39,229 nucleotides of DNA. It comes from Halococcus saccharolyticus DSM 5350. GTDB taxonomy: Archaea > Halobacteriota > Halobacteria > Halobacteriales > Halococcaceae. This document shows positions 1-39,229 of the stretch, piece after piece. The stretch covers positions 202,425 through 241,653 of the forward strand of contig NZ_AOMD01000018.1 in NCBI RefSeq assembly GCF_000336915.1, read 5' to 3'. Position numbers and translations under genes: made by a program. The number at the start of each line of letters is the position of its first letter. The first letter of the stretch is position 1. The notes beneath the pieces are model-generated. The model searched no databases and had not been told where the DNA came from. It saw only the letters and a program-made list of their open reading frames with translations.

Positions 1-600
1 GATCGAAAACGAAGCAGCCCACGCGCTGCGCTCGTGGCAGTGAGAACCGACGAAAACGGTTCACGCACGACTGAGCGCAGCGCGCGAACCAGGTGCCAAT
101 CAGCGCGACGTTCCGGTGAGAGTCACAACCGGTCGTGAAGCCGGTTGGGTTACCGAACCGCCCACAGTTGGCGAGCCGGCCGAACCCGTTCTCACAGCCG
201 CACGGTGACGTCCGTCACTGTGGAACGACGATCGGCCCGAAGCTCTTGTTCAACGTGACTCGGCGTTTCTGTCCCATCTACTAAAAATTCGCGTTCGAGT
301 CGATCGTCTCACTGCTGGATTCTGCTGTCTGTGAAGGTACTTCTCGGAAATCGTTACGGAAGGTGGATTTGAGCTGCGTGAACTTCGCTCACGAGAACGA
401 AGCGAACGGTTGAGGGCTTCGGCGGTGCTGTCGTGGTGATGTGGCATTTGTGGAAGGCCCCAGTAATCCCACCGCGAGCGAGGCGAAGCCGAGCGAGCGG
501 GCCGACGACTGACCGTAGGGAAGGAGGAGGCTTTTGGTCCAGATTTTGCCAGCGAGTGAGCGACCGCAGGGAGCGAACGAGCGCAGCAAAAGGTGTGGGA
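1..600. other. Gene-poor region before the tRNA
   Basis: I see no supportable gene here. The short open frames are rich in Arg and Ser and look like chance frames in G+C-rich DNA. There is a 7-bp stem (126-132 with 141-147, loop of 8), a near-perfect 10-bp dyad at 201-222, and a tract at 540-600 in which TTTTGC (544-549) faces GCAAAA (586-591) across a low-complexity stretch of GAGCGA-like words. Such tracts are common between haloarchaeal genes. No function is assigned. Confidence 0.5.
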
Positions 601-675
601 TAGCGGGAGGTAGATTTGAACTACCGGTCTGCGGGTTATGAGCCCGCCGGAATCTCCTGGCTATCCTATCCCGCT
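601..675 (-). tRNA. Initiator tRNA-Met (CAT anticodon)
   Basis: The reverse complement folds as a cloverleaf: acceptor strand AGCGGGA pairs with TCCCGCT and is followed by discriminator A. The anticodon arm is GGGCTCATAACCC, with the three G-C pairs typical of initiator tRNAs and anticodon CAT. The first pair is A-U, as in archaeal initiators, and the T arm contains GTTCAAATC. CCA is not encoded and there is no intron. The RNA therefore reads start codons. The closest gene is the minus-strand GtrA-like gene that ends at 715. Confidence 0.95.
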
Positions 676-714
676 ACTCTCTCGTATCGCTGTCCGTTGG
701 TTAAGGGTTGTGAT

Positions 715-1227
715 TCATCCCTCGTCGGGGTCCGTGTGGACCCGCCACGTGAACAGGCTCTCGGCGACGAAGTTGACGAGCAGCCCCGCACCGATCCCGC
801 CGACTTTCGAGACGACGAACCAGCCGTCCAGACCCGCGATGGCGAGATCGGCCCCGATCACCCGGTAGAGCAGTCGAAACGTCCCGAGTTGAACGAGGAT
901 ACCGCCGGTACGGACGAGGTTCGACCGGGCCAGCCGCCGAAGTGTCGGCCGAATCCCGCCAGTTCCCTCCTCCGAAAACGTCCAGTTATCGTTGAGAAAG
1001 AACATGACGACGACTGAGACCTCGATCCCGACGAAGACGGCAATCTCGGGATAGACGCCGAGTTCGCGCAGCGCCGTCGCGGTCGTCACATCGAACAGCG
1101 CGCCGACGACCCCGACCGAGGCGAACTTGCCGAACCGCACCGCCGACACCAGTTCGAGAAATCGTCTCATCACTCGACCGTTCGCGAGCCACGCCCGGAG
1201 ATCGGCTAGCAACGAGCGCGCACTCAT
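715..1227 (-). CDS. GtrA-like membrane protein
   Basis: A 170-residue, four-helix membrane protein of the GtrA family. These proteins are thought to help move or present polyprenyl-linked sugars for surface glycosylation. Visible family marks are the N-D-N-W-T-F motif after the second helix (about residues 79-84) and the closing helix with N-F-V-A-E-S-L-F-T-W. The start is the ATG at 1227. It overlaps the stop of the upstream glycosyltransferase by ATGA, which implies one operon and translational coupling. Longer frames upstream read through the glycosyltransferase in another frame and were not used. Family assignment is firm; the actual substrate is unknown. Confidence 0.88.
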   Translation of the reverse strand: MSARSLLADLRAWLANGRVMRRFLELVSAVRFGKFASVGVVGALFDVTTATALRELGVYPEIAVFVGIEVSVVVMFFLNDNWTFSEEGTGGIRPTLRRLARSNLVRTGGILVQLGTFRLLYRVIGADLAIAGLDGWFVVSKVGGIGAGLLVNFVAESLFTWRVHTDPDEG

Positions 1228-2000
1228 CGGTCGGGGCGACCCGCGTCGACCAGCGCGGTCGGCTCCTCGCGCCGTGCGGCGATCGCGTCGTGGAGCGAGC
1301 TCTCCGCGACCAGCGCCGCACGATGACGGGCGGCGAGCAGGCCGTTCGCGAGCGCGAGCGACGTTTCCACGGGCGACACGGTAGAGTCGGGCTCGTCGTG
1401 CCACGTGATCGGGATCTCCTCGATCGAGAGGTCGAACGCGTTGGCCATCGCCACCAGCTCGATGTCCCACGCGAACCCCGGCTCGTAGAGGTGCTCGCGG
1501 ATCGTCGTCCACGCCTCGCGCGAGATCGCCTTCGCGCCACACTGATAGTCGTACAGCGGCGGATCGATGAGACGGCGGGCGAGCCACGCGAACGTGTCGC
1601 CGAGTCGGCGGCGCGCGAACGTCCGGTGCCGCGCGATCCTCGCATCGGGATGGCGACGCGAGCCGACCGCGAGCGCCGCTTCGTCCGCGACGACTGGCGC
1701 GATCACGTCGGCGAGCGAGTCGGCGGGCGTGCTCCCGTCGGCGTCGGCGAAGACGAGCACGTCGGTGTCGAGTGCCTCGAACCCAGCGGTGATCGCGCGT
1801 CCCTTTCCCCGGCGGTCGGGAGACGTAGCGACGGTCGCCGGGAGGTCAGCGAGGCGTTCGGCCACTCCGGACTGGGGCGCGTCGAGTTCGATCCGGATGG
1901 TCGTCGGGGTGCAGCGCTCGTCGATCGCGGCGACGTACGTCGCGAGACGCTCGACGTCGGGCCGGTAGGCCGGCACGACGACCCCGACGGACCGGTGCAT
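1224..2000 (-). CDS. Family 2 glycosyltransferase (dolichyl-phosphate hexose synthase-like)
   Basis: 258 residues with a GT-A fold. The N-terminal strand V-V-V-P-A-Y is near residues 7-12, the metal-binding D-A-D-G-S lies at 86-90, and a later C-G-A-K-A-I and W-D-I-E-L pair matches DPM1-type synthases. Such enzymes transfer a nucleotide-activated sugar to dolichyl phosphate at the cytoplasmic face. The ATG at 2000 was chosen because the conserved domain starts at once and an A-rich TATA-like block (2023-2030) lies about 27 bp upstream, giving a leaderless mRNA. The gene is coupled to the GtrA-like gene by ATGA. Sugar donor and target are not visible; surface glycan or S-layer glycosylation is an inference. 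Confidence 0.88.
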   Translation of the reverse strand: MHRSVGVVVPAYRPDVERLATYVAAIDERCTPTTIRIELDAPQSGVAERLADLPATVATSPDRRGKGRAITAGFEALDTDVLVFADADGSTPADSLADVIAPVVADEAALAVGSRRHPDARIARHRTFARRRLGDTFAWLARRLIDPPLYDYQCGAKAISREAWTTIREHLYEPGFAWDIELVAMANAFDLSIEEIPITWHDEPDSTVSPVETSLALANGLLAARHRAALVAESSLHDAIAARREEPTALVDAGRPDR

Positions 2001-2118
2001 GGAGAGTCCTCCGCGGGCGCGGACAAAAGGGGTTCGGAACCACTGGCCCGGCTCCGTTTCCGGTCCGTTCGCTCGCCGATCCCACAAGAGAGATATACGC
2101 CGGTTCCCGGCTTTGGCT
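2001..2118. promoter_or_regulatory. Divergent promoter region
   Basis: This 118-bp gap drives both directions. Toward the minus strand an ACAAAAGG block (2023-2030) sits about 27 bp before the ATG at 2000. Toward the plus strand GATATA (2092-2097) sits about 25 bp before the ATG at 2119. Both spacings predict leaderless transcripts. The shared region suggests that the glycosyltransferase pair and the DUF2298 gene could be co-regulated. Confidence 0.6.
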
Positions 2119-4497
2119 ATGGAGTACGGTCTCGTCGTCCGGTGGCTCGCCGTCTTTCTCGTCCTCGGCGTGGCGGGCACACCGCTGGCCGCGCTCTGTT
2201 TCCGCCGATTCCCCGACCGTGGGGCCGCCCTCGCGCCCCCACTCTCGCTCGCGATCGTCGGGATCGTCGCCTACTGGGTCGGCCACTTCTCACTCACTAT
2301 CGGCCTCGTCGCCGGACTCGCCGTCCTTGTGGGTCTATCGACGATCGCACTTCGACGACTCGACCGCGACGCATTCGGCGGCCGGCGAACGCTCGCCCCG
2401 ATGGCGGTGTTCGCGCTCGCCTTCCTGTTCATGATCGCGGTTCGGGCGGTCGATCCAGCGGTGCACCCGGGCGGCGGTGAGAAGTTCCTCGACTTCGGTC
2501 TCCTCAAGTCGCTCTCGCGTACGTCGCGCCTGCCGCCCGAGGACGTCTGGTTCGCCGGCGAATCGGTCAGCTACTACTACGGCGGCCACCTCCTTACGAC
2601 GCTCCTCTCGAAACTCACGGCCACCGAACCCCGATACGCGTACAACCTCGCGCTCGCGGGTTTCTACGCGATGGTCGTCACCGCAGCCTACGGGCTCGCG
2701 GGCGCGATCGCGGCCGAACGCGATCGATCGCCTCACACTGCGGGCGTGGTCGCGGCTTTCCTCGTCGGATTCGCGAGCAACCTCGAAACGGCTGGTCGGG
2801 CGGTGTTGTGGCTCCTTCCCGAGAGTGCGACGGAAACGATCGCCGGCTGGCTCGGTGTCGAAATCCGTGGCCTCGCCGCATCACCGACGGCGTTCACCTA
2901 CTGGGACGCGAGCCGCGTCATCCCGGGCACCGTCAACGAATTTCCGCTGTTCGCGTGGCTCAACGGCGACCTCCACGCCCACATGATGAGCACGCCGTTC
3001 CTCCTGCTTGCGGCGGGACTCTGGTTCGCGTATTACCGGACACCTTCCGACGCGGTGTGGCGACGACGCCTCCTCGTGTTTGGAGCTATCCCGCCGCTCG
3101 CGGGCTTACTCGCGGTCGTCAACACGTGGAGCTTCCCGACCGTCGCCGGGATCGGGTGGCTCGCGCTGACCTTTGCCGATCCCGATCCGGTGTCGCTGTT
3201 TCCCGAGCGGATCGTGGCACGGTTGCGGTCACTCACCGACACCGGCTTCCGTCGGGAACTCGCCAGGACAGCGAGTGCGCTCGCGGCCGCGGCGATCGTT
3301 CTCGCGCTCGGGGTCGTGTGGTCGATCCCGTTCTGGCTCGGTTCGGCCAGCGGCCGTGCCGTCGCCTTCTTCCCGGCCCGGAGCCCGCTCGGTCCATTGC
3401 TGCTCGTCTATGGCGGATTTCTCCTCGTGTTCGTTCCGTATCTCACCGCGCACGCCCGCTCCGATCTCTCACGGCGAAGCCAGCGGGCAGCCCTCGTGGC
3501 GACGGGTGGCCTGATCGCGGTCGCGTTGCTCGCGGATGCGGCTGCCGTCGGCGTGTTCGGTCCGCTGCTGGCCGTTGGCTGGCTCGTTCTCGCCACCCGA
3601 CGGAGTGCCGGACCGAGCGACCCTCGCTCGTCGTTCGTCGACAGCGGTCGACGGAACCCCGCCGAATCCGATGGTGGGGTCGCGACCGGTGACTCACGCG
3701 TTCCGACCGTCGGCTACGAGACGGTGCTTTTGGTTGCTGGGGCAGGACTCGTTCTGCTAGTCGAGTTCGTCTACATTCAGGAAAACGCGGGACCGGGACG
3801 GTTCAACACGGTGTTCAAGACCTACGCCCAGGTCTGGGTGCTCTTCGCGACCGCGGCGGGCGCGATGGCCGCGTGGCTGGTCGACGCCCGTCCCGTCGGG
3901 ATCGCCGACGCGATGACGGGCCGATGGCGGGTCGCCGGTCGCGCGCTGCTCGCGCTGGTCGTGCTCTCGACGTCGATCTACGGTGGCCTCGCGCTCACCG
4001 ATCAGTTCACGAGTGAGAGTCCGGCAACGAGTGTCGACGACCCGACACTCGACGCGCGCGCGTTCGTCCCGGCAACACATCCTGACGAGGCGGCCGCCAT
4101 CGCGTGGCTCGACAACCGATACGGCCAGCCACACATCGTCTCACTACCGGGCTGTTGGTGCAACGAGAACGAGGCGCTCCGGCCCTACCGCTGGGTGAAC
4201 GCCCCGTCCAGCATGACGGGACTCCCGACGGTTGCGGGCTGGAGCCACGAGACTGGCTACCGGGGTGATGCGGCGTACCGCGAGCGCGTCGCGGATGTCG
4301 AGGCGATCTACCAGGGTGCTCCCACGATTCAGACGGAACTCCTCGCGGAGTACGACGTTCAGTACGTCTACGTCGGCCCGAACGAGCGCGCGGCGTACGA
4401 ATCGATCTCGGTCGCGGAGCTCCAGGGCGTCAGCGTCGCTCAGGAGTTCGAGGCCGTGACGATCTATCGTGTCGATCAGACAGCGTTATCGACCTGA
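2119..4497 (+). CDS. DUF2298 / TIGR03662-type large membrane protein
   Basis: 792 residues with more than ten hydrophobic helices, GT-C-like in overall plan. The G-G-E-K-F-L-D-F motif near residues 118-126 and S-Y-Y-Y-G-G-H near 150-156 are marks I associate with the DUF2298 (Chlor_Arch_YYY) family. A soluble C-terminal part of about 150 residues follows the last helix and contains G-C-W-C-N-E-N-E. The start is the ATG at 2119, which fits a leaderless transcript from the GATATA box; an upstream in-frame ATG at 1999 would place 40 Arg-rich residues before the first helix and was rejected. It is divergent from a glycosyltransferase/GtrA pair, so a role in membrane or surface glycan chemistry is plausible but unproven. 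Confidence 0.85.
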   Translation: MEYGLVVRWLAVFLVLGVAGTPLAALCFRRFPDRGAALAPPLSLAIVGIVAYWVGHFSLTIGLVAGLAVLVGLSTIALRRLDRDAFGGRRTLAPMAVFALAFLFMIAVRAVDPAVHPGGGEKFLDFGLLKSLSRTSRLPPEDVWFAGESVSYYYGGHLLTTLLSKLTATEPRYAYNLALAGFYAMVVTAAYGLAGAIAAERDRSPHTAGVVAAFLVGFASNLETAGRAVLWLLPESATETIAGWLGVEIRGLAASPTAFTYWDASRVIPGTVNEFPLFAWLNGDLHAHMMSTPFLLLAAGLWFAYYRTPSDAVWRRRLLVFGAIPPLAGLLAVVNTWSFPTVAGIGWLALTFADPDPVSLFPERIVARLRSLTDTGFRRELARTASALAAAAIVLALGVVWSIPFWLGSASGRAVAFFPARSPLGPLLLVYGGFLLVFVPYLTAHARSDLSRRSQRAALVATGGLIAVALLADAAAVGVFGPLLAVGWLVLATRRSAGPSDPRSSFVDSGRRNPAESDGGVATGDSRVPTVGYETVLLVAGAGLVLLVEFVYIQENAGPGRFNTVFKTYAQVWVLFATAAGAMAAWLVDARPVGIADAMTGRWRVAGRALLALVVLSTSIYGGLALTDQFTSESPATSVDDPTLDARAFVPATHPDEAAAIAWLDNRYGQPHIVSLPGCWCNENEALRPYRWVNAPSSMTGLPTVAGWSHETGYRGDAAYRERVADVEAIYQGAPTIQTELLAEYDVQYVYVGPNERAAYESISVAELQGVSVAQEFEAVTIYRVDQTALST

Positions 4498-4774
4498 GTA
4501 GCATCGGGCTGCACTGCCAGCTACCGAAATGCTACGGTGTGCTGTCGAAGGGCTCCCGACGGTGGCCGGAGCGTCGTGGGCGAGTCCCGAGACAAACGAG
4601 TGTAGGCCACTCCCTCCCCAACCGATTCCCTCACACGGGAATTGCGCGCCGATAAACGGCGTCTGCGAACGAGCGCGAAGCGCCCGTTCGCACGGTCAGC
4701 GCGATGGCTCCGCCGTCCCGCTCGGTGCAGCCGCGCGCCACCGCTGCCCGGGCTGGATGGCGACGAGCGCGTCT
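4498..4774. other. Intergenic region with hairpin and repeat copy
   Basis: This gap lies between two convergent genes and holds no supportable coding frame. It contains one copy of a sequence found again near 36967-37066, and an inverted repeat in which GCGAACG is followed after about 12 bases by CGTTCGC (around 4664-4700). That hairpin could end transcripts from both sides. I do not see a T-tract terminator. Confidence 0.4.
4608..4665. repeat. Dispersed intergenic repeat, copy 1
   Basis: The word CTCCCCAACCGATTC, then GAATTGCGCGCCGA and AAACGGCG, occurs here in the same order as in the gap before 37149, where each word differs by only a few bases. A further shared block (AGCCGCGCGCCA) follows at about 4729. 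Gene content is absent at both places. This fits a dispersed non-coding repeat family. Confidence 0.45.
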
Positions 4775-5548
4775 CTACCCGAATCCAGGCGGACCGTCAT
4801 TGTCATCCACGCTGCCGGTGTCGACGTCCGGCCCCGCTTCCTTCCGCTGCTGTTCCAACTCCCGGATCTGCCGGAGGTAGTAGAGCGCGCCGCCGGCCGC
4901 GACGAGCACCAGTACGGCCGCCCCGGCAATGAAGAGGTAGAGGTCACGCTGGAGGTAGTACCGCACCACGACCGCGTTGCTGTCGACGTTTTGCCACGTG
5001 AGCCGAACCCGGCCGTCGGCAGTGCGGTCGGCAGTGTAGCCGGAGGGTGAGACGCGGGCGAGCGGCTCGTAATCGACCCGCATCCCCTTCGGGATCGTGA
5101 CCTCGTACGTTCCTTCGACGAACGTGCGAGTGCCGAAGCGCTTGCCCTGGGCCGACGCGGTGAACGCGACCTGGCCGTTTCTCGCGGGGAGATTGATGAC
5201 CGCTCGCTCGCGCTCGCTCGTGACGTTCAGTCTCGATGACTCCGACGAGGTGACGACGGTTCCGTTCGGATATTGGAACTGGAGCGCGGAGACCGGCAGT
5301 GGTTGGTTCTGTCCGAGCTCGTTCCGTTGGAAGACCGGGAACGTCGATTCGTTCGAAACGTTGTAGACTGCCGTATAGCGCCCACCGGTGACGTTGATCG
5401 TGGCGTTCGTCCCGTTGGTTTCCCAGTCATAGCTTGCGTTGGCGGCCGCGTTCCCACCACCCGAGCCCGGCCCGAGCACCGACGAACAGCCCGCCAGCGC
5501 GACGAACGCGACCACCAGCCCGAACGCGAGCAGCCGCCGGCGCGTCAT
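4775..5548 (-). CDS. DUF5803-like lipoprotein with C-terminal membrane helix
   Basis: 257 residues. The N-terminus has a short basic stretch, a hydrophobic core and the lipobox L-A-G-C with Cys21 as the expected lipidated residue. The middle is a beta-rich domain on the outer face, rich in Asn and Thr with several N-glycosylation sequons. A single membrane helix lies near residues 203-225, followed by a charged Glu/Gln/Arg coiled segment and an acidic tail. I recall this neighbour of TFE and DUF2110 in haloarchaea as DUF5803; the function is unknown. The ATG at 5548 overlaps the stop of the DUF2110 gene by ATGA, so it is the last gene of the tfe operon. Confidence 0.8.
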   Translation of the reverse strand: MTRRRLLAFGLVVAFVALAGCSSVLGPGSGGGNAAANASYDWETNGTNATINVTGGRYTAVYNVSNESTFPVFQRNELGQNQPLPVSALQFQYPNGTVVTSSESSRLNVTSERERAVINLPARNGQVAFTASAQGKRFGTRTFVEGTYEVTIPKGMRVDYEPLARVSPSGYTADRTADGRVRLTWQNVDSNAVVVRYYLQRDLYLFIAGAAVLVLVAAGGALYYLRQIRELEQQRKEAGPDVDTGSVDDNDGPPGFG

Positions 5549-6210
5549 GGGACAACACAGAGGAGCTCGGCGGGCAGATACCCACCGATACTCGCGAGCA
5601 GCCCCGGCGGATCGGTCCCCTCGCGACAGATCACGCTCTGTTCGAGGAGCCCGAGCCGCTCGACGGTTACGATGTCGTTCGCGTGGCCCGCACGGTTGAC
5701 GGTCGCGCGCGCCTCTCCACGGGTCGCGCTGTTGACGTTCACCCGACCGGCCCCCCGCGTCCAGTCGTACAGTCGGTCGCGCTCGTCGTCGGCCAGCCGC
5801 GAGGGCTCGCCGTAGACGAACTGAAGAGGGAGATGCTGGACGAGGCCGTACCGCGTTCTGATCTGCTCGGGACTCCCCTGGCCCAGCCCGATCTCGTCGG
5901 CCGGCACGTGGATATCCTCGCCGGCGTCGAGCACGAACCCCGACTCGTCCCACGACGTGAGGGTGCCGGTGTAGGTCTCGCCGGGTTCGAACTCGGGTGT
6001 GATCGCGCCCCATTCCTCGCCGAGGACGTTCCGTGCAGCCACACTGTCCTCGCCTTCGACGGTCACCGACGGGAAGTCGTCGTGACGGACGCCGACCTCG
6101 TACTCCACGGTGAGCTCGCCGATCGCGTTGTCGACGAGCGAGCGAAGTCCGGTGAGCGCACGCTCGCGGGCGTCACCCTCGACGTAGCACTTCGTGGCAA
6201 GAACGACCAT
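5545..6210 (-). CDS. DUF2110 family protein
   Basis: 221 residues, soluble and acidic. The N-terminal part (V-V-L-A-T-K-C-Y-V-E-G-D) and the central T-G-T-L-T-S-W-D-E-S-G-F, which looks like an S1/OB-type strand pattern, match the archaeal DUF2110 family as I remember it. The ATG at 6210 shares its first base with the stop of tfe (TGATG), so translation is probably coupled. The gene sits between tfe and a lipoprotein, an arrangement I recall as conserved in haloarchaea. Nucleic-acid binding is a guess from the OB-like strands and the tfe link. Upstream in-frame extension exists but overlaps tfe and is rejected. Confidence 0.8.
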   Translation of the reverse strand: MVVLATKCYVEGDARERALTGLRSLVDNAIGELTVEYEVGVRHDDFPSVTVEGEDSVAARNVLGEEWGAITPEFEPGETYTGTLTSWDESGFVLDAGEDIHVPADEIGLGQGSPEQIRTRYGLVQHLPLQFVYGEPSRLADDERDRLYDWTRGAGRVNVNSATRGEARATVNRAGHANDIVTVERLGLLEQSVICREGTDPPGLLASIGGYLPAELLCVVP

Positions 6211-6728
6211 CAGGCGGGGACGGTGAGTGAATCGCGGAGGTCGTCGATGCGCTCGTCCATCGCGTCGATCAACCGGTCGTTCTCCATCGATTCGAGCTCG
6301 GAGCCACACTGGGGGCACTCGAACCCGAACTCCATCGCCTCGCCGAACTCGAACCGGAGCGAATCGACCTCGCAGAGGTAAAACTCGTTGTTGCGCTCGT
6401 ACTCCCGGCGCTCCTCCAGGGCTTCGAGCAGCCGCCCCATCTCGTCCTGGAGATTGCCGGGGATCGACTCGTATTCAAATGTCCAGAGGTAAGTGAGCCA
6501 GCCCGAGTCCTCGTCACGGAGCCGACGATAGCTCGCGAGGTCGTTCTCGTAGAGGATAAAGAGTGCTCGTCGGACGTCGTTGAGTTCGAGTCCGAGGTCC
6601 TCGGCGAGCTCTTCGTCGGTCACTTCGCCGTCGGGCGGCGCAGCGGCGACGGGCATCCCGCGCGGGCCGACGAGCTCGTGGAGGTACGTCTGTACCACCG
6701 GATCCTCGAGGAGGTCCTCGAACGCCAT
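6210..6728 (-). CDS. tfe: Transcription initiation factor TFE, alpha subunit
   Basis: 172 residues, the usual length for archaeal TFE alpha, the homologue of the TFIIE alpha N-terminus. It aids promoter opening by RNA polymerase together with TBP and TFB. The winged helix covers about residues 1-95. A zinc-ribbon region near 115-150 follows, with F-E-C-P-Q-C-G-S-E-L as the second knuckle. The first knuckle reads Y-L-C-E-V-D, so the second Cys of the expected C-x-x-C is Asp. Zinc binding may be weak or lost, as I recall for other haloarchaea. The ATG at 6728 fits a TGTAAA box about 27 bp upstream. It heads a three-gene operon. Confidence 0.95.
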   Translation of the reverse strand: MAFEDLLEDPVVQTYLHELVGPRGMPVAAAPPDGEVTDEELAEDLGLELNDVRRALFILYENDLASYRRLRDEDSGWLTYLWTFEYESIPGNLQDEMGRLLEALEERREYERNNEFYLCEVDSLRFEFGEAMEFGFECPQCGSELESMENDRLIDAMDERIDDLRDSLTVPA

Positions 6729-6752
6729 TACCCGCCCTCGGGCATCCCGGCG

Positions 6753-6758
6753 TGTAAA
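6753..6758 (-). promoter_or_regulatory. TATA box of the tfe operon
   Basis: On the minus strand this reads TTTACA, centred about 27 bp before the ATG at 6728. That is the spacing expected for a leaderless haloarchaeal transcript. Confidence 0.6.
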
Positions 6759-6922
6759 CCCATCGTTCGTCGGGTGTGGACGCGCTGCCCTCGATCGGCG
6801 GATGCGGCGGGCGCGACAGCAGTGGCGAACTGTGCTGTCGGTGTGATCGATACGCCCGATCGGCCGCTATCGGCGCGCTCACCGAAAATCGGGACTGATC
6901 GCGGTCGCGAGCTGCTGTGGGC

Positions 6923-8059
6923 TCAGTTCGAGGAGCCGCCCTGGTCGGCCATTTCCGAGTCCATGCTCGAACCTGAACCTGGGCCCGATCCCGACCCGGA
7001 GTCCGAACCTGAATCCGATCCTGATCCGGAGTCCGAACCCGATCCCGAGTCACCCCCATCGGATTCACCGGGTGCGTTCGTGTCGTCGTCGTAGAGTTCG
7101 CCCCGAGCGGTGTACTTGTCGCCGTCCGGGCTCGTCTTGGTGCCGGACGTCCCTCGGGGTCGCTGGAGGACGAGACCACCCTTGCCGACGGCGACATCTG
7201 GGTCGCCGAGCGCGAGGTCGTAGAGAGTGTTCTCGGTGGGGGTGTGGACCTGCTCCCACCGCTCGCCGCCGTCGGTTCGCTGGGCGACGAGACCGCCGTC
7301 GCCGACGACGACCATCTGCTTCTCGTAGAGATCGAACCCACGGAGGGCCTGCTTTTTCGTGACGCCGATGGGCGTCCAGTCGCGATAGGAGTTGTCGTAG
7401 CGGTAGAGTCGCCCCTTCCCGGCCGCCACGTACACCCGATCGTGTGCGCCCGCCCAGATGTCGTAGAACTTGACCTGGGACTCGATCACGCCGATGTCTT
7501 CCCAGCCATCGCGTTTCGTCGTTTTGTAGGCGTTGCCGCTGGTGTCGATCCCGTAGCCGTAGCCGTCGGGAGAGGCTGCGAGTCCCGCGAGCGTCGACCC
7601 GCTCCCTGGTTTCGCCACCACACCCCAGTCGGCTTCGAACCCCGCGATCGTGAACGGCAGCACTTCACCGGAGCCGTTGGCGACGAGGATTTTCTCGGCA
7701 CCGGCGTCCCCACTGACGGCGATCGACTCCCACGTGCTGGTCTTCTCGTTCGGATACGAGTAATCGTACTTCCGGTTGGTCGCGACGTCGTAGCACCCGA
7801 GCGCGCCGCTCGATCCCGCGAACCACAGCCGCTTGCCGTCGTCGGTCACGGCAAGGGTCCGGAGCTGGTTCTGGCTCACGTTCGGACCCTCGTCGGTGAC
7901 GACTTCCCACCCGTTACCGCGGTTGGCGACGATCACGCCGCCGTCGCCCACTGCGTAGGGACCGTCCGTGGTAGTGACGACCTCGAAGAGGTCGTTCTCG
8001 AACGGTGTCTCGATTTTCTGCCAGTCCGGCTCGTCCGCATCGGGGCCAAGCTGCCACAT
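6923..8059 (-). CDS. Beta-propeller-like repeat protein with Ser-Gly-Asp tail
   Basis: 378 residues. Six or more repeats of about 45 residues carry patterns such as V-G-D-G-G-V-I, V-V-V-G-D-G-G-L-V and V-A-V-G-K-G-G-L-V, like YCF48/BNR or WD-type propeller blades. No signal peptide or membrane helix is present, so it is probably cytoplasmic. The last 45 or so residues are almost only Ser, Gly and Asp in a degenerate repeat. The ATG at 8059 is preferred over a TTG seven codons upstream because a strong TATA-like block (8083-8092) lies about 27 bp before it. It is divergent from a small protein gene. Its partner or ligand is unknown. Confidence 0.8.
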   Translation of the reverse strand: MWQLGPDADEPDWQKIETPFENDLFEVVTTTDGPYAVGDGGVIVANRGNGWEVVTDEGPNVSQNQLRTLAVTDDGKRLWFAGSSGALGCYDVATNRKYDYSYPNEKTSTWESIAVSGDAGAEKILVANGSGEVLPFTIAGFEADWGVVAKPGSGSTLAGLAASPDGYGYGIDTSGNAYKTTKRDGWEDIGVIESQVKFYDIWAGAHDRVYVAAGKGRLYRYDNSYRDWTPIGVTKKQALRGFDLYEKQMVVVGDGGLVAQRTDGGERWEQVHTPTENTLYDLALGDPDVAVGKGGLVLQRPRGTSGTKTSPDGDKYTARGELYDDDTNAPGESDGGDSGSGSDSGSGSDSGSDSGSGSGPGSGSSMDSEMADQGGSSN

Positions 8060-8082
8060 GCACTCGGTGCGACGACCCAACT

Positions 8083-8092
8083 GATATTAAAT
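8083..8092 (-). promoter_or_regulatory. TATA box of the propeller gene
   Basis: The minus strand reads ATTTAATATC here, about 27 bp before the ATG at 8059. This decides the start codon in favour of that ATG over the upstream TTG. Confidence 0.65.
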
Positions 8093-8254
8093 TGTGAACA
8101 GGTTGTAGGAAAACAGAAATTCCAGCAGCGTATCCTGTCACGAGCTACTGCGGACGGACACCGATCGTCCGGCGACAGCGCCGCGACGCGTCACCATCGT
8201 CCAGCTTTCTTCACTAACGACAGCCGTTTACCAATCCCAGCGATGTGTGCAGAC

Positions 8255-8512
8255 ATGGCGGAACTGACCGTCGTCGATGCCAACGACCGCGTCATCCAGC
8301 AGTGTACCGAGTTCGAACTCCGCGAGCACGGTCTCATCACGAAAACCGAGAACGGGGACGAAACCGGCTTTTTCCCGTTCGGGAGCTTCGCCTACGTCGG
8401 ACAAACCCAACGGCGGGGCGACCAGCAAGCGACTGCCAAACAGCGGGGCGACCGACAGTCGACCCCCCAGCAGCCGACTCAGTCACAAACCGGCCAACAG
8501 AACCGCCAGTAG
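8255..8512 (+). CDS. Small conserved-looking protein with Gln/Arg-rich tail
   Basis: 85 residues from the ATG at 8255; an in-frame ATG at 8243 would add four residues. The first 50 residues look like a small beta-rich domain (A-E-L-T-V-V-D-A-N-D, then F-F-P-F-G-S-F-A-Y-V-G). The last 35 are Gln, Thr and Arg rich and probably disordered. A weak GTTTACC (8226-8232) about 26 bp before 8255 supports the second ATG as a leaderless start. It is divergent from the propeller gene. I do not recognise its family and give no function. Confidence 0.6.
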   Translation: MAELTVVDANDRVIQQCTEFELREHGLITKTENGDETGFFPFGSFAYVGQTQRRGDQQATAKQRGDRQSTPQQPTQSQTGQQNRQ

Positions 8513-8548
8513 TAACCCGATTCGGAAGACTGGGGATCGTTCGACCGC

Positions 8549-9241
8549 TCAGTCCGATCCGTCGATGTCTAGTTCGTCGAGGAGCGTCTCTGCAGCCGCA
8601 GCCGACGAGCCGGGGCCGCGGGCGGTGACGAGATCGCCGTCGACGGTGACGCTCGTGTCGGCGTCGAGTTCGGCGTCCCAGTTGGCACCCGCTGCACGGA
8701 CTTCGTCCTCGACCCAGTAGGGGAGTTTCCGCCCGTCGGGCATTCTGTCGTGGTCGTCGACGATTCCTTCCTCCCATTCGTTCGGGAAGCCGGTGACGTC
8801 TCGGCCGTCGACGATCCGCTCGCCGCTCTCGTCCCACGTGAACCCGAGGATTCCGACGGCGTGACAGACCACGAGCGCCGTGCCGTCGTCGCCAGCGACC
8901 GTCTCAGCCAGCAGCGTGCGGGCGTGGTTGTCCTGGTTGATGTCCCATTCGGTGCCGTGACCGCCGGGGAACACCACCGTGTCGTAGTCGTCGGCGTCGG
9001 CGGCCGCGACCGGAATCGGGTCGTTGAGTCGATCGTCGTTCTCGTGGACGTCCATGACGTGTTCGGCGGTCTCCTCGCCGACTTCGTCGGGATCGACCGA
9101 GCGCTCGTCGATCTCCGGGGGATCGCCGCTCGGCGTGGCCACGGTGACGTCGACGCTCGCGTCCGAGAGGCTGGTGAGCGGCTCGATACATTCCTCGCCC
9201 CAGTAGCCTTCCTCGCTGACGACGAACAGTGCAGTTGTCAT
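8549..9241 (-). CDS. DJ-1/PfpI family protein (Hsp31-like)
   Basis: 230 residues with the class I glutamine amidotransferase-like fold. The nucleophile elbow is V-V-C-H-A-V-G with Cys126 followed by His127. An acidic residue near Glu16-17 and the F-P-G-G-H-G-T motif at 91-97 complete the usual site. Relatives act as chaperones, glyoxalase-like or deglycase enzymes on damaged proteins and metabolites. The ATG at 9241 is supported by a CTTTTTCA box on the minus strand (9263-9270) about 27 bp upstream. Longer upstream frames have no sensible sequence. The exact activity cannot be told from sequence. Confidence 0.88.
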   Translation of the reverse strand: MTTALFVVSEEGYWGEECIEPLTSLSDASVDVTVATPSGDPPEIDERSVDPDEVGEETAEHVMDVHENDDRLNDPIPVAAADADDYDTVVFPGGHGTEWDINQDNHARTLLAETVAGDDGTALVVCHAVGILGFTWDESGERIVDGRDVTGFPNEWEEGIVDDHDRMPDGRKLPYWVEDEVRAAGANWDAELDADTSVTVDGDLVTARGPGSSAAAAETLLDELDIDGSD

Positions 9242-9399
9242 CGTCCCCGATACGGCCGCGTGGTGAAAAAGGCTCCCGGATACCGGTAAACACGCCACCC
9301 GCCCGTGTGCCTCGTCGATCAGCGAAAACCTCCACGACAAATTACCCCACCACTTGCATCCACAAGAATAATAAGGCACAATATCTGTTAAAGGTACGT

Positions 9400-11355
9400 A
9401 TGTCACAGGGCCCCGCACGACGTGGCAACGAGAAACACAAACGAATCGATCGACGCAGTTGGCTCAAGGCGATCGGTGTCGCTGGCGCTGCTGGTCTGGC
9501 CGGTTGTAGCGGCGGTGGCGGTGGTGGCGGCGACGGTACCTCCCAATCCGGTGGTGGCAACGGGTCGAACGGCAGTCAGCCCTCGAACGCGACGAACGGC
9601 TCGGCGCTCGGTGGTGATGGCAACGAGACCGGCAACCAGAGCAACGAAACCTCCAGCGGTGGTGTCCCCGAGGTCGGTGGGACGTACAGCACGATCACGT
9701 CCTCGTCGCCGGAGACGCTGAACCCACTGTACAACACGGAAGACGGTGCCGGTGACCTGATCTCCTACGCGCTCGATCTGGGGTACGGCTTCAGGCCGGG
9801 AACGGAGTACTTCCCGCGGCTGTACGACATGACTACGGACCAGGGGAACGTGTGGGTCGCGAAACTCCGCGAGAACCTCGAGTTCGGTGGTGACTACGGC
9901 GAGGTCACCGCGGAGGACTTCGTCTACCAGATCACCGAACTCCACCAGAGCGAGTGGGCCGCGACCGCGGACGCCTCGTCGTGGCCGAGCGAGGTCAACG
10001 TCGAGGCGACGGGCGACTACGAGTTCCAGATCGAACTCCCGAACTCGAACGCACTGTACCCCGAGACGTACGATCCGCTGCTGTACCCGATCCCGATGGA
10101 GCTGATGCAGCCGTACGTCGAGGAGCAAAACGCCGACGGCCTCCGGCAGGACGAGGAACTCCTCGGGCTGGGGTTCGCCGGGAACATGGGTGCGTACACC
10201 CTCGACAGCCGAAACCGTTCGAGCAGCCTCACGTACAAACGAAACGAGAACTACTACCTCAGGGACGCCGAGGGCGTGCCCGAACGCTTCAGTGAGGCTC
10301 CGTACTTCGATACCCTCGAGGTCCAGATCGTTCCGGAATCACAATCCAGACTCGCCGCGCTCGAAGCCGGCGAAACCGACTCGGCGAGCGTCCCGTTCAA
10401 CCGCGTCTCGAAGTTCCGCAACCTCGAACGGACCGACGTCTACGTCATCCCGCAGCCGTACAACGAGGTCTGCGTGTACAACATGCGCGACAACGGCTGG
10501 AACGCGGGACCGGGCAACCTCTTCCGGAAGAAGAAGTTCCGGCAGGGACTCGGCTGTGCAGTCAACAAACAGCGCCTCTCGAAGGGTGTCTTCCGTGGGT
10601 TCGCCGATGTCGAGTACACGTGGCAGCCCCAATGGTCGAAGTGGTATCCCGACGACAACAGCAACATCATGCAGTTCGGGACGGGGGATCTGTACGGACC
10701 GGAGGCGACCCAGAGTCGCATCAAGGAAGCCATCTCAGACACGGACTACGGCTACAGTGGGGGCAATCTCAAGAACCCCAACGGCGAGACGGTGACCCTC
10801 AGCCTCTATCACAGCGCCGGCCAGCCAACCGAGCGGTCGATGGCCGATTTCATTGCTCAGGAGTTCAAACAGAACGCCGGCATCAACGTCGAGGTGTCGG
10901 CTATTCAGGGCGCGCAGTTCTCGCGGGAGTACTGGCAACAGCAGATCCCGGACAACCCCGACCAGTACGAGTGGAGTGAGGGGTCGAACAACGCGGGGCC
11001 GCGTGAGGTCACGAGCGCCAACCCGTGGGACATGACCGTCGTCTTCGGTCTCAACACCTACCCGCTCAACCCCACCACCGCAAGCGTGTTCTTCCAGAAG
11101 GACTCGGCGTACAACCCGTACGGCTACTACCCCTCCTGGAACGCCAGCGAGCTGTTCGAGCGGGCCAGCAACGCGACGAGCGAGGAGGAACTCCAGCCCA
11201 TCTTCAACGAGATCTTCGCGAAGATCTCCGAGGACCAGCCGATGGGGATGCTCGCCTTCCCCGCGGACACGATCGGCTACGCGACGGGTATCAACGGCCC
11301 ACAGGAGAACTTCTTTAGCGAGTGGGACTTCTCGGCGTGGTACCGCAACGGATGA
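9400..11355 (+). CDS. Peptide-type ABC transporter substrate-binding lipoprotein (SBP family 5)
   Basis: 651 residues. The N-terminus has a twin-arginine motif (R-R-S-W-L-K, Arg18-Arg19) and lipobox L-A-G-C with Cys36, so it is exported folded by Tat and held by a lipid anchor. A Gly/Ser/Asn-rich linker with several N-glycosylation sequons runs to about residue 90. The rest matches family 5 solute-binding proteins (T-L-N-P-L-Y-N, then F-V-Y-Q-I-T). The start is the ATG at 9400; an AATAATAAG block (9365-9373) about 30 bp upstream is the likely TATA box. It heads the operon that ends at 15979. The substrate could be peptides, nickel or sugars; peptides are only the default guess. Confidence 0.92.
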   Translation: MSQGPARRGNEKHKRIDRRSWLKAIGVAGAAGLAGCSGGGGGGGDGTSQSGGGNGSNGSQPSNATNGSALGGDGNETGNQSNETSSGGVPEVGGTYSTITSSSPETLNPLYNTEDGAGDLISYALDLGYGFRPGTEYFPRLYDMTTDQGNVWVAKLRENLEFGGDYGEVTAEDFVYQITELHQSEWAATADASSWPSEVNVEATGDYEFQIELPNSNALYPETYDPLLYPIPMELMQPYVEEQNADGLRQDEELLGLGFAGNMGAYTLDSRNRSSSLTYKRNENYYLRDAEGVPERFSEAPYFDTLEVQIVPESQSRLAALEAGETDSASVPFNRVSKFRNLERTDVYVIPQPYNEVCVYNMRDNGWNAGPGNLFRKKKFRQGLGCAVNKQRLSKGVFRGFADVEYTWQPQWSKWYPDDNSNIMQFGTGDLYGPEATQSRIKEAISDTDYGYSGGNLKNPNGETVTLSLYHSAGQPTERSMADFIAQEFKQNAGINVEVSAIQGAQFSREYWQQQIPDNPDQYEWSEGSNNAGPREVTSANPWDMTVVFGLNTYPLNPTTASVFFQKDSAYNPYGYYPSWNASELFERASNATSEEELQPIFNEIFAKISEDQPMGMLAFPADTIGYATGINGPQENFFSEWDFSAWYRNG

Positions 11356-11420
11356 CGTAGCGACGCCGATCGCAGATCCCACTTGACGACCTTTCAATCA
11401 ATGTACGAGACACCCTCACT

Positions 11421-12404
11421 ATGGGACTAGGATGGTATATCACACGCCGGGTCGGCTGGGCGTTCATCGTGACGTTCATCATCGTCTCGATAACGTGGGC
11501 GCTGTTGGCCGCCGCGCCGAACCCCGAGATCGCGCAGGCAGCAACCCAGGTCGCGCTTCAGGGCGGGGATCCGGCGGATGCGCAGGCGGCCGCGGAGCGG
11601 GCGCGCGAACTCCGCGGACTCGACGCTCCGCTCTATCAACGATACATCGACTACGTCACCGGTGTCTACACCCTCGACTGGGGCTGGTCGGAAACCCGGA
11701 GTCAGCCGGTGATCCAGGCGATCCTCGGGGCGCTGTACTACACGGCACAGTACTCGATCCCGTGGACGCTGCTGGTGATCATCATCGGGCCGATGGTGGG
11801 GCTGTACTCGTCGGCCACCCAGTACAGCTGGAAGGACCACCTGGCGACGGGCTTTGCCTTCTTCGGGTACGCGATCCCGAACTTCTTCTTCGGGATCATC
11901 CTCCTGTTGATCTTCGGCGTCGAACTCGGGTGGATCCCGGTGATCTACAACACGGGCGTGCCGGTGTTCAGCCTCGAGAACGCCAGACAGCTCGCGGTAC
12001 CCGTGTTCGTTCTCGTGACCGGCTCCATCGGCGGGATCATGCGGGTGTCACGCAACGAGTCGGCGGCGTTCATGAACGCGGATTTCGTGAAAACCGCGAA
12101 CGCGAAGGGCGTCTCGAAGCTCAGGATCTACGCACGACACGTCCTCCGACCGACGATGGTGCCGCTGTCGACGACGATGATCAGCCAGCTCCTGTACCTG
12201 TTCGTCGGGTCGTCGTTGCTCGTCGAGATCGTCTTCGGGATTCCGGGGATCGGCCGGCTGAGCTACCGCGCCATCATCGCACAGGACACGAGCGTCGTAC
12301 TGGGGTTCACGCTGTTTTTCACGTTCGTCGCCACGATCGCGAACCTCCTTCAAGACATCACATACACCGTGCTCGACCCACGGATCGACTTCGATGATCG
12401 ATAA
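11421..12404 (+). CDS. ABC transporter permease, DppB/OppB type
   Basis: 327 residues with six membrane helices. The first helix (W-A-F-I-V-T-F-I-I-V-S-I) is followed by an outer loop, and the cytoplasmic coupling loop carries A-N-A-K-G-V-S, the EAA-like contact to the ATPases (about residue 225). The C-terminal L-D-P-R-I matches the DppB family. It lies 65 bp after the binding-protein gene, and its stop shares a base with the start of the next permease (TAATG), so the two permeases are probably co-translated. It forms half of the membrane channel. Confidence 0.92.
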   Translation: MGLGWYITRRVGWAFIVTFIIVSITWALLAAAPNPEIAQAATQVALQGGDPADAQAAAERARELRGLDAPLYQRYIDYVTGVYTLDWGWSETRSQPVIQAILGALYYTAQYSIPWTLLVIIIGPMVGLYSSATQYSWKDHLATGFAFFGYAIPNFFFGIILLLIFGVELGWIPVIYNTGVPVFSLENARQLAVPVFVLVTGSIGGIMRVSRNESAAFMNADFVKTANAKGVSKLRIYARHVLRPTMVPLSTTMISQLLYLFVGSSLLVEIVFGIPGIGRLSYRAIIAQDTSVVLGFTLFFTFVATIANLLQDITYTVLDPRIDFDDR

Positions 12405-13594
12405 TGGCTACTGACGAACCATCACCACGATTCGACTCGGTGGATTGGAACGAAGTCGCCGGCGGGAGCGGCCGCGCGTTCTCGACGAACTTCAAGGGCG
12501 TGACCGCCGTCCTCGGCGTGATCTTCGCGCTGATCGCCTACGACGTGTTCGTCGTGCCGGGCGACGTTCCGACGTTCGCAGCGGTCGGCTGGAACTACGA
12601 CGTCACCGGCCTCGACTGGCTGTTCGCCATCTCGATCGTCCTGTTCGGGTTCTACGGCGTGTTGCCGCTGTACCAGAACGCCCGGATGACGCGGTACTAC
12701 TGGAAGGAGTTCCGGAAGAACCGTCCTGCCGTACTCAGCCTCGTCTTCCTGGGTTTCGTCTTCGTCGGCGGGGTTCTCGGTCCGCTGTTCATTTCGGCTC
12801 CGGAGGTCCAACTGTTCACGAAGTATCAGCCACCGGTCGGCTTCGAGATCAGCCGGCAGTACGTCATCAACTGCGCCGGCCCGATCGTCGACGGTGCGTG
12901 TCAGGGAACGTGGCAGTACCCGCTGGGAACCACCCAAAACGGTCGGGACATCTTCGCGATGATCGTCTACGGGATGCAGATCACGATGAAGATCGCGTTC
13001 ATCGCGACGCTGATGGTCCTGACCATCGGCACCGCGGTCGGGACTACCGCCGCGTACATGGGCGGCCTCGTCGACGAGGTGTTGATGCGATACGTCGACA
13101 TCCAGCAGTCGTTCCCGACACTCATCCTCTACTTGCTCATCCTCTACATCTTTGGCGGGAGTTTGACCCTCTTCATCCTCCTGTTCGGGCTGTTCGCGTG
13201 GGAAGGAACGGCGCGGTACGTGCGAAGCAACGCGCTCGCAAAGAGCGAGGAGGAGTACATCAAGGCGGTCCAGCTCAGCGGCGCGAGCACCTATCAGGTC
13301 ATCCGCCGCCACATCATCCCGAACACCGCGAGTAGCTGGATCACGGACCTCACGCTACTGATTCCCGCGTTCTTGCTGTTCGAGGCGCAGCTCGCCTTCC
13401 TCGGACTCGGCGATTCGACGGTCCCCTCGTGGGGACAGCTGATCGCCTCCGGACGCGCCGACCTCTCCTTTGCCCCGTGGATCACGCTGATGCCCGGGTT
13501 CGTGCTGTTCTTCACCATTCTTGCGTTCAACTTCCTCGGTGACGCCGTGCTCGACGCGATCGATCCCGAAACCCAGGCGGAGGCAGAACGATGA
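12404..13594 (+). CDS. ABC transporter permease, DppC/OppC type, with N-terminal extension
   Basis: 396 residues, about 90 longer than usual DppC proteins. The extra N-terminal part holds two hydrophobic segments (about residues 30-50 and 70-90) before the normal first helix, which follows a K-N-R-P-A motif typical of the DppC entry. The core shows Y-P-L-G-T-T-Q-N-G-R-D, a DppC hallmark, and a coupling loop with V-Q-L-S-G-A-S. It overlaps DppB upstream by one base and the ATPase gene downstream by ATGA. The role of the additional helices is unknown. The translated frame is clean and the extension has normal codon use. Confidence 0.92.
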   Translation: MATDEPSPRFDSVDWNEVAGGSGRAFSTNFKGVTAVLGVIFALIAYDVFVVPGDVPTFAAVGWNYDVTGLDWLFAISIVLFGFYGVLPLYQNARMTRYYWKEFRKNRPAVLSLVFLGFVFVGGVLGPLFISAPEVQLFTKYQPPVGFEISRQYVINCAGPIVDGACQGTWQYPLGTTQNGRDIFAMIVYGMQITMKIAFIATLMVLTIGTAVGTTAAYMGGLVDEVLMRYVDIQQSFPTLILYLLILYIFGGSLTLFILLFGLFAWEGTARYVRSNALAKSEEEYIKAVQLSGASTYQVIRRHIIPNTASSWITDLTLLIPAFLLFEAQLAFLGLGDSTVPSWGQLIASGRADLSFAPWITLMPGFVLFFTILAFNFLGDAVLDAIDPETQAEAER

Positions 13595-14637
13595 CAACGG
13601 ACACACCACTCCTCTCGATCGAGAACCTCACCACGACCTTCGACACCGACGCCGGACTCCTCACCGCCGTCGACGGCGTCAGCTTCGACGTCGGCCGCGG
13701 CGAGACGGTCTGTATCGTCGGCGAGAGCGGTTCGGGAAAGACCGTCGCGAGCGAGTCGATCACGCGCCTGATCCCGTCGCCACCCGGTTCGGTCGACGGC
13801 ACGATCCGGTTCGAGGGCCGCGACATCGCGTCGATGAGCGAGTCCGAACTCCGGGAGATCCGGGGCCAGAACATCGCCCACATCTTCCAGAACCCGCAGG
13901 ACGCACTGAACCACTGTTACACCGTTGGCTGGCAGATCACCGAGGCGGTGCAGGTCCACGAGGACGTCGCCAAAGAGGCGGCCCGCGAGCGCGCCGTCGA
14001 TCTGCTCAACCGGGTCGGCGTCGCCAACGCAGCTGCCCGGCTCGACGATTACCCCCACGAGTTCTCGGGCGGCCAGAAACAGCGCGTCATGATCGCGATG
14101 GCGCTCGTCACGAACCCCGACCTCCTCATCGCCGACGAGCCCACGACGGCGCTCGACGTGACCGTGCAGGCCCAGATCCTCCGGTTACTCGACGATCTCC
14201 AGGACGAGTTCGGGATGAGCGTGCTCTTCGTCACCCACGATCTCGGCGTCGTGGCCGAGATCGCGGACCGGGTCGTCGTGATGTATGCGGGGAAAGTGAT
14301 GGAGCGCGGTGACGTCTACGAGATCTTCGAGTCGCCCTCGCATCCGTACACTCGCGCGCTGATGGACTGTCTCCCCGGTGGGGACCGCGCCGCAGGGGGG
14401 ATCGAGGGCACGCTCCCGAATCCGACCGACCCGCCCGATGGCTGTCGGTTCGCACCCCGGTGTGAATACGCCGTCGACGAGTGTACACGGGGCGACCAGC
14501 CCGAGGAGGCAGAGCTTTCGGCGAGCCACAGCGTCTCGTGTGTGTACTACTACGGCGGGCGCGACGCGTCGGTGATCACGGGCGAGGACGATGATGGCGA
14601 TTGGTCGAGTTCGCCGGGAGGGCTGGCGGATGACTGA
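13591..14637 (+). CDS. ABC transporter ATPase, DppD/OppD type
   Basis: 348 residues. Walker A is G-E-S-G-S-G-K-T (44-51), the signature is F-S-G-G-Q-K-Q-R (about 158-165), Walker B is L-L-I-A-D-E-P, and the switch His lies in V-T-H-D-L. The C-terminal oligopeptide-transport domain follows with C-R-F-A-P-R-C. It hydrolyses ATP to drive import through the two permeases, paired with the next gene's product. The start overlaps DppC by ATGA, and the end overlaps the next start by eight bases. Confidence 0.94.
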   Translation: MTTDTPLLSIENLTTTFDTDAGLLTAVDGVSFDVGRGETVCIVGESGSGKTVASESITRLIPSPPGSVDGTIRFEGRDIASMSESELREIRGQNIAHIFQNPQDALNHCYTVGWQITEAVQVHEDVAKEAARERAVDLLNRVGVANAAARLDDYPHEFSGGQKQRVMIAMALVTNPDLLIADEPTTALDVTVQAQILRLLDDLQDEFGMSVLFVTHDLGVVAEIADRVVVMYAGKVMERGDVYEIFESPSHPYTRALMDCLPGGDRAAGGIEGTLPNPTDPPDGCRFAPRCEYAVDECTRGDQPEEAELSASHSVSCVYYYGGRDASVITGEDDDGDWSSSPGGLADD

Positions 14638-15979
14638 CCGTCCGCTGCTCTCGGTCCGCAACCTGAAGAAACACTACCCGATCAAAGAAGGGGTCCTCTC
14701 GCGGCAGGTCGGGGCCGCCCGCGCCGTCGACGGGATCAGCTTCGACATCGCGCAGGGCGAGACCCTCGGATTAGTCGGCGAGTCCGGCTGTGGGAAATCG
14801 ACCGCCGCGTCGTCGATCATCCGACTGGAGGAGCCGACCAGCGGCGAGGTGCTGTTCCACGGTGACGGGTACGACGACACCCGGACCTCCGGGGACGGAA
14901 CCACGACGAACGACGTGACGGAGTTCGACGATAGGCAACTCAAGGCGTTCCGTCGGGACGCCCAGATGATCTTCCAGGACCCTTCTTCGAGTTTCGATCC
15001 GCGACAGACCATCGGAGCGTCGATCGCCGAACTCCTCGAAGTCCACGGGATGACCGACAAACAGCGCCGTCGGGCGATCGTCGAGAACCTGCTCGGAGAC
15101 GTGGGGCTCTCGGCGAGCGACTACGATCGCTACCCTCACGAGTTCTCGGGCGGCCAGAAACAGCGCATCGCGCTCGCCCGGGCGCTGGTGCTCAACCCCG
15201 ACCTCGTGATCGCCGACGAGCCGGTGAGCGCGCTCGACGTCTCCATTCGGGCGGAGATCCTCTCGCTGGTCAACGACCTTCAGGAGAAGTACGGTCTCTC
15301 GGTGCTGTTCATCAGCCACGACCTCTCGGTCATTCGGGACGTCTGTGATCGGGTTGCGGTGATGTATCTCGGCGAAATCGTCGAGATCGCACCGACCGAG
15401 GAGGTCTTCGCGGATCCACAACACCCCTACACCGAGGCGTTGCTCTCGGCGATCCCGACGCCGGACCCCCGGAACACCCGAGAGGACATCGAACTGAAGG
15501 GGAAGGTGCCGAGTCCGACCGATCCGCCCGACGGCTGTCGGTTCCACACGCGGTGTCACCGGGTGATCCAGCCTGACGAGTACGATCTCGAACAGTCACA
15601 CTGGCGGGCGCTGCTGACGTTTCGCGATCGTGTCGTCGAGGGTAGTGTCGACGTCGCGAAGACGCGACGCGCGCTCGACACCGACGGCGACGGCGAGGAT
15701 ACGGTCTCCGACGCGGAGCTCAAACACGAACTCCGGACGGAGTTCGACCTCCCCGAGACGCTCTCGGATCGATCCGCCGAGGACACGCTCGCCGAGGCGC
15801 TCGATCGACTCGTCGCGGACGACCACGATCGGGCGGCCGAGCTGCTCTCGACGTTCACCACGCCCTGTGAGGAATCGAAACCCGAACTCACCGACCGTGG
15901 GACGAATCACCAGGCATCGTGTTTCCTCACCGAGAACGAGGCACCGCTGCAGGACGCCGCAGATCTCCGGGCCGACTGA
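14630..15979 (+). CDS. ABC transporter ATPase, DppF/OppF type, with long C-terminal insertion
   Basis: 449 residues. Walker A is G-E-S-G-C-G-K-S (50-57), then F-S-G-G-Q-K-Q-R, L-V-I-A-D-E-P and I-S-H-D-L. The oligopeptide-transport C-terminal domain begins normally (D-G-C-R-F-H-T-R-C), but about 110 acidic, helical residues separate this from the closing A-S-C-F-L, which usually follows within some 30 residues. The ATG at 14630 is chosen because GGAG (14617-14620) lies nine bases upstream; an in-frame ATG at 14591 lies deeper inside the DppD gene. It is the last gene of the transporter operon. Confidence 0.92.
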   Translation: MTDRPLLSVRNLKKHYPIKEGVLSRQVGAARAVDGISFDIAQGETLGLVGESGCGKSTAASSIIRLEEPTSGEVLFHGDGYDDTRTSGDGTTTNDVTEFDDRQLKAFRRDAQMIFQDPSSSFDPRQTIGASIAELLEVHGMTDKQRRRAIVENLLGDVGLSASDYDRYPHEFSGGQKQRIALARALVLNPDLVIADEPVSALDVSIRAEILSLVNDLQEKYGLSVLFISHDLSVIRDVCDRVAVMYLGEIVEIAPTEEVFADPQHPYTEALLSAIPTPDPRNTREDIELKGKVPSPTDPPDGCRFHTRCHRVIQPDEYDLEQSHWRALLTFRDRVVEGSVDVAKTRRALDTDGDGEDTVSDAELKHELRTEFDLPETLSDRSAEDTLAEALDRLVADDHDRAAELLSTFTTPCEESKPELTDRGTNHQASCFLTENEAPLQDAADLRAD

Positions 15980-16086
15980 CGATCACCGCCGGCGGTTCGT
16001 CGAACTCCTTCGACCGAACACGGGTCCGCCGTCGCTGCTCGAAAACGAGGGAGCGGTACCGATGGAAGTACCGTATAGACGGAGCC

Positions 16087-16656
16087 TCAGCCGTCGCCGT
16101 GGGGATCGGTGATGACGACTTCCTGATCCACGACGTCGACGTTGATCAGGGTCTTCACGTCGTACGGGCTGTCGTCGAGTTCGTTCCCACCGCCTTCCTT
16201 CTTGATGACCGCGACGACGTCGACGATCTCCGCGCCGATCTCCTCTAGTGCGCCGGTGATCCCGCGGAGCGTCCCGCCAGTGGAGAGGACGTCGTCGAGC
16301 AGGAGGACCCGATCGCCCGAATCGACGTCGTTGACGAACATCTCGTTCTCGGAGTAGCCCGTGACCTGCGAGAGCGCGACCTCTCCCTCCAGCCCGTACT
16401 GGCGCTTGCGGACCACCACGAGAGGGATGTCGGTCATCAGTGAGGTCGCCGTCGAGATGTGGATCCCCATCGCGGCGGGTGTCACGATCTTGTCGACGTC
16501 TTCGAGCGCGGCCTTCCGGATGATCTTGATGACGATCTCGCGCAGGAGTTCGGGTTCGAGCATCGGGACACCGTCGCTGATCGGATGGACGAAGTAGTGA
16601 TAGCCTTCCTTCTCGATGATCGGCGCGTCGAGCAGCGAGTCCCGAAGCTGATTCAT
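16087..16656 (-). CDS. hpt: Hypoxanthine/guanine-type purine phosphoribosyltransferase
   Basis: 189 residues, the typical archaeal length. The PRPP-binding loop [13 protein letters not shown] lies at about 118-130, and the hood region near residues 1-40 contains [13 protein letters not shown] as in archaeal Hpt/adenine PRTase-like proteins. It salvages purine bases with PRPP. Haloarchaea carry several such paralogues, some of uncertain activity, so the base specificity is not certain. A GTAAAAC box (16680-16686) is about 27 bp before the ATG at 16656, giving a leaderless mRNA. Confidence 0.87.
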
Positions 16657-16797
16657 GCCGCTGGTACATCGAGTCGTCGGTAAAACTTGACGGTCGTCGG
16701 TCGTGAGCCGCGCTCGCTCGCCGACCCATCGGTCGCATCGACGTCTGGCCGTACCGAGAGATGGATTTTTACCGCCGGCTCGTCAACCAGCGATCAT

Positions 16798-17244
16798 ATG
16801 GCCACGACGCCATACGAGCGGTTCCGGCGGAACGCCACGGGGATCGCCTCGACGGTGGTGACGGGAGTCTGGCTCGCGGCCATGTTCACCGGTCAGAGCT
16901 GGTGGCTCGCAGCGCTGCTGTTCGGCTACATCGTCGTCGTTCCGGTCGTCTCGATGCTGTTCGGCGACGACGAGGACTGGGAGGAACACGCCGACGAGGA
17001 AGAATGGACTGATGGCAAACGGTGGGAGGACAGCTGGACCGGTGGTGGCTGGGTATCCGACGACTCGTCCAACGATCCGTCCTCGACCAACAGCCGCGAC
17101 GCCCTCGAAACCCTCAGAAACCGCTACGCCCGCGGCGAACTCACCGACGAACAGTTCGAGCGGAAAGTCGAACGACTCCTCGACACCGAGTCTCTCGAAA
17201 CCGTCGAGGACCAGTATCGCGAACGCGAGCGGTTGCGAGAGTAG
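16798..17244 (+). CDS. SHOCT-domain membrane protein
   Basis: 148 residues. Two membrane helices fill about residues 14-55, followed by a very acidic, Trp-containing linker, then a C-terminal SHOCT motif (L-R-N-R-Y-A-R-G-E-L-T-D-E-Q-F) near residues 105-125 and a charged helix. SHOCT segments are short oligomerisation helices found in many prokaryotic membrane proteins. The ATG at 16798 has a TTTTTA box (16766-16771) about 28 bp upstream. An ORF extending further upstream reads through that promoter and was rejected. Function unknown. Confidence 0.82.
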   Translation: MATTPYERFRRNATGIASTVVTGVWLAAMFTGQSWWLAALLFGYIVVVPVVSMLFGDDEDWEEHADEEEWTDGKRWEDSWTGGGWVSDDSSNDPSSTNSRDALETLRNRYARGELTDEQFERKVERLLDTESLETVEDQYRERERLRE

Positions 17245-17371
17245 TGCAAGCGATAGGTTCGATCCTCTTTGATTCGCCAGCTGTCCGTTATTGCCACGGA
17301 AAAATGGGAACTGCACCGCCCCATTCAGTTTACCCCAGATAAGGGAGACGAGAGCGGCTTAGTTATGGGTT

Positions 17372-17704
17372 TTAGCTGGTACTGCCGCCACTCACATCGG
17401 TACTGAAGAGCGTTGCTGAGTTACCTTCCCCATCATCATAAACGACGCTCACAGATTCGGTTGGACTCAGACCTGTCGCGATCTGAGTACCAGCCGTGAT
17501 TTCACCGCCCACAGCGTCCTGTCGAGTGCCGTCCACGACAGTATAGATATTTGCGCCGTCCAGCGTGTCTCCTCCACTCATCGTTATCGTACCACTATCA
17601 TAGGTGAAGGTGGCTTGTGGTGCGGTTTGTTGATTACCGAAAACGCCAGTGGCGAACGCGCCGACCACGGCGGCGAGGATGACCACGACCGCGATCATCA
17701 AGAC
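17372..17704 (-). pseudogene. 3' part of host type IV pilin gene, cut by the element
   Basis: This frame encodes V-L-M-I-A-V-V-V-I-L-A-A-V-V-G-A-F, the conserved helix of haloarchaeal type IV pilins, and a diverged C-terminal domain ending G-G-S-T-S. It lacks the start, the basic leader and the R-A-V-S-P-V-I-G-V processing region: the frame upstream meets TAG within the element. Those missing parts lie 9 kb away at 26731-26793 on the same strand. Joined through the 11-bp core the frame is exact and gives a pilin of about 131 residues. A TTG-ATG pair just inside could start a short peptide, but it would lack the leader and could not be a normal pilin. Confidence 0.9.
17649..17692 (-). repeat. 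44-bp direct repeat in the two pilin genes, copy 1
   Basis: These 44 bases, coding for the pilin helix, are identical to 26568-26611 in the element's own pilin, in the same orientation. The two pilins then differ strongly in their C-terminal halves. The identity could support homologous exchange. Confidence 0.9.
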
Positions 17705-17715
17705 GACGCCAATAA
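17705..17715. repeat. attL core
   Basis: Left copy of GACGCCAATAA. On the minus strand it reads TTATTGGCGTC and encodes the V-I-G-V part of the pilin processing region. The bases directly outside differ from those of the right copy, so the exact repeat is 11 bp. Confidence 0.85.
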
Positions 17716-17736
17716 AGCCTGAAAAGTAAAGTAACG

Positions 17737-17744
17737 ACTATAAC
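17737..17744 (+). promoter_or_regulatory. TATA box of the regulator-integrase operon
   Basis: ACTATAAC is centred about 26 bp before the ATG at 17765, fitting a leaderless transcript. It lies only 22 bp inside attL, so in the excised circle it would face the pilin gene across the att site. Confidence 0.6.
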
Positions 17745-17764
17745 CTTGGCGACTTTGTATCTGA

Positions 17765-18331
17765 ATGGGTGACCGGAAAATGGCTTCCGACACAGGTCAA
17801 GTGAACATATCGCTTGACACGGACGTGAAAGAAGAATGGCAACAGTACGTCGACGAACATCCCGATTATCGCTACGTGTCCCACCTTGTCCGGGCGGCAG
17901 TCGGGAAAGAAATCCGAGGACAGTACGGTGGTGGCGGGGGGGCTTCGGGCGACGTGGCCGAGCGACTATCCGACATCGAATCCCTGCTTTTGGACATCCA
18001 GAACGGCGTCGACGACGTTCACGATCGGATGGATGCCGTGGAATCCCAGTTGGAAGGCCCATCGACCGATGTCACCGATCTCGCAGGGGATGTGTTCGAA
18101 TGCCTGCCGTCAGAGGGAATGGCTGGTCGGACCACCCAAGATGTACTGTCCGGCGAAGAGCACGCCGTTGACGAAGGCACAGTTCTGACCGGACGAATCA
18201 GCGATATCGCTGATCACTTGGACACCGATCCGATCCGTGTGCGACAGGCACTACAACAATTGAAAGAAGACACGCCGCTTGTCGATTCACAAAACATCGG
18301 TGGCGATGAAAGCTGGTTCCGAGTGAATTGA
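17765..18331 (+). CDS. RHH-like/coiled-coil/winged-helix putative regulator
   Basis: 188 residues. The first 50 (V-N-I-S-L-D-T-D-V-K-E-E-W, then Y-V-S-H-L-V-R-A-A-V) resemble a ribbon-helix-helix DNA-binding unit. A Gly-rich hinge and a coiled coil (about 65-95) follow, and residues 100-188 look like a winged helix (I-S-D-I-A-D-H-L-D-T-D-P-I-R-V-R-Q-A-L). The integrase starts two bases after its stop, so the pair is one operon. By position it may control integration or excision, like small DNA-binding proteins next to other archaeal integrases; this is inference. The ATG at 17765 fits the TATA spacing, with an alternative ATG at 17780. Confidence 0.75.
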   Translation: MGDRKMASDTGQVNISLDTDVKEEWQQYVDEHPDYRYVSHLVRAAVGKEIRGQYGGGGGASGDVAERLSDIESLLLDIQNGVDDVHDRMDAVESQLEGPSTDVTDLAGDVFECLPSEGMAGRTTQDVLSGEEHAVDEGTVLTGRISDIADHLDTDPIRVRQALQQLKEDTPLVDSQNIGGDESWFRVN

Positions 18332-18332
18332 T

Positions 18333-19319
18333 ATGGCAGCCACCACCACCCGGACCCCCATCGGGAACGAGCACATCGATGAGTTTCTTGACGACGTTCA
18401 CGGGCTGAAATCCGATGGGACCTACCAGACCCGGCATTCCGATCTGAAGAACTTCTACGGTTGGATGCAGGACAACGGCCACGACGACGTTACGGAGCTG
18501 TCGGCACGCGACATCCGGAAGTATCTGATTTGGAACGACCGGCAGGGATACGCACCTGCCACCATCCAGTCGCGCTATATGTCGGTCACGATGCTATTCA
18601 AAGAACTATCTGGTATCTACGACGTGATCGACGAAGACGACAACCCGATGGAAAATCTGGATTACATGTCGGTTTCGGGGCTGATGGAAGGCACAAAAAA
18701 GACCGACGACGACCCGGACAACGTTGTCTTCGTCACCCCCGAGGAGGTCAACATGATGTGCGAGGATGCACCAAATCCCCAACATCGAAACCAGCTAATC
18801 CTGCGCATTCTGTTTCAGACCGGTGTTCGTGTTCAAGAATGTCGAGACATGAAGCTTGAACACGTCGACCGGGACGAGCGGTCCATCCAGATTCACAGCC
18901 AGAAGACCGACGACTGGCGCACCGTGTGGTGGCAGCCCGGCAAGGTAGACACCCTGATGGCTATGTGGGTCGACCATCTTCGGGACACCCATTCCCCGGC
19001 TGCTGAGTCAGACCACCTGTTTCTAACAAACCGGTCCGAGAAATTGGGGAAGTCCCGAATCCAAGAGATGGTGCGCGACACCGCGAAGCGAGCAGGGATC
19101 CAGTCCGTACTATACACCGACCCGGCCGGAAAAGACCACCATCGGATTACGCCCCATGCGTTCCGACACGGCCACTGTGTGAACGCGGTGCGCAACGACA
19201 TTGATATTGCCTTCGTTCGGGAGCACGTCGGGCATGAGTCCATCGAGACAACCAAACGCTATCTTCAGTTCAAAGAGGAGGAAATCCGGGACGCCTACCA
19301 CCGGTTCGACACCGCGTAG
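18333..19319 (+). CDS. Tyrosine recombinase / integrase
   Basis: 328 residues. An N-terminal SAM-like core-binding domain covers about 10-120, the catalytic domain 130-328. All expected catalytic residues are present: Arg166 in G-V-R-V-Q-E, Lys191 in S-Q-K-T, His275-x-x-Arg278 in P-H-A-F-R-H, His301 in H-V-G-H and the nucleophile Tyr310 in T-K-R-Y-L. It should cut and rejoin DNA at the GACGCCAATAA core. The gene follows the regulator by one base of spacing and lies 0.6 kb from attL, as usual for integrases of archaeal elements. It appears intact. Confidence 0.95.
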   Translation: MAATTTRTPIGNEHIDEFLDDVHGLKSDGTYQTRHSDLKNFYGWMQDNGHDDVTELSARDIRKYLIWNDRQGYAPATIQSRYMSVTMLFKELSGIYDVIDEDDNPMENLDYMSVSGLMEGTKKTDDDPDNVVFVTPEEVNMMCEDAPNPQHRNQLILRILFQTGVRVQECRDMKLEHVDRDERSIQIHSQKTDDWRTVWWQPGKVDTLMAMWVDHLRDTHSPAAESDHLFLTNRSEKLGKSRIQEMVRDTAKRAGIQSVLYTDPAGKDHHRITPHAFRHGHCVNAVRNDIDIAFVREHVGHESIETTKRYLQFKEEEIRDAYHRFDTA

Positions 19320-19744
19320 CCCCACCTTCCGGCTATTTTCAGCCCAATATCGGTCGCTGTGACCGTCGCACGAACCGACGAAACGCCTGCTATTCGTCAC
19401 CGTCAGAACGCCGTAGAACGCACTGTGCGCGTCGTGGCGGCATAGGGGTGCGACAGTCAACACAACCTATGTCGTTATCTGTCGATAATCGCAAGACGGT
19501 AGTACGGTCAGTATTAAAATTGTCAAAGTGCCGGAACATTCAAGCGTATCGTCGCCTTACCTGACGGTAGAAAGTTAGGAACTGATGTTCGGATGGGTGA
19601 GATCATCCGAACGGCCACGATTCGAATCCCATCGTGGTGACGATGACAGGGTGGAGACCTGTGCCATTTGCTTCGGTTGCGGGGCACTTAGGCCTATTGT
19701 CCTCGTCAACACGGTGGTGAGACGACAAGCTGCATATCGAGATC
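19320..19744. other. Non-coding region between integrase and helicase-like gene
   Basis: No convincing gene in this 425-bp gap. It contains a copy of CGTCAGAACGCCGT (19401-19414) that recurs at 26130-26143, an A+T-rich spot around 19510, and a cluster of inverted repeats from 19587 to about 19690. An 82-residue frame across 19585-19833 has a C-A-I-C-F-G-C-G cluster but overlaps the hairpins and the next gene, so I did not call it. The region could hold a replication origin, a promoter or a structured RNA. Confidence 0.4.
19587..19637. promoter_or_regulatory. Two adjacent hairpins
   Basis: GTTCGGATG (19587-19595) pairs perfectly with CATCCGAAC (19604-19612) across an 8-base loop. Two bases later CCACGA (19615-19620) pairs with TCGTGG (19632-19637) across an 11-base loop containing TTCGAATC. 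The second loop resembles a tRNA T loop, but the stem and the absence of other arms rule out a tRNA gene. No T-tract follows, so a simple terminator is unlikely. Confidence 0.55.
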
Positions 19745-21583
19745 TTGGCTACTACCCCCACTACGGACGAATCGACGAATCGAACGACGAACGAACGACC
19801 ACCGGAAGTCCTAACCCAGCAGTGGGTCCGTGACCGGACGAGAGCGGTCATCACCGACGCGCTTCGGGCCAACGGAGAGACCTTAGTCGAAGCCCCACCT
19901 GCCGCCGGCAAGACGACTGGACTGTTCGCTGCGGTTGAGGACACAGGTGAACCGATCACCTACCTAACCCAACGGGAGGACCTGTACGACCAAGCCGGCA
20001 AGCTGGCGCGCGACCACGGACTGAAACCGAAGGTCCTGCCGAGCCCACACCGGACGTGTCCGACATTTGAAGGCGACCACGGCGACGAGTGGCGCAATCG
20101 TGTGACGACTGTCTACGGTCCTAACGTCGGCGGTGCTGCCATCCACAAAGTGATGGACTTGCCATGCAGCGATGAGGGCACTTGCCCCTACCAGCTGGCG
20201 TGGGACTTCGAGCCGGCGAACTACGACGTTCTGGTGGGTCATTACGTCCATGCTAACGTTCCGTCCGCCGTCGAGAATCGGACGATCGTCATCGATGAGT
20301 TCGCCGAGGAAGCCGCCGTAACCACCTTCCACGATCCCGAACCCGTGGTTTCGGCATTCGTATCACGTCGGCGCGGGCTTCCGTTCGACGACTGGACTGA
20401 TTTCGTCGAACATCGTCACGAACGAAGACCCGAAGCCGTCCGCTGGTTCGTTCGCAACTACCGCGACAAGAACCCCGACTCATGGGATGTCATCGATGAC
20501 GATGGTGATGTGCATGGACTGGCCGGCGAGCTTGTGCTGGGACTGTTGTTCGCCGAGGATTTGGGTAACGGCTTCCGAACAACGGAGAAGACGATCCCCA
20601 AACCGACACCGGATGGGTGGCAACGAATGGCGCTGCGAGACACGTCCGTCCGGCGACGAATGTCCCCAAAAGTCGCATGGAACACCGAGAAGAACGCCGT
20701 CCATCTGCTATCCGTCCCCAACTTCGACGACGCGAACGGAGTGGCCGCGCTTGATGGCACACCCACAAAACGCATGTGGGATACGGCCTTTGGCGTTTCC
20801 TTCGACCACGAGCGAGTCGTTCCGCCGTCGAGGATGAACGACTATCTAACCGACGCGCTGGATATCAAAGTCCATCAGTACGGTGCGCACGATCCGGATA
20901 AGGCCGGCACGCGACCGTATTCGTCGGGCAATCACCTGTATGCCGAGACTGACGAGAAGCTACTTCATGGGATAGGGATGCACTTCGATGCCGATCCCGA
21001 TGTCATCACGACGAGAGCAGCAATTCGTGAGTACGACGAAGACGACCGAGTTCTTCATCACGCCGACGAATATCGAAACTTCGCGTCGGTGAAGTCATCG
21101 AACGCTTTTCGTGAATCGACTGTCGGAGCTGTCCTTGGTTCCCCACACCCCGGTGACGAGACATTCAAGCGGTGGGGCGCTTTCATGGGATCCGCAATCG
21201 AGGGGTCCGGCAAGGGAGTAGATCGTTCCTACCGAGCCGTCGGCGACGAGATATACCACCACTACGTCCACAATCAGGTGCTACAGTCGATTCTGCGGTT
21301 TGGACGCGACGGACAGGAGGCGCATGTCCTTGTCACGTCGATGTGTACGCCGTCGTGGGTCGAACCTGAGCCGTTGAAGATGATGACGTTCAGCGGAAGT
21401 AGCAGTAGGGCTGTCGTTGATTGCCTTCGTGACAGCGACGGAATGTCGCAGAGTGAAATCGTTGACGAGACCGGACTATCCCAGCAGGCAGCATCGAAGG
21501 CGTTGAACGGACTGGATGAGAATGGGTTCGTCGCTGTTGAAGACAAACCCGGCCCATACAGCAGTCAATACGTGTGGAATTAG
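19745..21583 (+). CDS. Helicase-like NTPase with C-terminal winged helix
   Basis: 612 residues. Walker A is A-P-P-A-A-G-K-T-T (50-58), a DE-box I-V-I-D-E-F lies near 181-186, and Q-S-I-L-R-F-G-R near 514-521 resembles SF2 motif VI. The last 65 residues form a MarR-like winged helix (S-Q-S-E-I-V-D-E-T-G-L-S-Q-Q-A-A). It is the largest protein of the element and the best candidate for its replication or copy control. The start is uncertain: the frame opens at 19721 and its only ordinary start is TTG at 19745, without a clear TATA box or SD. Cellular partners are unknown. Confidence 0.8.
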   Translation: MATTPTTDESTNRTTNERPPEVLTQQWVRDRTRAVITDALRANGETLVEAPPAAGKTTGLFAAVEDTGEPITYLTQREDLYDQAGKLARDHGLKPKVLPSPHRTCPTFEGDHGDEWRNRVTTVYGPNVGGAAIHKVMDLPCSDEGTCPYQLAWDFEPANYDVLVGHYVHANVPSAVENRTIVIDEFAEEAAVTTFHDPEPVVSAFVSRRRGLPFDDWTDFVEHRHERRPEAVRWFVRNYRDKNPDSWDVIDDDGDVHGLAGELVLGLLFAEDLGNGFRTTEKTIPKPTPDGWQRMALRDTSVRRRMSPKVAWNTEKNAVHLLSVPNFDDANGVAALDGTPTKRMWDTAFGVSFDHERVVPPSRMNDYLTDALDIKVHQYGAHDPDKAGTRPYSSGNHLYAETDEKLLHGIGMHFDADPDVITTRAAIREYDEDDRVLHHADEYRNFASVKSSNAFRESTVGAVLGSPHPGDETFKRWGAFMGSAIEGSGKGVDRSYRAVGDEIYHHYVHNQVLQSILRFGRDGQEAHVLVTSMCTPSWVEPEPLKMMTFSGSSSRAVVDCLRDSDGMSQSEIVDETGLSQQAASKALNGLDENGFVAVEDKPGPYSSQYVWN

Positions 21584-21600
21584 GAGTCCATGTGAATCAT

Positions 21601-21656
21601 TGTGAAGCTACCACGATCCCATACTAAGCTTAGTATGGGACTATTGTACCTTCACA
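21601..21656. promoter_or_regulatory. Nested dyad site 1
   Basis: A 24-bp perfect palindrome (21617-21640, half-site TCCCATACTAAG, HindIII-type AAGCTT centre) is surrounded by a second pair of arms, TGTGAAG (21601-21607) and CTTCACA (21650-21656). Both pairs share one centre (21628.5), with spacers of exactly nine bases. With no loop it is a poor terminator and a good binding site for a dimeric or tetrameric protein. Confidence 0.85.
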
Positions 21657-21720
21657 GTCGTTATCATGGTAGTCGTTAAGGACGACGGCAATCTACGTTG
21701 AACTTGGGAGGGTGTAGCAT

Positions 21721-21766
21721 GAAGTTCGCAATCCCATACTAAGCTTATTATGGAGTCGTGAACTTC
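21721..21766. promoter_or_regulatory. Nested dyad site 2
   Basis: A second copy of the half-site TCCCATACTAAG (21732-21743) with a less perfect right half, centred at 21743.5. Outer arms GAAGTTC (21721-21727) and GAACTTC (21760-21766) are placed symmetrically about the same centre. The centres of sites 1 and 2 are 115 bp apart, close to eleven turns of B-DNA. Confidence 0.8.
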
Positions 21767-21833
21767 GTGCCAAGGACTGTCGTGGATGGCACTGACCCGA
21801 ACAACTAACGGTCCCATCGTTCACCTGTCCGCT

Positions 21834-22088
21834 ATGGCGCAGAAACAGACGACCGACATGGATGACTGGGAAGAAATCGGCGAACAGGCACAGAAGGCAC
21901 GCGAGGAGCTGTTCAAACTTCACGAGTTGTTGGGTGGTGGCGACGCCGTGCCAAAGACCGTATGGCGGGACGCTTTCGAAAAGGCCGATGGTGGTCTGTC
22001 TGCGCTGAAATCCGACTTGGAGGATCGTATGGTCGAGGAGCATCCCGATGAGTTCGACACCGACGTGTTCTACGGCGGCGATTACTGA
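21834..22088 (+). CDS. Small acidic helical protein of the element
   Basis: 84 residues from the ATG at 21834; an in-frame ATG at 21786 would add 16 residues that lack the acidic bias. The protein is predicted mainly helical (E-E-I-G-E-Q-A-Q-K-A-R-E-E-L-F-K-L) with an acidic C-terminus ending F-Y-G-G-D-Y. It starts about 70 bp after the second dyad site and could be controlled by it. I do not recognise the family. Confidence 0.6.
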   Translation: MAQKQTTDMDDWEEIGEQAQKAREELFKLHELLGGGDAVPKTVWRDAFEKADGGLSALKSDLEDRMVEEHPDEFDTDVFYGGDY

Positions 22089-22377
22089 CTGAACCAGTCG
22101 CTTCGGTTCGAGCAAGAGACGTTCATTCGGCAATTCGGCCAGTGATTGCGCCGTTCAACTACACTTTTCGCGTGGTATATCGGCTGTCGATGTTCTGTTG
22201 ACAACACAACGGTGTCGATACGGACCAACGCCAGTGGGTGTTTGTGGTCGTTCTGAGCGGCATGGTATTGTCGCAGGAAGGGAAGGATAGGTTGCTAATC
22301 GGGCGTGACACACAGACACGATATGTGGGTGAGTGACAAACACTAAGTGCCGCCCATCGGTGATTTCGTTCAAGCAG

Positions 22378-23286
22378 ATGGCAACGACGAGAGAATCCGG
22401 GCAGGTCTTGTCGCAGCTACAGTCGATGGACAGCTACGACTTTGAGCATCTGGTGGCCGATCTATGGGAACAGCAGGGATGGGATACTGAGGTGTCACAG
22501 GCGAGTTCAGACGCCGGTATCGATGTGATTGCGACGAAGGAAAACCCGTATCCACAGAAGAAGCTGATACAAGCGAAACGCTACGGTCCCAATACGACCG
22601 TTGGCAGCCCTGACATGCAGCAATATTATTCGTTGAAAGAGCAGGAAGACAACGTCGATTCCGTCGTCATTGTAACATCCAACGAGTTCACCTACGACGC
22701 CGAGGAACGCGCCCAAGAACTGAACGTTAAAACCGTCAACGGCGACGAAATGGTCGAACTGATTGACCGACTCAATAGCTACGATCTGCTGGACCAATAC
22801 GATACATCCGATGTGATATCTGGTACTGCATCCCCCACTGTCAACGAGGCTCAATCCGAAGATAAATCAACAGATGAGGGGTTCTGGGCCGGCATTTCCA
22901 ATGATTCGTACTATCGTTTCATCCAACTTGGAACAGCAGTATGGACTTTTGGTTTCATACTGGGAATAGCAGGATATTCTGGTAGTGGCGGGACGCTGGA
23001 CGGTATATTCGGGCTTGTATCCATCATCACGTGGGTCGTGATGCCACCCGGCCTATACTACGAGGCGCAACGAGTAGCGGGAGAAACTGACTGGACACCA
23101 TACAAGACGCTTTATGCCGCTACTGCCGTCATACCGTTTCTAAACGCCCTTATTGGCGGAATCTACTTGTATCGTCGAAAGAATGCCTATGAACGGGCAC
23201 GGCCCCAAGGAATCGAGGAATCCGGTAGCTTCAGTGTCGAATCGGCAGACGATTCGCGCGAATCCATCACGGAACGATCCGAGTAG
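22378..23286 (+). CDS. Mrr-type restriction endonuclease-like protein with membrane helices
   Basis: 302 residues. The N-terminal 110 residues match the Mrr-cat PD-(D/E)XK fold: Y-D-F-E-H-L-V-A-D-L-W, then D-A-G-I-D-V (Asp49) and I-Q-A-K-R-Y (Gln65, Lys67). Three membrane helices follow between about 180 and 270, with a charged tail. Mrr-like nucleases are known in modification-dependent restriction and other defence. A membrane-tethered form would cut DNA near the envelope, which is inference. The ATG at 22378 is chosen over an in-frame GTG at 22333 because an ACTAAG element lies about 27 bp upstream. Codons are less G+C-biased than in the chromosome. Confidence 0.8.
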   Translation: MATTRESGQVLSQLQSMDSYDFEHLVADLWEQQGWDTEVSQASSDAGIDVIATKENPYPQKKLIQAKRYGPNTTVGSPDMQQYYSLKEQEDNVDSVVIVTSNEFTYDAEERAQELNVKTVNGDEMVELIDRLNSYDLLDQYDTSDVISGTASPTVNEAQSEDKSTDEGFWAGISNDSYYRFIQLGTAVWTFGFILGIAGYSGSGGTLDGIFGLVSIITWVVMPPGLYYEAQRVAGETDWTPYKTLYAATAVIPFLNALIGGIYLYRRKNAYERARPQGIEESGSFSVESADDSRESITERSE

Positions 23287-23569
23287 GAAGGGGCGCAGCC
23301 AGTTTATTATTGATGGTTGCCGTTTGTGTTTTGCAGCACAGTTCGGTTGTAACGTCCACCCGCGGCTTTTCACCGCCAATTGAATACTGTGAAGAAATCG
23401 TATCGTCGGACATCACCGTATTGGTCGATACAGACCATCTGTGTTATAGAATGTGTCGATACGGGACGTTAGGGGGCCTCAACGACGGTGTTTTGTGGCT
23501 TCGTGACATAGGTCTGGCAATGACAATTTCGCATCCGCAGCGACTGGGTGATTCACTGATTATCAAATC

Positions 23570-23863
23570 ATGACTGACGAAGACGAAGCCACGATTGCGG
23601 AGCTTGAACAGCGCCATGAACGATTACAGCGGAAAGCGAAGCGAAAACCGAGCTGGCAGCGTGCCGCCGACAACGCCGCCGAGGAACTAATCGAAGCGAA
23701 GTGCGACCGAGTCGAGGAATTGGAAGTACAGTCTGACGACATGAGTCCGGCCGGCGCGGTGTTGGCACGTAGTCTTGGTGCGACCGAAGCCGGTCAGACG
23801 GCCGAACTACGCGACGAGATTGACCGACATCGAAGCGACATCGCGGAACTGGAGGAACAATGA
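23570..23863 (+). CDS. Small coiled-coil protein of the element
   Basis: 97 residues, almost wholly helical and charged. Two coiled segments (A-E-L-E-Q-R-H-E-R-L-Q-R and A-E-L-R-D-E-I-D-R-H) flank a middle region with M-S-P-A-G-A-V-L-A-R-S-L-G. The stop overlaps the start of the next gene by ATGA, so the two are co-translated. No family was recognised. It could be a scaffold or adaptor for the next product; nothing in the sequence proves this. Confidence 0.65.
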   Translation: MTDEDEATIAELEQRHERLQRKAKRKPSWQRAADNAAEELIEAKCDRVEELEVQSDDMSPAGAVLARSLGATEAGQTAELRDEIDRHRSDIAELEEQ

Positions 23864-24243
23864 GTTCTAAAGCTGACGGAGTGAACAGGGAGATTCGTTC
23901 CGCCGTCCGTGATTCAGATGCCGGACTACGAATGAACGAGTTGAATCTGGCCATCACCGTATCCGACGGAGATGATGTTTTCGCCGAAGTGTCGATAGGC
24001 CGTGACCGCCAGCGCCAGAAGATCGTCCATGTCATGACGGCTGCCGTCCGTGGTGTGCTACAGGCTACCGAGAGTGCATCCCATGACAGCGACGGCGACT
24101 TCACATCGCCACCGACGGACGGCGAGGCCACAGTCGTCGTTGTGGCCGACCGTATCTACCGCGTATCCGTCGAGAACGACTGGCAGGACCTGCCCGACCC
24201 AAAGCTATCGACAAGGGTTACATCGACCATCAGCGCCGTCTGA
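23860..24243 (+). CDS. Unknown soluble protein of the element
   Basis: 127 residues with alternating strands (L-N-L-A-I-T-V-S-D-G-D-D, A-T-V-V-V-V-A-D-R-I-Y-R-V-S-V) and one helix, V-M-T-A-A-V-R-G-V-L. It is coupled to the preceding coiled-coil gene by ATGA. No membrane segment, signal or catalytic motif is visible and I do not recognise it. The next gene runs toward it on the minus strand. Confidence 0.65.
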   Translation: MSSKADGVNREIRSAVRDSDAGLRMNELNLAITVSDGDDVFAEVSIGRDRQRQKIVHVMTAAVRGVLQATESASHDSDGDFTSPPTDGEATVVVVADRIYRVSVENDWQDLPDPKLSTRVTSTISAV

Positions 24244-24332
24244 CGGATACAACTTCTTTCAGGGCAGCGACAGGGAGCGCGCGGGCTATCTAAAGCCGTG
24301 TGTGGACAGCCACGGTGGTCGGGCTGCTACGA

Positions 24333-25310
24333 CTAATCCCGTACTATGTTCCCCGGTTCGGGTTCGCCGCTATCTTGACTGGTTGTATCGTCGGTGTCTG
24401 TCGAACCGTCATCTGAGGAGTCGCTATCTTCTGTTGATTCTGTAGATTCGGTTCCTTCTCGCTGAGATGGGGGCGATTCGTTTAGTAGTTCTTCGGTATT
24501 GGAAACGCGCTTCCACAGGAACCCCAGTGTCCACAGGAATCCGACTATCCATACTACGGACACCGCTACAGGTTCGATCCATGCGAACGGGGATGAATAG
24601 GTCCACCCGAGTTCATGCAGAAGACGGACGAAAAGAGGAAACATGACTGACAGAGCAATTGGAACGGCAGCCGATTTGATACCATCTTGAAGCTGCTGGG
24701 GGTCTAACGATTTGTCTTCTTCTACCAACAGTTCCCATTCGTCTTCTAATTCGTCAATATCACCTTGAATTTCTGAAACAACCGAGTCATGGCGGTCATA
24801 TTTTTCGCGGTCGTATATGTCCCAGAGTGCTTCGACGATATATTTGAAGTCATTATCAAGAAATACCGCTGAATCCATTGTTGGGCCTCTTGATCGCAAC
24901 TTTTCAAGGATTTCATCCCAACGTTCGCGGATTGTTTCGGCATGGTGCTGAATTAGGTCATCCGCAGTCAGTCCTCGATGCGTGATTAGCCCCTGCATCG
25001 CATCGTCAACTGATATTTCAGTTGCAGGTGGGTCCCAATCACTACCAACATCGTATTTTATGAACGAGTCAACATCGTCTTCTGCGCTTTCACGCCTCCA
25101 ACGAACCTCGGTTTGCTCAACTTGTTCAGTGCGAAAATCCTTACGGGCAAGTAGGACCTCTTGTTCGGCTTCAACAGAGTTGGCTCGTTGCCGTATGCGC
25201 GACCGTTGAGTTTTGAGATCGGAATACCGCGTAACAAGGTAAGCAGTAAGGATACCAACGAAAATGCTTGCTGTTGAAGCAAGAACGCCATAGAATTGGA
25301 GCAGCGCCAT
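24333..25310 (-). CDS. Membrane protein with long cytoplasmic helical domain
   Basis: 325 residues. One membrane helix (about residues 7-25, F-Y-G-V-L-A-S-T-A-S-I-F-V-G-I-L) is followed by roughly 180 charged, mostly helical residues, then two more helices (about 212-275) and a Ser/Thr/Asp/Glu-rich tail. The layout recalls membrane sensors or anchoring proteins, but I recognise no family. The ATG at 25310 begins right at the first helix. The gene is convergent with the 23860 gene. Its A+T-richer codons agree with foreign origin. Confidence 0.75.
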   Translation of the reverse strand: MALLQFYGVLASTASIFVGILTAYLVTRYSDLKTQRSRIRQRANSVEAEQEVLLARKDFRTEQVEQTEVRWRRESAEDDVDSFIKYDVGSDWDPPATEISVDDAMQGLITHRGLTADDLIQHHAETIRERWDEILEKLRSRGPTMDSAVFLDNDFKYIVEALWDIYDREKYDRHDSVVSEIQGDIDELEDEWELLVEEDKSLDPQQLQDGIKSAAVPIALSVMFPLFVRLLHELGWTYSSPFAWIEPVAVSVVWIVGFLWTLGFLWKRVSNTEELLNESPPSQREGTESTESTEDSDSSDDGSTDTDDTTSQDSGEPEPGNIVRD

Positions 25311-25477
25311 ATTGGTGAATTACATCTTCGGTGGAATGAAACGCTGATATCATTTTTGGTGTCCGGTGGACAGTCACAGGGCGAGGGCAAACACTGCGTA
25401 TTCTCCTACCCGCAGGATTCGAGCGGTGGTTCCGGATCGACAGGGCTGATACTGCCTCTGAGGTGGTTGTCGGGGCG

Positions 25478-25801
25478 TTATGGAACGGTTGTTACCGCCG
25501 ACCAGCCAAAGACGAATGCAAAAACAACGACCCAAGCCATGACCAGCCAGACACGATGAAGGATGCTTCGATAATCTCGATACTTGCCAGTTAGCAGACT
25601 CAGTCCGAACGAACCGATCAATACCGCCCCTCCAATGAGGCCGACGAACAGTAGAACTGTCCCACCACGTCTGCGAACAAGAGGAATAAACGAAAAGTAC
25701 GCTGATACCAATTTTGGGATGACCCACAGTGCGAACCCCAAGCAAACAATCCCGACCACGCCCCTAAGTACGGAATTGGGTTTCACTGCTTGAGGCGACA
25801 A
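25478..25801 (-). CDS. Small membrane protein
   Basis: 107 residues with three hydrophobic helices: about residues 13-37, 45-69 and 82-104. A basic patch (L-V-R-R-R-G-G) lies between the first two. The only upstream start is TTG at 25801; a GTG at codon 6 is an alternative. It lies 167 bp upstream of the larger membrane protein on the same strand, so the two may be one transcript. Function unknown. Confidence 0.65.
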   Translation of the reverse strand: MSPQAVKPNSVLRGVVGIVCLGFALWVIPKLVSAYFSFIPLVRRRGGTVLLFVGLIGGAVLIGSFGLSLLTGKYRDYRSILHRVWLVMAWVVVFAFVFGWSAVTTVP

Positions 25802-26269
25802 ACCGATGGTAGTTAGTTACTGTCATTCCGCTGAATCGCACCAAATGGGCTGGCAAATGGTGTACGCATTTTCGTGGGTCTCTTTTCCAGTAGTACCGCT
25901 ATATGTCAGATTAAAGGGGCACTGGCGCACGCCGGAACCAGCCTGTCGCGCTGCGCATCCCTGTTCCGCGCCATCGAACCCACCCTTTGCGTGTCGAGAG
26001 ACGGGTTCGCCGGGCGTCGTGTGTCGCGTGAACAGCGGATACGTGCTTCAATCCCTGTCGTCATCAGAACGAGTACAGTCGCCGTGTGTGCGCCGTCAGA
26101 ACGACGCAAAAGGAGTTCGTTTCACCGGGCGTCAGAACGCCGTCAGTGGCGCGATGTTGGCGTGTGTGCCATATTTACTGGCCCAACGCTTATCCATCGT
26201 CGCCGAAAAATGGGTGTTGTATCGGACCGCTCAGTCCACCCAAGAGGGTGAACTCGGGAAGCCGGATTA
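25802..26269. other. Non-coding region before the element pilin
   Basis: 468 bp without a credible gene. Two overlapping open frames on the plus strand have unusual Cys-, Ser- and Arg-rich translations and no acidic bias. The region holds CGTCAGAACGACG (26094-26106) and CGTCAGAACGCCGT (26130-26143), related to the copy at 19401-19414, and two copies of CCGGGCGTC. It lies downstream of the pilin and may end its transcript. Confidence 0.45.
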
Positions 26270-26683
26270 TTAACTGCCGCTACTGCCACCGGCATCGAAT
26301 GATCCGAGCACCGCGGAGTTTCCGTTGCCGTCGTCCCATATCACTTGAACGGTGGTATCACTACTTACCGATACGTCCGAAGTGCTGCCAGCAGTGACCT
26401 CTCCACTTGTATCAGTTCCACCCCAATCCGATCTGCCAGAGTCGCCTACTTTGGTGTATAGATTGCCTGAATCTATCGCATCACCACTTTCCATGACCAC
26501 TTGGGTATTCGCTGCGTCGTAACTGAAACTGGCCTGTGGTGCGCTGTTCTGATTCCCGAAAACGCCGGTGGCGAACGCGCCGACCACGGCGGCGAGGATG
26601 ACCACGACCGCAATCATCAACACAACCCCGATAACGGGGCTAACTGCGCGGTCATCACCGGACAGCCTATCGAACAGGTTCAT
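26270..26683 (-). CDS. Complete type IV pilin carried by the element
   Basis: 137 residues. A short charged leader ends in D-D-R-A-V-S-P-V-I-G-V, the class III signal and processing region seen in haloarchaeal pilins, followed by V-L-M-I-A-V-V-V-I-L-A-A-V-V-G-A-F. Cleavage by a PilD/PibD-like peptidase before the hydrophobic helix is expected. The C-terminal domain is Ser-, Gly- and Asp-rich and differs strongly from the disrupted host pilin, while the helix is nearly identical. The ATG at 26683 overlaps the stop of the host-element fusion ORF by ATGA, so after integration it is probably expressed from the host pilin promoter. It should form or join adhesive pili. Confidence 0.92.
   Translation of the reverse strand: MNLFDRLSGDDRAVSPVIGVVLMIAVVVILAAVVGAFATGVFGNQNSAPQASFSYDAANTQVVMESGDAIDSGNLYTKVGDSGRSDWGGTDTSGEVTAGSTSDVSVSSDTTVQVIWDDGNGNSAVLGSFDAGGSSGS
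26568..26611 (-). repeat. 44-bp direct repeat in the two pilin genes, copy 2
   Basis: Identical to 17649-17692 in the disrupted host pilin, same orientation, 8,919 bp apart. Codes for the conserved pilin helix. Confidence 0.9.
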
Positions 26684-26793
26684 CGTTTGCGTCCCGTATT
26701 GTAGTCACTGGTAGTCCGAACGTTTTTCATGACGCCAATAACTGGGCTGACTGCACGTGAATCCGATCGAAGTTCGTTGATTCGTTCTCTCAT
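26680..26793 (-). pseudogene. 5' part of host pilin fused in frame to an element leader peptide
   Basis: 37 codons. The first 21 are host sequence: a charged leader and R-A-V-S-P-V-I-G-V. At the att core the frame passes without a shift into element DNA and continues as MKNVRTTSDYNTGRKR, then TGA. There is no hydrophobic helix, so the peptide cannot be a pilin. Its stop overlaps the ATG of the element pilin (ATGA, 26680-26683). The host start at 26793 gives the 13-residue leader typical of this family; a GTG at 26865 would add 24 residues. It probably acts only as a translated leader that delivers ribosomes to the element pilin. Confidence 0.9.
26731..26741. repeat. attR core
   Basis: Right copy of GACGCCAATAA. 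Element DNA lies at lower coordinates (ending TTTTTCAT) and host pilin DNA at higher coordinates (CTGGGCTGACTG). Confidence 0.85.
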
Positions 26794-26913
26794 TTTGGTT
26801 TCGCTCACCCACCAGCCCCGGACTCGGCGGCCTTCGACACCACCCAACCGTTCGACTATCGCCACCGCCGCAGTTCGTTTTACGCTGGTGTGTCACTACG
26901 AGTTGCGCAACAT

Positions 26914-26929
26914 CCTATATAATATTTTT
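26914..26929 (-). promoter_or_regulatory. Promoter of the host pilin
   Basis: A strong A+T block, minus strand AAAAATATTATATAGG, in otherwise G+C-rich DNA. It would start RNA near 26893, giving a leader of about 100 bases before the pilin ATG at 26793. A GTG at 26894-26896 could open a leaderless upstream frame in another register. No other strong TATA box is visible for the pilin, so this host promoter now drives the fusion ORF and the element pilin. Confidence 0.65.
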
Positions 26930-27046
26930 CTTTGATTCTCCCTACCACATGTCACCAGTTCAATAGAGTTTTGTCACGAGGTTCCCGCAACTTCAGTGAC
27001 TCGTCTTACTGACCGTCATGTGGCGAACGATGGAGGGAGGACGGAT

Positions 27047-27238
27047 TTGAGAACGATTAAGTCCCGGCGTTGGCTGATTCGAGGTGTGTCTCTCGCGACG
27101 CTCGCCGCGCTCCCCGCCGCCCCGACGGTCGGCCAACTCGGTATCGGCAGCGTCGCCCAAGCCGGCTCCGAGCGCATGGGCGTCACGTTTCACGGCGACG
27201 CATCGTGGCCGGACGACCCGACCGAGTGCGAACGGTGA
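27047..27238 (+). CDS. Small secreted protein with Arg-Arg signal peptide
   Basis: 63 residues from TTG at 27047. GGAGG (27036-27040) lies six bases upstream, which decides this start over a GTG at 26996 that has no such site. The N-terminus K-S-R-R-W-L-I-R-G-V-S-L is a twin-arginine-like signal followed by A-T-L-A-A-L-P-A-A-P and a likely cleavage site. The mature part is about 35 residues (F-H-G-D-A-S-W-P-D-D-P). Third codon positions are nearly all G or C, which supports coding. No family recognised. Confidence 0.5.
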   Translation: MRTIKSRRWLIRGVSLATLAALPAAPTVGQLGIGSVAQAGSERMGVTFHGDASWPDDPTECER

Positions 27239-27324
27239 TCGCAACCGTATTGTGCGAGAGCGGTGACGCGTTCGGATACCGACCGGCGATCCGCCGGTTC
27301 GACCCCTGAACCCCGTACTCACTC

Positions 27325-29115
27325 ATGTCCACCGAGTCTTCCCGATCGACGCTCGCCGTCGGTTTCCGCGATCGTCTCGCTACTGTTGCGTCCCATCCTC
27401 GACTGGTCGTCGCAGCGATCACCGTCCTCGCGCTCGCCGTCCGGCTGTTCGGGCTCGGTGCGCGAGTCGCCCACCAGGACGAGGCCCGCGTCGCCTACTG
27501 GGCGTATCGCTACATGGAGACGGGCGTTTACTGGTATCGCCCGATCGTCCACGGCCCGTTCCTGACGATCGTCGACAGCTACGTGTTCGCCTTGTTCGGG
27601 GCCTCGGACTTCACGATGCGACTGGTCGTCGCCGTCGTTGGCGGCTTGCTCCCGCTTGCGGCGCTGCTCTTTCGCCATCGGCTTCGGAACGGCGAGACGA
27701 TCGCGCTCGCGCTCGTGCTCGCCGCGAACCCCATTCTGCTCTACTACTCGCGGTTCTATCGGAACGACCTCCTGCTTGCGGGGTTCATGTTCGTTGCGTT
27801 CGGGTTTTTCCTCCGAGCGTACGACCACCGCCGGCCCATGTTCCTCTATCTCGGCACCGCCGCGTTCGCGCTCGCGTTCACGACCAAGGAGAACGCCCTG
27901 CTCTACCCGGTCACGTGGATCGGTGCGACCGTGTTACTCCTCGATCGTCGGCTGCTCGTCGATCGAATGGATGAGCGAGGGCTCCGGCGAGCGGTCGTCG
28001 GCCGAACGCGGCAGGTCGCGGGTGCGCTCCGACGCTGGGGACTCCACCTCGCGCTCGCGGTCGTGGAGTTCTTCGCGATCTTCGTGTTCTTCTACGCACC
28101 GCGTGGCGAAGCGGCCGGTGCGGAACCGACACTCGGCGCGACGCTCGCCGATCCGACACTACTTCCCGCGTTGGTGGGCGAGGCGGTCCTCGGATCGTGG
28201 AACGCCTTCCTCGGGCAGTGGGGCAGCGGGAACCAGGATTCGTACCTCTCGACTGCAGGGCAGCTCTGGTCGGTGCTCCTTGCGGGCGCGCTGGTCCTGC
28301 TCGTACTCGCGCTCGTGGGCTTTCTCGTGGACCGGTACACCGGCAGGCAGCCGCGCGACCTCGTGGCGTTCGCGACCTACTGGGGTGTCGCCAGCGCGAT
28401 CGGTTACCCGATCGCCGTTGACAACCCGTTCCCGTGGGAGGTGATCCACGTCGTCGTGCCGCTCGCGATCCCGGCGGCGGTCGGGTTCGCTCTGATCGGC
28501 CGCGTCGGTCTCGAAAGCCTCGACGAGAGCGACACTATCGCCGCGGTCGCCGCGGCGGTGGTCGTGATCGCGATCGTCGGCCAGGTCGGCGTGACCGCCT
28601 ACGATACCTCGTTCGCCGACCCGCAGGGTGAAGACAACGAACTCGTCCAGTACGCCCAGCCCGCGAGCGAGATGAAGCCGCTGCTCGGCGAGATTCGCGA
28701 GACCGTCACGGAAAACGACGGCACCGACGTGCTCTACTACGGCGACGATCCCGACTTCGACGGCGACGAACTCTACGCGCCGAACCCTCGATCCCACGAC
28801 ACACCGATCGCTGGAAACGGCTGGTTCGAGCGCCTGCCCTTCGCGTGGTATTTCGAAGCCTACGGCGCGGAGACGAACAGTACGGCCGATGCGGCGGCGG
28901 TCCAGCGGGCGGTGGCGAGCGGCGACCGACCGCCGGTCGTGATCGCGTTCGATCGGGTGTCGTCCTGTGGAAAAGAGTACGACGATGCCACCGATATCGA
29001 TCAGTTCATGGAGGGTTACGAGCGCCACGATGTCGATCGGTTCCTCTACGACAGCGGCTGTACCATCAGTAGCGTCACGGTCTACGTCGACGAAGACCGG
29101 AACTCGGCGACGTAA
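27325..29115 (+). CDS. Agl23 / TIGR03663-like GT-C membrane protein
   Basis: 596 residues with about ten membrane helices and a soluble C-terminal domain of about 150 residues. The first outer loop has H-Q-D-E-A-R-V-A-Y-W-A-Y (Asp52-Glu53), the acidic pair typical of GT-C glycosyltransferases that use lipid-linked sugars. I recall the family as TIGR03663, annotated flippase activity-associated protein Agl23. It acts in the membrane and likely belongs to surface glycosylation. It stands alone, convergent with coaBC. It has the same general plan as the DUF2298 protein at 2119-4497. The ATG at 27325 directly precedes the soluble N-terminal segment. Confidence 0.87.
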   Translation: MSTESSRSTLAVGFRDRLATVASHPRLVVAAITVLALAVRLFGLGARVAHQDEARVAYWAYRYMETGVYWYRPIVHGPFLTIVDSYVFALFGASDFTMRLVVAVVGGLLPLAALLFRHRLRNGETIALALVLAANPILLYYSRFYRNDLLLAGFMFVAFGFFLRAYDHRRPMFLYLGTAAFALAFTTKENALLYPVTWIGATVLLLDRRLLVDRMDERGLRRAVVGRTRQVAGALRRWGLHLALAVVEFFAIFVFFYAPRGEAAGAEPTLGATLADPTLLPALVGEAVLGSWNAFLGQWGSGNQDSYLSTAGQLWSVLLAGALVLLVLALVGFLVDRYTGRQPRDLVAFATYWGVASAIGYPIAVDNPFPWEVIHVVVPLAIPAAVGFALIGRVGLESLDESDTIAAVAAAVVVIAIVGQVGVTAYDTSFADPQGEDNELVQYAQPASEMKPLLGEIRETVTENDGTDVLYYGDDPDFDGDELYAPNPRSHDTPIAGNGWFERLPFAWYFEAYGAETNSTADAAAVQRAVASGDRPPVVIAFDRVSSCGKEYDDATDIDQFMEGYERHDVDRFLYDSGCTISSVTVYVDEDRNSAT

Positions 29116-29143
29116 CTCTCGCTGTAGCGTTCCGGCACGACTC

Positions 29144-30301
29144 TCAGTCGAATTCGCCGCTCAACGACTCGGCGACGCGTGCGCCCAGTCCGGATTTGTC
29201 ACCCGCGTACTCGCTCGTCTCGTCCTCACGGACCACGAGCGCACGCGTCTCGTTCTCGCCCATCACGCTCGCGTCGTTGGCGACGACGAAGGCGAGTCCC
29301 GCACGTGATTGAATTTCGCGTGCGGCAGCGATCATCGCCTCGTCGTCGCCGCTCGTCTCGGTTTTGAATCCGACGATCGGGAGATCGGGGTGGGCGTCGC
29401 GGACTGTGTCGATCAGTTTCGGCGTCGGTTCGAGGGCGAGCGTCAACTCCTCCTGGCCCGACCGAATCTTCTCGTCGCTCCGCTCGACGGTGTAATCGCC
29501 GATCGCCGCCGCCGAAACGAGCGCGTCAGCCGCCGCGACGGATTCCTCGACGGCCGCCGTCATCTCCTCAGCGCTCTCGACACGCTCGACCGTGGCGTAG
29601 GGAACCTCACCGCCGTCGTGGACGAGCGTTACGTCCGCACCGTGGGCGTAGCACGCCCGCGCGACCGCCTGCCCGGTCTTCCCCGACGAGCGGTTGGTCA
29701 GCACTCGAACAGGGTCGATCGCCTCCGACGTGGGTCCGCTCGTGACCACCACGTGACGGCCAGCGAGCGGCGTCTCGCCGGTAGCGCGCGCGGTCCCGAG
29801 GACGATCGCCTCCTCGGTTGCGATCTTCGCCTTCCCCTCTTCGATCCGGGGTGAGACGAACGCGACGCCCCACGACTCGACGCGCTCGATCGTCTCACTC
29901 ACGCCGGGATGGTCGTACATCGGCTCGTGCATCGCGGGGGCGACGACGACGGGAACGCCGGCCCCGAGCGCGGTCGTCGCACACGTCGTCACGGGTGTGT
30001 CGTCGATCGCGGCCGCGATCTTCCCGACGGTGTTGGCGGTCGCGGGGGCGATCAGGAGGACGTCGGCCCAGCCCTCGCGGCCGCAGAGGTCGACGTGCTC
30101 GACTCGCCCCGTGATCCCGGTCACGACGGAGTTGTCGGTGGCGAACTCGACGGCCCAGGGATGAACGATCCCTTGGGCGCTCTCGGTCATCACGCCACGG
30201 ACTGTGGCCCCCTGGCGACGGAGTTCGTGAGCGAGTTCGACGGTCTTGACCGCCGCTATCGATCCCGTGATCCCGAGTGCAACGTTCACTCCGCGCAACA
30301 T
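29144..30301 (-). CDS. coaBC: Bifunctional phosphopantothenoylcysteine decarboxylase / phosphopantothenate-cysteine ligase
   Basis: 385 residues. The N-terminal flavoprotein half (CoaC) shows A-L-G-I-T-G-S-I-A-A, A-P-A-T-A-N-T-V-G-K and P-A-M-H-E-P-M. The C-terminal half (CoaB) shows V-V-V-T-S-G-P-T-S-E-A-I-D-P-V-R and R-S-S-G-K-T-G. Together they make phosphopantetheine from phosphopantothenate and cysteine for coenzyme A. The ATG at 30301 is fixed by a TTTAAA box 27 bp upstream; the longer frame to 30343 reads through that box. Length and motifs are normal. Confidence 0.95.
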   Translation of the reverse strand: MLRGVNVALGITGSIAAVKTVELAHELRRQGATVRGVMTESAQGIVHPWAVEFATDNSVVTGITGRVEHVDLCGREGWADVLLIAPATANTVGKIAAAIDDTPVTTCATTALGAGVPVVVAPAMHEPMYDHPGVSETIERVESWGVAFVSPRIEEGKAKIATEEAIVLGTARATGETPLAGRHVVVTSGPTSEAIDPVRVLTNRSSGKTGQAVARACYAHGADVTLVHDGGEVPYATVERVESAEEMTAAVEESVAAADALVSAAAIGDYTVERSDEKIRSGQEELTLALEPTPKLIDTVRDAHPDLPIVGFKTETSGDDEAMIAAAREIQSRAGLAFVVANDASVMGENETRALVVREDETSEYAGDKSGLGARVAESLSGEFD

Positions 30302-30326
30302 CCTCTGAGCATGGGTCGCCTCGCGG

Positions 30327-30332
30327 TTTAAA
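30327..30332 (-). promoter_or_regulatory. TATA box of coaBC
   Basis: TTTAAA, centred about 28 bp before the ATG at 30301; fits a leaderless mRNA and settles the start codon. Confidence 0.7.
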
Positions 30333-30409
30333 TCCGCCGTCAAGCACCCGATGTCGAAAAATGGAGGACGCCGTCACGATTCAGCGAAGTTCGGCTGGCC
30401 CAGACTCTC

Positions 30410-31888
30410 TCAGCGTGACTGTCGAACCGCAACCACGCCGAGTGTGGCGAGCGCGACGGCCCCGAGGAGCACGAAGACGATCCGGACGAGCCCGAACCCG
30501 AACCCGCTCGTGGCCCCGCTCTCGCCCGTTTCGGGAGCGGCAGTCGTCGAGCCGTTTCCGGAGACGTTCTCCGCGGGCGTGATCGTCGCCGGCGCGTCGG
30601 TGGTCGTGGCCGGCGTTGCTCCGTTCATCGACGTATTCGCCGTGGCGTTGCTCGCGGTCGTGCCGTTTGCCGTTGCGTTGCTCGCTGTAGCGTTCGTTGC
30701 GCTGCTTGCAGTCACGTTGTTCGCCGATGCGTTGGCCGTAGCGTTGCTCGCGGTCGTATCGTTCGCTGTTGTCGTCGTGCCGTTCGCCACCGTCGGTGGC
30801 GACGCGACCGGCGTCAGCGTCTGCTGGATCGGCGGAGCCGCGTCGGCCGACACGTTCACCGACCCGCCGGCTGCACCGGCGACGTCGGCGAGCGGGGCGA
30901 ACGTCCCGAACTGCGTGAGATTGGTGGCCGTCGCCGTGTTCGCCGCGGTGTCGGTTTCGGCCCCGTTGACCTCGGTCCAGTACTCCCCGTCGTTGCGCCA
31001 CACCGTGACCGACGAGGCGTTCGACCCCTCGTAGCTCATCGTCATCGAGAGTTCCGAGCCTCCGCCACCCGTGCTCGTCACTTCGACGAACGTCCCGAGG
31101 CTACGGGTTCCCTGGGGGATCTCCGGCGGTGACGTCGACGATCGCAGCCCGACGTTCTGCTCGGTCAGCGAGACGGTCGTGGTGGACAGTCGGAGATCGG
31201 TGACGGTGTTCGTGCCGTCGTTCCGGAGCGAGTAGTAATCCCACCGCGTGTTGTTCCGCGCGGTGTTGTCGGTCACGGTGTTGTTTTCGCTCTCGCGCTC
31301 GAAGTGAATCCCCCACTTGTTATCGACTGCGACGTTGTTCCGAAGGGTGTTGTTCTCGCTCTCACCACCGACCGCGATCCCGAGCCCGTTAACGTACGCC
31401 GTGTTGTCGACGATCCGGTTGTCGTTCGCGTTCGCGAGCGTGATTCCCTGGGTGTTGTTGTCCGCGACCGTCCCGCGGATCGTGCTGCCATCGACACCGA
31501 GGTAGAACACGCCGACCGTCCAGTTGCTCGTTTGGACGCGTCTGATGGTCACGTTCTCGACCGCGCGCGACGAGCCGTTGGCGTGGATCGCGTGGCCCGA
31601 TCCGCTTCCTTGGAGGCTGTGGCCCGCCCCGTCGAGGGTCACGTTGCTCGCCGTGATCGTGAGACAGTTCCCGTCACCGCCCGTGACGTTCTCTGTCAGC
31701 ACGTACGTCCCGGATGCGTCGATCGTCCGGCACGAGTCGACCCCGGTCGCGTTCCCTCCACTCTGTGCGCCAGCGAGGCCCACCAGCGACCCGGTTGCGC
31801 CCACGAGCAGCGCCACCACCACGACGCCGACGAGCAGCGTCCGCCGATTCTCCGCTCCATTGCTATCGAAACCGGGACGTCTTCGCAT
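30410..31888 (-). CDS. Beta-helix surface protein with glycosylation-rich stalk and C-terminal anchor helix
   Basis: 492 residues. A signal peptide (about 16-42) is followed by a right-handed parallel beta-helix of NosD/CASH type with Asn-rich turns (D-N-R-I-V-D-N-T-A, E-N-N-T-L-R-N-N-V). A further domain leads to about 100 residues made almost only of Ala, Asn, Thr and Ser, with about a dozen N-x-S/T sequons, then a membrane helix and R-Q-S-R. This is the layout of a cell-wall or surface protein held by its C-terminus with a mucin-like stalk. Beta-helix domains often bind carbohydrate, but no catalytic residues are recognised. The ATG at 31888 has ACAAAA about 22-27 bp upstream. Confidence 0.85.
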   Translation of the reverse strand: MRRRPGFDSNGAENRRTLLVGVVVVALLVGATGSLVGLAGAQSGGNATGVDSCRTIDASGTYVLTENVTGGDGNCLTITASNVTLDGAGHSLQGSGSGHAIHANGSSRAVENVTIRRVQTSNWTVGVFYLGVDGSTIRGTVADNNTQGITLANANDNRIVDNTAYVNGLGIAVGGESENNTLRNNVAVDNKWGIHFERESENNTVTDNTARNNTRWDYYSLRNDGTNTVTDLRLSTTTVSLTEQNVGLRSSTSPPEIPQGTRSLGTFVEVTSTGGGGSELSMTMSYEGSNASSVTVWRNDGEYWTEVNGAETDTAANTATATNLTQFGTFAPLADVAGAAGGSVNVSADAAPPIQQTLTPVASPPTVANGTTTTANDTTASNATANASANNVTASSATNATASNATANGTTASNATANTSMNGATPATTTDAPATITPAENVSGNGSTTAAPETGESGATSGFGFGLVRIVFVLLGAVALATLGVVAVRQSR

Positions 31889-31991
31889 TAGTCGTCGAAT
31901 CCGTACAAAAGCGGTGCGTATGTATCTCCCGGTATCGACCGGGCGAAACCCTCGCGTGAGCCGACCTCGAGACGCTCCATGTCGAGAAGGG

Positions 31992-31999
31992 AACGTTTA
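31992..31999 (+). promoter_or_regulatory. TATA box of the SRPBCC gene
   Basis: ACGTTTAC, about 27-30 bp before the GTG at 32025; it supports GTG as a leaderless start. Confidence 0.5.
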
Positions 32000-32024
32000 C
32001 CAGCCACGGACACGAGACGTTGCC

Positions 32025-32549
32025 GTGGATAGCGTCGAAGTCAGCACCGTGGTCTACTTGCCCCCCGAGGAGGCCTACGAGTTCCTGCTGGATTTCCCGG
32101 GCTACGCGAACTACTCCGAGTACCTCACCGGTGTCGAGAGCCACGGCGACGGCTCGCCCGGCACGGAGTACGATCTCCATTTCGCGTGGTGGAAACTCAC
32201 TTACACGGCGCGCTCGCGCGTCACCGAAGTCGACCCGCCCAACCGGATCGACTGGCAAGTCACGAAGGACATCGACGCCCGCGGCCGCTGGACGGTCACG
32301 GCCGTCGACCCACCGGCAGGCCGCGAGCACGCCTCGGAGGTCCGCCTCCGAATCGAGTTCGACGCCGATTCGGTCGATCCGAGCGGGTTCGATCTCCCGC
32401 GGCTCGTCTCCCTGTCGTGGGTGGTCGAAAAAGTGAAGCCGCTGATCGAACGCGAGGCCGAGCGCGTGGTCGAACGGATCGTCGCCGACATTGAGGGCGA
32501 ATCGCGGCCCGTGGATCTAACGGTTCATACGGCACCCGACGACGTTTGA
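32025..32549 (+). CDS. SRPBCC (START-like) domain protein
   Basis: 174 residues. The N-terminal V-Y-L-P-P-E-E-A-Y-E-F-L-L-D-F-P-G-Y is the typical first strand and helix of polyketide cyclase/START-like folds, and the C-terminal helix E-R-E-A-E-R-V-V-E-R-I closes the pocket. Such proteins bind small hydrophobic ligands. The GTG at 32025 is chosen from the TATA spacing; upstream frame extension is Arg- and Pro-rich and crosses the promoter. It is divergent from the surface protein. The ligand is unknown. Confidence 0.82.
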   Translation: MDSVEVSTVVYLPPEEAYEFLLDFPGYANYSEYLTGVESHGDGSPGTEYDLHFAWWKLTYTARSRVTEVDPPNRIDWQVTKDIDARGRWTVTAVDPPAGREHASEVRLRIEFDADSVDPSGFDLPRLVSLSWVVEKVKPLIEREAERVVERIVADIEGESRPVDLTVHTAPDDV

Positions 32550-32643
32550 GGCCGCGCGATCGAACTACCGAACTGTGTTCCTCACTTAGATCTCGAACCA
32601 TGACCGACAGCACGGGAATCTCGCGCTGTGGTACGGTGTCGCC

Positions 32644-32976
32644 GTGGAGTTGCTATACGCTGTTCTCTCGATCGTGCTGTTCGTCATTGACCAGCTCTAC
32701 GTTGGAGTGGAACTTCTCTGGCTGATCGGATTGATCGTCGGTCTTGAGACGTTTGTGATAATAGTGTTCCCGGTATCGCTTTACAAAGAAACGGTAGCGA
32801 TTCGTGATACCGGCGTCGGTTGGAAGCCGAATCTAGTGCTGTATGCCGCACTCGGCCTCGCTGCACATGGGAGCATAATCATCTTCGGTAGAACTGGATT
32901 GCAGCTCGTCACGGTTGCTCTCGGCGTTGCAGCGGTCTCCCTCTACCAACGACGTCGGAAGACGGGCACGCCCTGA
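32644..32976 (+). CDS. Small membrane protein
   Basis: 110 residues with three to four hydrophobic helices (about 3-20, 25-46, 62-80 and 85-100) and a basic tail R-R-R-K. The GTG at 32644 is the only reasonable start; no clear SD or TATA box fixes it. It is convergent with the acetyltransferase gene, with a gap of 13 bases. Codon use is less G+C-biased than its neighbours, which hints at recent arrival or relaxed selection. Function unknown. Confidence 0.65.
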   Translation: MELLYAVLSIVLFVIDQLYVGVELLWLIGLIVGLETFVIIVFPVSLYKETVAIRDTGVGWKPNLVLYAALGLAAHGSIIIFGRTGLQLVTVALGVAAVSLYQRRRKTGTP

Positions 32977-32989
32977 ATGGTGTAATCGA

Positions 32990-33748
32990 TCACCCGTAGG
33001 TCGCGTCCCACCGGGTCGCCTTCCGGAGGTTACCACACTCGTTGCATTTCACTCGGCCCATCGTGTCCATCGCGTTATCAAGGGTCTCGCAGTTCGTACA
33101 GAAGTAGCCGTACTTGTCCTCCTCCGCGAACTCGGAGTCGCTGTAGGCGGTGAGAAAGGGTGCTTTCGAGCCGCGCTCGACCTGTTTTTCGTTGACGTAC
33201 AGTCCCTGGTCGTCGAGCGTGCGCACCGGATCGGACGACTCGGTCGTCGGTTCGACCTCGGCGTCGTCGGCGTGGAGGTAGATGTTCTCGACGTAGCTGC
33301 CGTCGTCGATCTCGACGGTGTCGGTGCCGACCTGCTCGAATCCGTACGCCGTGTAGAAATCGTTGCCCTCGGTGTTGTCGTCGAGCACTTTCGCACGGAG
33401 CTGTGCGGCCCCCATCTCGGAGAGCGCCTCCCGGGTGCGCTCGAACAGCCCCGCACCGATCCCCTGGCCACGGTAGTCGGGGTCGACGTGGAGCCATAGC
33501 AGGTCGCCGTTGCCTCCCTCGTTCACGAGGTCGCTCTCGGTGAACCCGCGGACCTCGTCCGCTTCCTCGGCGACCAACAGGAGTGTGTCGTCCTCGTCGA
33601 GTTTCTCCGCAAGCGTCTCGTCGTCGTACCACTGGGTGATCGCCCCGTCGATCGCCCGGGGGCTGAGCGAGTACGACGCTTCCATCGAATCGCGCGCGAT
33701 CCGTCTGATCGCTTCGCCGTCGTCGTGGGTGGCTTCCCTGAGGTTCAT
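32990..33748 (-). CDS. GNAT acetyltransferase with C-terminal zinc-binding domain
   Basis: 252 residues. The GNAT fold fills about 1-155, with the acetyl-CoA loop Y-R-G-Q-G-I-G-A-G-L. The C-terminal 80 residues carry C-T-N-C and C-N-E-C, a zinc-ribbon-like unit that I recall as DUF5816 in haloarchaea. It probably acetylates a small molecule or protein amine; the substrate is not visible. GCATAAAC (33771-33778) lies 27 bp before the ATG at 33748, so the mRNA is leaderless. Confidence 0.87.
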   Translation of the reverse strand: MNLREATHDDGEAIRRIARDSMEASYSLSPRAIDGAITQWYDDETLAEKLDEDDTLLLVAEEADEVRGFTESDLVNEGGNGDLLWLHVDPDYRGQGIGAGLFERTREALSEMGAAQLRAKVLDDNTEGNDFYTAYGFEQVGTDTVEIDDGSYVENIYLHADDAEVEPTTESSDPVRTLDDQGLYVNEKQVERGSKAPFLTAYSDSEFAEEDKYGYFCTNCETLDNAMDTMGRVKCNECGNLRKATRWDATYG

Positions 33749-33770
33749 GCCGTTGTTTCGGCGTTCGAAC

Positions 33771-33778
33771 GCATAAAC
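33771..33778 (-). promoter_or_regulatory. TATA box of the acetyltransferase gene
   Basis: Minus strand GTTTATGC, centred about 27 bp before the ATG at 33748. Confidence 0.6.
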
Positions 33779-33908
33779 CCCGGTGCCGATTCAGTGTCGA
33801 CCCGGCTCCGGCGTCGCCCATCCGTGGATCGTCGTGGACGGACCGTCTGGTGACATCGAACACGTTGTCGTAACGCTAAAGAGTCGAACATTCGTCTAGT
33901 GGACTAAC

Positions 33909-33953
33909 ATGACCATCATACGAGCGTTCTGGAGGGATCACGTTGGGAGTTGA
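33909..33953 (+). CDS. Leaderless upstream ORF before the HD-domain gene
   Basis: A 14-codon frame, MTIIRAFWRDHVGS, starts with ATG at 33909 about 30 bp after a CGCTAAAG box (33874-33881), where a leaderless mRNA would begin. It contains the SD sequence of the next gene and ends (TGA, 33951-33953) eight bases beyond that gene's TTG start codon, in another frame. It may set the expression of the HD gene by keeping ribosomes on the start site. That it is translated is an inference. Confidence 0.45.
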   Translation: MTIIRAFWRDHVGS

Positions 33954-34629
33954 GGTGAGGGAATCGCCGGTTTCGGCTGCATCGTTCGAAGCGATGGAAG
34001 CCTTCGTCGGCGATTACCTCGCGGCCAGCGTCAACAACGAGGTCGACGGCGGTCGGATGCGGTGGTACCCGTGGCACTCCGCGGCGTACCGGTTCAACCA
34101 CATCAGAAACGTGGTCGCGATCGCGACGGAGATCGCCGAAGCCGAAGGTGCGAACGTCGACGTCGTCCGGGTCGCCGCGCTCTTTCACGACGTCTCGAAG
34201 CTCGAAGCCGAACAGGACCACCACGCCGAGGCGGGCGCACGCGTCGCTCGCGAATATCTCCAATCGCACGGCGAGTACCCCGAGTCGTTCGTCGAGGAGG
34301 TGTGTACGGCGGTCGCCGATCACTCCTATCAGGGCCCGCTCACGGAGCTCCCGCTCGAAACGCGGTGTCTCATCGAGGCCGATCTGCTCGACAAGGTGGG
34401 AGCGAACGGAGCGGTGCTGTTGGTCCTCCGGATGGGCTACGAATCACGCACCCACATGGACGCCGCCGAGATGGTCGGGCGAGTGGCCGATCGCGGCGAG
34501 GACGTGGCCGCGCGCGTCGAGAGCGATCGGGCGGTGAGCCTCGTCCACCAGCGGCTCAAGCGCGTGAAGTGGCTGCGCGAATGGCTTGACGACGAGATCG
34601 CTGGCGTGGACATCGAGCCCGACGAGTGA
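33943..34629 (+). CDS. HD-domain phosphohydrolase-like protein
   Basis: 228 residues. The metal-binding pattern is His53 (F-N-H-I-R-N-V), His82-Asp83 (L-F-H-D-V-S-K), H-H at 93-94 and a later A-D-H-S-Y and E-A-D-L-L-D. HD proteins cleave phosphoester bonds, often of nucleotides; this one resembles the YedJ-type group. The start is TTG at 33943, because GGAGGGATCA (33931-33940), close to the full anti-SD complement, lies just upstream. An upstream ORF overlaps this start. Confidence 0.87.
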   Translation: MGVEVRESPVSAASFEAMEAFVGDYLAASVNNEVDGGRMRWYPWHSAAYRFNHIRNVVAIATEIAEAEGANVDVVRVAALFHDVSKLEAEQDHHAEAGARVAREYLQSHGEYPESFVEEVCTAVADHSYQGPLTELPLETRCLIEADLLDKVGANGAVLLVLRMGYESRTHMDAAEMVGRVADRGEDVAARVESDRAVSLVHQRLKRVKWLREWLDDEIAGVDIEPDE

Positions 34630-34639
34630 GCCACCTGGC

Positions 34640-35338
34640 TCAGACGAGCGGGAACGATCCACCCAGCACCGACGTCGCCTCGCCGAGGAAGATCAGTCCG
34701 AAGACCGCGAGCACGATCGCGCTCGCGTAGGCGACTGTCGGTCCAACACTGGTAGCCCGCCGCTCGGCCGCGACCAGCGTCGCCGGAAACCCCACGATCC
34801 AGACCACGATCCCGGCGAAAAACCCGACGAGCAGCGTTGGGCTCCCGGTCGAAACGACCAACACGCCCGAGAGCGCCTCGCCGACGGAGGGCAGCGCCGC
34901 GAGCACGTCGATCCGGCCCGGTTCAAGCAGTCCGACGCCAACCGTGAGCCAGAAGACGATCTGATAGGGATTGGTGAGCGCGAGCACGAACGCCTTTCGG
35001 AATCCCCGCGAACCCTCGGGAGTTACCTCGTCGGTCGAAGCGGTGGCATCCCGCGCCGCAGTGTAGGCGAAGTAAAGCATCAACGCGCCGCCGATCGCGA
35101 ACGCGAGGCCGCGCACGATCGGGAACCGCTCGACAACTGCGACCGCACCGACCACTGCGAGCACGAAAAAGCAGGCGTCCGCGATCAACGCACCGAGTCC
35201 CGCCCAGAATCCCGCTGTCCAGCCGCGGAGCACGCTCTCCTCGGCGATGATCGCGTTCATCGGACCCGGCGGTGCGGCGATCGCGAGGCCGAACACCGCA
35301 CCGGCGAGCACCGTCGTTGCGGCTTCGAGAACGGCCAT
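34640..35338 (-). CDS. LysE/RhtB-type exporter
   Basis: 232 residues with six membrane helices. The first helix ends A-I-A-A-P-P-G-P-M-N-A, the family's hallmark loop P-G-P, and a second mark, L-T-N-P-Y-Q-I-V-F-W, lies near residues 121-130. Members export amino acids or similar small solutes. The ATG at 35338 starts directly before helix 1. It is convergent with the HD gene, ten bases away. No clear TATA box was found upstream. Substrate unknown. Confidence 0.88.
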   Translation of the reverse strand: MAVLEAATTVLAGAVFGLAIAAPPGPMNAIIAEESVLRGWTAGFWAGLGALIADACFFVLAVVGAVAVVERFPIVRGLAFAIGGALMLYFAYTAARDATASTDEVTPEGSRGFRKAFVLALTNPYQIVFWLTVGVGLLEPGRIDVLAALPSVGEALSGVLVVSTGSPTLLVGFFAGIVVWIVGFPATLVAAERRATSVGPTVAYASAIVLAVFGLIFLGEATSVLGGSFPLV

Positions 35339-35467
35339 CGATCACTCTCTCTGACCGGTGTCGGTCGTGCACCCAGCGGACGCACCTGTCTTCATCGTCA
35401 TCGTCTCATACGCGGCGACTGGCGCGAATAAGTCTGTTCATCGTGTTGATACATGTCGACGCGGTCT

Positions 35468-35558
35468 GGTGCGGCGGCCGCCAGGCGGCGGTTGCGGCAG
35501 TGGTGCGGTTGCGGTGGCGGAAGCAGTGCTGTGCGGGGCGGTTGCGGCGGTAGTGCGG
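35468..35558. repeat. GCGGTTGCGG-rich low-complexity tract
   Basis: GCGGTTGCGG occurs three times with variants, mixed with GGTGCGG and GGCGGCCGCC. Many G runs of two to four give G-quadruplex potential on the plus strand. It lies in the 281-bp gap between LysE and threonine synthase genes. The open frame across it is Arg-rich and not a gene. Confidence 0.5.
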
Positions 35559-35619
35559 AAATCGCCAGCAACTGTACCGCAAGCGAGCGACTGAGGACCC
35601 CGTGTAAAAAAGTCGATGC

Positions 35620-36810
35620 TTAGATACCCTTGCCCATCAGATGGCTCCGGAGGATGTCGTCTTCCTTGTTGCCGGTGGCGGTGTTCATCAGCACTACCGT
35701 GTCGTCGCTCTCGAACTCGTTCTGTTCGGCGAGCTCCCACGCGCCGCTCGCGGCCGCCGCGCAGGTCGCACCCATCTCGACTCCTTCGTGTTGGGCCACC
35801 GTGATCGCGCTGTCGAGGATGTCCTCGTCGGGAGTCGCGACCGCGCCGCCGTCGGATTCACGGAGTGCGTCGAGAATCAGCGGGCTCGCACCGGGGTCGG
35901 GGATCTCGATCCCGCCGCAGATGGTGTCGGGCGTGTCCCACGTCTCGTGGGTCGCGTCGCCCGCGTTCCACGCGTCGACGATCGGCGCACAGCCGCTCGA
36001 CTGGGCGGCGTACATCGCGGGGAGGTCGTCGGTGAGCCCGAGGTCCCGGAACTCTTTCGCGCCCTTGTGCATCCCGACGAGCCCCACGCCGCCGCCGGTG
36101 GGGTAGACGATTCTGTCCGGGACTTCCCAGTCGAGCTGTTCTGCGATCTCGTAGTACATCGTCTTCTTGCCCTCGTGGCGGTATGGCGTCGTGAACGAGC
36201 TCGTGGAGTACCAGTCCTCACCCTCCATCGCGTCGGCGCAGGCCGCGGCGGCGTCCTCGAAGCGGCCCTCGACCACGGTCATGTCGCCGCCGTGGACGTT
36301 GATCATCGCCTTGTTGACGAAGTTCGCTCGCGAGGGGACGAACACGTGCGAGTCGAGCCCCGCGCGGGCGGCGTAGGCCGCGGCCGCCTGGCCGGCGTTG
36401 CCCGCCGACGTGAGCACGATGTCGCTCGCGCCGTGCTCGCGTGCGGCCGACACCGCGAGCGCGTGGCCGCGATCCTTGAACGAGCCCGTCGGATTCCGAC
36501 CCTCGTCTTTGATCACGACCCGCCCGACATCGAGCTCGTCGGCGAGCGCGGGACACTCGATCAGGGGGGTGGTGCCCTCGTCCATCGTCACCGCCGCGTC
36601 ACGCGGGATCGGGAGGAGTTCCTCGTAGCGCCACTGGCCGTCAAACGGCCTGGCTTCGAGGTCAGTGCGCGTGAGATTGATCTCCTCGTAGTCGTACGTC
36701 GGGTCGCAGATTCCGCCACACTCGGGACAGTCGTGGGTCACCGACTCGGCGTCGAATCGCTCGCCGCAGTCGGTGCATTCGAGCCCGTCGAACGCCGCGG
36801 TCGTCTCCAT
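35620..36810 (-). CDS. thrC: Threonine synthase
   Basis: 396 residues. An N-terminal zinc knuckle (Cys12, Cys15, Cys28, Cys31) precedes a fold II PLP enzyme. The PLP lysine is Lys112 in N-P-T-G-S-F-K-D-R-G, and the phosphate loop is G-G-G-V-G near residues 240-245. It turns O-phosphohomoserine into threonine. The ATG at 36810 has GACAAATG (36832-36839) about 26 bp upstream. Related cysteine-synthase-like enzymes exist, but motifs and length fit ThrC best. Confidence 0.92.
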   Translation of the reverse strand: METTAAFDGLECTDCGERFDAESVTHDCPECGGICDPTYDYEEINLTRTDLEARPFDGQWRYEELLPIPRDAAVTMDEGTTPLIECPALADELDVGRVVIKDEGRNPTGSFKDRGHALAVSAAREHGASDIVLTSAGNAGQAAAAYAARAGLDSHVFVPSRANFVNKAMINVHGGDMTVVEGRFEDAAAACADAMEGEDWYSTSSFTTPYRHEGKKTMYYEIAEQLDWEVPDRIVYPTGGGVGLVGMHKGAKEFRDLGLTDDLPAMYAAQSSGCAPIVDAWNAGDATHETWDTPDTICGGIEIPDPGASPLILDALRESDGGAVATPDEDILDSAITVAQHEGVEMGATCAAAASGAWELAEQNEFESDDTVVLMNTATGNKEDDILRSHLMGKGI

Positions 36811-36966
36811 AGGCTTGGACGGGTCGGGAGCGACAAATGGGTTCCCGTCCGATCATCGCTGTCGTCAAATCCGGTTCGAGTTGACGTTGCAACATTACCT
36901 GAATCGCCAGTCTCGAAACGGCTTCCGAGACCGCACTGTTGCCGACATCAATGAGAACCGCAAGCC

Positions 36967-37066
36967 ACACACCTCCCCAGCCGATTCGCTCCGCTCGTTT
37001 CACTCGCTTCGCTCATCCCTCGCACGAGAATGGCGCGCCGACAAGCGGCGCGCAGCCGCGCGCCAA
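36967..37066. repeat. Dispersed intergenic repeat, copy 2
   Basis: Shares CTCCCCAGCCGATTC, GAATGGCGCGCCGACAAGCG and AGCCGCGCGCCA in order with 4608-4740, but has an extra tract of GCTCGTTTCACTCGCTTCG type between the words. Confidence 0.45.
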
Positions 37067-37137
37067 CTGCACGGTCATACTCCGAGCCAGCGAAGCGTCG
37101 TCCAACCCTGATGCCAGCGGTTTTGTCCCCGGCGATC

Positions 37138-37147
37138 GGAGGTGATC
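37138..37147 (+). promoter_or_regulatory. Perfect Shine-Dalgarno sequence
   Basis: GGAGGTGATC, complementary over ten bases to the usual archaeal 16S rRNA 3' end, six bases (core GGAGG) before the ATG at 37149. This is unusual among the leaderless neighbours. Confidence 0.75.
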
Positions 37148-37148
37148 C

Positions 37149-38441
37149 ATGACTCGGGTCATCGTCGTCGGCGGGGGGCTCGCAGGGCTGACTGCGGCCC
37201 GCCACCTCGCCCGCGCGGGGATCGACGTCCAAGTGTTCGAGCGCCGGGACACGGTCGGTGGTCGTGTTCGGAGCCGCCACGAGGACGGGTTCGTGCTTGA
37301 TCGCGGTTTCCAGGTGTTGTTCACGGCGTATCCCGCCGCAAAGCGCGAACTCGACCTCAATGCGCTCGATCTCCGCGAGTTCACGCCCGGCGCGACGATC
37401 GCGCGACCTGGCCACCGGACCGTGCTCGCCGATCCGCTCCGCGATCCCGGCTCGCTCACCGACACCCTGTTCAACCGCGATCCCACGCTCCGCGACAAGC
37501 TCAGGGTGCTCTCCCTCCGCCGCGAGTTCGCCGAACGGGACGAGACCGAGCTCTTCGTTGGCGAGGACCGATCGATCCGCGAGTTCCTTGCCGATCGGGG
37601 ATTCTCGGAGCCGTTCGTCGAGCGGTTTTTCGCCCCGTTCTACGGCGGAATCACGCTCGATCGGAACCTCTCGACCTCGGCCGCGGTGTTCGGCTACACC
37701 TTTCGGATGCTCGCCGAGGGGTCGATCGCGATCCCTGCCGATGGAATGGGTGCGATCCCCGAACAGCTCGCCGATACGGCTCGCGACCAGGGTGCCCGGA
37801 TCGCACTCGATACGCCGGTCGAGACGATCGAGACGCCCGAGCGTGGGGCTGGATCGATCGACACGGCGACCGACGAGGTGACGGTCGAGACCGGCGGCGA
37901 GACCCACACGGCGGACGCGGTCGTGGTCGCCACCGATCCGCAGTCCGCCAGGGACCTCACCGACGTCGCGTCGATCCCGACCGACGCCCGCGGCTGCGTG
38001 ACCCAGTATTTCTCGCTGCCGACCTACAACGCCCTCGACACCGGGCGAAAGCTCCTGCTCAACGCCGGCGAGGATGGCCCGAACCACGTCGCACCCCTCT
38101 CGACGGTGGCTCCCGAGTACGCTCCAGATGCCCAGACCCTTCTGAGCGCCACCTTCCTCGGTGATCCGGACGAAAGCGACGACGAACTCGCCACACAGGT
38201 CGAGCGGACGCTCGCGGCGTGGTACCCCGAGCGCCGGTTCGACGATCTCGTCCATCGCCACACCGATCGGATCCCGTTCGCCCAGATCGCCCAGCCGCCG
38301 GGCTTCTACCGCGACACGCCGGCCGTCGACGCACCGGCAGGTTCCGTCTATCTCGCTGGCGATCACACCCGGTGGTCGTCGATCCACGCCACGCTGGACA
38401 GCGGCCGTGCGGCCGCTCGTGCAGTGCTCGATTCAGAGTAG
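37149..38441 (+). CDS. FAD-dependent amine oxidase/phytoene desaturase-like oxidoreductase
   Basis: 430 residues. The dinucleotide-binding site V-V-G-G-G-L-A-G-L-T-A-A (6-17) and the following V-F-E-R-R-D-T-V-G-G-R-V (about 33-44) are typical of the NAD(P)-binding-8/amine oxidase superfamily, and the C-terminal V-Y-L-A-G-D-H-T closes the FAD site. Substrates of relatives include carotenoids, protoporphyrinogen and amines; none can be chosen here. The start is beyond doubt: GGAGGTGATC, the full anti-SD complement, ends one base before the ATG. The end overlaps the convergent phosphoesterase gene by nine bases. Confidence 0.88.
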   Translation: MTRVIVVGGGLAGLTAARHLARAGIDVQVFERRDTVGGRVRSRHEDGFVLDRGFQVLFTAYPAAKRELDLNALDLREFTPGATIARPGHRTVLADPLRDPGSLTDTLFNRDPTLRDKLRVLSLRREFAERDETELFVGEDRSIREFLADRGFSEPFVERFFAPFYGGITLDRNLSTSAAVFGYTFRMLAEGSIAIPADGMGAIPEQLADTARDQGARIALDTPVETIETPERGAGSIDTATDEVTVETGGETHTADAVVVATDPQSARDLTDVASIPTDARGCVTQYFSLPTYNALDTGRKLLLNAGEDGPNHVAPLSTVAPEYAPDAQTLLSATFLGDPDESDDELATQVERTLAAWYPERRFDDLVHRHTDRIPFAQIAQPPGFYRDTPAVDAPAGSVYLAGDHTRWSSIHATLDSGRAAARAVLDSE

Positions 38442-39176
38442 TTCTCGAAACGTACCCAGCGGAGGGAATTCGAGCGTCTCGTCCGCGTCTTCGTCGCGAA
38501 CTACTGGCCGGAACTCGTCGAGATCGGTCACGAGCGGCGAATCGAGCGCCCCGAGCTGGTTGACGACGACGCCCGGTGCGAGCTTCGTGAACGACGGCAA
38601 CACGACCACCTCGGCGGCCACGGCGGCCGACCGTCCGACGAGGTAGCAAGGCCGCCGTTGTCCCTCGATCCGGATCGCCGGATGATCGTGACCGACGACG
38701 TACCGCTCGGCTGCGGTGTCGGGCAGCGCGTGTCCGTGGCAGACGACCGTTTTCCCCACTCGGTGTTCGTCCGCGGTCGGACCGTCCCACACTGCGTCGA
38801 GCAGCGTGTCGTGGTTGCCTGGTGTGACGATCAGCCGCGCTCCGGCCTGCTCGACCGTTCGCTCCACGTGGTGGAAGGTTTCGCGCACCCCGTCGGGAAG
38901 GCGATCGAACGAGTGGAGCACGTCGCCCGCGAGCACGACCTCGGTGGGCGAAAAGCGCTCGCAGAGTTCGGCGAGTCGCGACGGAACGTCGCTCTCCGAG
39001 AGCGGCAGCTCGACGTTCGCACTCGCGCCGCGCCCGAGATGGAGGTCCGCAAGCACGAGCGCATCACTTTCGGGAAGGTGGATCGCCCGGTCCGCGAACG
39101 CCGCGTCCATTACCCGGTCTCCGAGCGCGAAACGGATAGCCCCGGCGAACGGATGTGACCCGATACCGTCTTTCAT
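38433..39176 (-). CDS. ICC-like metallophosphoesterase (COG1407 type)
   Basis: 247 residues. Calcineurin-like metal motifs are in order: A-D-L-H-L-G-R, G-D-V-L-H-S-F, G-N-H-D-T and C-H-G-H-A then V-V-G-H-D-H-P. This is a two-metal hydrolase of phosphoesters; related genes are described as predicted ICC-like phosphoesterases. The ATG at 39176 is used; a GTG one codon earlier and an ATG at 39110 are alternatives, the latter removing a poorly conserved N-terminus. Its 3' end overlaps the FAD gene. Confidence 0.88.
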   Translation of the reverse strand: MKDGIGSHPFAGAIRFALGDRVMDAAFADRAIHLPESDALVLADLHLGRGASANVELPLSESDVPSRLAELCERFSPTEVVLAGDVLHSFDRLPDGVRETFHHVERTVEQAGARLIVTPGNHDTLLDAVWDGPTADEHRVGKTVVCHGHALPDTAAERYVVGHDHPAIRIEGQRRPCYLVGRSAAVAAEVVVLPSFTKLAPGVVVNQLGALDSPLVTDLDEFRPVVRDEDADETLEFPPLGTFRELL

Positions 39177-39229
39177 CACACTCTTATTACAATTGCAGGT
39201 GTGTCACAGAGTGTGACGACCACCGATCC

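Follow-up and report, generated by a model that had tools for sequence, protein, structure and literature searches.

An integrative element that splits a haloarchaeal type IV pilin gene carries a complete pilin that may replace the resident one

Results and Discussion

We identified an integrative element within a type IV pilin gene of Halococcus saccharolyticus DSM 5350, in a 39,229-nucleotide stretch of contig NZ_AOMD01000018.1 (hereafter the window). The element itself encodes a complete pilin next to the promoter-bearing part of the gene that it splits. The insertion, the single-gene origin of the two fragments, and the cargo allele with its position and homology are shown. When the position, orientation, intactness and allelic origin of the cargo are taken together, the best reading is that the element replaces the resident pilin with an imported one. 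We favor this reading by a modest margin, as cargo expression, pilus assembly and present-day excision are inferred.

Insertion site and empty site

An 11-bp sequence, GACGCCAATAA, occurs exactly twice in the window, both times on the plus strand, at positions 17705-17715 (left core, attL side) and 26731-26741 (right core, attR side). Read in the minus-strand coding sense, the left core (TTATTGGCGTC) corresponds to the VIGV codons of a pilin. The 3' part of the host pilin gene (17372-17704, minus strand; codons 22-131 and the stop codon, whose final base is position 17372) adjoins the left core, and the 5' part (MRERINELRSDSRAVSPVIGV; 26731-26793, minus strand, core included) contains the right core. 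Joining minus-strand positions 26793-26731 to 17704-17372 gave a single 131-aa frame, MRERINELRSDSRAVSPVIGVVLMIAVVVILAAVVGAFATGVFGNQQ..., with a stop codon at its end; the right core closes codon 21 of the pilin N-terminus, and the left core continues into the hydrophobic domain and the remainder of the protein, VLMIAVVVILAAVVGAFATGVFGNQQ.... The GC content falls from ~0.65 outside to 0.50-0.58 between the two core sites. By itself, the 11-bp repeat is weak evidence, as two or more matches to it (one mismatch allowed) were present in 9 of 100 shuffles.

The decisive evidence is an empty site in a member of the same genus (G005), which lacks the element and has a single continuous pilin, 95% identical to the joined protein over residues 1-129. 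Its N-terminus is the same as that of the host 5' part, and its 3' part shows 92% amino acid identity to the orphaned fragment. Window positions 8727-17713 aligned with positions 2-8987 of the G005 locus (L068) at 91.7% identity, through the left core, and window positions 26731-27173, beginning at the right core, aligned with L068 positions 8979-9416 at 80.8% identity. The two alignments share 9 bp, at the core, and are collinear on both sides. With both flanks collinear and one continuous pilin in G005, the two fragments derive from a single gene, and the 9,026 bp between them (17716-26741, the interior plus one core) are an insertion. At the orthologous locus, congeners have only one pilin. 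The orphaned 3' fragment has neither a start codon nor the host promoter. The insertion parts codons 1-21, with the promoter, from codons 22-131, so that, judging from the sequence, the host pilin cannot be made.

An earlier note, based on the sequence alone, had claimed an element inserted inside a pilin gene, short cores and an unbroken joined frame, all of which held. It had proposed a search for an uninterrupted allele in relatives, with its absence, or the assignment of the fragments to different genes, as the refuting outcome; the G005 allele shows that this outcome was not met. Its coordinates for the 5' fragment (26742-26793) become 26731-26793 when the core is counted. The earlier note overlooked the complete pilin inside the element, which shifts the likely consequence of the insertion from pilin loss to pilin exchange.

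A separate difference from both G005 and another congener (G001) was observed at window positions 27153-27173, where a ~5.9-kb Mrp-type Na+/H+ antiporter operon beside the pilin is absent. There, across a short stretch of similar sequence, the beginning of an mrpA-like gene runs into the end of the operon's final gene, and the only close match to the MrpA-like protein in the source genome is a 64-aa remnant. We considered whether this 5.9-kb gap upstream of the pilin represents lost pilus machinery and rejected the idea; the gap is the deleted antiporter operon.

A complete pilin within the element

The cargo pilin is located at the right end of the element (26270-26683, minus strand; Pilin_N PF07790, 5.1e-19; TIGR02537), in the same direction as the split gene. 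Its best match outside its own genome was the G001 pilin at the orthologous locus (63-64% identity, 63% over the full alignment; dN 0.31, dS 1.41, dN/dS ~0.22), and it was 59% identical to the host pilin. From this homology, the cargo pilin is likely a diverged allele of the element's own target gene. The sequence following it (26209-26269, minus strand) shares homology with the 3' flank that chromosomal pilins have at this locus; shuffled sequences scored as high in 0 of 1000 cases against G005, 1 of 1000 against G001 and 27 of 1000 against the host. An allele together with a flank of the target locus would fit an element that had, itself or through an ancestor, resided at this locus in another lineage. 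We also considered the cargo pilin as an old chromosomal tandem copy, an origin that was rejected because congeners have one pilin there.

A 44-bp exact direct repeat was found in the orphaned host pilin (17649-17692) and the cargo pilin (26568-26611). The two genes are otherwise saturated at synonymous sites (dS ~2.2), and the G005 orthologue differs within this tract, which makes gene conversion its likely source. The repeat could also offer a second route of deletion, via homologous recombination.

The TATA-like box of the host pilin, AAAATATTATATAGG (26914-26928, minus strand), lies ~120 nt upstream of the ATG. It is conserved in G005, in part also in G001, and has remained with the 5' fragment, on the cargo side. 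Translation of the region between the right core and the cargo pilin indicated an element-supplied leader (26684-26730, minus strand) which adds MKNVRTTSDYNTGRKR to the host 5' frame. This frame stops after 16 element codons, and its TGA overlaps the ATG of the cargo pilin (ATGA), which is in another frame and has its own start. Of 14 gene pairs tested elsewhere, among them pairs from Haloferax volcanii, 13 were strictly coupled by stop/start overlaps of this kind (PMC6728339). The overlap alone proves little, since a 4- or 1-base overlap arose in 15% of random leaders. Two T2SS/T4P-type ATPases are encoded elsewhere in the genome; thus, the source organism could possess a pilus motor.

Integrase and partner gene

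A 328-aa tyrosine integrase (18333-19319, plus strand) with SAM-like and catalytic domains (PF02899; PF00589, 4.4e-27) is encoded beside the left core, its nearest solved relative being the archaeal XerA (5hxy). Residues R166, K191, H275-x-x-R278, H301 and Y310 are invariant across its family and complete the R-K-HxxR-H-Y set, so the earlier claim of a complete integrase at this position also held. Directly upstream is a gene for a 188-aa partner protein (17765-18331, plus strand) that had no Pfam match and whose N-terminus we take, from reading of the sequence, to be of ribbon-helix-helix (RHH) type. A homologue of the partner gene immediately precedes the integrase in 16 relatives, and the same order was found at each of 40 further loci, six of which are relatives from the 16, taken again with longer flanks. 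A TATA-like sequence, CTATAACC (17738-17745, plus strand), adjoins the core ~27 bp upstream of the partner gene start, and relatives have similar boxes at the same place. The core in the window has an offset of -60 relative to the partner gene, in agreement with the position expected for the family, ~40-100 bp upstream and inside a conserved coding motif.

In our sample of the class (391 haloarchaeal genomes), the integrase family was present in 87 genomes (E<=1e-50). The pilin integrase formed a lone branch in a maximum-likelihood tree, with no more than 43% identity to any other integrase. Dyad symmetry of the inverted attP arms was weak for the pilin element (p=0.24), clear only in L066 (p=0.0075) and weak elsewhere.

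Targets of related integrases

Examination of related loci suggested that integrases with the RHH-like partner probably use, as a family, conserved codons of many different proteins as att sites, although the individual core assignments are candidates. Because the cores are short, they escaped an initial search for long repeats near these integrases, and many were resolved once the search was confined to the sequence preceding the partner gene. A GC-rich gene often breaks off abruptly just upstream of the partner gene in relatives. This edge was paired with a distant short repeat, the outer flanks were joined to give long open frames, and Pfam domains were sought on the joined frames. At least 15 relatives had candidate cores of 11-19 bp in other protein-coding genes (volactin, PilB3, TspO, TctA, aRF1 and others). 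Examples include a 13-bp core in a volactin gene (L057), an 11-bp core in a PilB3-type ATPase gene (L064), a 13-bp core in a TspO gene (L066), and a 12-bp core in L062 whose joined frame we take, from reading of the sequence, to be an Eco57I-type restriction-modification gene. Among further loci, the targets also included another T2SSE ATPase, TctA transporters, ABC-2 and ABC exporters, and HhH-GPD glycosylases, together with the aRF1 release factor at its N-terminus and the replication factor C (RFC) large subunit at its start codon; here, the RFC target and the HhH-GPD target in L193 were likewise taken to be so from reading of the sequence. No core was resolved in several relatives (L052, L054-L056, L058-L061, L063, L065, L067 and others), and a proposed target for L177 (a UDG or IleRS flank) was not accepted.

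Repeats of at least 12 bp involving the interval from 100 to 40 bp before the partner gene were found at 21 of 39 loci, compared to 3-15 loci for nine other 60-bp intervals, and the excess was clearer for repeats of at least 13 bp (14 of 39 loci versus 1-6 in control intervals). In the tree, integrases with the same target were mostly found together (the RFC pair, the aRF1 pair, the ABC-2 pair and two of three TctA integrases), and the PilB3 and other T2SSE integrases fell in one clade. The two HhH-GPD and two ABC exporter integrases did not cluster clearly, and unrelated genes were targeted by integrases within one clade. The earlier note had regarded the choice of target as unusual, which held only in part, as a protein-coding target appears typical of this integrase family and not peculiar to the pilin element. 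None of the 15 relatives tested carried a copy of its own target inside the element; the pilin element alone does. The cargo pilin may therefore be a one-off capture.

Two further observations concern the kinds of genes involved. Family members are located at the aRF1 N-terminus (L202 and L212) and at the RFC large subunit start codon (L209 and L211). Both genes are presumably essential, and a new promoter or N-terminus must come from the element at these sites. In addition, L064 and L185 split genes for type II/IV secretion ATPases, one of which is PilB3-type, and pilus-type genes thus recur as targets of the family.

Other genes and distribution of the element

A 612-aa NTPase-like protein (19745-21583, plus strand) has a GETLVEAPPAAGKTTG P-loop and a C-terminal winged helix (MarR_2), and its main part has no Pfam name. 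A role in replication or maintenance is likely, but inferred. Relatives of this protein were detected in 79 of the 391 haloarchaeal genomes, frequently as part of open frames of 950-1280 aa, and the source genome has another copy (42%) elsewhere (G000:C30:32452-34188). Another gene (22333-23286, plus strand) encodes an Mrr-type restriction endonuclease domain (PF04471, 5.4e-26) followed by C-terminal membrane segments; it matched the PADLOC PDC-S02, ZorD and type IV REase models and resembles candidate defense proteins. A 325-aa membrane protein (24333-25310, minus strand) has a 30% homologue adjoining the related integrase in L056.

No virion structural genes were recognized among the element proteins with PHROGs or Pfam, so the element does not qualify as a provirus of the head-tailed, pleolipovirus or spindle virus kind. 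The sole tRNA gene in the window is at 598-676 and the target is a pilin; the element therefore does not use a tRNA attB of the SNJ2 type. Exact-peptide scans of genome and viral contigs showed no close relatives of the integrase, the cargo pilin or the partner protein. Phage and plasmid collections contained only distant integrases and no cargo pilin, and the plasmid collection contained no element DNA. The element was found in one genome only.

Pilin replacement and alternative explanations

In the pilin replacement model, the integrase with its RHH-like partner would have inserted the element into a haloarchaeal type IV pilin gene by recombination between the 11-bp core and the conserved SPVIGV codons. 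Integration would part the promoter and codons 1-21 from codons 22-131 and turn the resident pilin off. A transcript from the host TATA box would then carry host codons 1-21, the 16 element codons and TGA with the overlapping cargo ATG, so that the resident promoter would drive the imported pilin, through read-through and termination-reinitiation. On excision, the resident pilin would be regained. Several points count against this model: the frequency of comparable overlaps in random leaders (~15%), the absence of such cargo in the 15 relatives, the single genome and the weak attP dyad.

The strongest alternative, which remains possible, is plain disruption, with the pilin merely a landing site and the cargo pilin a passenger acquired by faulty excision in a former host and now silent or irrelevant. 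It is supported by the 15 tested relatives, which disrupt their targets without a replacement copy, by the unrelated genes targeted within one integrase clade and by the piece of chromosomal 3' flank in the cargo, as would be expected from accidental capture. However, the cargo frame is intact, its dN/dS of ~0.22 versus the G001 allele indicates purifying selection, and it follows the host promoter and 5' cistron immediately and in the correct orientation.

A second alternative is a reversible switch, comparable to the nifD element of heterocystous cyanobacteria or to active lysogeny, in which the host pilin would be regained by regulated excision in certain cells or under certain conditions and the two pilins would be alternative phases. 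Both parts of the host pilin are uneroded (dN/dS ~0.11 versus G005 over the whole gene), the joined frame is perfect and the integrase residues are complete. On the other hand, dN/dS mostly reflects evolution prior to the insertion, evidence for excision is lacking, and no dedicated excision factor was identified, although the partner gene could be one. We consider such a switch unlikely. Finally, tandem duplication of a pilin followed by insertions or rearrangement, without any integrative element, might explain the presence of two pilin genes, and of 44 identical bp, at the two ends but is all but excluded by the empty site, the single pilin of congeners, the exact cores, the integrase beside a core, the GC step and the equivalent anatomy of related elements.

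Beyond pilin replacement as such, a bolder reading is that the element is a mobile pilin-exchange cassette, dedicated to a single pilin locus within a haloarchaeal genus, that would install an alternative allele behind the resident promoter and give the resident allele back on excision. We consider this reading possible, but less likely than not. If it is true, the cassette would be a case of site-specific recombination swapping a surface antigen or virus receptor between alleles, and would belong to a wider integrase family that reads conserved protein motifs as att sites. Type IV pilins mediate archaeal adhesion, and pili are receptors for some archaeal viruses; for example, pilin deletion in Sulfolobus islandicus resulted in resistance to SIRV (PMC7911016). 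An element that destroys one pilin allele and supplies another would, if confirmed, provide a one-step route to a change of the cell surface.

Comparison with known systems

Protein-coding att sites are already known in archaea. In a review of archaeal tyrosine recombinases, the protein-coding targets named are HMG-CoA reductase, a cation efflux gene and an AsnC regulator, and the word pilin does not occur (PMC8371274). The earlier note knew of no described element with a pilin target; consistent with this, we found no description of an element inserted in an archaeal or bacterial pilin gene in the open-access literature searched (titles and abstracts). BJ1 virus (HMG-CoA reductase), Msmi-Pro1 and NitGar-E6 likewise combine a tyrosine integrase with an att site inside a protein-coding gene, but their targets are not pilins, and the review section bearing on them mentions no allelic replacement gene (PMC8371274). 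SNJ2-type integrases are also haloarchaeal and share the Phage_int_SAM and Phage_integrase architecture; however, SNJ2 uses a tRNA gene (PMC8371274), whereas the family of the pilin integrase appears to target protein-coding genes and is accompanied by a conserved partner gene of its own.

By analogy, the nearest functional counterparts are the cyanobacterial nif interruption elements and switch prophages such as Sa3int. The nifD/hupL/fdxN elements are likewise recombinase elements between short direct repeats in a functional gene, their excision restores the target, and their recombinase groups go with target positions (PMC4874684); here, too, integrase clades mostly track the target. Developmental excision is established for these elements, whereas only a restored frame is shown here, and the pilin element carries an allele of the interrupted gene. 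Staphylococcus aureus Sa3int in hlb (PMC6597384) and the Listeria comK prophage also inactivate a chromosomal gene and add cargo genes; in contrast, the pilin element has no recognized virion genes, and its cargo is a homologue of the disrupted gene. Insertions of the e14/phage 21 type in Escherichia coli icd supply replacement sequence for the interrupted gene; they replace its 3' end in the same reading frame and yield a near-identical protein. The pilin element instead brings an entire second gene, which has a start codon of its own and differs in sequence, and so lacks the same-frame replacement seen in icd.

Intragenic att sites of archaea are treated in the review as scattered cases (PMC8371274), whereas here they look like the rule for one family, whose integrases offer naturally diversified specificities that could be studied and put to use in genetic tools. 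Against this background, what is new is the pilin target combined with an allelic replacement cassette.

Follow-up and report, generated by a model that had tools for sequence, protein, structure and literature searches.

What is the function of two large palindromic sites that lie directly behind a helicase gene in a haloarchaeal chromosome? The window, that is, the whole stretch of 39,229 nucleotides from Halococcus saccharolyticus DSM 5350 analysed here, harbours two nested dyads, each with an inner palindrome and an outer pair of arms. According to the original prediction they may be either an operator of the preceding helicase-wHTH gene or a replication or partition site. The following features, given in window coordinates, are needed for the argument.

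17705..26741, no strand: integrated element of 9,026 bp (about 9.03 kb) plus one att copy, delimited by comparison with the empty site of a congener
17705-17715 and 26731-26741: 11-bp direct repeats GACGCCAATAA flanking the element
17765..18331, plus strand: 188-aa protein whose N-terminus resembles a ribbon-helix-helix by eye, without a match to a curated family
18333..19319, plus strand: tyrosine recombinase (integrase) of the element
19745..21583, plus strand: proposed Rep, a 612-aa XPD/DinG-type SF2 helicase with a MarR-type wHTH (TTG start codon uncertain)
21601..21656, no strand: site 1, a bipartite (nested) dyad, the proposed Rep binding site and replication origin core (dyad scan, simulation and family profile)
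21617..21640, no strand: inner core of site 1, a perfect 24 bp with TCCCATACTAAG to the left and CTTAGTATGGGA to the right of an AT-rich centre, the proposed unwinding point
21721..21766, no strand: site 2, a second, imperfect copy with its own outer arms GAAGTTC/GAACTTC
22333..23286, plus strand: Mrr-type nuclease-domain protein
26270-26683, minus strand: complete pilin gene borne by the element

Two nested dyads within an integrated element

The uninterrupted chromosome of the congener (L172) matches the window up to 17713 and then again from 26731, which gives the element a length of 9,026 bp and a repeat of 11 bp at each end. In this congener the chromosomal type IV pilin gene is intact, whereas in the window it is cut after SPVIGV at the 11-bp core. 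Insertion of the element thus breaks a pilin gene of the host, yet supplies another, whole one. An origin of the latter by recombination at a 44-bp H-domain repeat was considered and rejected, since the empty site reveals the 11-bp core and a whole pilin gene carried by the element itself; within 1.5 kb of 19 related integrases from other genomes, no pilin gene (0/19) was found. The element also carries small ORFs. The Mrr-type nuclease gene, which accompanies the helicase gene both here and on an 8.9-kb Halorientalis plasmid (L047:1092-1628, Mrr_cat), is possibly a recurrent partner.

Site 1 is centred at 21628/21629, with TGTGAAGcTACcacgaTCCCATACTAAG on the left and CTTAGTATGGGActattGTAcCTTCACA on the right, and its outer arms TGTGAAGcTAC/GTAcCTTCACA share their centre with the perfect inner palindrome of 24 bp. 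Site 2 is centred at 21743/21744 (GAAGTTCgcaaTCCCATACTAAG and CTTATTATGGagtcgtGAACTTC), and the left half of its core is the same as in site 1 while two positions of the right half deviate from the half-site. The inner palindromes originally described for both sites are thus perfect in site 1 and imperfect in site 2. In the 3.45-Mb genome there are three occurrences of the half-site TCCCATACTAAG, all of them at these two sites, compared with zero of a reversed control pattern. With a dyad score of 18, site 1 exceeded the best dyad in each of 150/150 Markov-simulated 39-kb windows (mean 11.9, maximum 17), and sites 1 and 2 were the two top dyads of the real window, the next best scoring 11. Nested dyads with shared centres and outer arms, as first described, are accordingly a real feature of this DNA. 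Both lie between genes here: the helicase ORF ends at 21583, site 1 starts 17 bp past its stop codon, and no convincing ORF runs across the sites. The G+C content around them is lowered to 0.52-0.60, against 0.61-0.70 in the flanks.

The spacing of 115 bp between the two centres is exact, and the arithmetic behind a proposed looping of DNA between proteins bound on the same face, eleven turns apart, is sound (115 / 10.5 = 10.95 turns). However, a second core copy was seen in none of the relatives examined, and the candidates found at other positions lack the shared core. The 115-bp spacing and the looping are therefore features of one element at most, and helical phasing was dropped from the argument. 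The possession of two site copies is unique to the window's element among the relatives examined, and site 2 may be a lineage-specific extra copy that increases affinity or takes part in copy number control. With two copies here and a single one in all relatives checked, the arrangement differs from iteron-type direct repeats of an initiator site.

The helicase-wHTH family and its associated site

The wHTH of the 612-aa protein was assigned to residues 554-602 and includes a Pfam match to MarR_2 at residues 562-602 (E 7e-7). A Walker A motif, a DEF box and the motifs DGTPT and LQAxxRFGR are visible in the family alignment, in which C105/H134/C141/C147 are invariant. XPD and DinG helicases were the best fold matches (Foldseek E 1e-10; VIA Z 13-15, residues 23-541) of an AlphaFold2 model that is itself only of moderate confidence (mean pLDDT 64.8), and, judging from this model, the helicase is of the XPD/DinG-type SF2 and not SF3. 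Domain scans of the 612-aa protein, made with models other than Rep-Arvir, recognised the helicase and the wHTH only. An N-terminal primase domain, absent in this form, is present in long relatives, and many homologues include it and measure 1000-1300 aa or more (PHROG DNA primase E 6e-25; dnaG/DNAG_N).

Of the 392 genomes of the order, 115 (about 29%) contain a homologue of the protein. Homologues were also found on 14 plasmids, and an integrase is encoded by several of these relatives as well as by the window's element. On replicons of about 6.7-10.8 kb that are circular or appear to be so (L132, 6.7 kb with a 141-bp terminal overlap; L127, 7.9 kb; L047, 8.9 kb; L048, 10.8 kb), the helicase gene is the sole recognisable replication gene among the ORFs scanned. 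No Cdc6-like match was found among the element proteins scanned, and hence no adjacent orc1/cdc6 of the kind that belongs to an ORB origin. A protein scan of viral and genome contigs with the single window protein returned no relative, nor did tblastn in phages. A search of plasmids at the DNA level with the site region gave no match, and the site is thus recognisable by its anatomy only. The genome of H. saccharolyticus also harbours a second helicase-wHTH gene (L012 / L119, contig C30:32452-34188), 42% identical to the first and followed 46 bp past its stop by a nested dyad of its own; the outer arms of this dyad, TTGTGAaGTTG/CAACgTCACAA, are close to the window's TTGTGAAG.

A bipartite dyad of shared anatomy lies beside the gene in about 65 homologues. 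Strong dyads were in excess near the 3' end of homologous genes relative to control regions (Mann-Whitney p = 1e-11), and this excess was individually supported at p <= 0.05 in 36 of 98 loci, where about 5 were expected. The family profile was drawn from 67 curated sites, partly chosen by eye and including one wrong row (L005, entered at -134) that should not change the profile noticeably. Pairing in these sites was 0.60-0.90 at positions 5-9 from the centre and 0.58-0.93 at positions 15-24, against a flat 0.41 for identically treated random anchors, and the centre (positions 1-4) and the spacer (10-13) paired near this background. A/T makes up about 87% of positions 4-7, and hardly any G is present at positions 1-5 when these are read in the orientation of the arm.

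Measured from the stop codon, the centre of 57 of the 67 sites falls within one of two narrow intervals, -120 to -172 or +11 to +67, the anchors having been chosen by position. In long forms the centre is mostly found 130-134 bp before the stop, within a poorly conserved tail, and in short forms 11-67 bp after it, with one subgroup near +190. The original statement that coding explains none of the dyads needs some qualification: they are intergenic in the window, but in many relatives the same site lies within the coding tail of the gene. There, in most long forms, GC3 is about 0.5 within the site and about 0.8 over the rest of the ORF, as expected if the DNA sequence outranks codon choice. 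The site was the best bipartite dyad of the whole locus of about 4.7 kb in 54 of 66 cases, by a score tuned on the same set. Among eight held-out loci from haloarchaeal genomes and viral-type metagenome contigs it was the best of the scanned stretch in six and tied best in two, 77-141 bp before the stop and near the predicted place. Conservation in related elements, on which the original prediction had been staked, was hence found for the site type.

In two loci the bipartite dyad has been relocated, to codons of the primase-helicase linker in L005 (position 1026-1074 in gene orientation) and to a position upstream of the gene in L096 (position 885). No dyad of this kind was found near the gene in a subfamily of 670-713 aa and one ORF of 440 aa (L043, L051, L053, L054, L056, L063, L090, L091). 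The subfamily has a different C-terminus with 'ADLYRW'-like tails and may use another site or specificity domain.

Arms, recognition helix and the function of the site

The outer arms vary between elements yet remain symmetric, and their similarity tracks that of the wHTH recognition helix even with the helicase and the remainder of the wHTH held constant, the correlation being modest (partial Mantel r = 0.19, p = 0.001). No significant effect on the outer arms was seen for that remainder (r = 0.06, p = 0.09). The helicases of L024 and L025 are 74% identical, but their recognition helices are only 43% identical and their arms are unrelated (AGTTCCGCACT versus ACTTTACGAAC), while L025 and L047, with helicases also 74% identical, have recognition helices of 86% identity and near-identical arms. 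In these three elements the recognition helix and the outer arms look as if they had been swapped as a matched block, as by recombination.

The link between a replication site and the helicase-wHTH gene, one of the options first put forward, finds good support, since the site type travels with the gene across haloarchaea and the arms covary with the recognition helix. We consider the nested dyads to be probably (roughly 75%) the replication origin of the 9-kb integrative plasmid-like element, recognised by the wHTH of the neighbouring Rep helicase. Most related plasmids and integrated elements of haloarchaea have this kind of site next to their helicase gene, and there it is most likely where the helicase binds by means of its DNA-binding tail and initiates replication of the element. 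GC skew, examined in 13 small relatives, gave no information and does not point to the site.

We infer direct binding, head-to-head loading, unwinding and origin firing in the following form. The 612-aa protein would be the replication initiator of the element, and copies of it, as a symmetric complex, would use the C-terminal winged helix to bind the outer arms, at positions of about 15-24 counted from the centre. Two XPD/DinG-type helicase domains would thereby come to lie head to head, covering both the conserved inner core (positions 5-9) and the AT-rich centre, poor in G, and would open the latter. Priming may be performed by the fused primase domain in long forms, and by a host primase in short forms such as that of the window.

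An unlikely alternative is that the helicase-wHTH binds the site for the sake of control, in autoregulation, copy number or incompatibility, and that the site is not the origin itself. The covariation of arms and helix speaks for binding specificity and not for which function follows from it, MarR-type wHTH domains are commonly regulatory, and site 2 could be a control copy. This reading, and with it the operator originally envisaged, is weakened by the position of the site, which is found not at a promoter but at the gene's 3' end or within the coding tail, by the following ORF, which is not conserved (a conserved downstream gene was sought in the relatives and none was found), and by the protein being a helicase, often fused to a primase. 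That the dyad acts in the rep mRNA, as a hairpin or a transcription terminator at its 3' end, is very unlikely, although it lies just past the stop codon in short forms and compensatory changes would be expected here too. Mismatches of the G.U and A.C kinds are about equally common in the arms (47 v 52 inner; 39 v 47 outer), which reveals no preference for an RNA strand; in long forms the dyad lies about 130 nt before the stop, in L005 and L096 it has been relocated, and no poly-T tract follows site 1. No Rfam family was matched, and a single sub-threshold microRNA match was discarded, as it was found on both strands, as expected of a palindrome.

Very little probability is likewise given to a recombination site for resolution or crossover by the tyrosine recombinase of the element or a resolvase. 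The symmetric arms about an AT-rich centre would suit such a site, as would the integrase in the element and several relatives, but integration takes place elsewhere, at GACGCCAATAA in the pilin gene, and the site follows the helicase gene with arms that track the helicase's wHTH. Centromeres can be nested or repeated dyads and the sites do occupy an intergenic gap; a role in partition, as originally suggested, has nevertheless become extremely improbable, as a scan of ORFs of the element recognised no ParA/ParB-like gene, the site covaries with the helicase, and it is usually present in a single copy. Short palindromes are common in large windows, yet chance is a negligible explanation in the light of the simulations and of the recurrence of the dyad at set positions in tens of diverged loci.

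We give even odds to the proposal, based on the comparison of the loci, that a bipartite dyad with element-specific arms read by the wHTH of an XPD/DinG-type helicase, around a conserved AT-rich core, constitutes a widespread and undescribed class of archaeal origin in which helix and arms evolve, or are swapped, as matched partners. If true, an XPD-type helicase would load head to head as replication initiator, which is not among the described replicons found in the literature searched. XPD/DinG-type helicases are known from repair, and the present observations suggest that one can act as a replication initiator. This would provide a concrete candidate origin and initiator for a family of plasmids and integrated elements that is present in about 29% of the sampled haloarchaeal genomes and whose proteins currently carry the annotation 'hypothetical' or 'MarR family regulator'. 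A minimal replicon that could be constructed straight away follows as a prediction from the origin reading, and if DNA arms can be read from recognition helices, this would be of use for compatibility groups and vectors.

Comparison with known replication systems

The general scheme of a rep gene followed by its origin is already known, and pRN1 and SNJ2 give the origin reading a strong precedent. No example combining an XPD/DinG-type helicase and a wHTH with a bipartite dyad whose outer arms covary was encountered in the literature searched; this literature left subscription papers mostly outside, and the result is not proof of novelty. The nearest earlier account of proteins of this kind may be that of the elements encoding arCOG07809 (Mpal_2033-like) proteins, which combine a primase, a helicase assigned by the authors to superfamily I, an HTH and a Zn finger; some homologues lack the primase, and the genes reside in small integrated archaeal elements with integrases and nucleases (PMC4158269). 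Compared by description, the primase/helicase/HTH make-up, the primase-less homologues and the small integrated elements are all shared with the present family, whereas the helicase there is assigned to superfamily I and no origin or dyad was described.

In the betapleolipoviruses, exemplified by SNJ2, an essential hairpin and a variable inverted repeat, the proposed Rep binding site, lie 3' of a Rep with a MarR-wHTH, and this Rep-Arvir is a Rep_trans-like nicking enzyme that acts in rolling circle replication (PMC13107129). These are also haloarchaeal elements, with a MarR-like wHTH in Rep and a conserved element plus a variable repeat downstream of rep. In contrast to SNJ2, whose hairpin lies side by side with a separate, upstream inverted repeat, the variable arms here surround the conserved core about a single centre, and the protein is a helicase.

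The Sulfolobus plasmid pRN1 encodes ORF904, a prim-pol/SF3 helicase/wHTH protein, and requires a stem-loop origin of 100 nt located 54 bp 3' of the gene, which still works when displaced experimentally (PMC4234260). The present family differs from pRN1 in its haloarchaeal hosts, in its helicase, which is XPD/DinG-type SF2 and not SF3, and in the window's form being without a primase domain. The site differs too, with a bipartite dyad of about 56 bp and a conserved inner core in place of a 21-nt stem and a 58-nt loop. The two systems nevertheless have in common a single replication protein with a primase (here in long forms only), a helicase and a C-terminal wHTH, and a symmetric DNA element directly 3' of the gene, which in the present family is both present and conserved. 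In both, the site can sit elsewhere, by experiment in pRN1 and naturally in L005 and L096, and its symmetry is kept while its sequence varies between plasmids.
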